NCBI GenBank assembly: GCA_016937155.1
Contig: JAFGWM010000070.1
Span: 1 to 63,284 of the forward strand
Source of the DNA: Deltaproteobacteria bacterium
GTDB lineage: Bacteria; Myxococcota_A; Polyangia; HGW-17
DNA length: 63,284 bases
Direction: 5' to 3'
Shown here: in pieces, positions 1 to 63,284 of the stretch
Position numbering within the stretch: position 1 is the stretch's first letter
How the letters are laid out: every line of letters starts with the position of its first letter
The notes under the pieces: model-generated
Seen by the model: only the letters and a program-made list of their open reading frames with translations
What the model was told of the DNA's origin: nothing
Databases searched by the model: none
Made by a program: the position numbers and the translations under genes

Positions 1-174
1 ACACACGGTGTACGAATAAGCCAGTTGGCCATAGAGCGACTAAATATGGAAGCCTGAAGCGGTAAAGTACTGAAAAGAAGGACTCAGTGGGTAAAATCGA
101 TGGCACAGCTGCGATCTCCAGTCACCAAAAGTCAGTCAGAAACCACAAATCCCAGTAGGAAACACATAAATTCT

Positions 175-406
175 TCACCAGAAACATAAAAAATTGAGGA
201 TAAAAAGCATCAGGGGAAACAAAAAATACCAGAGGTTGAGCAGGAAAGAAGTAGGAGAAAAAACTAACCCGGGTTCTTTATTTTGGTTTATCACCAGAAA
301 CATAAAAATAGAGGATAAAAAGCATCAGGGGGGGGCAAAAAATACCAGAGGTTGAGCAGGAAAGAAGTAGGGAGAAAAACTAACCCCGGTTATTTATTTT
401 GGTTTA
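175..406. repeat. Two-copy 116-bp direct tandem repeat next to the tRNA cluster
   Basis: Positions 175-290 and 291-406 are near-identical copies of a 116-bp unit, both starting tcaccagaaacataaaaa and both ending ttttggttta. The second copy has a longer G run (eight G against four) and a few substitutions. Each copy carries a short palindrome (aacccgggtt, imperfect in copy 2). The array ends a few bases from the 3' end of the tRNA-Arg gene. No coding capacity is visible, and nothing is recognised in 1-174. Confidence 0.9.
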
Positions 407-413
407 TTATTTG

Positions 414-487
<74 letters not shown>

Positions 488-491
488 TTTG

Positions 492-579
492 CGGAGAGCG
501 AGGGATTCGAACCCTCGGTACCGGATTAGAGTACACTCGCTTAGCAGGCGAGCACCTTCGGCCACTCGGTCAGCTCTCC
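492..579 (-). tRNA. tRNA-Ser (anticodon GCT)
   Basis: The minus strand gives a class II tRNA with acceptor GGAGAGC/GCTCTCC, anticodon stem CTCGC/GCGAG around loop CTGCTAA (anticodon GCT, reading AGC/AGU), a long variable arm and a T-arm with TTCGAAT. Length is 88 nt, normal for serine tRNAs. It lies 4 nt from tRNA-Arg and 15 nt from the next tRNA, so the three are probably one transcript. CCA is not encoded. Confidence 0.95.
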
Positions 580-591
580 AGAAACCAGTTT

Positions 592-677
<86 letters not shown>

Positions 678-790
678 CGAAAATGGCCTGATTCCGATAA
701 ATCGGATCTGGAACTGTTTACTTGGATGCAAGGATATTGTCAAGAAAAAGTTTAACACAGATGCTTAAAATTCAACCTGGGAGCGTTAAT

Positions 791-1450
791 CTATTCCAGA
801 GGAATTATCCCCTTTTTATATCCCTCAGTTACAGCCTCAGTTCTATTTGTGACATCAAGTTTAGAATAAATATGCTCTAGATGTGTTCTTACTGTAGCCA
901 TGCTTACACTGATGATTCCTGCTACCTCCCGGTTGGAAAGTCCCTTGGCAATATACTTCAGTATTTCCTCCTCACGAGGAGTCAGTGGAGATTTCACAAC
1001 TTCCCTGTCAATTCCTACATCAGGAACACTTCTGAAATGTCTCAGAATTGATCTGGCGAGATGAGGCTGTATGACGCTTCCACCAGAATTAACCTCCAAA
1101 ATGGCCTCAATCATCTTATTGCTGCTCATACCCTTTAAGAGGTATCCGGCAGCTCCTGCTCTAATGGCCTCAATAACTCTTGTTTCCTCATCAAAAATTG
1201 TAAAAATAATAATTTCCATTTCCGGAAATTCAGACTTTACCCTTCTGGTGACTTCAATACCATCTATATCAGGAAGGCCCAGATCCAGTAAAATAACATC
1301 CGGCATAAATTCAGCTGCATACCTGACACCATCCAAACCGCAACTGGCCACAGCACAAATTTCAATAGACTCGCTTTTAGCCAGAAGACGCTGCTGCTGT
1401 CTGCTAATCTCCGGTTCATCCTCCACTAGAAGCACTCTAATTCGTTTCAA
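791..1450 (-). CDS. NarL/FixJ-type response regulator
   Basis: Two-component response regulator of 219 aa. The receiver domain (about 1-120) has the acidic pair E10/D11, phospho-acceptor D56 in LLDLGLP, T84 and K106 (GYLLK). The C-terminal LuxR-type HTH (about 153-210) reads LTPREEEILKYIAKGLSNRE followed by a recognition helix TVRTHLEHIYSKL. The start is TTG at 1450 with an AGGAGT site upstream. It lies 12 bp downstream of the metallophosphoesterase gene in the same direction and may be cotranscribed. No histidine kinase is present in the window, so its partner and regulon are unknown. Confidence 0.9.
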   Translation of the reverse strand: MKRIRVLLVEDEPEISRQQQRLLAKSESIEICAVASCGLDGVRYAAEFMPDVILLDLGLPDIDGIEVTRRVKSEFPEMEIIIFTIFDEETRVIEAIRAGAAGYLLKGMSSNKMIEAILEVNSGGSVIQPHLARSILRHFRSVPDVGIDREVVKSPLTPREEEILKYIAKGLSNREVAGIISVSMATVRTHLEHIYSKLDVTNRTEAVTEGYKKGIIPLE

Positions 1451-1462
1451 ATTACCTACTCC

Positions 1463-3265
1463 TTAACTATTTTTAAGGGAATCACTGAAATGATAGGTTT
1501 CAACATCCCTAACAGGAAGAGAACTAAGAACATCTACCATATCCGGTGGCCATGCAACCCGAATTGCAACATTTCTATCCATCTCAGTTCCTGGCCCCTC
1601 ACCATCTTCAGTTCTACCCTCCTGAAGATCCAGCAGGGCATAAAACCGACCTGCCTCAACAGTACTTTCCGGAGGCATGTTTATATCCACAATAGTGCTG
1701 TACATCATACCTGTTCCATCACCCAAATCCACTAATTCCCAAAAACGCATCTGTTGAGGCCAGTCCAGCAGACCGCAGGTCTGAACCTCATAATATCCCA
1801 TCCAGGGCATATCTGAATTTTCAGGAGGATGTGGAATAACCTGATGTGTATGGTGATGCCCAGTTATATGCAAAACAACATTTGGACAATTATTTAGCAT
1901 TGTAACAAGGGTATTCCCATTATTTGTAATATCACGGCTACAATGGTGGCTCATAACCACAATCAGTTTATTTTGTGATACAAGATTATCGAGTACTGAC
2001 TGCAGCCAGTTAATCTGTGTATCACTCATGTATCCTGCAGCACTTGAAGTAATTCCTCCCTCACTACTGGAGTCAAGAGTCACCAGAGCAACAGGAATAC
2101 CAGGTACGGGATTTTCATCCACCCAATAGCTTGTACCATTATCAATATTCATCTGATTAAATCCATGACCAGATGGACCATTTTTTGTTGATGCCATTAT
2201 CATGGACATAAAATCATTTCTGGATGCATATGCTCTGCGAGAATCTGCCGCTGTATCCCTGGAATCATAGTAATCATCAGTATTCGGAATATAGCATCGA
2301 GCTGGGGTTTCACTATAGCAGTATACATCACTCCCGGAAATATCAGGACAGACCGGTTCATCAAAACACGTGGGAATAACAGCATCGGATAAAAACAAAG
2401 TGGCACTGTCCCCTGTTGGATCCGCAATTGAAAAATCGAGGGTATCAAAATTCCCAAGCACGAGAAGGTCATGATTTCCCAAAGCAGCATACCATCTCAC
2501 TTCAGGCAGAAAACCAGTTGGTTGATAAGGGTCATGGGGATCAGGACCGGGATCCTCCATTGGGTTATCATCTGTTCCTGTATCAGGATCCAGTAAGTTT
2601 CCCTCCAAACAGTCCAGAAACCAGCTTACCTCAATTCCCAGATGGTTATCAGTCATGTCACCGGAAAAGAGGACAAAATCATGAGGACGCACCTCAGTAA
2701 ATGAATTTATTGTCTCAACAGCAGCAGCAAGAATATGCGTACTCCAGGGTTCCTGAGGTCTCCACGCGCTTCCCTGAGCCAGTGGTGAATGAATTGATCT
2801 TGCTGGACTTTCTTCATCAGTAATATGAATATCCGTAAGTTGAGCAAAATAAAGCAGTGAACTGGCTGTTCCCAGAACTCCATTACTGGCTGAAACAGCA
2901 TTAAAATCATCTCTATCCTGATGGGGCTCACCAGGCCCTTTTTTGGTAAGACCAAATGATGGTCTCAAATCCTCAAACTGCAGTGTTTCCTGAAGAACAC
3001 CCCTGACTGTTTCAGTAGCCGTTGTAACGGGACGCTGCGGAGGTGGAGAAATAGAATCGTCATCAGAAACATCACTGTCAACATCGGTAATATCAGTAAC
3101 ATCATCAACATCTGCATCATTTGAAGCATCGTTCAAATTGTTGACAGAATTATTATCTGATGTGCCTGTGGAATTCGTACATGCAGCAAAAACGACAGCA
3201 CCTGAAGACGCAACTGCAAACTCTCTTCTGGTAAGTCCTGATATGATTTTTCCATTTTTAGACAT
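1463..3265 (-). CDS. Tat-exported calcineurin-like metallophosphoesterase, probable lipoprotein
   Basis: 600-aa secreted phosphoesterase. The N-terminus has a twin-arginine signal (TRREFA, residues 12-17), a hydrophobic stretch and a lipobox ending at C29, followed by an Asp/Asn-rich linker (about 30-75). Dinuclear metal motifs appear in order: LTDIH, FSGDMTDN, ALGNHDLL, VVMSHHC and GHHHTHQ. This is the complete DxH-GDxxD-GNHD-GHxH set of the family. The start has a GAGGGAG site 6-8 nt upstream. Substrate cannot be told; many relatives act on phosphoesters or nucleotides outside the cytoplasm. The response regulator follows directly. Confidence 0.9.
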   Translation of the reverse strand: MSKNGKIISGLTRREFAVASSGAVVFAACTNSTGTSDNNSVNNLNDASNDADVDDVTDITDVDSDVSDDDSISPPPQRPVTTATETVRGVLQETLQFEDLRPSFGLTKKGPGEPHQDRDDFNAVSASNGVLGTASSLLYFAQLTDIHITDEESPARSIHSPLAQGSAWRPQEPWSTHILAAAVETINSFTEVRPHDFVLFSGDMTDNHLGIEVSWFLDCLEGNLLDPDTGTDDNPMEDPGPDPHDPYQPTGFLPEVRWYAALGNHDLLVLGNFDTLDFSIADPTGDSATLFLSDAVIPTCFDEPVCPDISGSDVYCYSETPARCYIPNTDDYYDSRDTAADSRRAYASRNDFMSMIMASTKNGPSGHGFNQMNIDNGTSYWVDENPVPGIPVALVTLDSSSEGGITSSAAGYMSDTQINWLQSVLDNLVSQNKLIVVMSHHCSRDITNNGNTLVTMLNNCPNVVLHITGHHHTHQVIPHPPENSDMPWMGYYEVQTCGLLDWPQQMRFWELVDLGDGTGMMYSTIVDINMPPESTVEAGRFYALLDLQEGRTEDGEGPGTEMDRNVAIRVAWPPDMVDVLSSLPVRDVETYHFSDSLKNS

Positions 3266-3459
3266 AACTAACTCCCTCTCAGGCTTATAGCATGGAAACT
3301 ATTCAAAAAATAAAAATATCGTTTGCACAGTATATGACGCGACGTGTCAAACAGGCATCACACAAGCATCAGCGATACTGTAATACACTGAGCAGTAAAA
3401 ATCAATTACCTGTTTTAATTTATGAAGGATTCAGAGAATAGAAGAAAGTGAGTACAGAA

Positions 3460-4932
3460 TTAAAATTTTCTTCTGCGGAAAAATACAGCAAAGCCCAGAA
3501 GGAGACTGAGCCAGAAAACATTTTTATTTCTGCTGGAGCCGGCGTGAGAACATCCACAACCGTCGCTGTCGCTGTCAGAACCATTGTTCACAGGAATTTC
3601 AACACCAGCGTCATTATCGGTATTACCGTTTTCATCAACGCAAATACCTTCAATACATTCTTTTCCTGAATCACAGAGATTGTCTCCGTTATCAACAATA
3701 CCGTCACAGTCGTCATCAAAACCATTGCAGCTTTCCTCAACTGGAACAGGAGCATCACAATCAGTCCAGTCACCGGCAACACATACCGATACACCGTTAC
3801 CGCATACTGTCTCGCATGTCTCTACTATATCTTCGTCAATAAATCCGTCACAGTCATCATCAATACCGTTACAGGTTTCTTCAGTTGGCCATACTGCATT
3901 ACGACATTCTGTCCAGTACCCGTTTTCGCAAACCTGTTCGCCCATTGAACACAGCCCTGTTGCAATACCACATGGTCTGGTTTCGCCATTTACACATGTA
4001 CAGCCTTCATCAATAACGCCATCACAGTTGTTGTCAACGTCATCACATCTTTCAGCTTCAGGCTGCTGTGCTGAACAATTTTCCCAGTTTCCTAATACAC
4101 ATTCTTCAACACCACCACCACAGATGGAGGTACATGCACGGTAAAGTCCTTCATCGATGTTTCCGTCACAGTTATTGTCAATGCCATCGCATACCTCAGC
4201 TGTTATTACAGCACCGATTGAATCAAGAACAGCCTGAAGTTCCGGACCATCATTTGACTGGTAATAACATCTTTTATCGGGGTCATCTATTATAGGAACG
4301 CCATCAACATAGGTGAAAGTGGCGTTTTCATCACAGCCGGTTCTTACCATATCACTCTGGTATGCCATTCTGTGAAGCGCCACAGCATCTACGCCGGCAC
4401 TGAAACCAATGATTGCGCTGCGAATTCCCAGTTGATGAAGATCATATACACTGTCAACACCATTGAATCTTGTACTTGCATCATATGGATCACACCACTG
4501 CCAGCCATCTGTAAGGAAGATCACATAATTTTCACTTGTTGCATCCATCAGTGTGGAGTAACTGCCTACTGCATCAAGACTCTGATATATAGGAGTATAA
4601 TTTCCACCGGATGGAGGAGCATCACCAAGAGCAGAAATGATAGATGAAGCATTTCCCGGACCAACATCAACAGTGACAATACCAGTGGTGCAATGATTAG
4701 TTCCCGGATAAATCATGAGACCGAAATCAATCCTGTCGTCATAGGCATTTACCAGATTTGCAATGGCAGCCTTTGCAAGATTCCATTTAGAATCACCATT
4801 GATAGTGTTATTCATTGAGCTGGATTTATCCAGAACAATGAGAACCTTTGGAACACTGCAGTTATCAGCATATACCCGTATTGGCGCCGCAACCACAAAA
4901 AGCATTGAAAAAATAAAAGTAAGTTTTTTCAT
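3460..4932 (-). CDS. VWA-domain protein with MopE-type metal-binding repeats and MYXO-CTERM-like tail
   Basis: Predicted 490-aa surface protein. A signal peptide (1-22) precedes a von Willebrand A domain with MIDAS motif DKSSSM and metal-site residues around TDGWQWCD. Four copies of the Cys-rich motif C(D/N)G-D-(N/D)(N/D)CDG-(I/V)D follow, as in MopE and many myxobacterial surface proteins. The tail has GCGCSHAG, a single hydrophobic helix and RRRK, the architecture of MYXO-CTERM sorting tails. The start is placed at the ATG at 4932, which has GAGGAGA upstream; a longer reading frame to 4980 lacks support and would spoil the signal peptide. Role unknown, perhaps adhesion or metal binding. Confidence 0.88.
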   Translation of the reverse strand: MKKLTFIFSMLFVVAAPIRVYADNCSVPKVLIVLDKSSSMNNTINGDSKWNLAKAAIANLVNAYDDRIDFGLMIYPGTNHCTTGIVTVDVGPGNASSIISALGDAPPSGGNYTPIYQSLDAVGSYSTLMDATSENYVIFLTDGWQWCDPYDASTRFNGVDSVYDLHQLGIRSAIIGFSAGVDAVALHRMAYQSDMVRTGCDENATFTYVDGVPIIDDPDKRCYYQSNDGPELQAVLDSIGAVITAEVCDGIDNNCDGNIDEGLYRACTSICGGGVEECVLGNWENCSAQQPEAERCDDVDNNCDGVIDEGCTCVNGETRPCGIATGLCSMGEQVCENGYWTECRNAVWPTEETCNGIDDDCDGFIDEDIVETCETVCGNGVSVCVAGDWTDCDAPVPVEESCNGFDDDCDGIVDNGDNLCDSGKECIEGICVDENGNTDNDAGVEIPVNNGSDSDSDGCGCSHAGSSRNKNVFWLSLLLGFAVFFRRRKF

Positions 4933-5211
4933 TGATATTTTCTCCTCAACCGAAAAATTATTTTCAGGAACCGTAACCAATTAGTAAAATACAGAGATAA
5001 TTGCAAGATATAAATTCTGAAATCCTACAGGATCTCTCTTTTCTGTTTTTTCTTGCACATCTTTGTGAGATAACCTAAATATCTCAGTTGTCCTCGATGG
5101 CGGATATTTCCTGTAAACTTATTAAAACCGCCATGTTAGCCGAGTATTTGCTCATTTCTCTCATTATGACAAAATATTCAGCGTTATTTATTATAGTAAA
5201 GGAACTGAAAA

Positions 5212-6645
5212 TTGCAATCATCCTCAGGTACAGTTGAAAAATCCAGGATCTCAAAAGAGATCACTCATAATCATCCTGAAGATAAATGGCAGCAGACCAT
5301 AGGACTGGGCGGTGCACTGGCAATAGTTGTTGGCAGTATTCTTGGAATAGGTGTTTTTCTTACACCACATATAGTTGCTCAACATGTTCCAAACACCACA
5401 TGGTTTATTCTTGTCTGGGCAGTAGGCGGGTTGATGGCCCTTGCAGGGGCTTTTGTATATGCTGAACTCGGTTCGATGTTTCCAATGGCCGGTGGAGATT
5501 ATGTATTCCTTAAGGAGGCCTATGGAAAACCACTTGCTTTTTTATCAGGCTGGATCTGTCTGGCGGCTACTTTTTCCGGAAGTATTGCAGCCACAGCTGT
5601 AGGACTTGCCCAGTACTACATCGGACCAAGTATTGGTGAATCATTTTTCACTCCATTTTTTACCCTCGGTTTCATAAAGATTAGCTATCTGACTCTGGCC
5701 AGTGTTGCTCTCATCGTAACTTTTACAGGACTGAATATTGTGGGAATAAGTTTCAGTACAGTGGTTCAGGGATTTATTTCATTTACACCAATGGTTATTC
5801 TTGTTCTGGCAGCCATCTGGGCGATGACATCCACAAGTGGAACTTCAGTCAGTTCAGTTACTCCTGCAGGTGCTTCATCAGGAGTTTCAGGGGTTAGTCT
5901 GGTACCTCTGGGTGTGGCCATTCTACCGGTATTTTTTGCATATAGCGGTTGGAGCAGTGCAGCTTACATCGGCTCAGAAATTAAAAATGCAAAACGCACA
6001 CTTCCATTATCGTTGATTATCGGAATCGGCATGATCATTGTTCTATACATGCTTTTAAACCTGCTTTTTATTAAAGGAGAGTCAGTGGCATCACTCAGAA
6101 ATATGCCCAATATGATGGAAGCTGCTGCACTGAAATCCTTTGGACCTGTAGGAGTTCCGATTTTTACTACTCTTGTTGCAGTAGCAATCATGGGAACTTT
6201 AAACAGCACAATTCTCACAGGTCCCAGAATATACCACACAATGGCTAATGACCGAATGCTGTTTAAAAGTGTGGGGCAGCTGTCCCCAAGATTTGGAACA
6301 CCTGCAAAAGGGCTGATCATTCAAGGAACCATCGCCATAGCATACGTTATCCTCGGTGGATTTGAGGCCATACTCAACTACACTTCAATGATGATAGTTA
6401 TTTTCAGCGGTATTACTGTCTTCGGTCTCATCCTTCTAAGAAAAAGAGGGCATCGCGTGGAAGGACAGTTCAGAGCTCCGCTGTTTCCTCTGTTTCCAGC
6501 AATATACCTCATAATGAGTGTTTTTCTTCTTGTCACTATTGCCATCTCCAACCCCGTTCAGATAATAAGTGCAGTGGCTATCTGTCTTGCAGGTCTTGTT
6601 TTCTACTATGTTTTCACACATAAAAAAGTTGCTGCCCACAAATAA
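5212..6645 (+). CDS. APC-family amino acid permease
   Basis: 477-aa polytopic membrane protein with about 12 hydrophobic segments. The first helix carries the APC substrate-binding motif (GGALAIVVGSILGIGVFLTP), followed by AGAFVYAELGSMFPMAGGDY, typical of the amino acid/polyamine/organocation superfamily. A later helix region reads FAYSGWSSAAYIGSEIKN, as in SteT/YfnA-like transporters. The start is TTG at 5212 with AAAGGA upstream. A lipoprotein gene begins 37 bp downstream in the same direction. Substrate is not predictable from sequence alone. Confidence 0.88.
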   Translation: MQSSSGTVEKSRISKEITHNHPEDKWQQTIGLGGALAIVVGSILGIGVFLTPHIVAQHVPNTTWFILVWAVGGLMALAGAFVYAELGSMFPMAGGDYVFLKEAYGKPLAFLSGWICLAATFSGSIAATAVGLAQYYIGPSIGESFFTPFFTLGFIKISYLTLASVALIVTFTGLNIVGISFSTVVQGFISFTPMVILVLAAIWAMTSTSGTSVSSVTPAGASSGVSGVSLVPLGVAILPVFFAYSGWSSAAYIGSEIKNAKRTLPLSLIIGIGMIIVLYMLLNLLFIKGESVASLRNMPNMMEAAALKSFGPVGVPIFTTLVAVAIMGTLNSTILTGPRIYHTMANDRMLFKSVGQLSPRFGTPAKGLIIQGTIAIAYVILGGFEAILNYTSMMIVIFSGITVFGLILLRKRGHRVEGQFRAPLFPLFPAIYLIMSVFLLVTIAISNPVQIISAVAICLAGLVFYYVFTHKKVAAHK

Positions 6646-6681
6646 TCATGTTAATGCCCGATTAATTCAGGAGACTCTATT

Positions 6682-7890
6682 ATGAAGACCTATCTGTTTA
6701 TTTTACTCACACTTATCCCTATTTATGCATGTTCAAACTGTAAACAGCAGCCTTCAAGCCCTTCTGAATCAACAGAAAAAGTTGATTCAAAAAAGGTTGT
6801 TAAATCCGACTCTAAAAAAGCAACGGCATTTACGGATAAAAAAACAGTCACCACAACTGAAAAAAATACCACTGCCGAAAAACCCCAAAAAAATGTTAAG
6901 CCTGTACCGGTTACCACAAAACCGGCTGTTATTAAAAAAGTGGATCCGGCTGCAGAAGATCATGATTACTGGAAAAATGGCACTGGGGTTCTGAAGGAAA
7001 AATATGCAAAGGCAATCAATGCTGTTTCATTCAAACCTACCGGAGCGAATCCCAAAGAGCACTATTATGTATCAAATGAGGATTTTTATGGCCTCTGGTA
7101 CCCCTATGTTGAAAATTTGGGTGGCGCATATATTGGCGTCGCAAGTGACCAGAATTACACTCTTGCTGTAAAATCAGGAGCAAAACTGGTTTTTCTGATT
7201 GACTATGATTACGAAGTCAACCGTACTCACCAGTTATTCCAGATTATGGTTGAACTGTCCAAAACTCCTGAAGAATTCATGGAACTCCTGAAACGGAAAT
7301 ATAACCGTAAAATCACTGAGATTGCGAAAAGCAGATTTGATATTAAAACTGCAAAATTCATCAGTTATCTTCATCGTAATGCGAGCGGTTTTCTGAAAAA
7401 ACACCATCGTAACAGAATCCGTAATGTCAAAAGAAAACTGGCATCTCCCTACTGGCTGACAGATCAGAAATTATTTGATGGATGGAAAAAACTTGTTACT
7501 GAAAAGCGGGTATTCATCCTTCCTGGAAATCTGATTGATGGTGATACAATAATGAAAATCGGTACGATCTGTAAGCAGATTCATATTCCTGTAAGTGTAA
7601 TATATTTTTCAAATGCTGAAGAATTCTGGGTATATCCTGACACATTTAAAAAAGCATATCTAAATCTTCCTCTGCATGAAAAAGCTATCATTTTAAGAAC
7701 TGTTGTCCTTGGGAAAAAATTTAAAAAAGGATGGAAATTCCATTATACTATTCAAAGTGGTTCAGATTTTGCGGCCTGGATGAAAAAGACAAAGAGTTTC
7801 AGTTCGAAACACATGGCAAGAGGATACAGAAAACCAATTGAAAAACTTTATTTTTCAAGAATAGGTCCACCTCCTGCAAAGGGTATTTAG
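6682..7890 (+). CDS. Hypothetical lipoprotein with Lys/Thr-rich linker
   Basis: 402 aa. A lipoprotein signal ends at C17 (IPIYAC). Residues 20-100 form a low-complexity Lys/Thr/Ser linker, probably a flexible tether. The rest (about 110-402) is a folded region with a striking block around YIGVASDQNY and LVFLIDYDYEVN, then basic helical segments. Enzyme family not recognised. ATG start with AGGAGA upstream. Its stop interlocks with that of the convergent downstream gene over 4 bp (7887-7890). Probably an envelope protein of this lineage. Confidence 0.75.
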   Translation: MKTYLFILLTLIPIYACSNCKQQPSSPSESTEKVDSKKVVKSDSKKATAFTDKKTVTTTEKNTTAEKPQKNVKPVPVTTKPAVIKKVDPAAEDHDYWKNGTGVLKEKYAKAINAVSFKPTGANPKEHYYVSNEDFYGLWYPYVENLGGAYIGVASDQNYTLAVKSGAKLVFLIDYDYEVNRTHQLFQIMVELSKTPEEFMELLKRKYNRKITEIAKSRFDIKTAKFISYLHRNASGFLKKHHRNRIRNVKRKLASPYWLTDQKLFDGWKKLVTEKRVFILPGNLIDGDTIMKIGTICKQIHIPVSVIYFSNAEEFWVYPDTFKKAYLNLPLHEKAIILRTVVLGKKFKKGWKFHYTIQSGSDFAAWMKKTKSFSSKHMARGYRKPIEKLYFSRIGPPPAKGI

Positions 7891-8783
7891 TCCTCCGTAA
7901 TAAATCTTCCATCTGATCTTTTTCTTTTCACTTCATCTGAATCACGATTCATCCACCCGCTTTTTGACTCACCGGGAAAATCGAAATTATGAATCCATGG
8001 TTTTATATCATAAAGTGGTGTTGAGTTAAGTACATCAACGCCACTGATATACAGTACATTTTTTTCTATTTTCTCAAGTTTAACTATACTCAAACCTAAA
8101 CCTGAGGGTCTGTTTGGTGTCCGGGTAGCAAACATCCCCCTTGATGTGGTGTCCATGAAAGGAACTACAGTATTTTTAAAACCCGTAGACTTATGAAATC
8201 TGTAAATTAGAATTATATGAGAAAATCCATCAAGGTCTTTAAGTCCCGACTGAAACTCGCTGAAAATATGTACCTCACCGGTAATCTTTTCTCCCCCTGA
8301 TGGTTGGATGGGCATATCTCTTCTTTCGGTGAAAGGTGAGTGAATAACCCCGATTGATTTTATATTCCAGTGTTTTTCGAAAACAGCTCGATAGAATACA
8401 GGTAATTTGACACCCCCTTCTTCAACCGAATAGTGATAAAGAAATCCATTCTTTATAAAAAAGTTGAGATACTCTGCAGATACCTTCACTCTTATTGAAT
8501 CAAATACATTTTCTTCCACGGTAATATTTTCCAGAGCAAAACTTAAAAGACCACTGCCAGTTTTCTGTCGTCGATATTTTTCATGTACATGAAAGAAAAT
8601 AATTTCACCTTCACTGTCAAACACAAGCAGACCTTCAGGAATTTCACCATGGAAGGAACCGAAAACTCTGAATGTTTCACCTGAGTCTATCCGGGAAATT
8701 ATTTTTTGTTTCTGAGGAAAAGCACATTCTTTCATATAATTTATAATGAGTTTGAAATCATTAATTTTTTTAAATACAGTCAT
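7887..8783 (-). CDS. GNAT-like domain fused to a TrmO/TsaA-type tRNA methyltransferase domain
   Basis: 298 aa, two domains. The N-terminal part (about 1-130) looks like a GNAT acyltransferase: LVFDSEGEIIFFHVHEKYRR followed by KTGSGLLSFALENI. The C-terminal part (about 135-298) is a TsaA/TrmO (UPF0066) domain: IGVIHSPFTERRDMPIQPSG, DLDGFSHIILIYRFH, ATRTPNRPSGLGLS and LYDIKPWI. TrmO uses SAM to N6-methylate t6A37 of tRNA-Thr. The start is the ATG at 8783 (AGGAG, 5-nt spacing) rather than the TTG one codon upstream. The GNAT fold assignment is less certain than the TrmO part. Confidence 0.82.
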   Translation of the reverse strand: MTVFKKINDFKLIINYMKECAFPQKQKIISRIDSGETFRVFGSFHGEIPEGLLVFDSEGEIIFFHVHEKYRRQKTGSGLLSFALENITVEENVFDSIRVKVSAEYLNFFIKNGFLYHYSVEEGGVKLPVFYRAVFEKHWNIKSIGVIHSPFTERRDMPIQPSGGEKITGEVHIFSEFQSGLKDLDGFSHIILIYRFHKSTGFKNTVVPFMDTTSRGMFATRTPNRPSGLGLSIVKLEKIEKNVLYISGVDVLNSTPLYDIKPWIHNFDFPGESKSGWMNRDSDEVKRKRSDGRFITED

Positions 8784-9011
8784 CAATTCTCCTTACTTTA
8801 AGTGTGATAATAAAAATACACATCCGGATTAATCAAGTAGACTTTATAAACCAGACAGAACATCCTTTCCTGAATACTCCAGATTTTTATATACCTGAAT
8901 CTGCAATTGAACTATAGTATTTACAGTTTTATTTTGAACTCGAAATTCAAATAAAACTCTTTTCCTGAACCTTTTGAACGATTATCGAAAACTATTACCG
9001 GGAGGTGTCGT

Positions 9012-10136
9012 TTGAAAAAAGATAATGATGTATTTATACTTAAAGGCGGTCAGTTAAATCCTCTTCCTGCTAAAAGCATTGCCAGGGGAACTAAAAACAA
9101 ATCCCTTGAGGATGTTTTTACCGAACTGCTGGAAAATAATCCCGCAATAATACCTGGAAATCAAGTGGCTCCTGAAAATGATCATCCTCCTAAATTTATT
9201 AATCTCGGTCAGAAAATTCGAGCCGGAATCTGGGATCTGGATTTTCTGTTTACGGATCAATACGGTGTTCCCACTATCATTGAAATGAAACTGATAAACA
9301 ACCCCGAAGCATCAAGAGCTGTAATCGGGAAAATAGTTGAATACAGTGCCACTGTATCAAGGGAGTGGAATACTGAATTTATTCGAAAACAGGCTCAGGA
9401 TTATTGGACAGGAAAAGGGCGAACACTTGAGGATGTCTTCTTTCAGGCTTATGGCAGTGATTTCAATATGGAAAACTACTGGACTCTTATGGAACTTGCC
9501 ATTGCTTCCGGAAAGATAAGAAGCATTATTGTTAGTGACGACTTGAGACCCGAAATGAAACTTATGATTGAATACCTTAATTCTCAGTTGATTCAAGGGG
9601 AGGTACTGGGGCTGGAACTCAAAGTTTATGGTAATGACGGCAATGATCTTCTTATGATCCCCGGAATTATCGGACAGACTTTCAGTGTCTCAAGCCGGAA
9701 GGGACTGAAAGGTGGAAGCATCCAGTGGTCAAGAGAACTTCTTCAGAAGGAACTTGAAGAATTTCATGATCCTTTCCTGAAGTCACGGATCAATGAACTC
9801 ATTGAATTCGCCATTTCCAACGATATTTTTATTTCCGGAAAAACACTGGAGGGTCTTGCTTCATTTGGCTTGAAAGGGCTGAGTGGTGAAAGACTTTTCA
9901 CTATCTATCTTAACGGTAAAATCAGTTTCTTTATAAGTGAAATCAATGATATTGACACTATCGTAAAAAGAGATTCACTGATATCCTCATTGAAAAAAAT
10001 GGAATTACTTCAAAGAGGTTTTGATGCAGTCAAATTCACTGAGATTCCTTTTCTCTCGAAAAATATTTCAAGATTCCGTGACAGAGAGTTTCGAGAATTT
10101 CTACAGCTTATAAAAAATTTTCATGGATTGGAATAA
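9012..10136 (+). CDS. PD-(D/E)XK nuclease-like protein
   Basis: 374 aa. Residues 70-115 read as a restriction-fold core: D77 in IWDLDFLF, then E91-M-K93 in PTIIEMKL, then NPEASRAVIGKIVEYSATV. This is the D...ExK arrangement plus the following helix of NucS/DUF91-like and related nucleases. The C-terminal half (about 200-374) is not recognised. The start is TTG at 9012 with a strong GGAGGTG site at 9001-9007. It is monocistronic between a divergent gene and the kinase. Role could be DNA repair or defence; no modification partner is nearby. Confidence 0.68.
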   Translation: MKKDNDVFILKGGQLNPLPAKSIARGTKNKSLEDVFTELLENNPAIIPGNQVAPENDHPPKFINLGQKIRAGIWDLDFLFTDQYGVPTIIEMKLINNPEASRAVIGKIVEYSATVSREWNTEFIRKQAQDYWTGKGRTLEDVFFQAYGSDFNMENYWTLMELAIASGKIRSIIVSDDLRPEMKLMIEYLNSQLIQGEVLGLELKVYGNDGNDLLMIPGIIGQTFSVSSRKGLKGGSIQWSRELLQKELEEFHDPFLKSRINELIEFAISNDIFISGKTLEGLASFGLKGLSGERLFTIYLNGKISFFISEINDIDTIVKRDSLISSLKKMELLQRGFDAVKFTEIPFLSKNISRFRDREFREFLQLIKNFHGLE

Positions 10137-10152
10137 AACATCACCTCTATTT

Positions 10153-10180
10153 TTGACATAGAGAGATCATAGACTATCCT
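10153..10180 (+). promoter_or_regulatory. Candidate sigma70-type promoter of the zinc-ribbon kinase
   Basis: TTGACA at 10153-10158, 16-bp spacer, TATCCT at 10175-10180. The Shine-Dalgarno GAGGTG starts about 7 nt after the -10 box, so the leader would be very short. Confidence 0.4.
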
Positions 10181-10198
10181 TTCGTCTGAGGTGTTTAG

Positions 10199-12328
10199 TT
10201 GAACTGTATAGGATGTAATAACACAGTACCGGAAGAAGCCCGTTTTTGTCCGCGATGCGGTCTCAGTCTGAGACCGTCCGGGAACGATTCATTGTCTGGA
10301 CTTAAGCTGGATGGAAGATATCTCCTTCTTGAAGCAATTGGAGAAGGTGGAAGCGGACATGTGTATCTTGCACGACATATCCAGCTGGGCAAACGTGTTG
10401 CGGTTAAAATTCTCCACACTGAACTGGCAATGAATGAAAAAGCCGTTAAAAAATTCCGCAAAGAGGCGCTGAGTGTTGCAGAACTCGAAAATGAACACAT
10501 CATTAAGGTTTATGATTTTGGTCAGAACGACCAGATAATGTATTTCGCTATGGAATTTCTTCAGGGAGAAACGCTCTCATCACTTCTTTCAAAAAGAAAA
10601 TCTTTTTCATACCGTGAAACTGTAAACATAATCAGCCAGCTGTGCGATGGACTCGGAGAAGCTCACGCAATGGGATTTGTCCATCGGGATCTCAGACCCA
10701 GAAATATAATGCTCACAAGCAAGGATGGAAGAGATGATTTTGTTAAAATCCTTGATTTCGGTCTTGCAAAAATGGTTTCAGGTGGAGATCCAGGCAAATC
10801 AGGAATAGGCTTCAGTGTTGGAGACCCATCATATACAGCACCTGAGCAGATGAAATCTGGTTCGGTGGATGGTAGAGCCGATATTTATTCGATTGGAATA
10901 ATCACCTACCAGATGCTTACCGGACACCCACCTTTCTCCGGTGAAAACGTATTTGAAATAATGGGAAAACATATGGATGCGCCCTACCCTCCCATTGAAG
11001 GTTTCACTGAAGGCATCCCTACCGGAATAGATTACGTACTGGCAAAATGTCTGTCAAAACAGCCGGAAAATCGGTATGCAACTCCCCAAAGGGTCAAGGA
11101 AGCTTTTGAGTCTCTCATAAACAAACCTGTGGTAAATGTTCAAAAATCTGAAGCACCTCCCAGTAAACATATTTCTTACATAAACATGCAGAATCCTTTC
11201 CATATGACGGAAAGCGCAAATATGGTGAGACTTCCTGGGGGTGGAGTGGTCAGAACAGACAATCTGAATACTGGAACTCCATCATCAAAACCTTTTTCCC
11301 ATAATCAGAAAATGAATGTCCTGGTGGGAATCAAGGCCGATGACATACAGAAAGAACTCGCAAAACATAAGATAGGCTCATCCTCGGAGACACCTGCTTA
11401 TACTGTGAAGAATAATGACGCAAGTTCAACTCCTGATGTATCACTTGTTACTGAAGGGCCTTCACAGAGTTTCATTAAAAGACAGGAGGATCTGGTCATT
11501 GAGAGAAAGGTAACTGCAAGCAAGGAACGTAAATACTGGGCTGCAATTATTTCCGGCGGTATTATTCTTGCGGTAATTCTCTATTTCTTCATTTCATGGT
11601 TAAGCGAGGATAATTCTCTTCCTGATTATAAGAAAACATCAGAAACAGAAGAGACAAAAACTCAGGTTAATAATGAAAAACAACTGGTTAAAAAGACAAC
11701 GGAAACTATTCCCGATAAAAAAGCCACATTACCTGAAATTAAAACAGTTGATATGTCGCCAATGGATATAAAGCCTGAAGCAAAAACGGATATGGCTGTT
11801 CCCGAGGATATGTCAGCTAAACCAATTGCAGCCATGGAAACTGAAATGGCTGTTGTAATGAAACAGATTTCTGAAATAAAACCTGTCATCATGAATACTA
11901 TACCCCCAGTTATGATTCCGGATATGATACCAATTGATATTCCGATGACGCCTGAGGTGATGAAAGAGAAAGTAAATTCCACTGATCTCCTGAAAACCGC
12001 TCAGTCCCAGTACAATACGGGACAATTCAGTGCGGCATATTCATCATACAAAAAGCTACTGGGTATAAAGCCAGGCAGTTATCAGGCTATGTATGGACTC
12101 AGTCTGGTCTGTTTTGAACTGGGAAAACTCTCAGAGGCAGAAAATCTATTGGGAAAAATTGTCAGAATAAAGGGCACAGCATCGAATTACTATCGTCTGG
12201 GCAGTGCCAGACAGAAACTCGGCAAAACAGGTCCTGCAATATCAGCTTATAAAAAAGCTCTTTCAAAAAATAAAAACTACGGACCTGCCAAGAGAGCGTT
12301 AAGTAAACTGCAACCTCCAAAAAATTAA
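10199..12328 (+). CDS. Membrane Ser/Thr protein kinase with N-terminal zinc ribbon and C-terminal TPR
   Basis: 709 aa. A zinc ribbon (C3, C6, C17, C20) precedes a Hanks-type kinase domain (about 41-310): glycine loop GEGGSGHVY, K70 in VAVK, catalytic H162-R163-D164 (HRDLRPRN, an uncommon form of the HRDxKxxN loop) and D186-F187-G188. A long linker leads to one transmembrane helix (about 446-465), then a Pro/Met-rich stretch and TPR-like repeats (about 595-705) outside the membrane. The start is TTG at 10199, with GAGGTG upstream and a candidate promoter. The R in place of the catalytic-loop lysine could lower activity. Its stop interlocks with thiI. Confidence 0.9.
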   Translation: MNCIGCNNTVPEEARFCPRCGLSLRPSGNDSLSGLKLDGRYLLLEAIGEGGSGHVYLARHIQLGKRVAVKILHTELAMNEKAVKKFRKEALSVAELENEHIIKVYDFGQNDQIMYFAMEFLQGETLSSLLSKRKSFSYRETVNIISQLCDGLGEAHAMGFVHRDLRPRNIMLTSKDGRDDFVKILDFGLAKMVSGGDPGKSGIGFSVGDPSYTAPEQMKSGSVDGRADIYSIGIITYQMLTGHPPFSGENVFEIMGKHMDAPYPPIEGFTEGIPTGIDYVLAKCLSKQPENRYATPQRVKEAFESLINKPVVNVQKSEAPPSKHISYINMQNPFHMTESANMVRLPGGGVVRTDNLNTGTPSSKPFSHNQKMNVLVGIKADDIQKELAKHKIGSSSETPAYTVKNNDASSTPDVSLVTEGPSQSFIKRQEDLVIERKVTASKERKYWAAIISGGIILAVILYFFISWLSEDNSLPDYKKTSETEETKTQVNNEKQLVKKTTETIPDKKATLPEIKTVDMSPMDIKPEAKTDMAVPEDMSAKPIAAMETEMAVVMKQISEIKPVIMNTIPPVMIPDMIPIDIPMTPEVMKEKVNSTDLLKTAQSQYNTGQFSAAYSSYKKLLGIKPGSYQAMYGLSLVCFELGKLSEAENLLGKIVRIKGTASNYYRLGSARQKLGKTGPAISAYKKALSKNKNYGPAKRALSKLQPPKN

Positions 12329-13470
12329 ATATTTATAACAATTGCATCATCTGCAAGATCCTGAGCCATCTGCATTGTATCAATATTCTTTTCCGCCTGA
12401 ATAACCTGATCCATTTTCGCTTTTGTTTCAGGAGCAGGTGGCATAAACAATGTGCAACTGTCTTCGTGGGGAAGAATACTGATATCGTACGTACCAATTT
12501 TTCTTGCCCATTCAATAGTTTCAGATTTATCCCATGTAACAAGTGGTCTCAGAACAAGCATCGGTGATGCATCGTCAATAGCAATCATATTTTCCAGAGT
12601 CTGAGATGCCACCTGTCCCAGACTTTCACCTGTCACTAAAGCTTTTGCACCATTTCTTGCGGCAATTATCCCGGTGGTTCTCATCATCAGACGACGATAG
12701 AGAATAACCGCAAGTTTATCCGGACGACATTTTCTTAAAATTTTTTGAGCCTCACCATATTTGACAACAGTGAGCTTCATTTGGGCACCCCATTGAGACA
12801 ATACCTTTGAAAGTGATATGGCTTTTTCAAGACTTTCCTCACCAACCCATGGTGGAGAGTAAAATGTCGTCGCATTTATACTGGCCCCCCTTTTGAGCAT
12901 CATATAACCTGCAACAGGAGAATCAATACCAGCACTCAGAAGTAATTCCACAGTTGAACTCACTCCAACAGGGAGACCACCTGGTCCAGGGATTCTTTCC
13001 AGTGAAATAAAAGAAATTTCCTTTCCTATTTCAATTTCAACAATTACTTCTGGATTATGAAGGTCCACTTTTATTCCAGTTTTCGTATGTATCTGACCAC
13101 CAACTTCTGCAGCTATTTCAGGGCTCTTCACCGGAAAACTTTTATCGCTTCGTCTAACTTTCACTTTGAAGGATGAAACACCAGAGTCAGACATTATTTC
13201 CAGACCAGCAGTAATAGCATTTTCCATTGACGGGGAAAACATCACTGCCGGGCTGATTGAGGTTATCCCAAAAACATGTCTGCATGCCTCAATAACTTCC
13301 TTGTTATCATTACTGAATACAAGAAATCTCCCATGTACGCCTTTTAGTTGTGCATGTCCCAGAGGCTCCAGAGCCCTTTTCAGATTATTTCTGAGAGCAC
13401 TTATAAAAAAACTTCTATTTTTACCTTTTAAAAAAATTTCCCCGTACCGGAGAACCACCAGATCATTCAT
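12325..13470 (-). CDS. thiI: tRNA uridine 4-sulfurtransferase ThiI (no rhodanese domain)
   Basis: 381 aa. The N-terminal ferredoxin-like plus THUMP region (about 1-165) is followed by a PP-loop adenylase domain with LLSAGIDSPVAG (178-189). ThiI activates U8 of tRNA with ATP and inserts sulfur; it also feeds thiazole synthesis. The length matches short ThiI proteins without the rhodanese extension, so sulfur must come from another carrier. A conserved Cys lies in SCTLFMP near residue 345. The PP-loop has SAG where SGG is usual. It is last in a minus-strand run, 27 bp after carbamate kinase. Confidence 0.9.
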   Translation of the reverse strand: MNDLVVLRYGEIFLKGKNRSFFISALRNNLKRALEPLGHAQLKGVHGRFLVFSNDNKEVIEACRHVFGITSISPAVMFSPSMENAITAGLEIMSDSGVSSFKVKVRRSDKSFPVKSPEIAAEVGGQIHTKTGIKVDLHNPEVIVEIEIGKEISFISLERIPGPGGLPVGVSSTVELLLSAGIDSPVAGYMMLKRGASINATTFYSPPWVGEESLEKAISLSKVLSQWGAQMKLTVVKYGEAQKILRKCRPDKLAVILYRRLMMRTTGIIAARNGAKALVTGESLGQVASQTLENMIAIDDASPMLVLRPLVTWDKSETIEWARKIGTYDISILPHEDSCTLFMPPAPETKAKMDQVIQAEKNIDTMQMAQDLADDAIVINI

Positions 13471-13497
13471 CGAATCAAGTCCTTAAAAGTTGTCGGG

Positions 13498-14466
13498 TCA
13501 GATTTTACCAACAAAGTGTGTTCCGGTCATACCTGCTAGAGCTTCTCTTAAATGAGAAGGACTTGTTATGAGTGCTCTTTTGCCACCATCCTTAAGGAAA
13601 TTAAGAACAGCAGAAATTTTTGGACCCATTGAGCCTGCAGCAAAATGACCATCATTCTGGAATTTCTCTATCATCTCTATTGTGAGAGCACCAAGTGGTT
13701 GCTGATTTTCCTTGTTATAATTAATATACACCTGTTCAACATCTGTGAGAATAATAAGAAGCTCAGCTCCTACCTGTTTAGCTAAAAGTGCACTGGTCAG
13801 GTCTTTGTCGATTACAGCTTCAACCCCGTGATACTGGGTATTTCCATCATCATCTTTTCTTTTTACTACAGGAATACCACCACCGCCTGCTGCTATAACG
13901 ATGTGACCCTGCTTTGCAGCATCTCTTATGGTGTGCCTCTGAATTACCTTCATTGGAAGAGGTGAAGGAACTATTCTCCTCCATCCACGTCCTGAATCCT
14001 CAGTCACATTCCATCCAAGTTCGTCTCTTCGTCTTTTGGCTTCCCCTTCAGATAAAAATGGACCAATCGGCTTTGTAGGATTCTTAAATGCCTGATCATC
14101 CTCATCAACTATCACCTGAGTGATTTTCGTAACCACGTACCTTGAAATATGTCTTTTTTTCAATTCATTCAGCAATGACTGCTGCATTATGTATCCCAGA
14201 CTACCCTCGGTCATTGCAACCAGTACATCCAGTGGTTGAGATGGAACCTGACTTTGACTGAGCTCATTCTGTATCAGAAGGTTTCCAACCTGAGGGCCGT
14301 TACCGTGTGTGACAATAACATTATATTGGCGTTCAATCAGTTCCATCAGAATATCGCTGATAATCTGTGCACTGATCTGGTGCTCCTCGTGCGTTGCACC
14401 CTTTCCATGTCTCATAAATGCGTGTCCACCAAGTGCCACTACAACAATAGGTTTTTCCTGTGACAT
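13498..14466 (-). CDS. arcC: Carbamate kinase
   Basis: 322 aa, the usual length. Amino acid kinase fold: VVALGGHAF at the N-terminus, VTHGNGPQVGN, AMTEGSLGYIMQQ, VIAAGGGGIPV, a VEAVIDKDLTSALLA segment and GSMGPKISAVLNF near the end. The enzyme interconverts ATP plus carbamate and ADP plus carbamoyl phosphate, usually making ATP from arginine, agmatine or purine fermentation. No arginine deiminase or carbamoyltransferase gene is adjacent. The ATG has GTGAGGA upstream. thiI follows closely. Confidence 0.94.
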   Translation of the reverse strand: MSQEKPIVVVALGGHAFMRHGKGATHEEHQISAQIISDILMELIERQYNVIVTHGNGPQVGNLLIQNELSQSQVPSQPLDVLVAMTEGSLGYIMQQSLLNELKKRHISRYVVTKITQVIVDEDDQAFKNPTKPIGPFLSEGEAKRRRDELGWNVTEDSGRGWRRIVPSPLPMKVIQRHTIRDAAKQGHIVIAAGGGGIPVVKRKDDDGNTQYHGVEAVIDKDLTSALLAKQVGAELLIILTDVEQVYINYNKENQQPLGALTIEMIEKFQNDGHFAAGSMGPKISAVLNFLKDGGKRALITSPSHLREALAGMTGTHFVGKI

Positions 14467-14498
14467 ATTTCCTCACTTTCAAGATTTAATTGAATTTA

Positions 14499-15161
14499 TT
14501 ACTTTTTTGAAGATGTTGATTTATTCATCCAGGTAAGCAGTTCATTGGCCAGAACTTTACCTGCCTCTATGGCTGTATGAGTCAAACGATCACTGTTATT
14601 ACCACTTCTCGTATCAAACGAGTATCCCCATACTACATTCCGGGAAACTCTGTCAATCATAACTCCATAAACATGAAGTTTTAAACTTCCTGAAAATGTA
14701 TTTCCTGTATGAATAATTCCAGAAACCAGAAAGTACCGTGGTGACCATCCGGCAAAACCCTTTTTTTCCAGAACTTCAGATGCTCTCTTCCCAAGAAGGT
14801 CAAGATTGGTGACGAATTCATCCTTATGGGTCTCACCATCAACAGATTTTTCAATATTATTTGTATCTTTTTTAAAAATACTTCTACTGGCGCTGTACAA
14901 TCTGGGAAAGAAATTTCCATAAACCGGAGGAAGATCTTTCCAAAAAATCATATAACTGAATCCACGTTTTCCAAGGTTTGCAGTAATACTTCCACTAAGA
15001 GCTTCAACAACGTATTTATCTTTTATCTTTTCTGACACTTCAGGGGCAAGAACAACAACCCGCTCCTTCCCTGTAAATTTAGTTTTAACTGTGAATTCCG
15101 TAACAGTTTTCGTACAGGAAGATACCAGAAAAATAAGTAGTAATAATGCTGTTTGTCTCAC
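14499..15161 (-). CDS. Hypothetical lipoprotein
   Basis: 220 aa. The lipoprotein signal ends in FLVSSC (C16). The mature part includes FTGKERVVVLAPEVSEKIKD and a C-terminal block with YGVMIDRVSRNVVWGYSF, which resembles envelope lipoproteins that bind or assemble at the outer membrane; no family is firmly recognised. The start is GTG at 15161, only 8 bp after the preceding gene's stop and without a clear Shine-Dalgarno, suggesting translational coupling. Member of the minus-strand run 16339 to 12325. Confidence 0.72.
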   Translation of the reverse strand: MRQTALLLLIFLVSSCTKTVTEFTVKTKFTGKERVVVLAPEVSEKIKDKYVVEALSGSITANLGKRGFSYMIFWKDLPPVYGNFFPRLYSASRSIFKKDTNNIEKSVDGETHKDEFVTNLDLLGKRASEVLEKKGFAGWSPRYFLVSGIIHTGNTFSGSLKLHVYGVMIDRVSRNVVWGYSFDTRSGNNSDRLTHTAIEAGKVLANELLTWMNKSTSSKK

Positions 15162-15169
15162 TTAAGCAG

Positions 15170-15754
15170 TTAATCTTTCTCAATGAACCTGTGTCTGGTC
15201 GTCCAGTCCTTCAGGAACCTGTTAATTACTTTAAGAATTCTGGAGAAATCCATATCACCATAAACATCATTTGACCCTGCATATTTGGGATCTCCACTTT
15301 TCAGTTTATCTGACATTACTTCTTTAAGACTTGTCAATTCGTCGTCATCAATACGACGATCACTCAACACTATTGAATCCGCAACAACATTGGAACCATT
15401 CATGGTGTATGTAAAACTGAAATCAACCGGTACCGGCTCACGGAAATAATGTCCTGTAACTAAAAAGGTGATGGAGCCAAAAGCAAATTTCAATGAAAGA
15501 TTGATAATCTTCCAGCCTTCTGCCATAGCCTCATCCCGTTCGAATTTAAAAATCAAAGGTCTGATCTCTCCTCTGGGGCTGAGATTATCAAACTCAATGA
15601 AATAACTTTCATTGTTATCAGTGAACGTATACCTCTGCACGAAGGAAGTAAGACCACTGGCCTTGAGAATATCCTCACTTGCAGATTGAATATCACTGAG
15701 TTTCAATTCTCTTAAAGGGTTTCCGTCCAATTGAGTGGGATTGATCTGTACCAT
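15170..15754 (-). CDS. Hypothetical protein, paralogue of its upstream neighbour
   Basis: 194 aa, soluble, no signal peptide. Family not recognised. It starts VQINPTQLDGNPLRELKLSD and ends with a short conserved module: LKSGDPKYA, about 10 residues, DMDFSRILKVINRFLKDW. The same module ends the neighbouring 193-aa protein, so they are diverged duplicates. The ATG at 15754 has GGAGAAGGAG upstream, located inside the end of the preceding gene, and the two genes lie 3 bp apart. Likely subunits or partners of one complex; function unknown. Confidence 0.72.
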   Translation of the reverse strand: MVQINPTQLDGNPLRELKLSDIQSASEDILKASGLTSFVQRYTFTDNNESYFIEFDNLSPRGEIRPLIFKFERDEAMAEGWKIINLSLKFAFGSITFLVTGHYFREPVPVDFSFTYTMNGSNVVADSIVLSDRRIDDDELTSLKEVMSDKLKSGDPKYAGSNDVYGDMDFSRILKVINRFLKDWTTRHRFIEKD

Positions 15755-15757
15755 GAC

Positions 15758-16339
15758 TTACGCTTCTCCTTCTCCCTGACTTGTATTTCCGAAATCCTTA
15801 AGATATCTGGTGAGCATCGCCATGATTCCTTCCACATCCAGAGTTGGATACTGATCGGAAAATCTTGCATATTTGGGATCTCCAGATTTAAGTCTTATCT
15901 GGAGCAACTCAAAAAAACTTACACTTCTGGACTGACCATTTGAGTCTGTTACAGTGACCATGTCCTCCGCAGTTTCCCCGGAATCAGTTCTCTGAAATCT
16001 ACTGTGAACCTCAAGGGCACTGGAAATACCAAAAACGCCTTTAATTTCCAGTAAAGCCATTCCTTTTGAGAGATAAACCGTTATAGCACAATGATTCCAT
16101 CCATCAATGACATAACGCTGTGAATCAAGCTCAGGAACAGGAAATTCCACTGGAATTGTAGGTATCCCCGGAAATTTAATCATACTTTTCGGGGAAGTCC
16201 CGATACTTACTCTTACAGAAAAGGGAGAACCAAGATTCTCCACGAGGGGATTACCGAACTGTGCCAGCTCATGAATTGGCACTTTCGCTTCCCTTTCCTG
16301 AAAACCGCCGCCTTCTGTCGGAGATGGCAATCTAAACAT
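15758..16339 (-). CDS. Hypothetical protein, first gene of the minus-strand run, paralogue of the next
   Basis: 193 aa, soluble, predicted mainly beta in its first 130 residues. It shares with the downstream gene a C-terminal module beginning LKSGDPKYA and ending in MAMLTRYLKDFGN. No known family recognised. The ATG at 16339 has an ideal AGGAGG site 5 nt upstream, so this is probably where translation of the five-gene run begins. Function cannot be inferred; the carbamate kinase and ThiI genes downstream may just share transcription. Confidence 0.72.
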   Translation of the reverse strand: MFRLPSPTEGGGFQEREAKVPIHELAQFGNPLVENLGSPFSVRVSIGTSPKSMIKFPGIPTIPVEFPVPELDSQRYVIDGWNHCAITVYLSKGMALLEIKGVFGISSALEVHSRFQRTDSGETAEDMVTVTDSNGQSRSVSFFELLQIRLKSGDPKYARFSDQYPTLDVEGIMAMLTRYLKDFGNTSQGEGEA

Positions 16340-16718
16340 GTATGCCTCCTGAATTTTCTACCGGTTCACAACCGGGATTATCAGTTAGGGACTTCTCACC
16401 TCGAAAAAGTAAACCCCGAAGGATTAAAAACAATGGTAAATAAAGCCCCAACCATTCTAAGATTTAAATGTTTATCAAAAATACTCAATCTGTACAATCA
16501 TTGAATTGATTTTTTTGCACAGCTGATATTTTGGAATGTCAGTTTTTTTTAATAAATTAAAAAAAAATTTTTATTTCTATCTTATTAAATACAAAAGGAA
16601 AAACAAATTACAGGCCCTCGTATATGTGATTTTTTGATTACAGTTGTACATTGCCATTTAAACACTTTGAGATATTATTACCATCTGGAAGAAATTCATT
16701 AACCGGAGGTTAATTTCA
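16340..16718. other. Divergent intergenic region (379 bp)
   Basis: Holds the start signals of two divergent transcription units. The middle (about 16535-16600) is strongly A/T-rich with A and T runs. No gene or RNA recognised. A good promoter for the plus-strand unit lies at 16651-16678. Confidence 0.6.
16651..16678 (+). promoter_or_regulatory. Candidate sigma70-type promoter
   Basis: TTGCCA at 16651-16656, 16-bp spacer, TATTAT at 16673-16678, each 5/6 to consensus, about 40 bp upstream of the lipoprotein start. Shine-Dalgarno CGGAGGT follows at 16704-16710. Confidence 0.5.
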
Positions 16719-17255
16719 ATGAAACTGAAATCTGTTTATTTACTGTCGGTTTCCTTTATTCTTGTTGGTTGCGGTTCCTCTTCAAGTTTAAAAGTACACA
16801 CTCCGCCTCTAAGACACAGTGCTGCAAATGTAAAGGTAATGGATAAGTATCCCGCTGGCTGTACAGCCGGCAAAGTAATTCAAGCCATGGGAAGTGCAGA
16901 GGCTCCAGGAAGAGTTGTGTGGCGTTATGCAATGAATGATCTCCGTAACAAGGCTTCTGATGAAGGACTTGATACTGTTGTGCTTGAAAAATACGAAAGT
17001 AAATCCAGTGGTGGAGTTCTCATGGTGAGTGTTCACGGAAGAGCTCTGCTGTGCAACGGTAAAAAATCTCCCAAAAATAAAGGTTACATAGCAGGAAAAC
17101 AAATCAGGAGAAAACCGAAAACTATATACGACACAGTAGAGCCCACAGCTCCTCCAGCACCTCAAGGAAATCTCGGGACTCCTCAACCATCTGATCCTGA
17201 AGGAAATCCACCTTCAGATGATGGTGCTCCCGAAGGAGAACCGGACACCATTTAA
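16719..17255 (+). CDS. RcsF/DUF4156-like lipoprotein
   Basis: 178 aa. Lipoprotein signal with lipobox LVGC (C18). The core (about 45-125) has the pattern of small DUF4156/RcsF-type lipoproteins: YPAGCTAGKVIQAMG, an NDLRNKASDEGLDTVVLE block and a second Cys in GRALLCNGKK. RcsF is an outer-membrane stress sensor in enterobacteria, but here only the fold-level resemblance is claimed. The tail after about 140 is Pro/Glu/Gly-rich and low-complexity. Strong Shine-Dalgarno and a candidate promoter lie upstream. Confidence 0.74.
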   Translation: MKLKSVYLLSVSFILVGCGSSSSLKVHTPPLRHSAANVKVMDKYPAGCTAGKVIQAMGSAEAPGRVVWRYAMNDLRNKASDEGLDTVVLEKYESKSSGGVLMVSVHGRALLCNGKKSPKNKGYIAGKQIRRKPKTIYDTVEPTAPPAPQGNLGTPQPSDPEGNPPSDDGAPEGEPDTI

Positions 17256-17272
17256 CCGATACAAAACTATAA

Positions 17273-17863
17273 ATGAAACTTGATAACGGCGAAATTGTTG
17301 CAAGCGGAAAAATAAATATAAGTCATCCCGGATTTGAAAATTTTTTAAAAAAACATCATGAACTGGATACTTCAATGGATGATTCCATCAGGGAATACTT
17401 TGGAGAGGTTTATTACACTGATTTAACTGAAACAGTAAGCATCGATACTTCATATCCTGAGAATTATAGAGAGCCGTCTTGTAACGGAATCAAATTTTCT
17501 GAACCCGTTCAGGAAATAAACTATTCCGGATTAATGAAGAGGACCGGTCTCACTGAATCAGCTATGGATATTCTGCTTGAATTAAATGCACCAAAAGCCG
17601 GTTTGATCAGTAAAATCTTTTTTTCCAGATTCCTGGCTTCCGGAATTAGCGAAAATACTGATGGTTCAATTGAATTACGAATAAAAAAATCTTTTTTTGA
17701 CGGGATGACAAAAAATATTCCATTCAGGGAATACTCGGAACCTCTTATTCTTGCATTTTATGCCTATTATGTTTTCGCCAGATATCATCTCAAACAGGAA
17801 AATAACTTATTATCCTCCATAGCCCTTAACATACTGCGGGCTATCAACGCCAGACGAAACTGA
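17273..17863 (+). CDS. Hypothetical protein
   Basis: 196 aa, no signal peptide, no recognised family. Acidic first half, then helical, basic segments; a moderately hydrophobic stretch (EPLILAFYAYYVFARYH) lies near 160-178 but is not a clear membrane helix. It starts 17 bp after the lipoprotein gene with a poor Shine-Dalgarno, suggesting coupling. About 90 bp separate it from rimO; a weak 5-bp hairpin followed by TTTT lies at 17884-17900. Confidence 0.62.
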   Translation: MKLDNGEIVASGKINISHPGFENFLKKHHELDTSMDDSIREYFGEVYYTDLTETVSIDTSYPENYREPSCNGIKFSEPVQEINYSGLMKRTGLTESAMDILLELNAPKAGLISKIFFSRFLASGISENTDGSIELRIKKSFFDGMTKNIPFREYSEPLILAFYAYYVFARYHLKQENNLLSSIALNILRAINARRN

Positions 17864-17952
17864 TCCAGATTATTCTTAACGTTTCCTCCATGAGGATTTT
17901 ATGATAGTACCGGGTTTTGTGATAAAATTAAAAAAACCGCCCGGAGAGATTT

Positions 17953-19248
17953 ATGAAAAAAATTTTTGCTATAACACTTGGATGTGCAAAAACCAGAGTA
18001 GATACAGAGTATCTGCTGGGAATGCTGGAAAATGAAAACATTTTCCCTGTTAATAACCCGTCTGATGCTGATCTTCTACTGGTGAATACATGCAGCTTTA
18101 TTGAATCCGCAAGAGTCGAAAGTATTGACACAATACTGGAACTTCTCGAGTTAAAACAAAGTAATCAGACGATGTGCATTACAGGCTGTCTTCCTTCAAG
18201 ATACGGCAATGAACTGAAACAGGAGTTTGGTGATGTCGAGATTATTACAGGCTGTGGTGATCTGGATAAAATAAGTGAATTTTTTATAAAAGGAAGTGGT
18301 TTTGCTGTAACCACTAATGACTCCTGGATTCCGGATTTTTTCATTCCAAGAAAAAGTTCACTTAACAGGTACTGCGGATACCTTAAAATTGCTGAAGGTT
18401 GCGACAGAAAATGCTCATATTGCGCCATTCCAGGCATAAGAGGTCCCCAGAAATCTTTAAAAACTGATTTAATTATCAGTGAAGCAAATCATCTAGTACA
18501 AAGTGGGTTGAAAGACATAAATATAATTGCTCAGGACACAACATCGTGGGGAAGTGATACAGGAGAAAATCTTTTCAGTCTTCTTTCAGAACTTGATAAA
18601 ATATCTGGAGAACATATTTTCAGACTTCTTTATCTATATCCTGATCCCAAAATAATGAAAATTGCAGAGTTCATTGATACTTCTGAACATTTTGCACCCT
18701 ACCTTGACATACCTGTACAACACATATCTGACAATGTTTTAAAAAAAATGTCCAGAGGTTACAGAGGAGAGTATGCATGGAAAATGTTTGATACACTGAG
18801 AAAGAAGTATCCGCATATTTATCTGAGAACGACTATTATGACCGGGCATCCAGGTGAATCACTTGAGGATTTTAATTTACTGAAAAAATTTATCAGGAAA
18901 ATATCCTTCGATCATCTAGGAGTTTTCGCTTATTCCCCTGAAGAAGGTACTCGTGCATACCCAATGAGTCACACAAGTGTTCGCAGTGCCCTTGCCCGAA
19001 AAAAATCTCTTATGGAATTACAAAAGACGATCAGCAGGGAAAATCTGTTACGATTTAGAGACACCACTCTGAAAATACTTGTTGAAGAATATGATGAGGA
19101 AAACATGATTTTTACCGGAAGACATTCCGGACAGGCACCTGAAACCGATGGAATAATATATTTAAGTGATGGAGATTATAAAGAAGGTACTTTTGTTGAT
19201 GTAAAAATTACCGATACTGATAATTATGATCTTGTTGGTGTCATGTAA
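17953..19248 (+). CDS. rimO: Ribosomal protein S12 methylthiotransferase RimO
   Basis: 431 aa. The N-terminal MTTase domain has Cys ligands at C11 (TLGCAKTRVDTEYLLG), in LLVNTCSFIESAR and in CITGCLPSRYGNEL. The radical-SAM domain carries CDRKCSYCAIPGIRGP, the three-cysteine cluster ligand motif with the spacing of RimO. Later blocks LDIPVQHISDNVLKKMSRGY and RTTIMTGHPGE are typical. A C-terminal TRAM-like region follows (about 365-431). It uses SAM and two 4Fe-4S clusters to methylthiolate the S12 aspartate (D89 in E. coli). GGAGAG precedes the ATG. Confidence 0.93.
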   Translation: MKKIFAITLGCAKTRVDTEYLLGMLENENIFPVNNPSDADLLLVNTCSFIESARVESIDTILELLELKQSNQTMCITGCLPSRYGNELKQEFGDVEIITGCGDLDKISEFFIKGSGFAVTTNDSWIPDFFIPRKSSLNRYCGYLKIAEGCDRKCSYCAIPGIRGPQKSLKTDLIISEANHLVQSGLKDINIIAQDTTSWGSDTGENLFSLLSELDKISGEHIFRLLYLYPDPKIMKIAEFIDTSEHFAPYLDIPVQHISDNVLKKMSRGYRGEYAWKMFDTLRKKYPHIYLRTTIMTGHPGESLEDFNLLKKFIRKISFDHLGVFAYSPEEGTRAYPMSHTSVRSALARKKSLMELQKTISRENLLRFRDTTLKILVEEYDEENMIFTGRHSGQAPETDGIIYLSDGDYKEGTFVDVKITDTDNYDLVGVM

Positions 19249-19286
19249 GAAGCAGAATCTCTGACATGCTTTTTTCATCAAACAGT

Positions 19287-19316
19287 TTGACATTTTTCAA
19301 ATGGTTACTTAATAAT
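19287..19316 (+). promoter_or_regulatory. Candidate sigma70-type promoter of the PP2C gene
   Basis: TTGACA at 19287-19292, 18-bp spacer, AATAAT at 19311-19316. The Shine-Dalgarno GGAGA (19324-19328) begins about 8 nt after the -10 box. Confidence 0.45.
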
Positions 19317-19334
19317 GTGGTCTGGAGATAATTG

Positions 19335-20099
19335 ATGAGAATCAGATACGTTGCAAAAACCGACGTCGGAATGAAGAGAAACCATAACGAAGACTATTTC
19401 AGTCTCCTTGAGGAAGAGCAGCTCTTCATAGTCTGTGATGGCATGGGTGGTCATGCGTCAGGCGAGGTAGCCAGTAGAATGGCCGCCGAAGCAGTTACAG
19501 AGTTTTTCAAATACTCCCGGGCTGATCAGGAAGCCACTTGGCCGTATAAAATGGATCCAACTAAGAGTTATGCCGAAAACAGACTTGTTGTTGGAGTTAA
19601 ACTGGCTAACTTCAAGATTTTCCAGTCTCAGGCCACAGAAGCTAAATATAAAGGTATGGGTACTACGATTGTATCCATTCAGGTTCTGGGTGACTCACTT
19701 CTGGTATCCCATGTAGGAGACAGCAGGGGTTACAGGCTTCGCGGTGGAAAACTTGAGCAGATTACTGTGGATCATTCTTTACTGGAAGAATACAAACAGG
19801 CTAAAAAAGATATCACTGAAGAGGAACTCAGAAATTTTCCACATAAAAATGTAATTACCAGAGCACTTGGAATGAGAGAAAATGTTCAGGTTGATATTCA
19901 GAAAATGAAAATTGAACCCGGAGACATGTATCTTTTATGCAGTGATGGTCTTAGCGGAATGATCACTGATCCAGGTATGGAAGAAATCATGAAAAGCAGT
20001 GATAATCTTGAAACGGTGATTACGTCCCTGATTAATACCGCTAACGAAAATGGTGGTAATGATAATATCACATCTGTGGTCCTTAAATTCGAGGAATAA
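19335..20099 (+). CDS. PP2C-family Ser/Thr phosphatase
   Basis: 254 aa, the size of a single PPM catalytic domain. All metal-site motifs are present in order: [48 protein letters not shown] and [11 protein letters not shown]. Such enzymes (PstP/Stp type) reverse Hanks-kinase phosphorylation in a Mn/Mg-dependent way, and three such kinases are encoded in this window, though none is adjacent. Start taken as the ATG at 19335 after GGAGA; a TTG directly before it is also possible. Confidence 0.93.
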
Positions 20100-20119
20100 A
20101 ACCACAGGATCTACTTCCA

Positions 20120-20617
20120 ATGTTTTCACAAAAAGTAGAAAATCTTTTTAAACTTCTTAAGAACCAGAGGTTTTGTGTAGCTGAAAGCTGTACCGGAGGT
20201 CTTCTTGGCAGTTCAATTACAGGAGTATCGGGAGCCAGCAACTATTTTGAAGGGGGTCTAATTGCTTATTCAGAAAACATTAAAATTAATGTTCTTGGTA
20301 TTTCTGAATCAATTATAAAATCCTGTGGGGCAGTCAGTGTAGAAACTGCTGTACTCATGGCTAAAAACTGCTGTAAATTATTCTCCACTGAATCAGGAAT
20401 TTCTGTCACAGGTATAGCAGGGCCTCTCGGAGGTACAATTCATCTACCGGTAGGAACAGTGTTTATAGGTATTCATTCGGGTGAACACAGTTATTGTGGC
20501 AGATTTAAATTTTCAGGAAACCGGTTTCAGATTCAACAAAAATCAGTTGAAACAGCACTTGATTCTTTTACCTTACTTTTGGAAGGTATTACTCCGTATA
20601 ATTTTCATATTGTTTAA
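20120..20617 (+). CDS. pncC: Nicotinamide-nucleotide amidohydrolase (CinA C-terminal domain)
   Basis: 165 aa, equal to the stand-alone CinA C-terminal domain. Signature blocks: CVAESCTGGLLGSSITGVSG, YFEGGLIAYSENIK, CGAVSVETAVLMAK and SVTGIAGPLGG. The enzyme deamidates NMN to NaMN in pyridine nucleotide salvage. The N-terminal MoCF-like domain of full CinA is absent. It starts 20 bp after the PP2C gene and is followed by a LigT-like gene and recA, the conserved cinA-ligT-recA order. Confidence 0.92.
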   Translation: MFSQKVENLFKLLKNQRFCVAESCTGGLLGSSITGVSGASNYFEGGLIAYSENIKINVLGISESIIKSCGAVSVETAVLMAKNCCKLFSTESGISVTGIAGPLGGTIHLPVGTVFIGIHSGEHSYCGRFKFSGNRFQIQQKSVETALDSFTLLLEGITPYNFHIV

Positions 20618-20669
20618 TATTTTTTTTATCGTATACTGCTCTCCGGATAATGAGGATGGTGATTTAAGA

Positions 20670-21836
20670 ATGAACGAAAAACAAAAAACTGAAACAGTGG
20701 AAGTTCAGGATGAATTAATTTCTGATGTATTTGCAGCATTTGAACTTCCGGTTAGTTACCTTTCCGGTATTCAGGAAATGCAGTTCAGATTAAGCCGATT
20801 CTTCCCTGAAGAGATCACAACAAAACTTAAATGGGTCAAACCATCTGATTTTCAATTGAATATACGCTTTCTGGGTTTTGTTCCAGTAAGCTTCATCGAA
20901 TATGCATATGATTGTCTCGCTAAAACATCTCTGGAACTTGGAATTATTGAATCAGGCAGAGGCCGGTTATCAACTATTCACGATTCAAGGGGACTTCCAA
21001 GAGTCATTACTCTGGCTCTTGATGATCCATCATCTGAAATAGAAAATTTCAGACAGACATATTCTGAAATGCTCCGTAGCGGAGGGTATACAGGTACCAC
21101 TACTGATAGTGTGCCACATATCACTCTCGCCAGAGCAGATGAAAATACAGGTCCCTTTATGAAATATATTGAGACTTTTGAAGAAACAATAGAATCCATA
21201 AAATTTTCCGGTGTTTCCTTAAACCGAAGAAAAGATCCTGACGGTACTTTCGAAACACTCAAAGTTTTCAGACTTGATGATGAACTTTTAAAAAGAGATA
21301 TCTCAGATATTTTACCGGACTTTATTCCTGATACAGTTTCAAGTGAACTTATTGAAGATGAAATTTCCTCAATTAATCCTCTTCTCACTTCCTTTACATT
21401 TGAACAGGAAAAAATTGATTCCTGGGTTGAAAAAAATCTGATTGGGGCAGCTACTGCCGTTATGCCAGGAAAACCGATGGAAGATTCCGTTTCTTACGAA
21501 GAAAATATGAGAGAACGTGAGGAAATGAAGTCCATAAATGATAATTCGGCTGTCCGAAGAACTTCTGATGAAATTTCGAACATGGGAGGAAAAAAATCTT
21601 TTTCAAGAGATAACAGACAGCCTCGTGATAATCATGGACGAACCAGAGATAGAAATTATAAAAAAACCCATACCGGAGATTCCGCTGACAGCAAATCATT
21701 ACAGTCTCAGGGTGGTGGAATAAGAAGACCCACTTCCAGAACCCACAGAAACCGTGATAGTTACAAAAAAAATACAGAACGAGCACCCAGAACTGATTCA
21801 GTAAAGGATAATGATCATGGCAAAGAAAAAAGATGA
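20670..21836 (+). CDS. LigT/ThpR-like 2H phosphoesterase-fold protein with a lost first His motif and long charged tail
   Basis: 388 aa from the ATG at 20670. The first 200 residues match the RNA 2',3'-cyclic phosphodiesterase ThpR/Lig[35 protein letters not shown], then VPHITLAR. The second HxT motif is intact (H150-I-T152), but the first is Q62-L-N64 instead of HxT, so the classical catalytic pair is broken. After about 285 comes a long Arg/Asp/Lys-rich, probably disordered tail. The reading frame is open from 20481 inside pncC and includes a hydrophobic stretch (about 20590-20635), so a longer membrane-anchored form is conceivable. Its last 20 bp overlap recA. Confidence 0.78.
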
Positions 21837-22848
21837 CGGGAAACAAAAATCCCTTGAAACAGCACTTACCACAATAGAAAGACAATTCGGTAAGGGCGCC
21901 ATAATGCGTCTTGGTGATGACGAAAAAAACATGAGAGAAATTCCTGTAATAAGTACAGGAAGCCTGAGTCTTGATTCTGCTCTGGGCCTCGGAGGGCTTC
22001 CAATGGGTAGAGTTGTGGAAATTTATGGTCCTGAAAGTTCAGGAAAGACCACTCTTGCTCTGCACGTTGTTGCAAGTTCACAAAAACTGGGGGGAGTTGC
22101 CGTCTTTGTCGATGCTGAACATGCCCTCGATGTTTCATACGCCAAAAAGCTTGGTGTAGATGTTGACAACCTTCTGGTATCACAACCAGATTGCGGCGAA
22201 CAGGCTCTTGAAATAACTGATACACTGGTCAGAACCGGAGAAGTTGATGTGGTAGTGGTTGATAGTGTGGCTGCTTTAACACCAAAGGCTGAACTTACAG
22301 GAGAAATGGGGGACAGCCACGTTGGTCTTCAGGCCAGGCTGATGTCCCATGCGCTGAGAAAACTTACTGCAAGCATATCAAAATCAAATACTCTTGTTAT
22401 CTTTATCAATCAGATCCGAATGAAAATCGGTGTAATGTTCGGCAGCCCTGAAACAACAACTGGTGGCAATGCACTTAAATTCTACAGCAGTGTACGGCTG
22501 GATATTCGTAAAATAGGAACCCTCAAGCAGGGTGATGAAGTAATTGGCAGCAGAACCCGTGTAAAGGTTGTTAAAAACAAAATTGCTCCTCCTTTCAGGG
22601 AATCCGAATTTGATATTCTGTACGGACAGGGAATCAGTTTTGCCGGAGATCTTCTTGATTTAGCTGACACTCATCGAATTGTTGAAAAGAGCGGAAGCTG
22701 GTATTCATTTCAGGGAGAACGGCTTGGACAAGGAAGAGATAATGTCCGCAACTTCCTGATAGAGAATCCGGAACTCATGAAATCAATTGAGGAACTTGTC
22801 AGGGAAAAAATTGGCCTTAAGCCCAGTGCTGATCCTGAAAATGAATAA
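21817..22848 (+). CDS. recA: RecA recombinase
   Basis: 343 aa, normal length. Walker A is GPESSGKTT (71-79); other invariant blocks are [53 protein letters not shown] and [19 protein letters not shown]. RecA forms the ATP-dependent strand-exchange filament and triggers LexA cleavage. Start set at the ATG at 21817, which is 8 nt after AAAGGA; an ATG two codons earlier is too close. No SOS box is seen, but the start lies inside the upstream gene, so its promoter must be further up. Confidence 0.97.
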
Positions 22849-22865
22849 AGAACCCGGTTTAAAGA

Positions 22866-25268
22866 ATGCCTGAAATTTTAAACAGCAGAGAACATGGTTT
22901 TTTCAGAAAAGTACTTTTTTATCATATTTTTATTTTATTATTACTTTCTGGAGCAATTGGAATCACTGCAGTATATATTTTCGGAAAATATGCCTGTAAG
23001 GTAGGTAAAATTCCGGATTTCAGTCAGATGAAGAAAATTGCCGGTCGCAGTACAAGAATTTCTGCAATTGATGGTACATTACTAGCTGAGATAAGTGGTG
23101 AACGAAGGCAGTGGGTTTTGCTATCTGAAATCCCCCCTATGCTTAAAAATGCATTTATTGCTGTTGAAGACTCCAGATTCTATGAACATGGTGCTGTTGA
23201 CTTTATCGGTTTGCTAAGAGCAATGACCGAAAACCTGAAAGCGGGGGCAGTAAAGCAGGGTGGTTCAACAATCACCCAGCAGGTTGCCAAATTCTATATG
23301 GGAGGAGAACGCACTCTTGATCGCAAAATCAGGGAAATTATTCTTGCATTAAGGCTGGAACGAAATCTCTCCAAGGATGAAATTCTTGAACTTTATCTCA
23401 ATCTGACTTTTCTGGGAAAGGGAAGTTACGGTGTAAAAGCTGCTGCAGCTACTTATTTTGGAGTACCCCTGGAAGAGCTCAAACTGGAAGAGTGTGCAAT
23501 GCTTGCAGGCATGGCTCAGGCTCCAACCAGATATTCTCCCTATCGCAATAATTCTCTTGCTAAAGAACGGCGTGATCATGTTCTTCGCGCGATGCATCGA
23601 AGAAATTATATTGATTCGGAATCAATGACAAAATCAATCAGTAAACCAATAAAAGTCATGAATAAACTTGATCATTATCACACCGTTGCACCATACTTCA
23701 CTGAGTATGTCAGAAGGACACTTATATCTAAAATTGGTAAAGACGCTTTTAAGAAAGGTGGATTCCAGGTTGAGACAACCGTCAGTCCTTTTGTTCATGG
23801 AGAAGCAAGAAAAAATGTTATGGACATGGCTTCCTGGCAGGATAAACGACAAGGGTTCCGCGGTCCTGAAGCTCATTTCTCGGGTACTGAATTCAAGAAT
23901 TTCATCAGTAAATCAGAAAAATACTACAATATTACATCCACTGAATCCATCCGAACTGAATACCCATACCTTGCAATCGTGACAGATTCTTCAAAAAAAG
24001 GGGTTTCAATAAGAATTGGTAGTTTGAGTGGATATATTCCTCTGGAAAATATGAGCTGGGCGTCAAAATACCGTAGAACCGGAGATACTGACAGGAAAAT
24101 CACCCGATGTGATAAGGTCCTCAAAAAGGGTGATGTCATCTTTGTGACTTTTGATAAAACTGACAGTCAGAAATCATATCTCTTTAACCTGGTTCAGATT
24201 CCCAGAGTACAGAGTGTAATATATTCCATGGATCACAGATCCGGCTATGTAAATGCAATGATTGGTGGAACAGATTTTGATCTGACAAAATTCAATCGTG
24301 CATATCAAAGCTGCAGACAACCCGGGAGTACTTATAAACCCTTTTACTACAGTCTGGCCCTCAATGAGGGATGGAGTGTACAAAAAAAATTATCTGATAT
24401 TCCATACAGTATTGTCGATCCTGCCACTGGAAAACGGTGGAGGGTTAGAAATTATGAATATGCACAATCCCACGGTATTTCAGGTGAATTGCTGAATAAA
24501 ATTAAAAATCATACAGTTACATTTGAAAAAGCGCTGGTATGGTCCAGAAATATTCCAAGTGTCACAATTTTTCAGGCACTCGGCGCAAAAAAGGTGGCAA
24601 AATGGATAAGAAAGTTTGGCTTCACAACTCCTATTATTGCTGATCGTGGACTTGCACTTGGCTCAAGTTGCACAAGGATAGATGAACTTACAAGAGCCTT
24701 TGCTGTATTTGCCAGAAATGGAAAATTTATTAAACCCGTATATATCCGACGAATAAAGAATTCCCGTGGTCAGATTCTTGAGGATCACACTGTTGTTACA
24801 GACCCATATCTTACACCTTCAGAACGTCTGAGTCGAATTATCTCGCTTTCAAACAACACTGCTACACAGGCTCTTCCTGAAGCGGCAATGAAGAAAACCT
24901 CTCTATTACTGAGAAAGGTGGTTACCAGAGGGCACAATGAACCAATTCGGGAAACCGGTATTTTCGCTGCCGGCAAAACAGGAACTGCATCAAAAACAAT
25001 GGATACGTGGTTTTCCGGCTATACGAGCAGATGGGCTGTTACCTGCTGGCTGGGTGATGAAAAATATGAAAGACCCCTTGGTGATGATGACGCTGCACAT
25101 CTGACCACCGCACCAATGTTTGCAAGATTTTTATATGACAGCGCTCGTTTTTATCCCCACCGAAAAATACCCTGGGAAGGTAAAAATCTTAAGGGCATTA
25201 TCGCAGGAAACACAGGGAGAAAACCGGAATTTCATCCTCCTGATAAAAAACCACCCCTGGCCCATTAA
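22866..25268 (+). CDS. Class A penicillin-binding protein (PBP1A-type transglycosylase/transpeptidase)
   Basis: 800 aa. An N-terminal membrane anchor (about 14-42) is followed by a GT51 glycosyltransferase domain with VEDSRFYEHGAVD (catalytic Glu), GGSTITQQVAKF and LELYLNLTFLGKGSYGVKAA. The transpeptidase domain has the three active-site motifs: STYK (near 487), SRN in VWSRNIPSV, and KTGTASK (near 704). It polymerises lipid II and cross-links peptidoglycan on the periplasmic face. It starts 17 bp after recA. A short Pro/Lys-rich C-terminus follows. Confidence 0.94.
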   Translation: MPEILNSREHGFFRKVLFYHIFILLLLSGAIGITAVYIFGKYACKVGKIPDFSQMKKIAGRSTRISAIDGTLLAEISGERRQWVLLSEIPPMLKNAFIAVEDSRFYEHGAVDFIGLLRAMTENLKAGAVKQGGSTITQQVAKFYMGGERTLDRKIREIILALRLERNLSKDEILELYLNLTFLGKGSYGVKAAAATYFGVPLEELKLEECAMLAGMAQAPTRYSPYRNNSLAKERRDHVLRAMHRRNYIDSESMTKSISKPIKVMNKLDHYHTVAPYFTEYVRRTLISKIGKDAFKKGGFQVETTVSPFVHGEARKNVMDMASWQDKRQGFRGPEAHFSGTEFKNFISKSEKYYNITSTESIRTEYPYLAIVTDSSKKGVSIRIGSLSGYIPLENMSWASKYRRTGDTDRKITRCDKVLKKGDVIFVTFDKTDSQKSYLFNLVQIPRVQSVIYSMDHRSGYVNAMIGGTDFDLTKFNRAYQSCRQPGSTYKPFYYSLALNEGWSVQKKLSDIPYSIVDPATGKRWRVRNYEYAQSHGISGELLNKIKNHTVTFEKALVWSRNIPSVTIFQALGAKKVAKWIRKFGFTTPIIADRGLALGSSCTRIDELTRAFAVFARNGKFIKPVYIRRIKNSRGQILEDHTVVTDPYLTPSERLSRIISLSNNTATQALPEAAMKKTSLLLRKVVTRGHNEPIRETGIFAAGKTGTASKTMDTWFSGYTSRWAVTCWLGDEKYERPLGDDDAAHLTTAPMFARFLYDSARFYPHRKIPWEGKNLKGIIAGNTGRKPEFHPPDKKPPLAH

Positions 25269-25321
25269 CTTACTGTATCTTTTTTTTCATAGTATTCCCC
25301 GTGTGTTAATATTTTTACACA

Positions 25322-25350
25322 TTGAACTAACCTATATCATGTAATAAAAT
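25322..25350 (+). promoter_or_regulatory. Candidate sigma70-type promoter of the 25.4-29.1 kb unit
   Basis: TTGAAC at 25322-25327, 17-bp spacer, TAAAAT at 25345-25350. The gene starts at 25427 after GGAG. Confidence 0.42.
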
Positions 25351-25426
25351 ATTTAACATTGTGTGGAATTGGACTTAAATCGGGGTATATTGAATTCCGA
25401 TTTGATGAAATTATGGAGCAGATATT

Positions 25427-27220
25427 ATGCTGAAAAATATTATATCGATAACAATTATTTTAACACTTATCTCATTAACAGGGACTGCAAACTCTAAAGG
25501 CTGGATAAAACTTGAACCACCTGGAATAACTTCTTCAACTGTACGAAAGCTTTCCCCGGTAATAAAAAAAGAATTAAAAAGCCATTCGACCGGTTTACTT
25601 AAATATAAAAATATTTTGAGAGTTGAAATTCTCGGAGATAGTGAACATAGCGGTTTAAGCGAAACAGTTCTGTACTTTAAAAAAGCTCCAAGTAAAGCCT
25701 TTGCTGTTGCAAAAAGTAACATTGCCAAAAGATCCAGCGTGATGATATCACAGTATTCAATATGTCCGTGGGATGAAGTTAAACTCAGGCACAACTGTCC
25801 AGGCGGAGGAATCGCCAATGAAGGTCCCATCGATATCATGAATCTTGTTAAGAAGAATAAACTTCTTGTTATCAGCAGATCCCGCAAAGGAAATCCCACC
25901 AAAACTGTACTCTGGATGGCCTCAAATGATATCCCCCAGATTTACTACTTTGGAATTTCACAGAATCATTTTGGAAAAGATTCACTGTCAATCACTCATT
26001 ACACATTGAGTCCAGAGCCTTCCCCGGCTCTGCCTCCGGATCCCGATGAAATTTTATTGAAAAATAAAAATCCTAAAAATCCATCTGAGTCAGATGGCAC
26101 CAAAACAAAACCTGAAACAAAGAACCTGCCAGTTAAAACCCCTCCGGTAATTGTTAAGCCGATGCAGGAAGACTCAAAGAAAACTCCCATAGTCCCAACA
26201 GGGTTTAACACCATCAGCATGAAAAAACTTATATCTCCAGTTAACAGGATGAAGAAGGATTTTTTACCAAAAATCGATGACATGCAAAAACTAAACTGGC
26301 ACAGACTTCAGGTGACATCCATCGACTACCTTTCAGGAAGTGATTTTAAGCTTCATTTCTCCGGAAAAATTGAAAAATTATTCATATACAGCTGGACTGA
26401 TAACAGAAATCTGAAGAATACTTCTGTTGGTGACACTTCAAAATGTACCAGAAAGGGACTCAACGGCTGTCCATTTGTCATAGATGGAACCAGATGGTAC
26501 GATTTCAGTAACCTGATAAAAACATCCACCATGGAAGTCAGATCCTTTCCTGGAGTTGCATATGGTGGAAATCTCATTATATGGGTTGGAACTTACGACA
26601 GCTCCATATCCTTCAGTTACAAAAGTGAAAACTTCACTGGTTCTATTGCCTCAGCATCATATTTATCAGACAGGACAGTTTCAGATGTCACATCAGCCGC
26701 CAATAAAACTTCCAAGTTACCTAAAACAGCTAAAAAGCCATTTATTCACGCTAACATATCTGAAATTTCAAAACTGCTCAATGCTGATGGCATAGATGCC
26801 AGCGAAAGTGGGCTTCTTGGGTACAAGTACCTGTTAAAGATTACCCTGAAACCTGGTAAAAAATATCCTGCTCTTGTTGATCTCGTGCTGCCATCTGTAC
26901 CTGATTTTGTACTTGGTAAAAGCACTGGTAATCAAAGAGGAAAATTTAGAACTCAACTTGGCAGCCGCCGAAAATGCAGCTCACTTTCATGCCCATATCA
27001 CATACATAATCTTGGATGGCGTAATCTCACTGCAGGTTTCAGTTCAGTAAAATCACGAATTGTAATAAAATCCCCCACGGAAGGAGCAGTGAGTAAAGTT
27101 CAATTTTGGATAGGCTACTCAACTACACCTGATAACTGGAAAATTGCTGTCTCCGGCAAGAAAGCTATTAGACCAAATATTTCCACATCAGTGTACAAAC
27201 TGATATCCACTTCTCACTGA
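25427..27220 (+). CDS. Secreted protein with three related domains
   Basis: 597 aa, signal peptide 1-23 ending around TANSKG. Three regions (about 60-180, 290-400 and 465-570) share a pattern: a beta-rich lead, a Cys pair with a Pro after the second Cys (C..CP), a charged/aromatic strip, and a hydrophobic strand VLWMAS / LIIWVGT / VQFWIGY. They are separated by Pro/Lys/Thr linkers (about 200-265 and 420-450). No named family recognised. The next gene is a protein kinase 7 bp downstream, then a lipoprotein, implying an envelope-linked operon. Likely periplasmic. Confidence 0.7.
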   Translation: MLKNIISITIILTLISLTGTANSKGWIKLEPPGITSSTVRKLSPVIKKELKSHSTGLLKYKNILRVEILGDSEHSGLSETVLYFKKAPSKAFAVAKSNIAKRSSVMISQYSICPWDEVKLRHNCPGGGIANEGPIDIMNLVKKNKLLVISRSRKGNPTKTVLWMASNDIPQIYYFGISQNHFGKDSLSITHYTLSPEPSPALPPDPDEILLKNKNPKNPSESDGTKTKPETKNLPVKTPPVIVKPMQEDSKKTPIVPTGFNTISMKKLISPVNRMKKDFLPKIDDMQKLNWHRLQVTSIDYLSGSDFKLHFSGKIEKLFIYSWTDNRNLKNTSVGDTSKCTRKGLNGCPFVIDGTRWYDFSNLIKTSTMEVRSFPGVAYGGNLIIWVGTYDSSISFSYKSENFTGSIASASYLSDRTVSDVTSAANKTSKLPKTAKKPFIHANISEISKLLNADGIDASESGLLGYKYLLKITLKPGKKYPALVDLVLPSVPDFVLGKSTGNQRGKFRTQLGSRRKCSSLSCPYHIHNLGWRNLTAGFSSVKSRIVIKSPTEGAVSKVQFWIGYSTTPDNWKIAVSGKKAIRPNISTSVYKLISTSH

Positions 27221-27227
27221 TAATTAC

Positions 27228-28166
27228 ATGAACGACTACGTACCTCTTCCTAAGGGTACCAGATTAGCGGACGGACAGTATACTCTTAGCAGACTTCTTG
27301 CAGTTGGAGGAATGGGTGCTGTTTACAAAGGATACAAAGAAGGTGATGAGGGGTTTTATCTCCCCGTTGCAGTAAAGGAATTGCTTCCAGAATTATCTGA
27401 TAAAAAACCTCTGGTGGATCTTTTTTTCAGTGAAGCTCGTTTACATGCAAATCTTAATCACTCAAACATCGTCAGGGTGGTGGATCTTCTTGAATATAAC
27501 AGCCGGTATTATATTGTTCTCGAATGGGTTGATGGTATGGATCTAAGATTCACTATCAAATCACTCCTTAAGCATAACAGAGCACTCCCTGTAAACATAG
27601 GTGTTTATATTTTTTCAGAACTGCTGCATGCTCTTAACTACGCACACACAATATTCATTTACTCAAGAAATATAAAAGGGATTATACATAGAGATATAAG
27701 TCCCTCCAATATCCTCCTTTCAAAGAGTGGTGAAGTCAAACTTACTGATTTTGGAATTTCTCAGGCTGGCACAAGACTTGAGGGCTTTAAAAAAGTTCCG
27801 GGGAAAAAAGGATATATGCCCCCTGAACAGCAAATGGGGGATATAGGCGAAGCACGCAGTGATATTTTCTCCCTCATGGTTTGCTTTTATGAAACTATGA
27901 CTCTGGTGAATCCCATAGCAGTGAAGAGCAGAATGGGATATATTCCTTCTATGAAAAAATTCAGACCTGATATTCCAACACTTTTGGAAGAAATTATTTT
28001 CTGGGGCATGGAAACATACATTGAAGATCGTCCTACCAGTAAAGATTTACTCTATTATCTCGAAACCATTTCAAGTAAAGAAGGATTACACATTTCAAGT
28101 TTATCTCTGGCTGATTACCTGAGTAATGAGTTATGCGAAACAGAAGATACTGTTGATGAATCCTAA
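27228..28166 (+). CDS. Soluble Ser/Thr protein kinase
   Basis: 312 aa, a single Hanks-type kinase domain with no transmembrane segment. Glycine loop VGGMGAVYKG, K50 in VAVK, catalytic H154-R155-D156 (HRDISPSNILL), D174-F-G176, and GYMPPEQ as the APE-type segment. The HRDISPSN loop, lacking the usual lysine, is common among bacterial kinases of this kind. ATG at 27228 without a clear Shine-Dalgarno, 7 bp after the secreted three-domain protein. A lipoprotein follows 20 bp downstream. Being cytoplasmic, it cannot phosphorylate its exported neighbours directly after export. Confidence 0.92.
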   Translation: MNDYVPLPKGTRLADGQYTLSRLLAVGGMGAVYKGYKEGDEGFYLPVAVKELLPELSDKKPLVDLFFSEARLHANLNHSNIVRVVDLLEYNSRYYIVLEWVDGMDLRFTIKSLLKHNRALPVNIGVYIFSELLHALNYAHTIFIYSRNIKGIIHRDISPSNILLSKSGEVKLTDFGISQAGTRLEGFKKVPGKKGYMPPEQQMGDIGEARSDIFSLMVCFYETMTLVNPIAVKSRMGYIPSMKKFRPDIPTLLEEIIFWGMETYIEDRPTSKDLLYYLETISSKEGLHISSLSLADYLSNELCETEDTVDES

Positions 28167-28186
28167 CGGATAATAAGGAAGAAATT

Positions 28187-29074
28187 ATGAAAACTAACAG
28201 GTTGTGGATATCAATAATGGTAGTGGTTGTCTCATTTTTATCCTGTAAAAAAAAATCTGTTCGAACAGCAGGACTGAAAGGGGAACAGATGATCCCTGCT
28301 TCAGTAAAGTTTATGTCTGAAATTAAAAATGAACTTGGATTTCTCCCTGAAGCTATATACAGCATTAATATTAAATCCATCATAAATTCACCATTTATGA
28401 AGATTCTCCAAAACCAGTTTACTAAATTATCTACGAATTCTAAATGCCTGATGTCAGTTCTTGAAAAAACCCAGTATCTGCACATTTTCAGTAGAAATCA
28501 GGAATTTATTCGTACAAATGAAGATCCAAAGAAGATGGCACTCAATGAAATCCTTGTTTTTTATGGAGTTGATTCGATTGCAGCTCAAAAATGTTTTGCA
28601 AATCATTTTCCCGATATGTTGTTAGCCAAATCGGGAGATAAGTTGAAAACTCTACCCGGTACTGGCTATATGTGGAGCCCGTCTAGGGATATTCTTGTTA
28701 CTGCACCAATGTCCCTTATCGGGAAACTGATTCCAGGAAAAGGAAAACTTGGATCCGGAAAACTGGATTTTTTAAAACAAAAGCCAAGTGTGGTTTTTTA
28801 TTTCAATCAAGGAAAATCATTTGAAAAGGGAGCTGGTTTCATAGATTTTTCCAAGGGTCTTGATACTGATGTTTTTCTCATCTACAAAAGAGAATTACTT
28901 GCTCGTGTTGCTCAAAACCAGTACAAAAACATGAAGAGATTTTTTGGAGCTAACAAAAAGTATTCAAAATTGCTTGATAATCTGGATTTTTACAAAAATG
29001 AAAAGACCGTGGCTTTTTCATTCACCCAGACAAGATTTCAACTCCGTCAACTTATGGGAATTTTCGGACTGTAG
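28187..29074 (+). CDS. Hypothetical lipoprotein
   Basis: 295 aa. Lipoprotein signal ends in FLSC (C20), followed by a Lys-rich patch. The body is a mixed alpha/beta protein of unrecognised family, with the blocks ILVFYGVDSIAAQKCFANHF, GTGYMWSPSRDILVTAPMS and SVVFYFNQGKS. AAGGAAG precedes the ATG. Last gene of the unit beginning at 25427; only 2 bp separate its stop from the convergent FapA-like gene. Confidence 0.68.
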   Translation: MKTNRLWISIMVVVVSFLSCKKKSVRTAGLKGEQMIPASVKFMSEIKNELGFLPEAIYSINIKSIINSPFMKILQNQFTKLSTNSKCLMSVLEKTQYLHIFSRNQEFIRTNEDPKKMALNEILVFYGVDSIAAQKCFANHFPDMLLAKSGDKLKTLPGTGYMWSPSRDILVTAPMSLIGKLIPGKGKLGSGKLDFLKQKPSVVFYFNQGKSFEKGAGFIDFSKGLDTDVFLIYKRELLARVAQNQYKNMKRFFGANKKYSKLLDNLDFYKNEKTVAFSFTQTRFQLRQLMGIFGL

Positions 29075-29076
29075 AT

Positions 29077-30474
29077 TTACATGGGGGCAAGAAGCTCCAT
29101 TTTCTGATTTCCCTCTTCATCCTCTGTTACAGTAAAAGTCTTTCCATTTTGACTCTGTTCAAGAGTAACAGAAAACTTCCCGAGTTTCACATGCAGCCCG
29201 GAATTTATCTCCCGGTTAACAGTGATGACTGACTTGTACATGTTTTCCTTTAAATTTTCCAGTGTAGCTAATTGAATAATAAGGAGTTCCTTATCATTGA
29301 CAATATGCTCCAGTTGTTTTTGAACATTGTCCGAAGTCTCATGCCGGATTCTTTTTGAGGAATTTATCAGTTCATTCATTTTATTCATTCTGGACAATTT
29401 ATGTTCAACCTCATCAATCTGTCTGATGATAAAATCTCTTCGGGATTCGAATAAAGAGTCACAACTTATCTGTAGATAAGTGGCTATGCCGGCACTTGTC
29501 CCTGTGGTGTTACATATTATGCCCTGACTGGACACAACTGAGCCACCTATGATACATCCCATCTTGGAACCTTTTTTCCCTACAGTTAATTTTTCCACAC
29601 ACTTAACTTCACTGTTTAAAACAAAGTTAACTATATTTACAGTTTTGTATGCTTCAATAACAGAATGCTCTGCGTATAAACACATAACCATTCCTTTGGA
29701 TCTTATGATTGATATTCCGTGAGCATACTCACCATCCTCTCCTTTTAGCTCCTGCGCACCAATAATCCCGCCCTTGACAATGATATCACCTTCAGCTTCA
29801 ATAAGAGCACTTTCAACTATTCCACCCACATAAACATCACCCCCTGATTTTATATACATCCCCGGATTTACATTTTTATTCACTCTCACACTGCCACCAA
29901 AAGAAATTGATCCTGTTCCATAATCAACATTTTCACATGTAAAAACAGGTTCTATCTTTACACCATGATTGGTTATTATTGGTTTCCCCCCTTTGGAAGC
30001 AACCAGAACATTGGGATCCTCTTCTGAAATTTCAACCCCTGAAAGTTTCTTTTTAAAAGGGATATCATCACCAGGTAATCCTGGAATTACTTCTCCGGTA
30101 ACACTTTTTCCATCATCTCCCACAAGTGGAGGGAGTCTTCGCATCAGTTTATCACCGGGATTTACATTCAGAACTTTTTCTATTTTATGCCAGTCAACCG
30201 GTTTATCTTTTATTTTTTTGGGCCATCTCACTGAAGCATCTTCAATCAGAGATTCAAATCTTGTATTCTTTCCTGCTGTTGGTTCGATACCCTTGGCGAT
30301 GAGTACATGTTCACATACTTCCATTTCTGAGATCTGATTAACAGTATCAACCAGCACCCCAAATACTACTCCCTTTTCGGCCAGGATTTTTAATATTGTT
30401 TCAGAATCAGGCTTTTCGCCTGGTTCAAGGGTCAGATAGGCCTCCAGATTATCATCAGAAATTTTTACTTCCAC
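29077..30474 (-). CDS. FapA-family (DUF342) polymer-forming protein
   Basis: 465 aa. It has the DUF342/FapA organisation: an N-terminal domain, a VDWHKIEKVLNVNPGDKLMR and GKSVTGEVIPGLPGDD block, a right-handed beta-helix of short repeats (YVGGIVESALIEAEGDIIVK, GGIIGAQ) and a C-terminal coiled-coil region (about 345-420). FapA-like proteins form cytoplasmic or membrane-associated assemblies and are linked to surface or motility processes; the exact role is unknown. The start is GTG at 30474 preceded by AAGGGGTG. Confidence 0.85.
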   Translation of the reverse strand: MEVKISDDNLEAYLTLEPGEKPDSETILKILAEKGVVFGVLVDTVNQISEMEVCEHVLIAKGIEPTAGKNTRFESLIEDASVRWPKKIKDKPVDWHKIEKVLNVNPGDKLMRRLPPLVGDDGKSVTGEVIPGLPGDDIPFKKKLSGVEISEEDPNVLVASKGGKPIITNHGVKIEPVFTCENVDYGTGSISFGGSVRVNKNVNPGMYIKSGGDVYVGGIVESALIEAEGDIIVKGGIIGAQELKGEDGEYAHGISIIRSKGMVMCLYAEHSVIEAYKTVNIVNFVLNSEVKCVEKLTVGKKGSKMGCIIGGSVVSSQGIICNTTGTSAGIATYLQISCDSLFESRRDFIIRQIDEVEHKLSRMNKMNELINSSKRIRHETSDNVQKQLEHIVNDKELLIIQLATLENLKENMYKSVITVNREINSGLHVKLGKFSVTLEQSQNGKTFTVTEDEEGNQKMELLAPM

Positions 30475-30883
30475 AAAACACCCCTTCTGAAATTCAGGAA
30501 TCTCCTGATATTTACTGAAAATTCCACTGCCACTAATGATCTACATCGACACAATTACATATAATATTTAAATTTTACTTTTATAACCATCTGAAAAGAA
30601 ATAATTAAATTTCCCTACAATTATTTTGAGTAAAAGAAATCAAATACAACCATTCAGATGGATGATCGATCATTTTGATATTTTGATTATCACTGCTTCA
30701 TATCTTGTTGAAAAAACTGCTTAAAATGAATGTGTTTTAAAAACCATAAACTATTTTTCAAGTTTTTATATATGACAGATTACTTTTTTTATTGACCATA
30801 TTAAAAAACTGTTCCTATAATATCAGACGTTACTGGTAGAGAAATTGGTTCATTAACTTACTTACAAAAAAGGAGAAACCGCA
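30475..30883. other. Divergent intergenic region (409 bp)
   Basis: A/T-rich, no gene or RNA recognised. It separates the FapA-like gene from the esterase; the promoter for the latter lies at 30792-30821. Several T and A runs but no clear inverted repeat noticed. Confidence 0.6.
30792..30821 (+). promoter_or_regulatory. Strong candidate sigma70-type promoter of the SGNH esterase
   Basis: TTGACC at 30792-30797, 18-bp spacer and a perfect TATAAT at 30816-30821, 63 bp upstream of the ATG. An AAGGAG Shine-Dalgarno precedes the start. Confidence 0.62.
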
Positions 30884-31816
30884 ATGAAAGCTCGAGTAAT
30901 AACCATTGTTATGTTGTTGGCTGTATTTGGTCTGGTGAGTACTTCATGGGCACATCATAATCGCCATGCTCACAAGAAAATGCATGGTCATGATGCTCTG
31001 ATGATCAATCTCGGTGCCTCCACCACATATGGATACACCTTTGACTCAAGTCTTCTTGGTCTACCTTTTGAATATTTTCTTGCTTCAAACCATCATATAC
31101 CGGCATTTGGAGAATATCTGAAGGGTTATTTCGGTGTTCAGGATGTTGTTTCATACAATTTCGCCGTCCCTGGAAAAACTTCAGAGGAGGTTCTGAACGA
31201 ACAGCTCCCTCAGGCCATGGATGTGTTACCACCAAGACATATTCATAATGCAGTTTTCACTGTTGAAGGCGGTGGAAACGATCTCAGACATTTTCAGGTG
31301 GAGTATATGGATCAATGTACAAGTTCAGATCCTTATGACCAGTATGTCTGCATAGTTAATCTGAACGTGGCCCTTGATCAGATTGAAGATAATCTTTATC
31401 AGATAGTAAGTGAAATTAAAGCTGCTGTACCTGAAGCTGTTGTAATCATGCAGACTCAGTACAACTCTCTTTATGACAGACTTCCCAATGGAATGGCATG
31501 TGCAAATGATACTATGATTGGTATTGCAGACCTGGCTTTTGAAGGAAATCCTGAAGCAGGGCATCCTATTAAAGGCCTTAACGTCCGCATCCGTGAGATT
31601 GCTGCTGAACTTGGTGTTCAGGTTGGAGACATAGCCGGCTATCTTTACACTGCACCCGGAGATCTCTATATGAATCCTGATTTCTTCGGCGGCGACTGCA
31701 CCCATCTTTCCGGAACCTGGGATGGAATTCCTGCTGCTGGTATTCCCGGAGATGAAGTTGGTCTGGGATATCAGGCTATATTAGGCAGTTTTGTTTATGC
31801 ACTTCCAGTAGAATAA
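30884..31816 (+). CDS. Secreted SGNH/GDSL-type esterase
   Basis: 310 aa. Signal peptide 1-23 (cut after TSWA), then a His-rich stretch. SGNH blocks: block I LGASTTYGY with the nucleophile Ser, block III VEGGGNDL, and block V DCTHLSGTWDG with the catalytic Asp and His. Family members hydrolyse ester bonds in lipids, acyl carriers or carbohydrates. The block I form GAST in place of GDS is a known variation. It looks monocistronic with its own strong promoter. Substrate unknown. Confidence 0.88.
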   Translation: MKARVITIVMLLAVFGLVSTSWAHHNRHAHKKMHGHDALMINLGASTTYGYTFDSSLLGLPFEYFLASNHHIPAFGEYLKGYFGVQDVVSYNFAVPGKTSEEVLNEQLPQAMDVLPPRHIHNAVFTVEGGGNDLRHFQVEYMDQCTSSDPYDQYVCIVNLNVALDQIEDNLYQIVSEIKAAVPEAVVIMQTQYNSLYDRLPNGMACANDTMIGIADLAFEGNPEAGHPIKGLNVRIREIAAELGVQVGDIAGYLYTAPGDLYMNPDFFGGDCTHLSGTWDGIPAAGIPGDEVGLGYQAILGSFVYALPVE

Positions 31817-31964
31817 TTCTTTCCTTTCAACATTCCCCTGTTCTCTTAATTTTTACCCTTAATAAAAAGTATCTAAAACATGTAGTTAACTATAACTGTG
31901 TTCTTTTTCTATATTGAATTTGAAGTAATTTAATGGAAAATCATAAACAAACTAAAGCGTGTTT

Positions 31965-32204
31965 TTAGTATTTACACTTGGCGTAATCTGTCTTCTTTCC
32001 CATTTTACGGAATTTACTCACTGCTTTAACTTCAGCTTTCTTTTTTGAATAAGCCCAGATATGAAGCTTTCCACTTTTTTTAACTCCCTTTACATAACGA
32101 TGACAGGTGTATTTGTGTTTAGCCTTTGTTTTAGCCTCAATATCAGATAAAGGTGAAGAAAACAAGGCTGTCCCAAGAATAATCCCCATAAATATTTTTA
32201 CCAT
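31965..32204 (-). CDS. Small secreted basic protein
   Basis: 79 aa. Signal peptide (cut near IEA, residues 21-23) and a Lys-rich mature part with two cysteines (TCHRYV and AKCKY) that could form a disulphide. Strong GGAGG upstream of the ATG. No family recognised. Stands alone between the esterase and a small plus-strand gene. Confidence 0.6.
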   Translation of the reverse strand: MVKIFMGIILGTALFSSPLSDIEAKTKAKHKYTCHRYVKGVKKSGKLHIWAYSKKKAEVKAVSKFRKMGKKTDYAKCKY

Positions 32205-32404
32205 TTTGTCCTCCGTTAAAATACGGTCACAGCAACCGCAACGGGCATTATAATTTTCTGTCTAAGCACTGTCAATCCGGATAATAACTACAATTCCACT
32301 TTTTTTAAGTTCATGAAAAATTATAACAGGAATTTAACAGAACCCTAATCCCAGATTTATTTTTTTCAACTAAACATGAATTATAGAATTAAGGAGAGTT
32401 TGCA

Positions 32405-32638
32405 ATGGCTGTCAATATTCAGAATGTAACGAATCCGGATAAAGTCTTTTTCCTTACAGATAAAAATGGCTTTATTCCCCAAAAGGGTGATCACCTGCAT
32501 GATTTTGACTATTCTCATGAGTATCCATTTTACAAACCTGATTATCAGGGCTGTATTGCATGGGAAATTCATAAATCCCGCTGCGAACAGGCATTGAACC
32601 TGGCTGGATGGTCAACTCCTGAACACACTGATAATTAA
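32405..32638 (+). CDS. Small hypothetical protein
   Basis: 77 aa, acidic/aromatic, rich in His, Asp and Tyr, with DHLHDFDYSHEYPFYKPDYQ near the middle. AAGGAGAG at 32391-32398 supports the ATG. No family recognised; the His/Asp cluster could bind a metal, but this is only a guess. A possible decayed coding stretch follows. Confidence 0.55.
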   Translation: MAVNIQNVTNPDKVFFLTDKNGFIPQKGDHLHDFDYSHEYPFYKPDYQGCIAWEIHKSRCEQALNLAGWSTPEHTDN

Positions 32639-32777
32639 TATACTAAGTTTCTATAACCATGCGGGTGAGTATTATTTTAGTAAACACCTGAAAATTCCTG
32701 TTGAATTAGTAAAAAATATTATGGATGGACCTAAAAATAACCACATACCTGAAAATTCAGTTTTTCTTACAAAATAA
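32612..32777 (+). pseudogene. Possible remnant of a small coding region
   Basis: A frame open up to TAA at 32775-32777 encodes protein-like sequence (YNHAGEYYFSKHLKIP, then VELVKNIMDGPKNNHIPENS, then VFLTK) but has no plausible start codon except an internal ATG. It overlaps the end of the preceding gene in another frame. It may be the 3' end of a decayed gene or a frameshifted continuation of the neighbour. Confidence 0.3.
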
Positions 32778-32817
32778 TTTACCGTAGATGATATTAGAAA
32801 CAGCCTGTATCTGGCTC

Positions 32818-33288
32818 TCAGTGAGGATCTTCCTTAATTTCAAGAATTTCTATGAGTTCACAGGGATCTAATCTGAAGGATGAACCCCTTCCCTGAAAAA
32901 ATGAATGCTCTTCAATAAGGTGGATGGCCAAATCACTGAATGATATAGTCTTGCCTGTCTGTTTATTTACTACAGTAGTATTTACCTTCTTTATTGCTCC
33001 ACAACCGGGGAATGGACAGCTTAAAACTCCCCGTACACTTTCCACCAGAACATCAAAATGAGGTTGAACAAATTCAAAAAGACCCTCGCCTTTTCTTCCC
33101 TCGTCTCTTATTCTTCTCATATTCTGAGCCAGTTCAGCACTGGTAAGTCCCCTTCGGGCAATTTCGGCCTCATCAGCGACTATAATATCCATAAGGCTTC
33201 TTGAATCACTGCCTAAAAATCCATCCAGAGTGATAATTCCAGGTTTCATACTTTCATATGCCATTTTCATCTGAGGAGTATTCTTCAA
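32818..33288 (-). CDS. Conserved hypothetical protein with CPFPGCG zinc-finger-like motif, NQR operon tail
   Basis: 156 aa. The C-terminal half has SCPFPGCGAIKKVN and, 30 residues on, SDLAIHLIEEHSFF, giving two Cys and two His in a C2H2-like spacing. The N-terminal half is charged and helical. The start is TTG at 33288 with AGGAGG 5 nt upstream. It follows nqrF by 21 bp in the same orientation, so it is likely cotranscribed with the NQR genes; role unknown. Confidence 0.65.
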   Translation of the reverse strand: MKNTPQMKMAYESMKPGIITLDGFLGSDSRSLMDIIVADEAEIARRGLTSAELAQNMRRIRDEGRKGEGLFEFVQPHFDVLVESVRGVLSCPFPGCGAIKKVNTTVVNKQTGKTISFSDLAIHLIEEHSFFQGRGSSFRLDPCELIEILEIKEDPH

Positions 33289-33309
33289 TTTCGCCTCCTT
33301 AATTCCTTA

Positions 33310-34422
33310 TCAGGCAAAGGGATCATAGAAAATTTCATCATCCCTTAATCCCAGATTTTTGAGTGCAGCAATATATGAATTCAGAGCATCGGGATTTCCA
33401 CACAGGTATGACTCCATTCCCTGTGCAGTTTCATAATATTCAGGAAGTATGTTGTTAAGTCTGCCCACTTTTCCTGACCAGTTATCTTCCTCCTCCGGAC
33501 GACTTAGAACCGGAATAAAATTAAAATCAGGAATTAATTTTTCAAGTTCTTCCATTAACTCAGTATTATAAAGGTCATCCCTTTTCCTTGCACCATAGAA
33601 GTATTTAACTTTACGGTTGATACCCCTATGAGCCATATGAGTAAGAATACTCTTAATTGGAGCCATTCCACTGCCAACTGCCATACAAATCATCTCTGCA
33701 TCGGTATCTCTGAGATAAAAATCGCCATACGGGCCATTAAATTTCACAGTATCTCCAACCTTTAGAAATTTATGCACCCAGGTTGTACATATCCCACCAG
33801 GAACGTATTTTATCTCCAAATCGATGAAACCATCATCATCGGGTTTTGAAGCGATACTGTAGGCTCTGTAGACCGCTTCTGGTGTTAAATCATATACTGG
33901 AACTTCCAGTTGAATAAATTGTCCCGCTTTGAATTCTATCTTATCATTTTCAGAAAGTTCCAGTCTTAAACCTTTGATATCCGCAGTAAGATCAACGAGT
34001 GAAACGCACCTGGCCTCAAACTGTCTTATTTTAAAAAGTTCTTCAGGAACGGTAACTTCTAAATCTGCCTTCACTTTCACCTGACAGCATAGTCTGACAT
34101 TATCAGTGATCTCAGACGGTTCAAGAAAAGGCAGTTCTGTTGGAAGAACTTCACCTGCACCGGATTCAATTTTCAGTTTACAAAGTCCACAGCTTCCTCT
34201 ACCTCCACATGCACTTGGTATAAAGATTTGTTCACTCTTAAGAGCACTCAAAAGAGTCTGTCCACCATCTACAATTATTTCTTTTTCATTATTAATTGTA
34301 ATTTTCTTATCACCATAATTACCAATAGTAGCATCAGCAATTACTATCAGAATACTCAATACCGTAGCTATTCCTGAAACTATAAGAACACTCGTTATGA
34401 GATGTCCAAACTGAAAATCCAT
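33310..34422 (-). CDS. nqrF: Na+-translocating NADH:quinone reductase subunit F
   Basis: 370 aa. One N-terminal membrane helix, a plant-type 2Fe-2S domain with C72, C78, C81 and C113 (CGGRGSCGLC...CCQV), an FAD domain with RAYSIAS and a C-terminal NAD-binding domain (GSGMAPIKSILTHM, YLCGNPDAL). This subunit takes electrons from NADH. The start is the ATG at 34422, preceded by GGAG. The layout and length match NqrF; Rnf has no such subunit, which settles the NQR assignment. Confidence 0.93.
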   Translation of the reverse strand: MDFQFGHLITSVLIVSGIATVLSILIVIADATIGNYGDKKITINNEKEIIVDGGQTLLSALKSEQIFIPSACGGRGSCGLCKLKIESGAGEVLPTELPFLEPSEITDNVRLCCQVKVKADLEVTVPEELFKIRQFEARCVSLVDLTADIKGLRLELSENDKIEFKAGQFIQLEVPVYDLTPEAVYRAYSIASKPDDDGFIDLEIKYVPGGICTTWVHKFLKVGDTVKFNGPYGDFYLRDTDAEMICMAVGSGMAPIKSILTHMAHRGINRKVKYFYGARKRDDLYNTELMEELEKLIPDFNFIPVLSRPEEEDNWSGKVGRLNNILPEYYETAQGMESYLCGNPDALNSYIAALKNLGLRDDEIFYDPFA

Positions 34423-34465
34423 TGCAAACTCCACTGATGATTAATTTTCCCAAAAGGGTTGCTTC

Positions 34466-35059
34466 TCATATCTTTATCATTCCAGTAAAACCCATAAATG
34501 CCATGGACATAATTCCGGCAATAATAAGGGTAATCCCTGCGCCTTCGAGACCTCCAGGAACTCTTGAACGTTTCATATTCTGCCTGATACCAGCCATTGC
34601 AACAATTGCAACCATCCAGCCGATACCGCTGCCAAGACCATAAGCAACACTTGATACAAGTGTATATTTTCTTATAATCATAAATAGACTGACTCCCAGA
34701 ATTGCACAGTTCACTGTTATCAGAGGAAGAAAAATTCCAAGGGCATTATAGAGTTTTTCACTGACTCTTTCTATAATCATTTCAACTATCTGAACAAATG
34801 CTGCAATTACAATTATGAAAACAATATATTTAAGATAAACAAGTTTAAAAGGTATCAGCACATAGTAGTATACCAGCCAGTTTAATGCACTGGTTGTTGT
34901 TATAACAAAAACCACAGCCAGTCCCAGTCCTACTGCGGTTTTAACCTGTTTGGAAACAGCAAGAAACGAACACATTCCCAGATACAGAGTTAACAAAATA
35001 TTGCTTGTAAATATTGCTGCAAAAAAAATTGCAAAAGTTCCAGGAGAGCTACCTTCCAT
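34466..35059 (-). CDS. nqrE: Na+-NQR subunit E
   Basis: 197 aa, six membrane helices. Signature stretches: [40 protein letters not shown] and [20 protein letters not shown], close to the NqrE consensus and including the buried Cys that helps hold an iron centre in NQR. The start is the ATG at 35059, 6 nt after AAGGAGG, which overlaps nqrD by 11 bp; an upstream start giving six extra basic residues is less likely. Confidence 0.94.
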
Positions 35060-35666
35060 TTGACGCCTCCTTTTCAACTAAAATTCGGCCTTTAACAATC
35101 CAGATAAAAATCGCCAGCATAAAAAACGCTCCGGGAGCCATTACCATAATTGACCATTTTACCCACCAGCTACCCAGAACCACCTGACCCCAGACAGTAC
35201 CACTTCCCATAAGTTCCCTGAAAAAAGCTATCAGCAGTAAAACCCAGGAATAGCCTACTCCTGAGCTTAAACCGTCAACCAGAGATATTCCTGGTGTATT
35301 TTGCATAGCGAAGGCTTCTGCTCTACCCATAATGATACAGTTTGTAATTATAAGACCAACATATGGTCCCAGCTGCCTTGCTATTTCAGGAACCTGAGCT
35401 TTAAGCATTATCTCGACTATAATTACCCAACTGGCAATAATAAGAGTCGAAACCATCATTCTGATTCTTGTGGGTATAAATCTGCGAAGAAGAGAAACCG
35501 TAAAATTTGAAAGAGCTGTTGTAAATATCAGCCCAATGGCCATAACCAGAGTATTTTTCAAAACATTGGTAACTGCAAGGGTTGAGCAGATTCCAAGAAT
35601 TTGAACAAATACCGGATTGTCGCGTCCCAGATTTGAAAAAACAACATTTGAAGTTCTGGAACTCAT
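35049..35666 (-). CDS. nqrD: Na+-NQR subunit D
   Basis: 205 aa, six membrane helices. [20 protein letters not shown] and [18 protein letters not shown] are diagnostic NqrD/RnfE blocks, and the second holds the counterpart of the NqrE Cys. Next to nqrE and nqrF this is NqrD. Its start shares its first base with the last base of nqrC. Confidence 0.93.
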
Positions 35667-36265
35667 CAGTCACTTCCCTTTCTGATGACAGTTGAAATTT
35701 TTACAAGTGCATTATTAACAATATCCTTCACTGCAGTGGATGTCACTGTTGCTCCGGTGATTGCATCAAATTGTGTTTTTGCAACAGTTCCGGTACCTTC
35801 AGGAACCATTGTTACCGGACCGGTTTTCCCAATGAACTGTTTTTTAAACCACGACTCACTTATACGTGCCCCAAGTCCCGGTGTTTCACTCTGAGAAATA
35901 AAGTTGATACCTGTAATAGTTTTTTTGTCTGATTTAAAACCTATCAGTGTGACAATTTCACCCCATAAACCCGGTCCACTCACCTTTAAAACGTAAAATA
36001 AATTTTTTCCATCCCTGACAGTGTAGTAAGGATTTGCTGTTTTATGATATTTTACTTTATTTTCATAAAAGTTATTCAGTTCTTTTATTGAAGTGGGAAA
36101 ACTAAGTGGAGTGCAACCAAGAAGGGCTTTTCTGAAAAAAACCGCTTCATTTCTCATAATGGTATCCTTTGTCAGCAAATGAACTGTACTGACCGCACCA
36201 ATGAAAACAGCGCTTAAAAGAGCCATAAAGACAACTGTTTTTATTCTCATGGATGCTTTCCCCAT
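35666..36265 (-). CDS. nqrC: Na+-NQR subunit C (short, covalent FMN)
   Basis: 199 aa. One N-terminal helix and a periplasmic domain ending in DAITGATVTSTAV; T173 in TGAT is the predicted covalent FMN site. The length is nearer RnfG than the classical NqrC of about 250 aa. The ATG overlaps the nqrB stop (TAATG). Electrons pass from NqrF through this flavin in the enzyme's relay. Confidence 0.88.
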   Translation of the reverse strand: MGKASMRIKTVVFMALLSAVFIGAVSTVHLLTKDTIMRNEAVFFRKALLGCTPLSFPTSIKELNNFYENKVKYHKTANPYYTVRDGKNLFYVLKVSGPGLWGEIVTLIGFKSDKKTITGINFISQSETPGLGARISESWFKKQFIGKTGPVTMVPEGTGTVAKTQFDAITGATVTSTAVKDIVNNALVKISTVIRKGSD

Positions 36266-37221
36266 TATATATCCCCTTTCAGTGCTTTTGCTTTTCTGGA
36301 AAGTTTATACTGAGAAATTCCATAATCGGTTATAGGGGCAAAGGTATTACCCAGAAGTATCGCAAACATCATGCCTTCCGGCCATACTGAAAATACTCGT
36401 ATCAGAACGGTCATTATTCCAATGAAAAGACCATACAGAATTTTACTTTCATTCTGTTTGGGTGCACTAACAGGATCTGTTGCCATAAAAAACATTCCCA
36501 GAACAAATCCTCCACTAAGAAATGCCGCTAAAGGATTTACAGTTGTTCTTACACCCAGAAGCCAGAATATACCCTGCATTCCTACCATTCCCAGAAAGGT
36601 TGAAATGACAATGGATCTATTGGCAATTTTTTTCCAGAACAGGTAGATACCTCCAAGAAAAAGCAGTATTGCACTGGTTTCACCTAATGATCCTGAAATA
36701 TTTCCAATGGCAGCATGGAGATACCAGGAATTATCCACAACAGTGGATGTTTTTAGAAAGGTTGCAGCAGTCACTGCATCAGGAGTATATTTAGAAAATC
36801 CTCCAAACAGCCCATTAGCAGGAACATACCATCTGGAAGTCATATGCTGGGCAAACGTGATATATATAAATGCTCTTCCCACTAAAGCAGGATTAAAAGG
36901 GTTCTTTCCAAAACCGCCAAAAACCATCTTTCCAAACACCACTCCGAATACTGCACCAACAGCAGCCATCCAGAAAGGAAGTGAAGGCGGAAGTGTCATA
37001 GCAAGTAAAAGACCTGTTACAAAAACACTGCTGTTAACAGGTTCGTCATAATGGCGGGCAAATAAATATTCTGAAATATATGCTGCGGATACTGTAACAG
37101 CAATGAGAATAAATGCTCTCCAACCATAAAAGTAAACACTGGCAAGAGCAGCCGGGAAAAGTGCATACAAAACTTTTTTCATAGGAAGTAGCCACATTAT
37201 TCGTTTTTTGGGAGCCATCAT
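36265..37221 (-). CDS. nqrB: Na+-NQR subunit B (short form)
   Basis: 318 aa, about nine membrane helices, with FGGFGKNPFNPALVGRAFIY and FFMATDPVSAPKQN, standard NqrB/RnfD blocks. The covalent FMN site SGAT is present as T151-A-A-T154. It is shorter than classical NqrB (usually over 400 aa) and so RnfD-sized. The first ATG overlaps the stop of the upstream HMA gene. Carries the main transmembrane Na+ path and the quinone-near flavin in known complexes. Confidence 0.88.
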   Translation of the reverse strand: MMAPKKRIMWLLPMKKVLYALFPAALASVYFYGWRAFILIAVTVSAAYISEYLFARHYDEPVNSSVFVTGLLLAMTLPPSLPFWMAAVGAVFGVVFGKMVFGGFGKNPFNPALVGRAFIYITFAQHMTSRWYVPANGLFGGFSKYTPDAVTAATFLKTSTVVDNSWYLHAAIGNISGSLGETSAILLFLGGIYLFWKKIANRSIVISTFLGMVGMQGIFWLLGVRTTVNPLAAFLSGGFVLGMFFMATDPVSAPKQNESKILYGLFIGIMTVLIRVFSVWPEGMMFAILLGNTFAPITDYGISQYKLSRKAKALKGDI

Positions 37222-37451
37222 TTTTCCTCTGAATCGCCGGAAACCAACTCACTCCCATGCCCCAGAATGAAAGTTATTTCCTGAAATTTTTCAAGTACAT
37301 CTTCATCACCGTTATAATCCAGATGAATTATTCCATTTGCAGAATCCACATAGACCTCTTCCACACCTTTAATTTTTCTACCATTTCGCTCAATCGCATA
37401 AGAACACGAACTGCAATGACCACCGGTAAATGAAAAAACCGCCTTACTCAT
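37218..37451 (-). CDS. Heavy-metal-associated (HMA) domain protein
   Basis: 77 aa. A single ferredoxin-like HMA domain, with metal ligand pair GGHCSSCSYAIE and the beta strand EEVYVDSANGIIHLDYNG. HMA proteins bind Cu+ or related soft metals. Start at ATG 37451, with GAGGTG upstream; a GTG three codons earlier is too close to that site. First gene of the NQR run and overlapping nqrB by 4 bp, in the place where nqrA is usually found. Role in the complex (metal insertion?) is a guess. Confidence 0.82.
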   Translation of the reverse strand: MSKAVFSFTGGHCSSCSYAIERNGRKIKGVEEVYVDSANGIIHLDYNGDEDVLEKFQEITFILGHGSELVSGDSEEK

Positions 37452-37582
37452 TACTAACACCTCTAATCATAAACATACCCGCTACACTATCCAATGCCCC
37501 TGATCAGATCAATTAAAAAAATTCAGAAATTACTGAAAACAGAAAGATATTTACATTTTATTTACTTGATTTAAATAATTAT

Positions 37583-38416
37583 TTATAGACTCATGTTCCG
37601 ATTAAGCCGAATGATACGCTTATCCATATATTTTCTGAGTTTTCGGCCGCTATCCCCGTTTATCATACCATTTCTGACACTTTCAACATCAGTAATGATA
37701 CTTCCGGCAAGCTCAGTCACATGTGTATTAAGAAATGGAATTGTGGATAAAGGAGTGGTGGGGCCAGCCAGTATAAATTTTTGTCCGGTTTTTACAAGTT
37801 TATCAATATCATCAAAGGTATCGTTTACAATTGTGGTACCCGTAGCAATAATAATATCACATTCCGGCAGTAGTTCAGGCTCGCAACTGATGGGCAATAC
37901 ATCAGGATGATCAATTAGCTCAAAAATATACACTTTTCTGGAATACTTTTTAAGTTTTTCCATAACAGGGGAAAAATATCCAATAATACCACAGACCATA
38001 TCAGGTTGTATTTCAAGTTCTTCTATAAAATTAATATTTTCAAATCCCTCATTCAGTTTCATGCATAATGCGTTTATTCCAGCTAAAGCAAGAGATGAGT
38101 TCAGTGAATCGTGAGAACCAAGTTGTTCTGTAAGTTCACATAAATATTTCCCCTTCCATATCTGATTCTTTTCATCAGTATGGATTTTAATATTTTTGAT
38201 TGTGGTATCAGTTTTAAAATCTCTATAATTCCCAGTCTGGAGGTTACAACTTCCAGGCCTGATATTACCTTCCCAGGTTTTTTGATAGTGCATAGCAGTG
38301 CCGGCTTTTTGCGTTTCAAGAATTACCATCGTGCTTGAAACTCCAACAATGACTTCACTGATTTTTTCGTTCTGACCTATAGTTCTTGCAAATTTCTTTA
38401 AACTTTCGCTGATCAT
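37583..38416 (-). CDS. DUF364-family putative metal-chelating protein
   Basis: 277 aa, soluble. Matches the DUF364/DUF4213 pattern: an N-terminal EVIVGVSSTMVILET and SLALAGINAL region, then a Rossmann-like half with VCGIIGYFSPVMEKLKKYSR, PECDIIIATGTTIVNDTFDD and FILAGPTTPLSTIPF. The family is annotated as putative heavy-metal chelation on structural grounds. The ATG has CGGAG upstream. Divergently transcribed from the TonB receptor across a 91-bp region with a Mo-box-like palindrome. Confidence 0.78.
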   Translation of the reverse strand: MISESLKKFARTIGQNEKISEVIVGVSSTMVILETQKAGTAMHYQKTWEGNIRPGSCNLQTGNYRDFKTDTTIKNIKIHTDEKNQIWKGKYLCELTEQLGSHDSLNSSLALAGINALCMKLNEGFENINFIEELEIQPDMVCGIIGYFSPVMEKLKKYSRKVYIFELIDHPDVLPISCEPELLPECDIIIATGTTIVNDTFDDIDKLVKTGQKFILAGPTTPLSTIPFLNTHVTELAGSIITDVESVRNGMINGDSGRKLRKYMDKRIIRLNRNMSL

Positions 38417-38440
38417 GACACTCCGTTTTAAGTTTGACCT

Positions 38441-38464
38441 CGTTATAAATTCGTGTTAATAACG
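38441..38464. promoter_or_regulatory. Mo-box-like inverted repeat (candidate ModE operator)
   Basis: CGTTAT at 38441-38446 and ATAACG at 38459-38464 form perfect 6-bp arms, 12 bp apart. Known ModE operators in enteric and Rhodobacter genes have outer CG-TATAT / ATATA-CG arms with similar total length (about 24 bp). It lies between the divergent DUF364 and TonB receptor genes, and a TTGACC at 38434-38439 suggests overlap with a promoter. Confidence 0.45.
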
Positions 38465-38507
38465 ACTAGAGTTCTCTTATATCACAACAGAGATTCTTTT
38501 TAAACAT

Positions 38508-40538
38508 ATGCTTCCTGAATTTTTTATTATTCTAATACTGTTGACCAGTTCCCCAAAAGTGGATTCTCTTTCATCAGAAGATGACACACGTATCACCGTG
38601 AAGGGAAAAAGATTTAAATCTTCACGACTTGTTATTTCAAAGACAAAACTGGATGAAGAAATAAAAACTAATCTTGCATCCACTCTCATTGATATTCCTG
38701 AAATTGACATTTTATGGTCGCCTAAAAGTGGTGCATCAATTCAGGCATCTGGATTTGATGAGCGTTCTTTTAAAATATTTGTTATGGGTATCCCCTTTTC
38801 CGAAAGTTACAGTGGTCATCTGGATATTTCTGGAACTGAAAGAGGATTATTTTCCAGAATTGAATTTTCAACTGGAATCAGTTCACTCCTTAATGGACCT
38901 TCAAGTGCAGGAGGTGTATTGAACCTCACACCTAAAAGCAAATGCAATAAACACTCAATAACCGGAATCTTCAAAACCGGAAATTTTAACAGTTTACATC
39001 CTGATTTTTACACAGGTCTGAATGGATGTTCAAATTATAAAAATTCACATTTCAATATTGCAGTTTCTTATAATAACACTTCAGGCTACACATTACCTGA
39101 CAAGTTCAAGACCGATGGAATATATGCCCAATACCATGAAGATGGTGGAGTAAGAAATAAAAGTGCAGCCAGACGTTTCAATTTATCATTTCATTCTTCG
39201 CACACACTGAATTCATTTAATACCATTGACTTTTTCAGTGGATACTCCAGTTCACCAAGACAAATACCAACTTTTGAAAGTTCAAATTATGTGAGATACT
39301 GGTCATTTTCTGAATATTCAAGTCTTTTTGCTGCTGCTGTATGGAAAAAAAAATTCATTAATACAAAATTGGTAAATCTTAACGTTTCTTCTTTTCTTCA
39401 TTTACATACTGACGAACTGATTGACCATGGCGATCCTTCATATTCCGGAATAACCACGGATTCGCTGGCATGGTTTGCGAAAAGCTCTTATGAAAATTTC
39501 ACAGCAGGGATTTCTTTAATGCCTGAATTCAGACCATGGGATGACGGGTCTGTAATTTTTAAAATCCAGCATAAATTTGATCAGCACCTGCAAAGAGAAT
39601 TATCCGTTCAATCATACATTGATGGCGGATCCTATGATCCCTGGGAAAAATTCCACGCTCAAACCTCCACAGCTGTATTTTCCTATAATCATGATTTGAA
39701 ATTTTGTGTTGTGAATATGGAATCATCCATCAGTTTTATGGCCCTAACCGCAAGGGAAATAAAAAATGTAAGTTATGAAACTATGGAAAGAAAAATTCCA
39801 GGCACTGAACTTAGATTGAAAATCTCCAGGATGTGGTCATCTAACATATTGACAGAATTGTCAGTGGGGAAAAAGATAAGATATCCGACGCTGAAAGAAT
39901 TGTTCACCAATCATCTTGGAGGAAATCCGGACCTTGATGCTGAAACCGCATATATGAGTGATTTATCCGCAGTTTGGAAAAAAACTTGCGGTGTATCAGG
40001 TTTTCAAATCAGAACCAGGTTATTTCATCACCTGATAAATAACATGATAACCAGTTATGGTGATAGTTTCAGTAATACAGGTCATTCTCAAATAAGTGGT
40101 GGAATTCTTTCCGCTGCATTCAAACGGAAATTCATTATTGGAACGCCGGTGGTTTTTCAGGCTACCGGATCATTCAGAGAACTCTATACAAGGGATCTGG
40201 ATACAAACCGCCCACTTGATTACCGACCTTCACACTCATTCAAATCGTCCCTGACAATAAAACTTCCAAGTTTTTTCACAGTTTCAGCTGATTTGAAGTG
40301 GTATTCAAAACAGTATGCCTGGTGGTACGACACTGTAACATCCACATGGATAAAAGATATTCTACCCAATGGACTGATTACTTCATTTCTCATTTCTGCT
40401 CCCGTTTATAAAAATGCAGCAGTAACAATTTCCATTTTTGCTCAACTGACCAACGCTCTGGATACCATTTATATGTCCGGCTCCCTTGAACCAAGAGCTG
40501 GCAGGACTTTATTTACAGGGATTAAAGGTAAACTTTAA
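38508..40538 (+). CDS. TonB-dependent outer-membrane receptor
   Basis: 676 aa. Short export signal (1-20), then a TonB-box-like ITVKGKR, a plug domain (about 45-145: STLIDIPEIDILWSPKSGAS, IEFSTGISSLLNGPSSAGGV) and a 22-strand-type barrel of alternating aromatic/polar strands ending in F-T-G-I-K-G-K-L. Blocks RYPTLKELFTNHLGGNPDLD and DYRPSHSFKSSLTIKLPSFF are typical of siderophore/cobalamin-type receptors. No strong Shine-Dalgarno seen. The next gene, 18 bp downstream, is a lipoprotein. Substrate is likely a metal complex, given the neighbours. Confidence 0.86.
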   Translation: MLPEFFIILILLTSSPKVDSLSSEDDTRITVKGKRFKSSRLVISKTKLDEEIKTNLASTLIDIPEIDILWSPKSGASIQASGFDERSFKIFVMGIPFSESYSGHLDISGTERGLFSRIEFSTGISSLLNGPSSAGGVLNLTPKSKCNKHSITGIFKTGNFNSLHPDFYTGLNGCSNYKNSHFNIAVSYNNTSGYTLPDKFKTDGIYAQYHEDGGVRNKSAARRFNLSFHSSHTLNSFNTIDFFSGYSSSPRQIPTFESSNYVRYWSFSEYSSLFAAAVWKKKFINTKLVNLNVSSFLHLHTDELIDHGDPSYSGITTDSLAWFAKSSYENFTAGISLMPEFRPWDDGSVIFKIQHKFDQHLQRELSVQSYIDGGSYDPWEKFHAQTSTAVFSYNHDLKFCVVNMESSISFMALTAREIKNVSYETMERKIPGTELRLKISRMWSSNILTELSVGKKIRYPTLKELFTNHLGGNPDLDAETAYMSDLSAVWKKTCGVSGFQIRTRLFHHLINNMITSYGDSFSNTGHSQISGGILSAAFKRKFIIGTPVVFQATGSFRELYTRDLDTNRPLDYRPSHSFKSSLTIKLPSFFTVSADLKWYSKQYAWWYDTVTSTWIKDILPNGLITSFLISAPVYKNAAVTISIFAQLTNALDTIYMSGSLEPRAGRTLFTGIKGKL

Positions 40539-40556
40539 ATATGAAAGGAATATAAA

Positions 40557-41192
40557 ATGAAAAAACTTTTAATTTTCACACTATCGGTATTTTCGTTTCT
40601 TCTCATTCAGTGTACTGGGGATACACCGGATGAAAGTACTTCTGAATATACATTTATGGATGGGGAAGATGCTGACTGTGAGTTTGACCGATTAACTTTT
40701 TCACTTCCTTCGGGAATCATTGAAGTATCTATAAATGGATTGATGGTTGAAGAAATGAATGGCGCCAATAAACTCACAGCTGACACAGTGGAAACTGTAA
40801 CAAGACGTGGAGTCCGTTTTTCAGATATCTTTTCACTTGCCGGTATCAGTTTACCTGATGAGACACCGGTTAACTGCATAGCAAGAGACGGATATGATCC
40901 TCTGAGAACTAAACTTGAGGGAGATATCTCAAAACTTCCCACTTTTGGATTCCTCAGAGATTACGGATATATTTATGTTGGAAATCCTGGAGACAAGGAT
41001 CCACTTTATCCTGAAATGGAAGGTAAAACTCTTATGGTTGACTATGATATTGAAGATGAAGGGGAAATTCCAGAATATTTAGGAGGAACCCTTGCATCTC
41101 TTGGTATCTTCCGATGGATGATGGTTGAATATATGGATGAAAATCAATTCGGAATTTTCGAAATGAATCTTGAGTCAACTAATGAGGATTAG
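40557..41192 (+). CDS. Lipoprotein, possible substrate-binding partner of the TonB receptor
   Basis: 211 aa. Lipoprotein signal ends at C19 (LLIQC). After an acidic linker comes a compact domain with VTRRGVRFSDIFSLAGISLP and VNCIARDGYDPLRTKL, which faintly recalls the molybdopterin-binding oxidoreductase fold (RGV.L.DLL...V...A.DGY), though catalytic or cofactor ligands cannot be assigned. A run of Asp/Glu follows near the C-terminus. AAAGGAATA precedes the ATG. It overlaps the convergent ModE-like gene by 14 bp. Confidence 0.7.
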   Translation: MKKLLIFTLSVFSFLLIQCTGDTPDESTSEYTFMDGEDADCEFDRLTFSLPSGIIEVSINGLMVEEMNGANKLTADTVETVTRRGVRFSDIFSLAGISLPDETPVNCIARDGYDPLRTKLEGDISKLPTFGFLRDYGYIYVGNPGDKDPLYPEMEGKTLMVDYDIEDEGEIPEYLGGTLASLGIFRWMMVEYMDENQFGIFEMNLESTNED

Positions 41193-41523
41193 ATTCAACA
41201 AATATTTCATTGAATTTTTCATTTGAAAAAGAAGTTATCTGCTGATGAAGATGTTCAAATTTCTCGATAAATGCAATACCTTCAGGAGTGACAAAACTGT
41301 TTCCACCTCTGATGCCACCTCTGGTACGAATAACAAGACTGTATCCAAGGGCCTTCTCAAGCCTGTCTATTATTTTAACTGCCTTGGGATAGGACATTTT
41401 CATCTGCATTGCACTTTTTCTAACACTTCCAAATTGTTCCACACCCCTAAGAAGCCAAACCAGACCTATTCCCATGAAGGAGCCATCATCATCGTTTAGT
41501 GAAATTTTTACACGAACTTTCAA
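41179..41523 (-). CDS. Stand-alone ModE-type winged-helix regulator
   Basis: 114 aa from a TTG at 41523 with GGAGG 5 nt upstream. Carries the ModE N-terminal domain: GLVWLLRGVEQFGSVRKSAM, MSYPKAVKIIDRLEKALGYS, LVIRTRGGIRGGNSFVTPEG. In E. coli ModE this domain binds DNA, and a C-terminal molbindin domain binds molybdate. That second domain is absent here, as in many stand-alone relatives. A longer frame to 41841 exists but runs over the divergent gene and lacks support. It probably controls this island; a palindrome sits at its start. Confidence 0.8.
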   Translation of the reverse strand: MKVRVKISLNDDDGSFMGIGLVWLLRGVEQFGSVRKSAMQMKMSYPKAVKIIDRLEKALGYSLVIRTRGGIRGGNSFVTPEGIAFIEKFEHLHQQITSFSNEKFNEIFVESNPH

Positions 41524-41533
41524 TTTAACCTCC

Positions 41534-41553
41534 AGTAATGTTACGTCATTACT
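41534..41553. promoter_or_regulatory. Operator-like palindrome between the ModE-type regulator and the NTPase gene
   Basis: AGTAATG at 41534-41540 and CATTACT at 41547-41553 are perfect 7-bp arms around TTACGT. The site lies next to the regulator's Shine-Dalgarno and 17 bp before the divergent NTPase start, fitting autoregulation of both genes. Confidence 0.5.
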
Positions 41554-41569
41554 TTTACAGGTACATATA

Positions 41570-43042
41570 ATGATTTTCAAGACTTCATATATTATTGTGA
41601 CTGGCAGCATAGGAGTTGGAAAAACCACTTTTCTTAATACTGTCTCCGGAAAATTGAAATCTCCACATGTCAAAGGCATTACCTTCACCGCACCATTTGC
41701 CAGAAACAAGGAACCTTCAAATATATATTTTTTTAACCCTATTGGCATTCCCTCTGAAAACGAAATATGGGCTAAAAGAAACACTGATAAAACATGGAAT
41801 TTCAATTTTGACAGTTTAAATAAATATACTTCAATTCTCATCAGTTATCTTGAAGAGCATAGGCTTTCCACTCTCATTCTTGATGATATTGGTCCACTTG
41901 AACTTCAAAATAATGGCTTCAATTCTATTATGAATTCAATTGATAACTACTTGATTCAGACAGTTATAATTGGAGTTAAAAAATCATTTATTACTGATAT
42001 TACAGATAAATTTAAAATAGAAAATCCATATGTAATAGATCTTGATCAAACCACTTCCGAAGATGCAATGACTCAGTGTTCAGAAATATTTAAACAGCAG
42101 TATATAAAAAACACCGGAATATTTTCGGGATATACTGCAATAGTGGAAACAGGTTTCGGTTCTCTGGCCCATGCATGGAAAATTCCTCTAAGAGGTCACA
42201 TTTTGTCAACAATTCAGGCAATTATGCTTATTTCATTCGGAGGATTTACCAAGGGAAAAGGAATTTTCAGGATATCCTTCCTGACAGCATTCCTGAAAAT
42301 ATTTTCTCCACTTCATAACCCTATAAAACCCATGTTTTTTATTTGGCTTCAAGGTAGTATCCTGGCAACACCAATATATTATCTGGGGTGGAATATTTTT
42401 TCAGTTATTGCTGGAAGCGTATTAATGGGTTGGAGCGTAACGGCATTTTCTCTGGCCACAAATTATCTTCTTTTCGGTGAAATATGGTTTACAGCAATAA
42501 ATAATCTTTCTCGTGTAATTTTCAGAGCATTTGCCTTTAACGGTGGATTTTTCCATCTAATTTTATTTCTATTGGTTTTAAAAGCCCTTATTTCATCAGT
42601 TTTTGGATTTCTTTCATATAAAGGCTATTTTATTACCAGAATAAACAGAATAAAAACAAAAAATCACAGTGTAATAAAAAATAAATACGGAAAAAGTAAA
42701 AAATCAAATTTAGAAAGTATGAAAGGAGCATTTAAGGATTTTTTAAAACCTGGCTTTTTTATCCTTTGGTCTCTTTCCATTGTTGTAATTATACTCTTAA
42801 CTCAAAACAGCACATTTCAGATTATTCTTACGGTATTAAGAAGTCTGGCAGTAACCCTGATACTGTTTTTTATGATAAGAAAAATCGATATAAATAAACT
42901 GACTGAAAAACTTGAAAAAGGGAAAAACACAGAGATAAAGCAATCAATTATTCATAGTCTGGCAGTGATGCAGGGTACGGAAAACAAGGATAAAACTCAG
43001 GAAAGTGAAGCATCTTCTGAAAGCTCAGTTATTCTCTCCTGA
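41570..43042 (+). CDS. P-loop NTPase fused to a polytopic membrane domain
   Basis: 490 aa from the ATG at 41570. Residues 1-190 are a THEP1/DUF265-like NTPase: Walker A GSIGVGKTT (12-20), Walker B LILDDIGPLEL and VVIIGVKK-like strand. Residues about 205-440 hold six or seven hydrophobic helices, including LRGHILSTIQAIMLISFGG, LTAFLKIFSPLHNPIKPMF and SVLMGWSVTAFSLATNYLLF, which recall ECF-type transporter membrane components. A charged C-terminal tail follows. An in-frame extension to 41474 would overlap the divergent regulator and is not used. Its last 46 bp overlap the convergent Lon-like gene. Confidence 0.7.
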   Translation: MIFKTSYIIVTGSIGVGKTTFLNTVSGKLKSPHVKGITFTAPFARNKEPSNIYFFNPIGIPSENEIWAKRNTDKTWNFNFDSLNKYTSILISYLEEHRLSTLILDDIGPLELQNNGFNSIMNSIDNYLIQTVIIGVKKSFITDITDKFKIENPYVIDLDQTTSEDAMTQCSEIFKQQYIKNTGIFSGYTAIVETGFGSLAHAWKIPLRGHILSTIQAIMLISFGGFTKGKGIFRISFLTAFLKIFSPLHNPIKPMFFIWLQGSILATPIYYLGWNIFSVIAGSVLMGWSVTAFSLATNYLLFGEIWFTAINNLSRVIFRAFAFNGGFFHLILFLLVLKALISSVFGFLSYKGYFITRINRIKTKNHSVIKNKYGKSKKSNLESMKGAFKDFLKPGFFILWSLSIVVIILLTQNSTFQIILTVLRSLAVTLILFFMIRKIDINKLTEKLEKGKNTEIKQSIIHSLAVMQGTENKDKTQESEASSESSVILS

Positions 43043-45492
43043 ACATAATAATTCACACTGCCCTTTGTCCACTCCTTGTCAAATACTCCTGATTTGACAC
43101 CGGTGAGAATTTCAATGCCCTCATCAATAGTTGAAATAGCATAAATTGTGAATTTTCCATCCTTAACTGCATCCACAACCTCATCATCAAGCATCAGGTT
43201 TCTGACATTGGCCTTGGGAATGATTACACCATTACCCCTGTCATGTGTAAATCCCTGCATTTTGCATACCTCGAAGAAACCCTCTATTTTTTCGTTAACA
43301 CCGCCAATAGCTTGAATTACACCCTGCTGATTCACACTTCCTGTGACGGCAATACCCTGATATATAGGGATATCACTCAGGGATGAAAGAAGGGCGAAAA
43401 GTTCCGTGGAGGAAGCACTATCACCCTCAACCTGAGAATAACTCTGCTCAAATGTTATTGAAGCTGAAATATTCATGGGTTTTTCTTTTGCAAAACGGCC
43501 ACTGAGATATCCAACCATTATCAGTGAACCCTTATCGTGAATATTACCGCTGAGATTCACTTCCCTGTCAATATTCACAATACCCTTATCTCCTGCATAA
43601 GTGATTGCTGTAATTCTTGAAGGAATACCGAATGCATAATCCCCCATATCATAAACAGCCATTCCATTTATCTGGCCAACCACTTCACTGTGAATATCAA
43701 TAAGTATCGTGCTTGTCTTTATTTCCCGGAGAGCCAGTTTTTCTATTCTGTTATGTCTGCGTTTTCTTTCATCAAGAGCTTTCTCAACATCCTTCAGATC
43801 AATAAACCTTGGACGTTTGGTTCTTTCCCTTGCCCAGAAATCCGACTCGGCAATAAGTTCTATGAGAGTACTTGTTTTATTTGTAACAAGATCCTGATCA
43901 CTGGTAATTCTTGATGAAAACTCAACAATTCTTGCAACAGCCCGTGCATGCAAAGGCAGGAAATTCTCCTCCTCACACACCTGTCCAAGAAAACGGGCCA
44001 TGTCCATTATATTGTGTTCGTTTCTATCCATAAATGGTGAAAAATCAGCCTTTACCTTGAAGAGTCTGTTAAACTCCTCGTCATGATTCTGTAAAATATA
44101 GAATATATCGTCATTACCAACCAGAATAACTTTAACATCAAGGGGAACCGGTGCAGGTTTAACAGTACCGGTGATTCTTGGTCTTCCTTTATCTCTAAGT
44201 TCTTCAACCCTTAACTCACGATGTCTGAGAGCCTTTTTCAGAGCGTACCATGCTGCATTATTTGAAAGAACATCAGTACACTGGAGAATAAGGTATCCAC
44301 CATTAGCCTTGTGAAGAGCCCCCGGACGGATCAGAGAATGATCAGTGTTAAGGGCGCCATTCATTTCATTGTATTCAAGATATCCCAGAAGATTAGAGAA
44401 AGAAGGAACTTTCTCGGTAATTACAGGTGCACTTTCAGCCTTGGATCTATCCACCAGAACATTTATCCTGAACTCAACCGGAAGAGCATCTCCCATAGCT
44501 ACCAGTTCTTTCATCTGCTCGAGTATTTCCGGTGGAATTTCCATCTCATCTTCCTTTGAGGGGGAGAAATCCTTGGGCACAAAGTCAAGATAGTTATTGA
44601 TAAAATAGTCCTTAAGGTGTGAGAAGTATGCATCCACAGTCTTGTTTTTAACCAGAAGTTTTTCCTTCACTTCCTTGAGAAGTCTTTCAATCAGTGGAGT
44701 CAGACGTTTGACTTCCTCTTTATCAATTATATCCTGAAAATCCTTTTCCATGGTTCGCTGACGTCTGTCAAACTCCAGTGTCAGTTCAAGAAGTTCAAGA
44801 TTTGCCTGATTCAACTGCTGCTGGAGTGAAAGAACCTGAGAGTCAACTTCCTCAAAACTCATCATCTCCTCTTCAGTGATAAGCTCTCCATTAAAGAGTG
44901 CTGCAGGTACAAGATCCCCATCCTCTGAAACTTTTATATGAATACCTCTGGCAGTGGCCTCTTCCATGAGTTCCTGAAGACTGTCATTTAAAGCCTTTCT
45001 GGCTTTTGTTGTCATATCACTTCTGAGCCTGTTCATTGCAGGAGCAGTAAGAATACGCTGAGTTTCTATCTGCAATTCACTGTGGGTTTTTCTCATCAGT
45101 TCAGCCCAAAGTGCCCCCTTCCCCGCAGGAAGAATCAGACCTATCGGTTCATAAGGATCATCGAAATTATATATGTAACAGATATCACCGGGAATAGGAT
45201 CCTTTAGGGCTCTTTGCTTGACAATTCTGGTTATCGTGCTTGTCTTCCCGCTTCCACTGTTTCCCACTGCAAAAATATTGAAACCACGACTTTTTATGGA
45301 CAAACCAAACTCAATGGCATCCAGCGCGTCTTTCTGATCAAGCATCCCTTTCCACTGGGGAAGCTCCTTTGTGGTTACAAAACCAAGACTGGAATAATCA
45401 CATTTTCGGTTCAGTTTATCCAGAGGCACCTGATATTTATTTAGAACTGACTTGGCAACTTTCTTGACGTTTTTTTTCACGTAGATCTCCAT
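42997..45492 (-). CDS. Lon-related ATP-dependent protease (LonB-like, AAA_32 type)
   Basis: 831 aa. AAA+ region with Walker A GNSGSGKTSTI (near 88), an inserted coiled-coil segment (about 200-300), Walker B-like GGYLILQCTDVL, then a C-terminal S16 protease domain with the catalytic Ser in VEGDSASSTEL and the Lys in GGVNEKIEGF. This layout is the Lon-related putative protease family distinct from classical Lon. Likely a cytoplasmic quality-control protease. No clear Shine-Dalgarno before the ATG. Confidence 0.9.
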   Translation of the reverse strand: MEIYVKKNVKKVAKSVLNKYQVPLDKLNRKCDYSSLGFVTTKELPQWKGMLDQKDALDAIEFGLSIKSRGFNIFAVGNSGSGKTSTITRIVKQRALKDPIPGDICYIYNFDDPYEPIGLILPAGKGALWAELMRKTHSELQIETQRILTAPAMNRLRSDMTTKARKALNDSLQELMEEATARGIHIKVSEDGDLVPAALFNGELITEEEMMSFEEVDSQVLSLQQQLNQANLELLELTLEFDRRQRTMEKDFQDIIDKEEVKRLTPLIERLLKEVKEKLLVKNKTVDAYFSHLKDYFINNYLDFVPKDFSPSKEDEMEIPPEILEQMKELVAMGDALPVEFRINVLVDRSKAESAPVITEKVPSFSNLLGYLEYNEMNGALNTDHSLIRPGALHKANGGYLILQCTDVLSNNAAWYALKKALRHRELRVEELRDKGRPRITGTVKPAPVPLDVKVILVGNDDIFYILQNHDEEFNRLFKVKADFSPFMDRNEHNIMDMARFLGQVCEEENFLPLHARAVARIVEFSSRITSDQDLVTNKTSTLIELIAESDFWARERTKRPRFIDLKDVEKALDERKRRHNRIEKLALREIKTSTILIDIHSEVVGQINGMAVYDMGDYAFGIPSRITAITYAGDKGIVNIDREVNLSGNIHDKGSLIMVGYLSGRFAKEKPMNISASITFEQSYSQVEGDSASSTELFALLSSLSDIPIYQGIAVTGSVNQQGVIQAIGGVNEKIEGFFEVCKMQGFTHDRGNGVIIPKANVRNLMLDDEVVDAVKDGKFTIYAISTIDEGIEILTGVKSGVFDKEWTKGSVNYYVQERITELSEDASLS

Positions 45493-45517
45493 TTTTTCGT
45501 AAAGTTAATGGATTTAA

Positions 45518-46342
45518 CTATTTTTTCCCATTTCTGTCTGAAGGAGGGGCTATTGAAGTGTCTTCCGTTCGTAGTTTTTCAACACTGGCAGCTTTGTCAA
45601 CTTTCAGATGTTTAAATTTATCACTTACGAAACGACCATCCTTGTTTCTGATACGATCCATATCTCCATCACAGTCAATATCCCATGAAATACTGATTAA
45701 CTTACCTTCTGTGTCAAAGTTTTCATAATAATTATATGAAGGACAAACTCTCACAGGACTCCCCACAGGATTAATAACTTTAAGTGCAATCTGAGCTATA
45801 AGACCATCATTATAGGTTTTTTCAACTTCCCAGAATGATTCATCTCCATCAGTATTCTGAAGTTCACGGAAGATAACTCCGTTTCTGTAAATTCTTCTGA
45901 GATCTATAATACCGTCTCTGTCCCAGTCCTGCTGTACTTCTTTTGTTATTTTCCCTGAAGGATCATAGAAATAAAAAAGATCCATAAGACCATCACCATT
46001 CAGGTCAACCTCCCGGCAGGCAAGAGTGTTGTCATTTCTGTAATATTTAATCACACCGATTGGATTGACTGATGTTATGTACAGCTCTTTTCTCGAAAGT
46101 GAGGGTGCAGCCGCTGTTGAACTGGTCTTCTTCAACTCCTCATGCTGCCATTTTGAACACCTTTCCTTGACCCTTTCCAGAGCTTTTTTATCGGCACAGA
46201 CCCTTACCTTTGGACAGTTGCATGCCGCTTTTGGTTTATCAGTCTTTTCAGCTGTGGTCTTCGACTTCTTCTTTGATTTACATGATGTGTTAAACAACGA
46301 AAAAGCCAATACGAATACAATAAGAAACTTCATCTTATGCAA
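45518..46342 (-). CDS. Lipoprotein with Asp-rich calcium-type repeats
   Basis: 274 aa from a TTG at 46342 (AGGAAG 6 nt upstream); the ATG at 46333 is equally possible. Signal with lipobox FNTSC, Lys/Thr linker, Cys cluster ACNCPKVRVCADKK, then repeats of D-x-(N/D)-x-D-G type: REVDLNGDGLMDLFYFYD, QQDWDRDGIIDLRRIY, WDIDCDGDMDRIRN. These resemble calcium-binding loops of envelope proteins. Function unknown. About 25 bp after the Lon-like gene in the same direction. Confidence 0.7.
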   Translation of the reverse strand: MHKMKFLIVFVLAFSLFNTSCKSKKKSKTTAEKTDKPKAACNCPKVRVCADKKALERVKERCSKWQHEELKKTSSTAAAPSLSRKELYITSVNPIGVIKYYRNDNTLACREVDLNGDGLMDLFYFYDPSGKITKEVQQDWDRDGIIDLRRIYRNGVIFRELQNTDGDESFWEVEKTYNDGLIAQIALKVINPVGSPVRVCPSYNYYENFDTEGKLISISWDIDCDGDMDRIRNKDGRFVSDKFKHLKVDKAASVEKLRTEDTSIAPPSDRNGKK

Positions 46343-46518
46343 GACACACTTCCTTTCTCTATAGAAGTACAACCTTGAACTGCGCTTTCAAAATACCTCA
46401 CAAGAATAAATCATTAATAGAAACGCAGGTCAACAGTTTAGCACCATTTCCCCCAGTATACAGAACAGATTTACACAAAAATATAAGATCAGGATATTGA
46501 ACGGGACAAACAGTTGAC

Positions 46519-47679
46519 TTAAAGTTTTGATTTCAGTTCATCAACTTTATCAGTTTTTTCCCATGTGAAACTGGGTTCTGTTCTTCCAAAGTGACCATAA
46601 GAGGAAGTAATCCTGTATCTTGGTTTTAAGAGATCAAGATTTCTTACAATAGCCCCGGGACGACAGTCAAATACTTCTTTTACAACCTTCTGTATTGCTT
46701 CATCAGAAACTTTTCCGGTACCGTAAGTATCAACCATAAGTGACACAGGTGTTGCCACTCCAATAGCATATGCCAACTGAACCTGACATTTTTTGGCAAA
46801 ACCTGCAGCTACGAGATTCTTTGCAATATATCTTGCCATATATGATGCACTTCTATCTACTTTTGACGGATCCTTGCCGGAAAAAGCACCACCACCATGA
46901 GCTGCCATACCACCGTAGGTATCCACAATTATTTTTCTTCCTGTAAGTCCACTGTCAGCCATAGGGCCACCAATAACAAAACGTCCGGTGGGATTAATCA
47001 GAAATTTGATATCCTTTGCCATAAGATCTGACGGAATCACTTTATTTACAACTTCCTGAATTATTCCCTCTTCAAGTTGACTGTGGGAAACATCAGGGCT
47101 GTGCTGACTGGAAACAACAACAGTCGTAATTTCCTTAGGCATTCCATTCTCATAGCGCACACTTACCTGAGTTTTTCCATCAGGACGAAGAAAAGGAAGT
47201 AACCCTTCCTTTCTTACAGCGGCAAGTCTGGCAGCAAGTTTGTGGGCAGTCATAATTGGTAGAGGCATAAGTTCAGGGGTTTCATCACTGGCGTACCCGA
47301 ACATCATACCCTGATCCCCTGCACCCTGTTCATCATGCTCGTAATAACCGTGACCATCAACACCCATGGCAATATCACCACTTTGCTGTTCGATAGCACT
47401 TATAACACTGCAGGTTTCATAATCAAAACCCATTGCACTTTCTGTATAACCAATATCCTTAACAGTCTGCCTGACTATATCAGGAAAATGAACATAAGTA
47501 TTTGTTGTGATTTCACCAGCTATAAAAACAACGCCGGTCTTTGTCAGTGTTTCACATGCCACTCTTGCAGTAGGATCAACCTCAAGAATGCTGTCCAGTA
47601 TTGCATCGGAAACAGCATCACAAACTTTATCCGGATGTCCCTCGGTAACTGACTCAGATGTAAAAAGATAACCCGACAT
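46519..47679 (-). CDS. metK: S-adenosylmethionine synthase
   Basis: 386 aa, full length. Signatures: [52 protein letters not shown] and [19 protein letters not shown]. It makes SAM from methionine and ATP; the product feeds RimO and the TrmO-like enzyme encoded here. ATG preceded by AAGGAAG. No SAM riboswitch fold noticed in the 210-bp upstream region. Confidence 0.97.
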
Positions 47680-47889
47680 AATAACTTCCTTTCTCCGTTC
47701 CGATTATTCTTTAACTGAAATTTTTAATGATATAAACGGACACAGAATACAAAATAGGTTACTATATGAAATCATTATCAGGGTCAATACAAGAAATTAA
47801 ATACTCGAAATATTCCATCATTCTGGTAATACCAGTAACGGCATTTTTAATAATGCATTTCTGAGTTTTAAATTTTGTGAGGATTATTC

Positions 47890-49761
47890 ATGAATGACTT
47901 TGATATTATAGTGGTTGGAGGTGGACATGCTGGAATGGAGGCTGCATCCAGCTGTGCCAAACTGGGTGCCAGAACATGTCTTGTGACACTTGATGAAAAC
48001 AGACTGGGGGATATGCCCTGTAATCCGGCGGTGGGCGGAATTGCCAAGGGCCATCTGGTTAAGGAAATTGATGCCTTAGGCGGTATTATGGGAAAAATAA
48101 CTGACACGGCAGCTATCCAGTACCGTAGATTAAACACCAGAAGAGGTCCTGCTGTGAGAGCCACAAGAGCTCAGGTGGACCGGCACATGTATGTCCGCAA
48201 TATGGTGAATTTTGCCGCATCTCTAAAAAATCTGACTGTCATCAGAGGAGAAGTAACGAAGATTCTGACGGAAAACAGCATATTCTCTGGAGTAGAACTT
48301 GGGGATGGCGTTAAAATACACGCTGTTTTAGGTGTTGTAACAACAGGAACCTACCTAAACGGAATTCTCCACACCGGAAGTGATATAACACCTGGAGGTG
48401 CTGCGGGTATGCCACAATCCACAACCCTCAGTTCATCACTAAAATTTCTCGGGGCAACCATCACCCGTCTCAAAACAGGGACACCCCCAAGGCTGGCGGC
48501 GTCATCCATTAATTTTGACGCGATGGAAATTCAACCTGGGGATGAAACTGTCAGAAAATTCAGTTTTTATGGCCCCGAAAACAGTTTACCGAAAATTGAC
48601 TGCTATATGACATGGACAAATGAAAAAACTCACGAGTTAATAACAGATGGTTTTGAAATTGCTCCACTGTTTAACGGTCAGATACATGGAACAGGTCCCA
48701 GATACTGTCCTTCCATTGAAGATAAGGTTTTCAAATTTCCCCAGAGACCCAGACATCACCTGTTTCTTGAACCTGAAGGCCTTGATACGGACTGGTACTA
48801 TCCCAATGGTGTAAGCACCTCACTTCCGGTTTCTCTTCAGTTGTCTTTTCTGAGAAGTATAAAAGGGCTTGAAAATGCTGAAATAAGACGACCCGGCTAT
48901 GCGGTTGAATATGACAGCGCTGACAGTCGGGATCTATACAGAACAATGGAAACAAAATACTGCCCTAATCTCTTTTTGGCTGGACAGTTGAATGGCACCA
49001 GTGGATACGAGGAAGCAGCAGCACAGGGGCTTTTGGCAGGAATCAATGCATTTCTGAAACTCAGGAATATGGAACCATTTATTGTGGAACGCTACGAAGG
49101 ATACATGGGAGTCATGGCGGATGATCTTGTCACAAGGGGAACTGATGAACCATACAGACTCTTTACCAGCCGAAGCGAATACAGGCTTAGTCTCCGTGAA
49201 GACAATGCAGATGAAAGATTCACTCCTTACGGCAGGGAAATCGGACTCATAGATGATAATGCATGGAGAATATTCTCAGAAGCACAGGAACTGCTTGCCA
49301 GAGAGAAATTATCCCTCTCCACAATTAAAATTCCGAAAAATGCCATGGAGGATGTGTGTGAAATACTTAATGTCTCCAACCCGGATCGTGGAATGACGGT
49401 TTCTGAACTTCTGAAAAGACCAGAAATCGCATACAGTGATCTCATTAAAAACGGTATTATTGACAGTTCACTTCCACAACATCTTGGGGAAAGGCTGGAA
49501 AGTATCATCAAATATGAGGGGTATCTTTCACATCAGGAAAAAGAAATTGGAAGATTAAGGAAAGTAAAGTCAGTTAAAATTCCAAAAGATTTCGATTACA
49601 GCGCTGTAAGTGGACTCAGAGTTGAGTGGATTCAGAAACTTGAAAAAGTAAAACCTGAGAACCTTGCAGAAGTTCTTGCCATTCCAGGTCTGGCAGTAGC
49701 AGCAATCACTGCCATTACAGCTCATATGAGGAACATTTCGATTAAACCTGTGGAAAACTGA
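47890..49761 (+). CDS. mnmG: tRNA uridine-5-carboxymethylaminomethyl modification enzyme MnmG (GidA)
   Basis: 623 aa, typical length. FAD-binding GGGHAGMEAASSCAKLG, CNPAVGGIAKGHLVKEIDAL, RRGPAVRATRAQVDR, TGTPPRLAASSINFD, and GTSGYEEAAAQGLLAGINAF. With MnmE it modifies U34 of split-box tRNAs. GAGGAT precedes the ATG. Divergent from metK, with its stop abutting the hpf stop. Confidence 0.97.
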   Translation: MNDFDIIVVGGGHAGMEAASSCAKLGARTCLVTLDENRLGDMPCNPAVGGIAKGHLVKEIDALGGIMGKITDTAAIQYRRLNTRRGPAVRATRAQVDRHMYVRNMVNFAASLKNLTVIRGEVTKILTENSIFSGVELGDGVKIHAVLGVVTTGTYLNGILHTGSDITPGGAAGMPQSTTLSSSLKFLGATITRLKTGTPPRLAASSINFDAMEIQPGDETVRKFSFYGPENSLPKIDCYMTWTNEKTHELITDGFEIAPLFNGQIHGTGPRYCPSIEDKVFKFPQRPRHHLFLEPEGLDTDWYYPNGVSTSLPVSLQLSFLRSIKGLENAEIRRPGYAVEYDSADSRDLYRTMETKYCPNLFLAGQLNGTSGYEEAAAQGLLAGINAFLKLRNMEPFIVERYEGYMGVMADDLVTRGTDEPYRLFTSRSEYRLSLREDNADERFTPYGREIGLIDDNAWRIFSEAQELLAREKLSLSTIKIPKNAMEDVCEILNVSNPDRGMTVSELLKRPEIAYSDLIKNGIIDSSLPQHLGERLESIIKYEGYLSHQEKEIGRLRKVKSVKIPKDFDYSAVSGLRVEWIQKLEKVKPENLAEVLAIPGLAVAAITAITAHMRNISIKPVEN

Positions 49762-50367
49762 TTATTTATCAGTCTCAATAAGTCCGTACTGACCATCTTC
49801 TCGAATATAAAGAACGTTTATCGCGTTAGTGGATGCGTTTGTGAATACAAGGAATTTTTTATCCTGAAGTTCAAGCTGCATAACCGCACCTTCAAGTTCA
49901 AGTGGTTCTGCGTGATATTCATTTGTACGTACAATTTTGTGCTGAATATCAACCTTGTTTTCAACTTCCACTTCTTCCAGCTCAGCCTCAGCCTTTACTG
50001 GAAGTTCTTCATTTTCTTCATTCCAGTTCTGCTCAATAACATGAGATTTAAATTTAATACCCTGTCCACCAAGAGGCTTGTGTGTATGAATTTTCTCCTT
50101 GTACTTTTTCAACTGCTTTTCAATACGGGTAATCGCCTGATCAATAGAAAAATACATATCCTCTGATGTATCAACACCCTTGACCAGCAGGCCGTTAGTA
50201 AGTGTAAGTGTAACATCAGCCTTGTTTCTGTACCTCTCGGAGGTGAGGACCACATGAGCATGCCATGGATTGGTGATAAACTTCTTCATCCTGGTCATTT
50301 TCTCATTCAGGTAACTCTTGAGGGCATCGGATGGCTCCATCCTTCTGAAAGTAACATCTATCTGCAT
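49762..50367 (-). CDS. hpf: Long-form hibernation-promoting factor (HPF/RaiA family)
   Basis: 201 aa. N-terminal RaiA domain (1-100) with DVTFRRMEPSDALKSYLNEK, HVVLTSERYRNKADVTLTL and SIDQAITRIEKQLKKYKEK; C-terminal HPF-dimerisation domain (about 145-201) with KFLVFTNASTNAINVLYIRE. Long HPF dimerises and drives 100S ribosome formation in resting cells. Start at the ATG at 50367 after TAAGGAGG. It follows rpoN, a widely conserved pair. Confidence 0.94.
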   Translation of the reverse strand: MQIDVTFRRMEPSDALKSYLNEKMTRMKKFITNPWHAHVVLTSERYRNKADVTLTLTNGLLVKGVDTSEDMYFSIDQAITRIEKQLKKYKEKIHTHKPLGGQGIKFKSHVIEQNWNEENEELPVKAEAELEEVEVENKVDIQHKIVRTNEYHAEPLELEGAVMQLELQDKKFLVFTNASTNAINVLYIREDGQYGLIETDK

Positions 50368-50416
50368 TTTTTCCTCCTTAAAGAACCCCAACTGAGGCTC
50401 AACATCTTTTATTAAT

Positions 50417-51961
50417 TCAAAACATGCTCCTGCGTTTGCTGGAGCTTAATATATTCATCTGCTCTCTGTACTTATGAACTGTTCTCCGGGCTATTTCTAT
50501 TCCGTCGCTTTCAAAAAGAATGTTGGAAATTTTCTGGTCGCTCAGTGGATGCTTTTTATCTTCCCTTTCAACAAGCTTCCGTATTTTTTCCTTAACAGCC
50601 TCGCTGGCAAGATCATCGCCTTCACTTGCGCTTACTGCACTGTTAAAAAAGAACTTCAGTTCAAACAACCCCTGGGGAGTGTGCATGTATTTGTTTGTGG
50701 TTACTCTGGAAACAGTACTCTCATGCCTTCCAATATCCTCCGCAATAACCCTCAGAGTCAACGGTCTGAGGAAAGAAAGACCCTTATCAAGAAATTCCTT
50801 CTGGTGTTTAACAATTGACTCACTGACTTTAAGTATTGTTTCCTGTCTCATCTGTATGGCATGAATTATCCATTTGGCTTTACGGAGCTTTTCGTCCACA
50901 TATTCCTTACCCTGACCGCTCAGTATGGCTTTCCTGTACTGACGGGAAATTTTCAGTTTTGGAAGTCCATCATCATTTATCTCAATTCTGTAATCATCAC
51001 CATCACGATAAACATAAACATCAGGAGTGATATAATTTATCTCCTCGCTGGAATATGCCCTGCCGGGGCGGGGATCAAAGGTCTGTATAAGCCTCACATT
51101 TTCTATGACATCTTCGAGATCAACTTTCCGGCGACGTGCAATTTTCTGATAATCCTTCCGCTCAAGTTCCGGGATATGTTCCAAAATCATCTGGCTGAGA
51201 AGTTCATTCCCTTCGGTATACCTGAAATACTCAGCCTGAATGTGAAGACATTCAGACAGGGATCTGGCACCAACGCCAACGGGATCAAAATACTGAATCT
51301 TTTTGAGTACAGATTCAATTACAGCTGTTCCATATCCCAGCTGTTCACTGATTTCCTCCATGGTTATGTTTTTCAGATAACCGTAACTGTCAAAGTTACC
51401 AATGAGAAATTCACCAATGACTTTTTCAGGTTCTGAATATCCACCGACTCTTAGCTGCCACAGAAGATGATCTGCCAGTGAAGGCTTTGATGCTGTACGA
51501 CTTTCAATGGGAGTTTCATCATCATCACGCTGATAATTAGTACCCCCAGGAAGTCCGAATGTGGAACTTTCCTGCACATAGGAATTCCACTCTACATCAA
51601 CTCCCTCCATTACACGTTCCTCATCCTTAGCAGTCATATTTTCAGGAGACGGAAGCTCCTGCAGACCGGAATCAGAAATCTTCTCAGGGATGTCCTTCTC
51701 TGTGTTTTTTCCATCTTCGTATTCGTCAAAGGTATGAGATATCTCAGGGGATGCTTCTTCAGTTCCGAAGTCATCGGACGCGTCATCATCATCCTTTTGC
51801 TCAAGCAATGGATTGTCAATCAGTTCCTGATTTAACTGTTCTGCAAGTTCGAAATGCTGCAACTGCAACATGGCAATAGCCTGTTGCATATTCTGGGTCA
51901 TAACCAGCTTCTGTTCCAGTTTCTGGGAAATATTTAGATGTTGTCTTAAATCAAAACCCAT
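50417..51961 (-). CDS. rpoN: RNA polymerase sigma-54 factor
   Basis: 514 aa. Region I Gln/Leu-rich activator-interacting segment (LRQHLNISQKLEQKLVMTQN), an acidic linker (about 55-125), core-binding region and a C-terminal RpoN box ARRTVHKYREQM. It recognises -24/-12 promoters and needs an AAA+ activator, of which none is encoded in this window. hpf follows 49 bp downstream. The start has only a weak Shine-Dalgarno. Confidence 0.95.
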   Translation of the reverse strand: MGFDLRQHLNISQKLEQKLVMTQNMQQAIAMLQLQHFELAEQLNQELIDNPLLEQKDDDDASDDFGTEEASPEISHTFDEYEDGKNTEKDIPEKISDSGLQELPSPENMTAKDEERVMEGVDVEWNSYVQESSTFGLPGGTNYQRDDDETPIESRTASKPSLADHLLWQLRVGGYSEPEKVIGEFLIGNFDSYGYLKNITMEEISEQLGYGTAVIESVLKKIQYFDPVGVGARSLSECLHIQAEYFRYTEGNELLSQMILEHIPELERKDYQKIARRRKVDLEDVIENVRLIQTFDPRPGRAYSSEEINYITPDVYVYRDGDDYRIEINDDGLPKLKISRQYRKAILSGQGKEYVDEKLRKAKWIIHAIQMRQETILKVSESIVKHQKEFLDKGLSFLRPLTLRVIAEDIGRHESTVSRVTTNKYMHTPQGLFELKFFFNSAVSASEGDDLASEAVKEKIRKLVEREDKKHPLSDQKISNILFESDGIEIARRTVHKYREQMNILSSSKRRSMF

Positions 51962-52165
51962 ATTATTCCGGTCTCACAGGGATTTATGTCCCAATAGTTA
52001 AAAATAGCAATCAAACCACTCTGTGTAAACCCTAATACTCCATAGCGTATAATAAATTTTCTTAATCTGAAGAAAATGTCATGTATTTTGCTATGTTCCA
52101 AATTTCAGGTTTTTTTGAAAATAAAAAATAAATCAGATGAGAATAACTGAGAAGGACGAAGTTTT

Positions 52166-53152
52166 TTATGGAAGCACATACTTGTATGAGAAAACAATCT
52201 TTTTGTTTTTGAATCTTGGGAATACCAGAGATTCAACATGTTTCGTTATACAACTACCTGTGGGTGTTTCACTGAAGGCTCCCTTAAGACGGACTTTGGA
52301 GACTTTTCCGTCACTTCCGTTTACTTTGATGGAAAGCTTTGCAACTCCAGGAATCTGATAAGTGGTATAGCACTCCTTGATCTTTTCTCTAATGCTGCGC
52401 ATTTTTCCAAGTATTACAGAGTTTGAGGGTCTTTTTGGCAGAAGTTTGTCAGGATTGATTTTCTTAATTTTTACTACTTTTCTACAACCATCGGATACGA
52501 TCTGACCCTTCCCTTTAGATGGTGGATCTGAATAAAGAACATCCCCGTTACATCTGTTTACAACACGATAACCGCCAACTGTAAGTGTCAGACCTTCACC
52601 GAATTTTGGATCCCACACTTTTGATTTTTCAACCCTGAAAAGAAATTCAACCCTCAGGTATGGTTTCGTTTCTACAGACCATTTTCCTAGCTCCCTTGGG
52701 TCAACAGGAATCTCAAAGCTGTGAAGATCTACTCCCTCAGGAAGACCATTCTTCAGTTTTGTGGGTTTCTTTGCTGTGATAAGAAACGATCTCTGTCCGA
52801 AGAGGAGCGGATCAAACATAACAGGTTTCTTACAGGTCACACATCCCTTAACAGAAACTTTGTATGAAAACTTTGTATTATCATATTCCCCGAAATCGAG
52901 GGCTCCACTGTCCGCAAAAATTCTGAATGTTTTAGTGCTTACTCTTCGCTGCATGTATGACCTTATGGCTCTGCAGTGAAGATCGGGAAGTTCATCCGTA
53001 TTTCCACATTTCTGAAGAAAAGGCCCGGCAATTTTTTCCATACTGGACACAAAAACACTACCGCTTGCGAATTTCTCAAAGGATTTTTTCTGAGCCGATA
53101 CACCAGTCGTAAAGAGCATTATAACAGCAGACAAAGTAATGATACTTTTCAT
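52166..53152 (-). CDS. Secreted protein with AgmX/PglI-type C-terminal domain
   Basis: 328 aa from the ATG at 53152 (GGGAGGA upstream); signal peptide cut after GVSA (about 21). The middle is beta-rich with several Cys (SVKGCVTCKKP). The C-terminal about 85 residues read IREKIKECYTTYQIPGVAKL, SIKVNGSDGKVSKVRLKGAF, CITKHVESLVFPRF, the pattern of the AgmX/PglI C-terminal (TonB-C-like) domain common in myxobacterial motility and envelope proteins. Function unknown; probably a periplasmic or outer-membrane-associated component. Confidence 0.78.
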   Translation of the reverse strand: MKSIITLSAVIMLFTTGVSAQKKSFEKFASGSVFVSSMEKIAGPFLQKCGNTDELPDLHCRAIRSYMQRRVSTKTFRIFADSGALDFGEYDNTKFSYKVSVKGCVTCKKPVMFDPLLFGQRSFLITAKKPTKLKNGLPEGVDLHSFEIPVDPRELGKWSVETKPYLRVEFLFRVEKSKVWDPKFGEGLTLTVGGYRVVNRCNGDVLYSDPPSKGKGQIVSDGCRKVVKIKKINPDKLLPKRPSNSVILGKMRSIREKIKECYTTYQIPGVAKLSIKVNGSDGKVSKVRLKGAFSETPTGSCITKHVESLVFPRFKNKKIVFSYKYVLP

Positions 53153-53408
53153 AATTCCTCCCGATAACACGGAAAACAGGTCCCGTAAGTTGTGCATGTT
53201 AATCACATTGTAAAGTTTTTTCAATTACTATATTGAATTCACCGGAATTTATCTCAGTTCGGACATATCTCACCGGACTGAAGGATTCACCTGTAATCTC
53301 GATAAAACAACGTCACTGTTTTGAGCTATCTGGTTTTACTGAGTTTATCACCTCAAATCCGCCCACACAGGGAAGTTTCAGCTTGACAGATTATGTTATT
53401 GGATCAAT

Positions 53409-53933
53409 GTGTGCCACATGACTGATACAATATGGGCTCCATGGCGAATGGAATTTATTGATGGAAGTTTAGAGAAAGAAACCGGCTGTATTTTCTGCAA
53501 CCGCTTCTCTTCAAGTGAATCTGAATTTGCTGCAAAACACGTGTTATGGCGTGGTCCACAGACACTTGTAATGCTCAACAAATTTCCTTACACAAACGCA
53601 CATCTTCTTGTAGTTTCCAGAACCCACACCGGTAATCTGGAAGACATTTCCCCGGAAGAATTTTCAGTTCTTATACGTACAGTGAAAAAGGCATCGGAAA
53701 TTATCAAAGAAGAGCTCAATCCACACGGGATGAATATTGGAATGAATCTGGGAAGTGCTGGTGGAGCAGGAATAACTGATCATCTGCACTGGCATATAGT
53801 TCCCCGATGGGTTGGAGACAATAATTTTATGCCGGTTATCGGTGATACCAGAGTCATGCCACAGTATCTTGAGAAAACTTATAACAGACTGATCGTTCCA
53901 TTTCAGAAGATGAATCAATCCTCAGTTGACTAA
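53409..53933 (+). CDS. HIT-family hydrolase/phosphorylase
   Basis: 174 aa. Starts IWAPWRMEFIDGS, has a CIFCNRF zinc-ligand-like motif, then HLLVVSRTHTGNLEDIS and the histidine triad HLHWHIVPRW. It resembles the Ap4A phosphorylase-II-like HIT group of bacteria, acting on dinucleoside polyphosphates or nucleoside phosphates. The GTG at 53409 (GGA upstream) is used; the ATG at 53418 is an alternative. Stop interlocks with the convergent lipoprotein. Confidence 0.9.
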   Translation: MCHMTDTIWAPWRMEFIDGSLEKETGCIFCNRFSSSESEFAAKHVLWRGPQTLVMLNKFPYTNAHLLVVSRTHTGNLEDISPEEFSVLIRTVKKASEIIKEELNPHGMNIGMNLGSAGGAGITDHLHWHIVPRWVGDNNFMPVIGDTRVMPQYLEKTYNRLIVPFQKMNQSSVD

Positions 53934-54289
53934 AAATTGTCCTTATCAAACGCTTTTTTCTTCTCTGGAATTTTTTTCTTCTCTGGCGAGTTGTCTTTTC
54001 CGGTGTCCTTTTCACCGGGTTTTCGGGGATCTTTCTCCCTGAGAGTGGGAGTAGCCTCAATCATGCAGAAATTGAATTTATTGCAGTCACTGATCTTGAG
54101 ACATTTTTTTACCTTATCCTCAAAAGGCCGGCACAGTTTGATAATTACCTCTTTGCTGGATTCCAGTGATTTTTTTGCAGTGGCACCCTTGGCACATTCA
54201 ACGGTTTTTTTGTATGCCTTCTCACAGGGATCGCCGCATGCAACAAGGACAAACGAAAGAAATACAAAGAAAAATGTGATTTTGCTCAT
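53930..54289 (-). CDS. Small Cys-rich lipoprotein
   Basis: 119 aa. Lipoprotein signal ends in LVAC (C18). Six further Cys lie in the mature part (DPCEKAYKKTVECAKG, LCRPFEDKVKKCLKISDC, FCMIEA), likely forming disulphides. The C-terminal third is a Lys/Glu/Pro-rich, disordered tail. No family recognised. Small helical Cys-rich lipoproteins of this type are common in myxobacteria. Its 3' end overlaps the HIT gene by 4 bp. Confidence 0.7.
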   Translation of the reverse strand: MSKITFFFVFLSFVLVACGDPCEKAYKKTVECAKGATAKKSLESSKEVIIKLCRPFEDKVKKCLKISDCNKFNFCMIEATPTLREKDPRKPGEKDTGKDNSPEKKKIPEKKKAFDKDNF

Positions 54290-54485
54290 ATTAAAACCTG
54301 AAATTTATGAAATTCAACGTATAATAAACCGGATCGCCACTTATTTCAGAGGAATCCGTAAGCCTAGACTACCTCATAAGAGGAAAAATGGCTATACCCG
54401 TTGAACAAAAGTTTTAAAACATAAAAATTTGTGGCATAACTTATAACTAAAATAATAACGTAAGTTAATACTAACGGAGTGTTCC

Positions 54486-57400
54486 TTGGAAAAAATCAGT
54501 AATTACAAAATTGTAAGAAGAATTGGCCAGGGCGGTATGGCGGAAGTCTATCTGGCACAGGCTGATTACAATGGGCTGAAAAAAACAGTAGCTCTCAAGA
54601 AAATTCTTGATGCATTATCCCAGAAGCCACATTTCAGAGAAACTTTCCGTTATGAAGCGTCTCTTTCCATGGAATTGAATCATCCGAATATGGTTCAGGT
54701 TTTTGACTATGGTCAGACCAATGACAGCAGACATCTTTTCATGGCGATGGAATTTGTGGATGGTACTGATCTTATGAAGTTGATCCGCAGGGCGAAGGAA
54801 CTTCAGAGACCCATCCCCGGTGGAATAAGTGCCTATGTAATAAGTGAAGTGCTCAAGGGTCTTGATTATGCGCACCGTCTGGTGGGAAGTGATGGAAAAC
54901 CTCTCAAACTTGTTCACAGGGATATGAGTCCACAGAACATTCTTCTTTCCTATGAAGGTGGTGTTAAGGTAACAGACTTTGGTATCGCAAAAGCACTTGG
55001 AAAGGATGAAGAACAGGGTGTTCTTCGAGGTAAATTCCACTACATGTCTCCGGAACAGGCTCATGCAGAAGAAGTTGATGCCAGAAGTGATATTTTTTCT
55101 GTGGGTCTGATTCTGTACGAAATGATCACTGGAATAAATCCATACAGTCAGTTCAAGGGGCCAAAGGCTCTTGAAGCTGCCAGAAAAGCTGAAATTCAGC
55201 CACCCTCACTGGTATGTGAAGTAAGTGTGGAACTTGAACAGATCATCAGAAAAGCCCTTGCTCCCAAAAGAGAGGATCGGTATCAGCGTTCAAGAGAGAT
55301 GCAGCAGGACCTTTCCCAGTATCTCCATCAGTTATCACTGCTTTATGATTCATCCTCACTGATGTCATTCACTGAAGAGATTTTTCCGGAATCCGAAAGA
55401 ATCGGATTAAACACTGCTGTTGATTCTTCACTTCAGACAGAAGAAAAAACCGGAAAGGGTGAAGGCCTTGGATTCACCGTGGAAACTATTACCGAAGGAG
55501 GCAGATTCAAGGAAACCAAGAAACTTGTCTCCATGGTGGTTAATGTTCTTGGAACTCAGGAGGCTGCCAACCTCATGGGACGGGAACGTGTGGACAATCT
55601 GATAGATCGTTTCATCGACATGGTTCAGAACATTCTCCTGAAAGACAGACAGCATCGCTACAGATTCAAGAGACTTGAGAAAAACAGTCTGCTTGTTGTG
55701 CGTGGTATTCCCTACACGGGAGAATATGATGAAACTGAACTTCTCAGGGATGCACATAAGATCAGACGTGACTTTGCAACCTACAAGGAAATTATTCCCG
55801 CTCTTGATATTGGAATAGGTGTTTACCGAAGCGTTGTGGATCTTATTCATGAAAGGGAAAAAGTCAGTTGGGAACTTGGCAATGAGGATCTCAGACAGGC
55901 CACACTGCTTTCGAGATTCGCCCCTGGTGAGGTTGTAGTATCACAGTTTATTCACGCAGCAGCCAAGTATAACTGGATACTTGAGCAGATCGATGAATCC
56001 TTTGGTTCTCCGGTTTACAAACTTGTGAGACAGAAGGATAAGACCGCAAGAATCATGTCAAGAGTCGGTGGACATATTTTCGGACGCAGTTTTGAACTGG
56101 ACAGTATCAGAAAACTTTATGACAAGGTATTCACCACTTCACGTATGCACAATATAGTGGTCATCGGTGATATGGGTCTTGGAAAAACATCACTGATTCA
56201 GACATTCCTGAATGATGTAAAAAAGAGTGCCATCATCATAAGGGCAGAAGCAAGACCTTACTATTCATACACACCATTTGCTCTGATCGTATCCATTCTA
56301 AAGGATATCATCAGAATCAATACAAGTATCAGTGAGGGGGACGACTACCTCAAGTTGCTTAGTGTTTATCTGGAAACCATCCTCCCAAGCGAAGAAACCA
56401 GAAATGATGTTATCTCCAGTCTGGGTCCCATTCTCACAACATCTGATATGGAACCTGAATCAGATGATCTAAAGAGTCTTGTTATCAAATCCCTTGAAAC
56501 TATTCTCAAGGGTATAGCACTTCAGACTCCTGTTATTCTTGTTATTGAAGATCTCCAGTGGAGTGATACACAGTCGAGAAATGTTCTCAAAGCAATTATA
56601 GAACGGGACAGCATAAATCGAAAACTGCTGATGCTGATGAGTTGCCGTGAAAAAGAAAATCTTGATGATACTTTCTACAAGTTTCATCCAATTCTCCTGA
56701 CCAACCTTGATCTGGAGACTTCACGAATTCTGGTTGAAAACCGATTTGTTGCTCCTGATACTGTTCAGGTACTGACTGATATCATCGTAAAACAGGGTGA
56801 AGGCAATCCTTTCTTCCTCAATGAACTGGTTACATCCCTTCATGATATGGGTATTGTTTCACCGTCCGATTCGGATACATCCAAGCTTGTACTTGCCAAA
56901 CCGCTCACTGAAGATTTTCACATGGAAATGTCCCCTACCCTTGAGGGGATTATATCATCCAGACTCGATGCTCTTGAACCTCAACTGAGAAGAGTACTCC
57001 GCCTTGCTGCTGTTGCCGGAAGAACCTTCACCAGAAAACTCCTTGACACCCTTGCGGGTATTTCAACTGAAAATCAGATCAGTATTTTCCTTGAAAAGAA
57101 ATTTATAAAAAAAATGGATGAAAGCGACCGATACAGCTTCATTCAGCAGATAATGAGGGATTATGCATATGAAGGCATCCCTGAGGATGAGAAAAGAAGT
57201 GCACATCTCAGTGTAGCTAAATTCATGGTGGAAAGTCCCTCATACAATGCCACAAGGGAAGATGCGATTATTGCCTATCATTACGAATCAGGTGGGGATA
57301 AATCAAATGCATCCGTATATTATCTTGCGGCTGCACATCATGCCAGAAAGCTTGCATCGAATCAGGAAGCTGAAAGACATTACCGTAAGGTACTTTCAAA

Positions 57401-58730
57401 TCTTTCCAACACCAATGAACCTGCACTTAAAGCAACGGTTTTCCATGCTCACAAGGATCTGGAAATGGTCTATCGGAATATAGGACAGAGGGATTTCCAG
57501 ATGTCCGAAATAAGGGCAATGGAAACGTTGGCTGATGAGGAAAGAAACAGAGAATGGAAATCGACTGCTCTGTGTCGCCGTCTTGGGTATTATCAGGAAA
57601 TAGGTGATCTGAAGAAAACGCTGGAAATTTTCAATGAATCTTATTCCCTTGCACGTGAGGTTAATGATTATTACTCAATGGTGGATTCCTTGAGAATTCT
57701 TGCAAGAGCTAAAATAGAGCTTGGAGAAATTTATACCGCCCTTGAGGTTATTGATCAGGCTCTGGATATAGTCTCCAAACACAAGGAAATATCCAGTATT
57801 GAAGCTGATCTGTTTCACATAAGGGGAAATGCACAGTTTTATATCGGGAACATCGATGAAGCACTGAAAACATATTCCCGGGCAATCGAACTGTTCAGAA
57901 AAGAAAAGAGGAGAACCCAGGAAGCCACTATTCTCATGAATCAGGGATTCCTTGCAGCTCATCAGGGAAGGTTTGAGGATGCCCTCTTTTACTACAAACA
58001 GGCATACCAGATAGATGTGGAAAAGGGAGACAGAGTTCACACTGGTGTAAAACTGTCAAATCTGGCCCAGGTTCATATTGAACTTGGAAATTTCGGTCAG
58101 GCCGCAAAAATTCTGAAACAGGCCCGAAAACTCTGTGAACAGACAAGAGACAACAGTGCACTTTCCGACAGCATTTTAACCATTGCCCAGCTTAAAATAA
58201 GGACTTCCAAATATGCTGAGGCAATGGCGTACATTTCAGAAGGTATCTCTTTGGCTTCAGAATCACTGATCGATGAAATTAGAGGCAGAAGACTGTGGGC
58301 TGTCTGTCAGATCGAGGATCCTGAAGGCAGCTATATGGAAGCTTTAGGTCAGACAGACAAAGTGGTGGAGTTAAGTAAAAAAGCTGCAGTTCCTGATGAA
58401 CTTATTTTAGGACTTTCATACAAGGCACTGGCTCTTCTGAAACTTGAGCAGGCAAAAGATGCAGCAATACACTCGAATAAGGCTGTAAGTTACAGTGTTG
58501 TAGTCCCTGTTCCCAATCTTGAAATCATATACTGGATTCACGGAATGGTTATGAATGCCCTGAATGAAAAATTCTGGGCTATGAAATATCTCGGAAAAGC
58601 CAAGGATGAAGTGCTAAGAAAGGCCAAGGGCCTCAGTCAGGAAAAAGCCAGAGAAATATATCTAAGTGTAAATCCTGCCAAAGAAATCATTGATACCTAC
58701 AACCGATTCGAAGATAAAAAGCATCACTGA
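54486..58730 (+). CDS. Giant Ser/Thr kinase - cyclase-like - AAA ATPase - TPR protein
   Basis: 1414 aa, four modules. Kinase (about 7-285): GQGGMAEVYLA, K38 in VALKK, HRD 144-146 (HRDMSPQN), DFG 164-166. A class III cyclase-like domain (about 345-525) follows, with VVNVLGTQEAANLM and ATLLSRFAPGEVVVSQFI; its metal Asp residues are not evident, so it looks degenerate. Then an AAA_16-type ATPase (about 540-800: Walker A GDMGLGKTS, Walker B ILVIEDLQWSD), and 10 or so TPRs (about 940-1400). No membrane helix. The architecture matches PknB-like signalling ATPases of myxobacteria. TTG start at 54486 with CGGAGT upstream. Confidence 0.9.
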   Translation: MEKISNYKIVRRIGQGGMAEVYLAQADYNGLKKTVALKKILDALSQKPHFRETFRYEASLSMELNHPNMVQVFDYGQTNDSRHLFMAMEFVDGTDLMKLIRRAKELQRPIPGGISAYVISEVLKGLDYAHRLVGSDGKPLKLVHRDMSPQNILLSYEGGVKVTDFGIAKALGKDEEQGVLRGKFHYMSPEQAHAEEVDARSDIFSVGLILYEMITGINPYSQFKGPKALEAARKAEIQPPSLVCEVSVELEQIIRKALAPKREDRYQRSREMQQDLSQYLHQLSLLYDSSSLMSFTEEIFPESERIGLNTAVDSSLQTEEKTGKGEGLGFTVETITEGGRFKETKKLVSMVVNVLGTQEAANLMGRERVDNLIDRFIDMVQNILLKDRQHRYRFKRLEKNSLLVVRGIPYTGEYDETELLRDAHKIRRDFATYKEIIPALDIGIGVYRSVVDLIHEREKVSWELGNEDLRQATLLSRFAPGEVVVSQFIHAAAKYNWILEQIDESFGSPVYKLVRQKDKTARIMSRVGGHIFGRSFELDSIRKLYDKVFTTSRMHNIVVIGDMGLGKTSLIQTFLNDVKKSAIIIRAEARPYYSYTPFALIVSILKDIIRINTSISEGDDYLKLLSVYLETILPSEETRNDVISSLGPILTTSDMEPESDDLKSLVIKSLETILKGIALQTPVILVIEDLQWSDTQSRNVLKAIIERDSINRKLLMLMSCREKENLDDTFYKFHPILLTNLDLETSRILVENRFVAPDTVQVLTDIIVKQGEGNPFFLNELVTSLHDMGIVSPSDSDTSKLVLAKPLTEDFHMEMSPTLEGIISSRLDALEPQLRRVLRLAAVAGRTFTRKLLDTLAGISTENQISIFLEKKFIKKMDESDRYSFIQQIMRDYAYEGIPEDEKRSAHLSVAKFMVESPSYNATREDAIIAYHYESGGDKSNASVYYLAAAHHARKLASNQEAERHYRKVLSNLSNTNEPALKATVFHAHKDLEMVYRNIGQRDFQMSEIRAMETLADEERNREWKSTALCRRLGYYQEIGDLKKTLEIFNESYSLAREVNDYYSMVDSLRILARAKIELGEIYTALEVIDQALDIVSKHKEISSIEADLFHIRGNAQFYIGNIDEALKTYSRAIELFRKEKRRTQEATILMNQGFLAAHQGRFEDALFYYKQAYQIDVEKGDRVHTGVKLSNLAQVHIELGNFGQAAKILKQARKLCEQTRDNSALSDSILTIAQLKIRTSKYAEAMAYISEGISLASESLIDEIRGRRLWAVCQIEDPEGSYMEALGQTDKVVELSKKAAVPDELILGLSYKALALLKLEQAKDAAIHSNKAVSYSVVVPVPNLEIIYWIHGMVMNALNEKFWAMKYLGKAKDEVLRKAKGLSQEKAREIYLSVNPAKEIIDTYNRFEDKKHH

Positions 58731-59115
58731 AATAAATCCTGCTCCTGACCCTGCCGCTTCCCTGATTCCGCTTCCCTGCCCTGATCTGTAGGGACTAGAT
58801 ACATAGGTGACAACTTTTTCGATCCCAGAAAATACCGGATCACAAAAGATATGTTACTCAGTATTGGGTTCACACGTTGAGATGTAGTCAGTATCTTCAA
58901 ATTCGTATTCCCATGTAAAATTTGGTTCCTGTGATGATGTTAGGTAACCTAACGAGAATGGGCGTGGTTGATGGTTTGAGATGAAGTGATCATGTTGGGG
59001 CCCCTGGAGGTTTCAACATGGGTAACATTATATTTAAACAAAAAAATTATTTTATACACTTGTAGATGTAGAATTGGGGGGTAAAGTTATTATCAACCAA
59101 TAGGAGGCTACTAAA
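58731..59115. other. Intergenic region upstream of the serpin (385 bp) with two palindromes
   Basis: No gene recognised. The first 60 bp are C/T-rich (cttccctgattccgcttccc) and resemble in composition the minisatellite at 62.8 kb. A 15-bp palindrome GTTAGGT-A-ACCTAAC lies at 58939-58953, and CATGTTG/CAACATG arms at 58991-58997 and 59014-59020 flank a GGGGCCCC core. Serpin start signals lie at the right end (AGGAGG at 59102). Confidence 0.6.
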
Positions 59116-60381
59116 ATGAAAAAACTTAGCTTAATTATCGTTATCTCACTATTTACTTTTTTAGGTTGCGAAACCGGGGATAAAACCACTGAGAATGATT
59201 TCAGTGTGGCTAAATCCAATCTCTCAAGGAACACAACTCCTGATGTAACAGATGAACAACTTCTGGATTTCGCTGAAGGCAATACCAGTTTTGCAATTGA
59301 CATGTATAATGAGTTTGCAGCCCGCCAAACTGGAAACATTTTTTACTCACCTTATTCAATTTCCATTGCCCTTGCCATGACATGGGCAGGTGCAGCTAAC
59401 AATACTTCGGATCAGATGGCTGATACACTGTATTTTGATTCCCCCGCTGATGAGATTCACACAAATTTTAATGCACTCGACCTTGCACTTATGAGTCGAG
59501 GCACCGGAGATCCCGATGAATTCCGCCTTGCGATAGCTAATGCTATCTGGGGTCAGACAGGTTATACATTTATGCAGGATTTCCTTGATACTCTTGCACT
59601 CAATTATGGCAGTGGACTTTTTCTTCTTGATTTCATTATGGATTATGAAAATTCACGAATCACAATCAATAACTGGGTTGAAGAACAAACAGAACATCGA
59701 ATTAAAGACCTTCTACCTGAAGGAAGTGTGACCAGCGACACAAGACTGGTTTTAACAAATGCTATTTACTTTAAAGCGGACTGGATGACCCAGTTTGAAC
59801 CGGACTGGACGAATCCAGGAACATTTAACCTACTAGATGGCTCCACCGCTTCCGTTGATATGATGAATGGTGAATTTAATCTACCATACATGGAAACGGC
59901 TGATTATCAAGCTGTTGAACTTCCTTATAAGGGTGATGATGTATCCATGGTTGTGATACTTCCAACATCTGGCTCCTTTGATACTGTTGAGGCATCCCTT
60001 GATTCTTCATTGCTCACCAACATTGAAGATAATCTTACTGTTGGTGATATGATGCTTTCCATGCCGAAATTCAGTTATGAATTTCAAGCTGGACTCAACG
60101 AAATTCTTGTCTCTTTAGGTATGGTTGATGCATTTAAAGCTGGAGTAGCCGATTTTTCAGGAATCGATGGAACCACAAACCTCGTTATAACTGATGTTGT
60201 TCATAAAGCCTTCGTTGCTGTAGATGAGGAAGGCACAGAAGCTGCTGCTGCAACCGGTGTTGTTGTAGGCAATAGAAGTGTTCCCGCAATTTCCTTTGTG
60301 GCAAACCGTCCCTTTATTTATTATATTCGCGACAAAGCCACCGGAACCATCCTCTTCATGGGCCGCCTCATGAACCCGTAA
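59116..60381 (+). CDS. Lipoprotein serpin (serine protease inhibitor)
   Basis: 421 aa. Lipoprotein signal ends in FLGC (C18). Full serpin domain: GNIFYSPYSISIALAMTWAG, LVLTNAIYFKADWMTQFEP, VELPYKGDDVSMVVILP, then the reactive-centre loop and VANRPFIYYIRDKATGTILF. The hinge EEGTEAAAAT has the small residues of inhibitory serpins. Counting from P15 Gly places Arg at P1 and Ser at P1' (GNR-SVP), so trypsin-like proteases are the expected targets. AGGAGG upstream. It stands alone with no neighbour protease gene. Bacterial serpins are often acquired horizontally; here a transfer origin is only inferred. Confidence 0.93.
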   Translation: MKKLSLIIVISLFTFLGCETGDKTTENDFSVAKSNLSRNTTPDVTDEQLLDFAEGNTSFAIDMYNEFAARQTGNIFYSPYSISIALAMTWAGAANNTSDQMADTLYFDSPADEIHTNFNALDLALMSRGTGDPDEFRLAIANAIWGQTGYTFMQDFLDTLALNYGSGLFLLDFIMDYENSRITINNWVEEQTEHRIKDLLPEGSVTSDTRLVLTNAIYFKADWMTQFEPDWTNPGTFNLLDGSTASVDMMNGEFNLPYMETADYQAVELPYKGDDVSMVVILPTSGSFDTVEASLDSSLLTNIEDNLTVGDMMLSMPKFSYEFQAGLNEILVSLGMVDAFKAGVADFSGIDGTTNLVITDVVHKAFVAVDEEGTEAAAATGVVVGNRSVPAISFVANRPFIYYIRDKATGTILFMGRLMNP

Positions 60382-60616
60382 TTTTTAAAACTCCACGTTA
60401 AAATCCTCATTTTCAAGTTTTAAAATTATAAAATATGAAATCAGAAAAGGTGGATGTCGAAGTGGCAAAACACCAATTTAAATCCGGAAAAACAAGTCAA
60501 ATTATTATCTCAGAGTGAATTCATTCTGGATTGAACGGGTTATACTTTAGTAGTAATTGTCCTGAAATACCTCTTTTTCAGTACTAATACCTAAACTAAG
60601 GACATTATAAGTCTGA

Positions 60617-62516
60617 AAAGGTACACAGTACTACTGCAACGGCGAAGGAGGCAGCGATGGCACTGGCTTCCTTTTCAGCACCGCCCAGGAGCCAGCAGGG
60701 CTCAATTGTGAAGCCGGTGGAATTGTCATAAATGGTGGCTCAGATATTGACGGTGATGGTATACTGGATCCGGAAGAAATCACAGATACACAGTACGTAT
60801 GCAATGGGGTGAGCTCATCTGATCATAACAGTCTGGTAGTGCTCAGTGAAGAAATTGCCGGGGCAAACTGCACCTATGGAGGTGTCGGTATTAGAAGCGG
60901 TCTGGATGATAATGGAGATGGTCTGCTTCAACCAGAAGAAGTGGAATCCACAACTTACGCATGTAACGGGGTTCCAGGCACAAATGGAACTGATGGCGTA
61001 AATAGTCTGGTAGACATTGCAACGGAGACCGCAGGCTCCAATTGTGCTGCTGGTGGGTTCAAGGTTCAGTGCGGCCCGGATATTGATGGATCTGGCTTAC
61101 TTGATTCCGGCGAAGTAAATTCGACAAACCACATATGTCATGGGGAGGATGGGAAGCGTTCTCTGGTGGCGGTTGCATCCGAATCTGCCGGTGGAAACTG
61201 CCCGACAGGGGGTTACCTAATCAAGAACGGTCTGGACACAAACGGGAACGGTATCCTCGACTCTGCCGAAGTATTGGCTTCATCATATGTATGCCATGGA
61301 AGCAGCGCATTAATGCGTACATCAAATGCCCCCTGGGGAGGAGTCTGCCAGCGTGGAGGTCTTCGGATTGAGACGGGGATCGACGAAAACACCAATGGCA
61401 TACTTGATGACAGTGAAGTAGATTATATTCAATACGTCTGCAACCTTTTTGTATCCGGTATCAGTGCAGGAATGAATTCCACCTGTGTATTGCTCTCGGA
61501 TAGCACGGTGAAGGCGGTCAACTGGGGGATGGCACAACCACCAATCGTCTCGTGCCTGTTGCGGTCTCCGGTCTGACCGGGGCAACCCGTATTACCGTTG
61601 GAGGTTATCATGCTTGTGCACTGATTTCAGGAGGCAAGTTGAAATGTTGGGGGTACAACGATGACGGACAATTAGGTGATGGTACCACCATTGATCGTCA
61701 TATGCCAGTATCTGTGACTGGTCTCGGTGATATTCTGGTTGCAACACAGATTTCTGCTGGTTTGTATCACACTTGTGCAGTTTTTTCCAATGGGGAAGCA
61801 AGATGCTGGGGATACAACAACTTTGGGCAATTAGGCGATGGTACGACTACCAGTCGGTCAACACCTGTCCTTGTGGCACATTCCCCATTTTCTCAAATCG
61901 ATTCAGGTCAATACCATACATGTGGTATTACTGACTGGAATTACGCGATGTGCTGGGGTACCAATGATCACGGTCAACTGGGGGATGGTACAACTACAAA
62001 TCGTACGACTCCCGTCCTGGTAAATGGTCCATTGGAATCATCACAGATATCAGTTGGAGCAACATTCACATGCAGCCACAAATCCACAGGAACAGCACAA
62101 TGCTGGGGTCTTAACAACCGGGGCCAACTTGGGGACGGTACAACTACTACCCGTACTTCACCGAGCAACGTATTCGGCCTCAGTACTGTAACTGAAATTA
62201 TTGCTGGTGAAGGCGCTGCTTGCGCACGAAAATCAGACAAAACGGCCAGTTGCTGGGGTAATAACGAATATGGCGAGTTAGGGGACGGCACAACAACATC
62301 AAGAACCACACCAGTCTCCGTGATCGGATTGACAAATCAGCTATTTCGAGAACTTTTTCTCATACCTGTTCACTTGGATCCGACGCCACAGTACACTGCT
62401 GGGGAAAAAACGACTATGGAAAACTGGGCGATGGCTCAACAACCAATAGAAGCAGGCCTGTTCTTTCTGCTGAGTCCGGATTTCCTCAGTTACCTGATGA
62501 TGTTTCGAAAGTTTAA
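60617..62516 (+). pseudogene. Decayed repeat-domain / RCC1-like protein gene (missing start, two frameshifts)
   Basis: A single protein can be followed through three frames. Frame 1 (60617 to about 61510, no start codon after the upstream TGA) encodes about five repeats of roughly 48 aa with pattern GxNC..GG..I..G.D.NGDGILD..EV....YVCNG. At about 61505-61515 homology shifts to the next frame with loss of the C-W-G part of an RCC1 repeat; RCC1 repeats (CWGxNxxGQLGDGTTTxRxxPV) then run from 61552 to about 62335. A second shift at about 62335-62340 continues the last repeat (HTCSLGSD, CWGKNDYGKLGDGS) to TAA at 62514-62516. Probably a former secreted repeat protein. Confidence 0.8.
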
Positions 62517-62712
62517 CGGAGCGTGCAGCAAGAAGTTGACCTATCTCATCAATAAGTGTATCATTTCCAGCAATTATACTCCGGAATGCATCTTTATGAA
62601 TTATGTAACATTCGGTATCTTCGGTGGAAATTATAATTGCTGTGCATTTTTCCCCGGTCATGATGGACTTTTCACCAAAAAATTAATATTGCCCAAGATT
62701 TGCAACGGTTTT
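62515..62712 (-). pseudogene. Remnant of a cyclic-nucleotide-binding domain gene
   Basis: On the minus strand, KPLQILGNIN (to about 62683) and, one frame over, FFGEKSIMTGEKCTAIIIST followed by CYIIHKDAFRSIIAGNDTL and IDEIGQLLAARS form the second half of a cNMP-binding domain: the FFGE motif and C-helix region. The frame breaks in a T run near 62678-62685. It lies between the end of the RCC1-type pseudogene and the minisatellite, so both ends are truncated. Confidence 0.6.
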
Positions 62713-62738
62713 CTCTTTTGCCCCCTGATTTCCCTGCC

Positions 62739-62866
62739 TTCCTGCTTCCTTTCTCCCTGACCTGTCTCCTGTCTCCATGCTCCATGCTCCTGTTTCCCTG
62801 CTCCTGCTCCATGCTCCTGCTCCATGCTCCTGTTTCCCTGCTCCTGCTCCATGCTCCTTTTTCCAC
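62739..62866. repeat. C/T-rich minisatellite, 40-bp period
   Basis: The block 62781-62857 has about 1.9 copies of a 40-bp unit built from tccatgctcctgtttccctg, ctcctgc and a 13-bp sub-unit tccatgctcctgc. Degenerate ctgcttcc/ctcctgtctcc repeats extend left to about 62739. Both strands have open frames through it, but the predicted peptides (repeated EQEHG/MEQ) look like non-coding translation. Confidence 0.85.
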
Positions 62867-62949
62867 CTTTTGCGGGCACATCCCCGCCTTCGCCCCTATG
62901 GTATATTATCTATTCAATGTTAATGGGAAGTGACAAGCACTTTAATGAA

Positions 62950-63284
62950 TTATCTGCCGCCCTGATGCCTGACACCCATATTTCTGGGATCTTTTCGTGG
63001 GTTTTTCGGTCTTTTGGGAGTTCTTGAAGTACCTACCTTTATGCATCTCCCAGATTTTTCAACAGTACCTGAAGGACAAACACACCGATTATTCTTATTC
63101 ACTTTTCCATTTTTGCAACGAGTTGCAGGTGATCTCATTGTCACTACGGGAACACATCGGTTACCCTGTTTTCTGGTTGCAGGAGGACAAATACACTGAT
63201 TACCCACGCGTTTCATTCCATTTTTACAAACTACCTTCTTTACACACCGGCCTCTTGAAAGCTCCGTTCCCTGGGGACATTCAC
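62950..63284 (-). CDS. Cys-rich repeat protein, N-terminus beyond the window
   Basis: The frame is open to the right window edge, so the start lies outside. The visible C-terminal 111 codons hold at least two and a half copies of a 35-40-aa repeat: ECPQGTELSRGRCVK, CKNGMKRVGNQCICPPAT, CKNGKVNKNNRCVCPSGT, GRCIK. The Cys spacing resembles EGF-like or trypsin-inhibitor-like Cys-rich modules. A basic tail follows (RTPKRPKNPRKDPRN). Probably secreted. Confidence 0.62.
   Translation of the reverse strand, partial: ECPQGTELSRGRCVKKVVCKNGMKRVGNQCICPPATRKQGNRCVPVVTMRSPATRCKNGKVNKNNRCVCPSGTVEKSGRCIKVGTSRTPKRPKNPRKDPRNMGVRHQGGR

Follow-up and report, generated by a model that had tools for sequence, protein, structure and literature searches.

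Five genes, for a DUF4213/DUF364 protein, a TonB-dependent outer-membrane receptor, a lipoprotein, a single-domain ModE regulator and an NTPase-membrane fusion, form one conserved unit (Table 1) in the window, which is the whole stretch of 63,284 nucleotides that was analysed and belongs to a 4.1 Mb MAG (G000). This combination of parts has no match in the libraries or papers searched. The island probably serves Mo/W enzymes, and as a whole it is tentatively read here as a ModE-controlled envelope import line with a molybdopterin-type cofactor or pterin-metal cargo that supplies molybdoenzymes, a reading to which we give somewhat less than an even chance.

Table 1. Features of the island and their positions in the window
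Feature	Position	Strand	Length	Remark
DUF4213/DUF364 gene	37583..38416	-	277 aa	
Mo-box	38441..38464	no strand		between divergent DUF364 and receptor genes
TonB-dependent outer-membrane receptor gene	38508..40538	+	676 aa	
lipoprotein gene	40557..41192	+	211 aa	18 bp behind receptor gene
single-domain ModE gene	41179..41529	-	116 aa	
NTPase-membrane fusion gene	41570..43042	+	490 aa	40 bp from ModE start

Conserved gene order and probable ModE control

The preliminary description had taken the five genes for one unit, and this is borne out: all five are found where it had placed them, and the whole set recurs in identical order and orientation in L010 (genome G001) and L011 (G002). L015 (G007) keeps the order with four genes, and its contig ends within the DUF364 gene, of which just the start is present, and L008, L012 and L013 hold partial islands at contig ends, with such parts as the contigs allow. 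As the order recurs in related Myxococcota with proteins that are only 26-61% identical, it reflects more than chance. A scan of 84,980 species genomes gave at least 12 loci, a count that is a lower bound because one short peptide pattern served as the query. The NTPase-membrane gene probably starts at 41570; a longer open reading frame from 41474 would run into the ModE gene. A perfect inverted repeat, AGTAATG-TTACGT-CATTACT (41534-41553), lies within the 40 bp between these two genes and is not conserved in L010.

The regulator had been described as a ModE DNA-binding domain without molbindin, and it is one: the protein matches TIGR00637 with E = 6e-14 over model positions 2-90 of 100, under the curated cut-off, gives no molbindin match and ends at 116 aa. 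The regulator is conserved in L008, L010, L011, L015, L020 and L023, four relatives match the same model at 8e-16 to 3e-17, and single-domain ModE is known in Desulfovibrio (PMC545781). The Mo-box of the island, CGTTATAAATTCGTGTTAATAACG, has the architecture CGTTAT-N12-ATAACG, identical to that upstream of E. coli modA (L095, 1047-1070), and in its core agrees with the ModE consensus from the literature, ATCGNTATATA-N6-TATATANCGAT (PMC545781). It does not occur in 100 shuffles of the window and has one exact copy in the 4.1 Mb genome, which is the island site itself, so that the Mo-box-like site of the preliminary description can be retained. G002 also contains just one exact copy, which lies in L011 between the genes for the DUF364 protein and the receptor. 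The relaxed form CGNTAT-N12-ATANCG, of which about 0.005 are expected per window, stands upstream of the receptor gene in L015, in L023 and, if one mismatch is allowed, in L010. A Mo-box thus precedes the receptor gene in five loci (the window, L010, L011, L015 and L023).

No Mo-box was found near modABC in the regions read of G000 and its genus-mate G001, and the island box therefore looks like a local regulon. Control by a cobalamin or Moco riboswitch was rejected, as the Rfam search of the window and six related loci gave three tRNAs only and no riboswitch of any family, which leaves ModE as the only control element seen. The island is probably repressed by the single-domain ModE at one predicted Mo-box, where repression is the sign of control that we infer. 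With the ModE regulon and ModABC of E. coli and Geobacter the island shares the ModE-type HTH and the Mo-box spacing of the modA operator, but its ModE has no molybdate-binding domains, ABC subunits are absent, and the genome's own modABC lies elsewhere. That the unit corresponds to no Mod or Tup ABC system also agrees with the family searches, in which none of the five proteins matched ModABC, TupABC or WtpABC families (SBP, BPD permease, ABC ATPase).

Molybdenum enzymes, cofactor genes and distant relatives

Xanthine dehydrogenase-type Mo hydroxylases were found in all eight family genomes, and the two in G000 supply the Mo/W-enzyme genes that were to be looked for there; the one checked reached 678 bits with the XdhA model, below the cut-off of 780. 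A bis-MGD-type oxidoreductase was found in none of the eight genomes. Tungsten-type AOR occurs in six of the eight, and as none was found in G000 or G001, a tungsten role is unlikely in the host and was rejected for it, also in view of the two Mo hydroxylases. From the earlier proposal of molybdate or tungstate, the Mo/W link thus stands, with Mo-enzyme neighbours and the Mo-box on its side, while its tungsten part is unlikely for this host. The absence of modABC was also considered as a reason for the island and had to be dropped: G000 has a full modABC (TIGR01256 and TIGR02141 above cut-off), and the island is therefore not its replacement.

G000 further has moaA, moaC, moeA and a gene for a MOSC/MogA-type protein. 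Its MoaA (L098, 583-1479, on contig C85) has a shortened C-terminal part and scores below the TIGR02666 cut-off, and the short moaA adjoins moaC and a MOSC-MoCF fusion, an arrangement that is the same in G001 (L097). In a survey that covered MoaA, MoaC and MoeA, none of the three proteins was found in G002, G004, G005 and G007, which all hold the island or its NTPase-membrane gene together with Mo hydroxylases and AOR, and in three of them (G002, G004, G007) there is no clear ModA either. Outside the family, G407 and G410 have the NTPase-membrane gene and three Mo hydroxylases each, with no MoaC found, but MoaC is present in further genomes that have all or part of the island (G057, G033, G249, G271, G406, G408, G409), and G006 (87% complete) and G010 (97%) are counterexamples with Mo hydroxylases, without MoaC and with no island detected. 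The family is represented by MAGs that are 70-97% complete, and as Moco genes can cluster, which they do in G003 (L062), one missing contig can remove several of them. With one cluster per genome, the chance of missing all Moco genes in G002, G004, G005 and G007 is about 8e-4, or 3e-3 without G005, where both values are a rough product of the incompleteness values and no formal test. The association of the island with missing Moco genes is suggestive and rests on MAGs.

In distant genomes, homologues mostly do not scatter without their neighbours, as the parts of the island remain associated with one another or with genes for Mo enzymes. The pair of DUF364 and NTPase-membrane genes is found also in Bdellovibrionota, where the receptor and lipoprotein genes do not adjoin the NTPase-membrane gene. 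In G057 (L014) the pair is flanked by genes for FdhD on one side and formate dehydrogenase on the other, a MobA-type protein is encoded farther along, and in L027 (Oligoflexia) and L028 (Bdellovibrio) it is found together with XdhC. ModE accompanies the NTPase-membrane fusion in L020 and L023, in the latter behind a short receptor-lipoprotein open reading frame, G271 (L038) has the receptor and the lipoprotein only, and at L019 a W-type AOR lies 7 kb off. As XdhC, FdhD, MobA and formate dehydrogenase are neighbours in distant genomes, the Mo/W link is real.

Some of these loci have features of their own. The short reading frame of L023 (7995-8456) joins the receptor start to an apparent lipoprotein end behind an intact Mo-box at 7931, which looks like an internal deletion or an assembly fault. 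L016 of G033 (8347-13709) contains an unfused relative of the island, composed of an NTPase-SAM methyltransferase fusion, a lipoprotein-like protein, a TonB receptor, ModE and a stand-alone membrane protein. Distant lipoprotein relatives, some with two domain copies, are encoded in L039 (G227, 4900-9177) and L040 (G016, 5000-10165) next to genes whose products look like OprP-type porins, and in L039 formate dehydrogenase genes are seemingly about 5 kb away. Beside the DUF364, NTPase-membrane and XdhC genes of L027, positions 12042-16134 encode FmdE (- strand), a FecCD permease, an ATPase, a binding protein and NikR, so that this locus may mix Mo and Ni functions.

Component proteins and possible cargo

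The DUF364 protein is well assigned by Pfam (PF04016, 103.3 bits against a gathering cut-off of 23, E 1.2e-29; DUF4213, E 1.1e-9) and is related to the solved 3npg and 3l5o (Dhaf4260), with a domain match over about 110-155 residues. These two share the DUF364 domain with it but are structures of unknown function, whereas the island protein belongs to an envelope system that is probably under ModE control. In the structure paper, a derivative of flavin or pterin and the uptake of metal were suggested for DUF364, and the genome context includes Mo, W and V transport (PMC2954201). The protein of the island is probably a cytoplasmic enzyme with a pterin- or metal-related substrate.

The lipoprotein belongs to no Pfam family, identity within its own family is 54-61%, none of ten members has an Oxidored_molyb match, and the sequence has no significant match among solved structures. 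Its AlphaFold2 model, made from ten sequences (pLDDT 74, pTM 0.73), is best matched in the PDB by PruR of Agrobacterium and then of Vibrio (7kou, 7kom), with a weak match to 7kou (probability 0.89, E 0.053, TM-score 0.53 by PruR length); the sulfite-oxidase folds of YedY and nitrate reductase follow further down the list and are weak as well. PruR is a periplasmic protein without Mo-ligating cysteine that binds tetrahydromonapterin-type pterins and probably is unable to hold Moco (PMC13259868). Like PruR, the lipoprotein is extracytoplasmic, has a tentatively predicted sulfite-oxidase-like fold and no evident Mo-ligating cysteine, and its invariant Asp111 with an aromatic residue at 113, matched by eye, resembles the D/N-x-aromatic motif of PruR, Asn/Asp102 and Tyr104 (PMC13259868), but there is no match between the two at the sequence level. 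The model makes the lipoprotein a candidate periplasmic ligand binder.

A pterin alone explains both the lipoprotein fold and the missing Moco genes, and the ligand quite possibly carries a pterin or Moco, though we would not call this probable. Against such a cargo stand the moaA, moaC, moeA and modABC genes of the window genome, the Mo hydroxylase genomes G006 and G010, in which neither MoaC nor the island was found, the incompleteness of the MAGs, the weakness of the structural matches, the probable inability of PruR itself to hold Moco, and the Bdellovibrionota loci, where receptor and lipoprotein genes do not accompany the NTPase-membrane gene. Free Moco is unstable outside proteins, which counts against Moco as the cargo.

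The cargo could instead be a molybdate or tungstate chelate, i.e. a molybdophore or another metal complex, that is bound by the receptor and the lipoprotein, carried by the NTPase-membrane protein and released or chelated by the DUF364 protein. Control by ModE at a Mo-box would suit this alternative, as would the metal-transport context of DUF364 (PMC2954201) and the FecCD-type ABC transporter, FmdE and NikR near the L027 group, and as G002, G004 and G007 have no clear ModA, the island could be their metal source. However, it leaves unexplained why MoaA, MoaC and MoeA are missing in genomes with Mo/W enzymes, the island has no metallophore synthesis genes, modABC coexists with it in the window genome, and the modelled lipoprotein resembles a pterin binder and not an oxyanion binder. 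The chelated oxyanion of the preliminary description is thus a possible cargo, though not a likely one; the predicted fold of the lipoprotein and the failure to detect Moco genes in several island-bearing genomes speak more for a pterin-type cofactor.

The NTPase-membrane fusion has an NTPase_1 domain (PF03266, 41.5 bits against a cut-off of 23.9, E 1.6e-10) with the P-loop GSIGVGKTT, and a membrane domain for which no match was found in Pfam. Relatives are 26-41% identical to the window protein, and six of 13 family members have a DUF2478 match. In the AF2 model (pLDDT 83), Foldseek relates the NTPase part to THEP1 (1ye8) and the membrane part weakly to the ECF S-component 5edl (probability 0.91, TM-score 0.45 by target length, E 0.25); EcfT and EcfA partners were not found in the island. 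The P-loop NTPase domain is common to the fusion and the THEP1/DUF2478 NTPases, but in the island it is fused to a membrane domain, and G033 encodes NTPase and membrane part separately and has its NTPase joined to a methyltransferase. A literature search for a link of DUF2478/THEP1 with molybdenum gave nothing relevant. By its modelled parts the fusion is a candidate inner-membrane translocator.

The receptor has a Plug domain (Pfam, 33 bits against a cut-off of 23.9, E 9.2e-8) and orthologues in L010, L011, L015 and L038 that are 26-38% identical to the window protein. Its best NCBIfam matches are BtuB models, which together with the weak S-component resemblance of the membrane part could point to another cofactor or vitamin, e.g. 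a corrinoid, that enters by a BtuB-like receptor under ModE control as a back-up or partner of Mo enzymes. Yet the BtuB scores are far below cut-off (29.3 of 599.7 bits for TIGR01779, 36.7 of 836 bits for PRK10641), neither the window nor the six related loci have a cobalamin or other riboswitch, and the neighbours elsewhere are Mo-enzyme genes, all of which makes such a cargo improbable. Like the island, BtuB/BtuCDF-type uptake has a TonB receptor, then a periplasmic binder and then an inner-membrane step, but the latter is one NTPase-membrane fusion in the island and not an ABC importer, and the island binder has a predicted sulfite-oxidase-like fold. Pterin-sensing signalling like in the PruR-DcpA pathway instead of uptake, for which the PruR-like predicted fold would speak, is very improbable, as PruR has DcpA or a sensor kinase as partner whereas the lipoprotein has a TonB receptor and regulation by ModE, no DcpA-type or sensor-kinase gene was found either in the island or in those syntenic loci that were read, and the proteins that are encoded instead, the TonB receptor and the polytopic NTPase-membrane fusion, are typical transport parts.

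Proposed import line and remaining features of the window

In the import line that we tentatively propose, low Mo or cofactor status would take ModE off the Mo-box, and the receptor-lipoprotein pair and the DUF364 protein would be made. The TonB receptor would then bring in a scarce ligand across the outer membrane, the lipoprotein with its PruR/sulfite-oxidase fold would hold it in the periplasm, the NTPase-membrane fusion would move it through the inner membrane, and the DUF364 protein would process it in the cytoplasm. Most likely the ligand would be Moco, molybdopterin or a pterin-metal complex, which cells could use in addition to Moco synthesis and molybdate uptake of their own, or in some relatives instead of these; as moaA, moaC, moeA and modABC are present in the window genome, import would be a supplement there. 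We infer the direction of transport, the identity of the ligand and the role of each protein from the assembled parts, and the route through outer and inner membrane that was suggested before agrees with them, as the parts for it are present without Mod or Tup ABC subunits.

TonB-dependent cofactor uptake and ModE regulons are already known kinds of systems. No bacterium is known to import the finished Mo cofactor or its pterin part, and an incomplete search of the open literature turned up no bacterial Moco importer; confirmation of one would establish a new kind of system. That the island is such a dedicated importer, for the mature Mo/W cofactor or molybdopterin, and that some bacteria can thereby dispense with cofactor synthesis of their own for Mo/W enzymes, is conceivable but rather doubtful. 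The route by which Caenorhabditis elegans obtains Moco from the bacteria that it eats is unknown (PMC9793310), as is the way in which pterins pass bacterial membranes (PMC13259868). If such a cofactor is indeed imported under ModE control, members of microbial communities would share Moco as a nutrient, the presence of molybdoenzymes in genomes that lack Moco genes would be explained, and a testable role would be found for DUF364, for the NTPase-membrane fusion and for the family of the lipoprotein. Even with a metal-chelate cargo, the island would give Mo a way across both membranes that differs from Mod, Tup and Wtp.

Next to the island, at 33310-37460 on the - strand, the window has a Na+-NQR/Rnf-like operon with nqrF, nqrE, nqrD, rnfG/nqrC and rnfD/nqrB, which is headed by a gene for a small HMA heavy-metal protein (37218-37460). 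Neither nqrA nor rnfB/rnfC was seen beside it, its scores fall between the Nqr and Rnf models, and it may be an Nqr-Rnf intermediate. Farther along, at 60809-62760, two overlapping open reading frames in different frames encode DUF7151 repeats and then RCC1 repeats, and are probably one gene with a frameshift.
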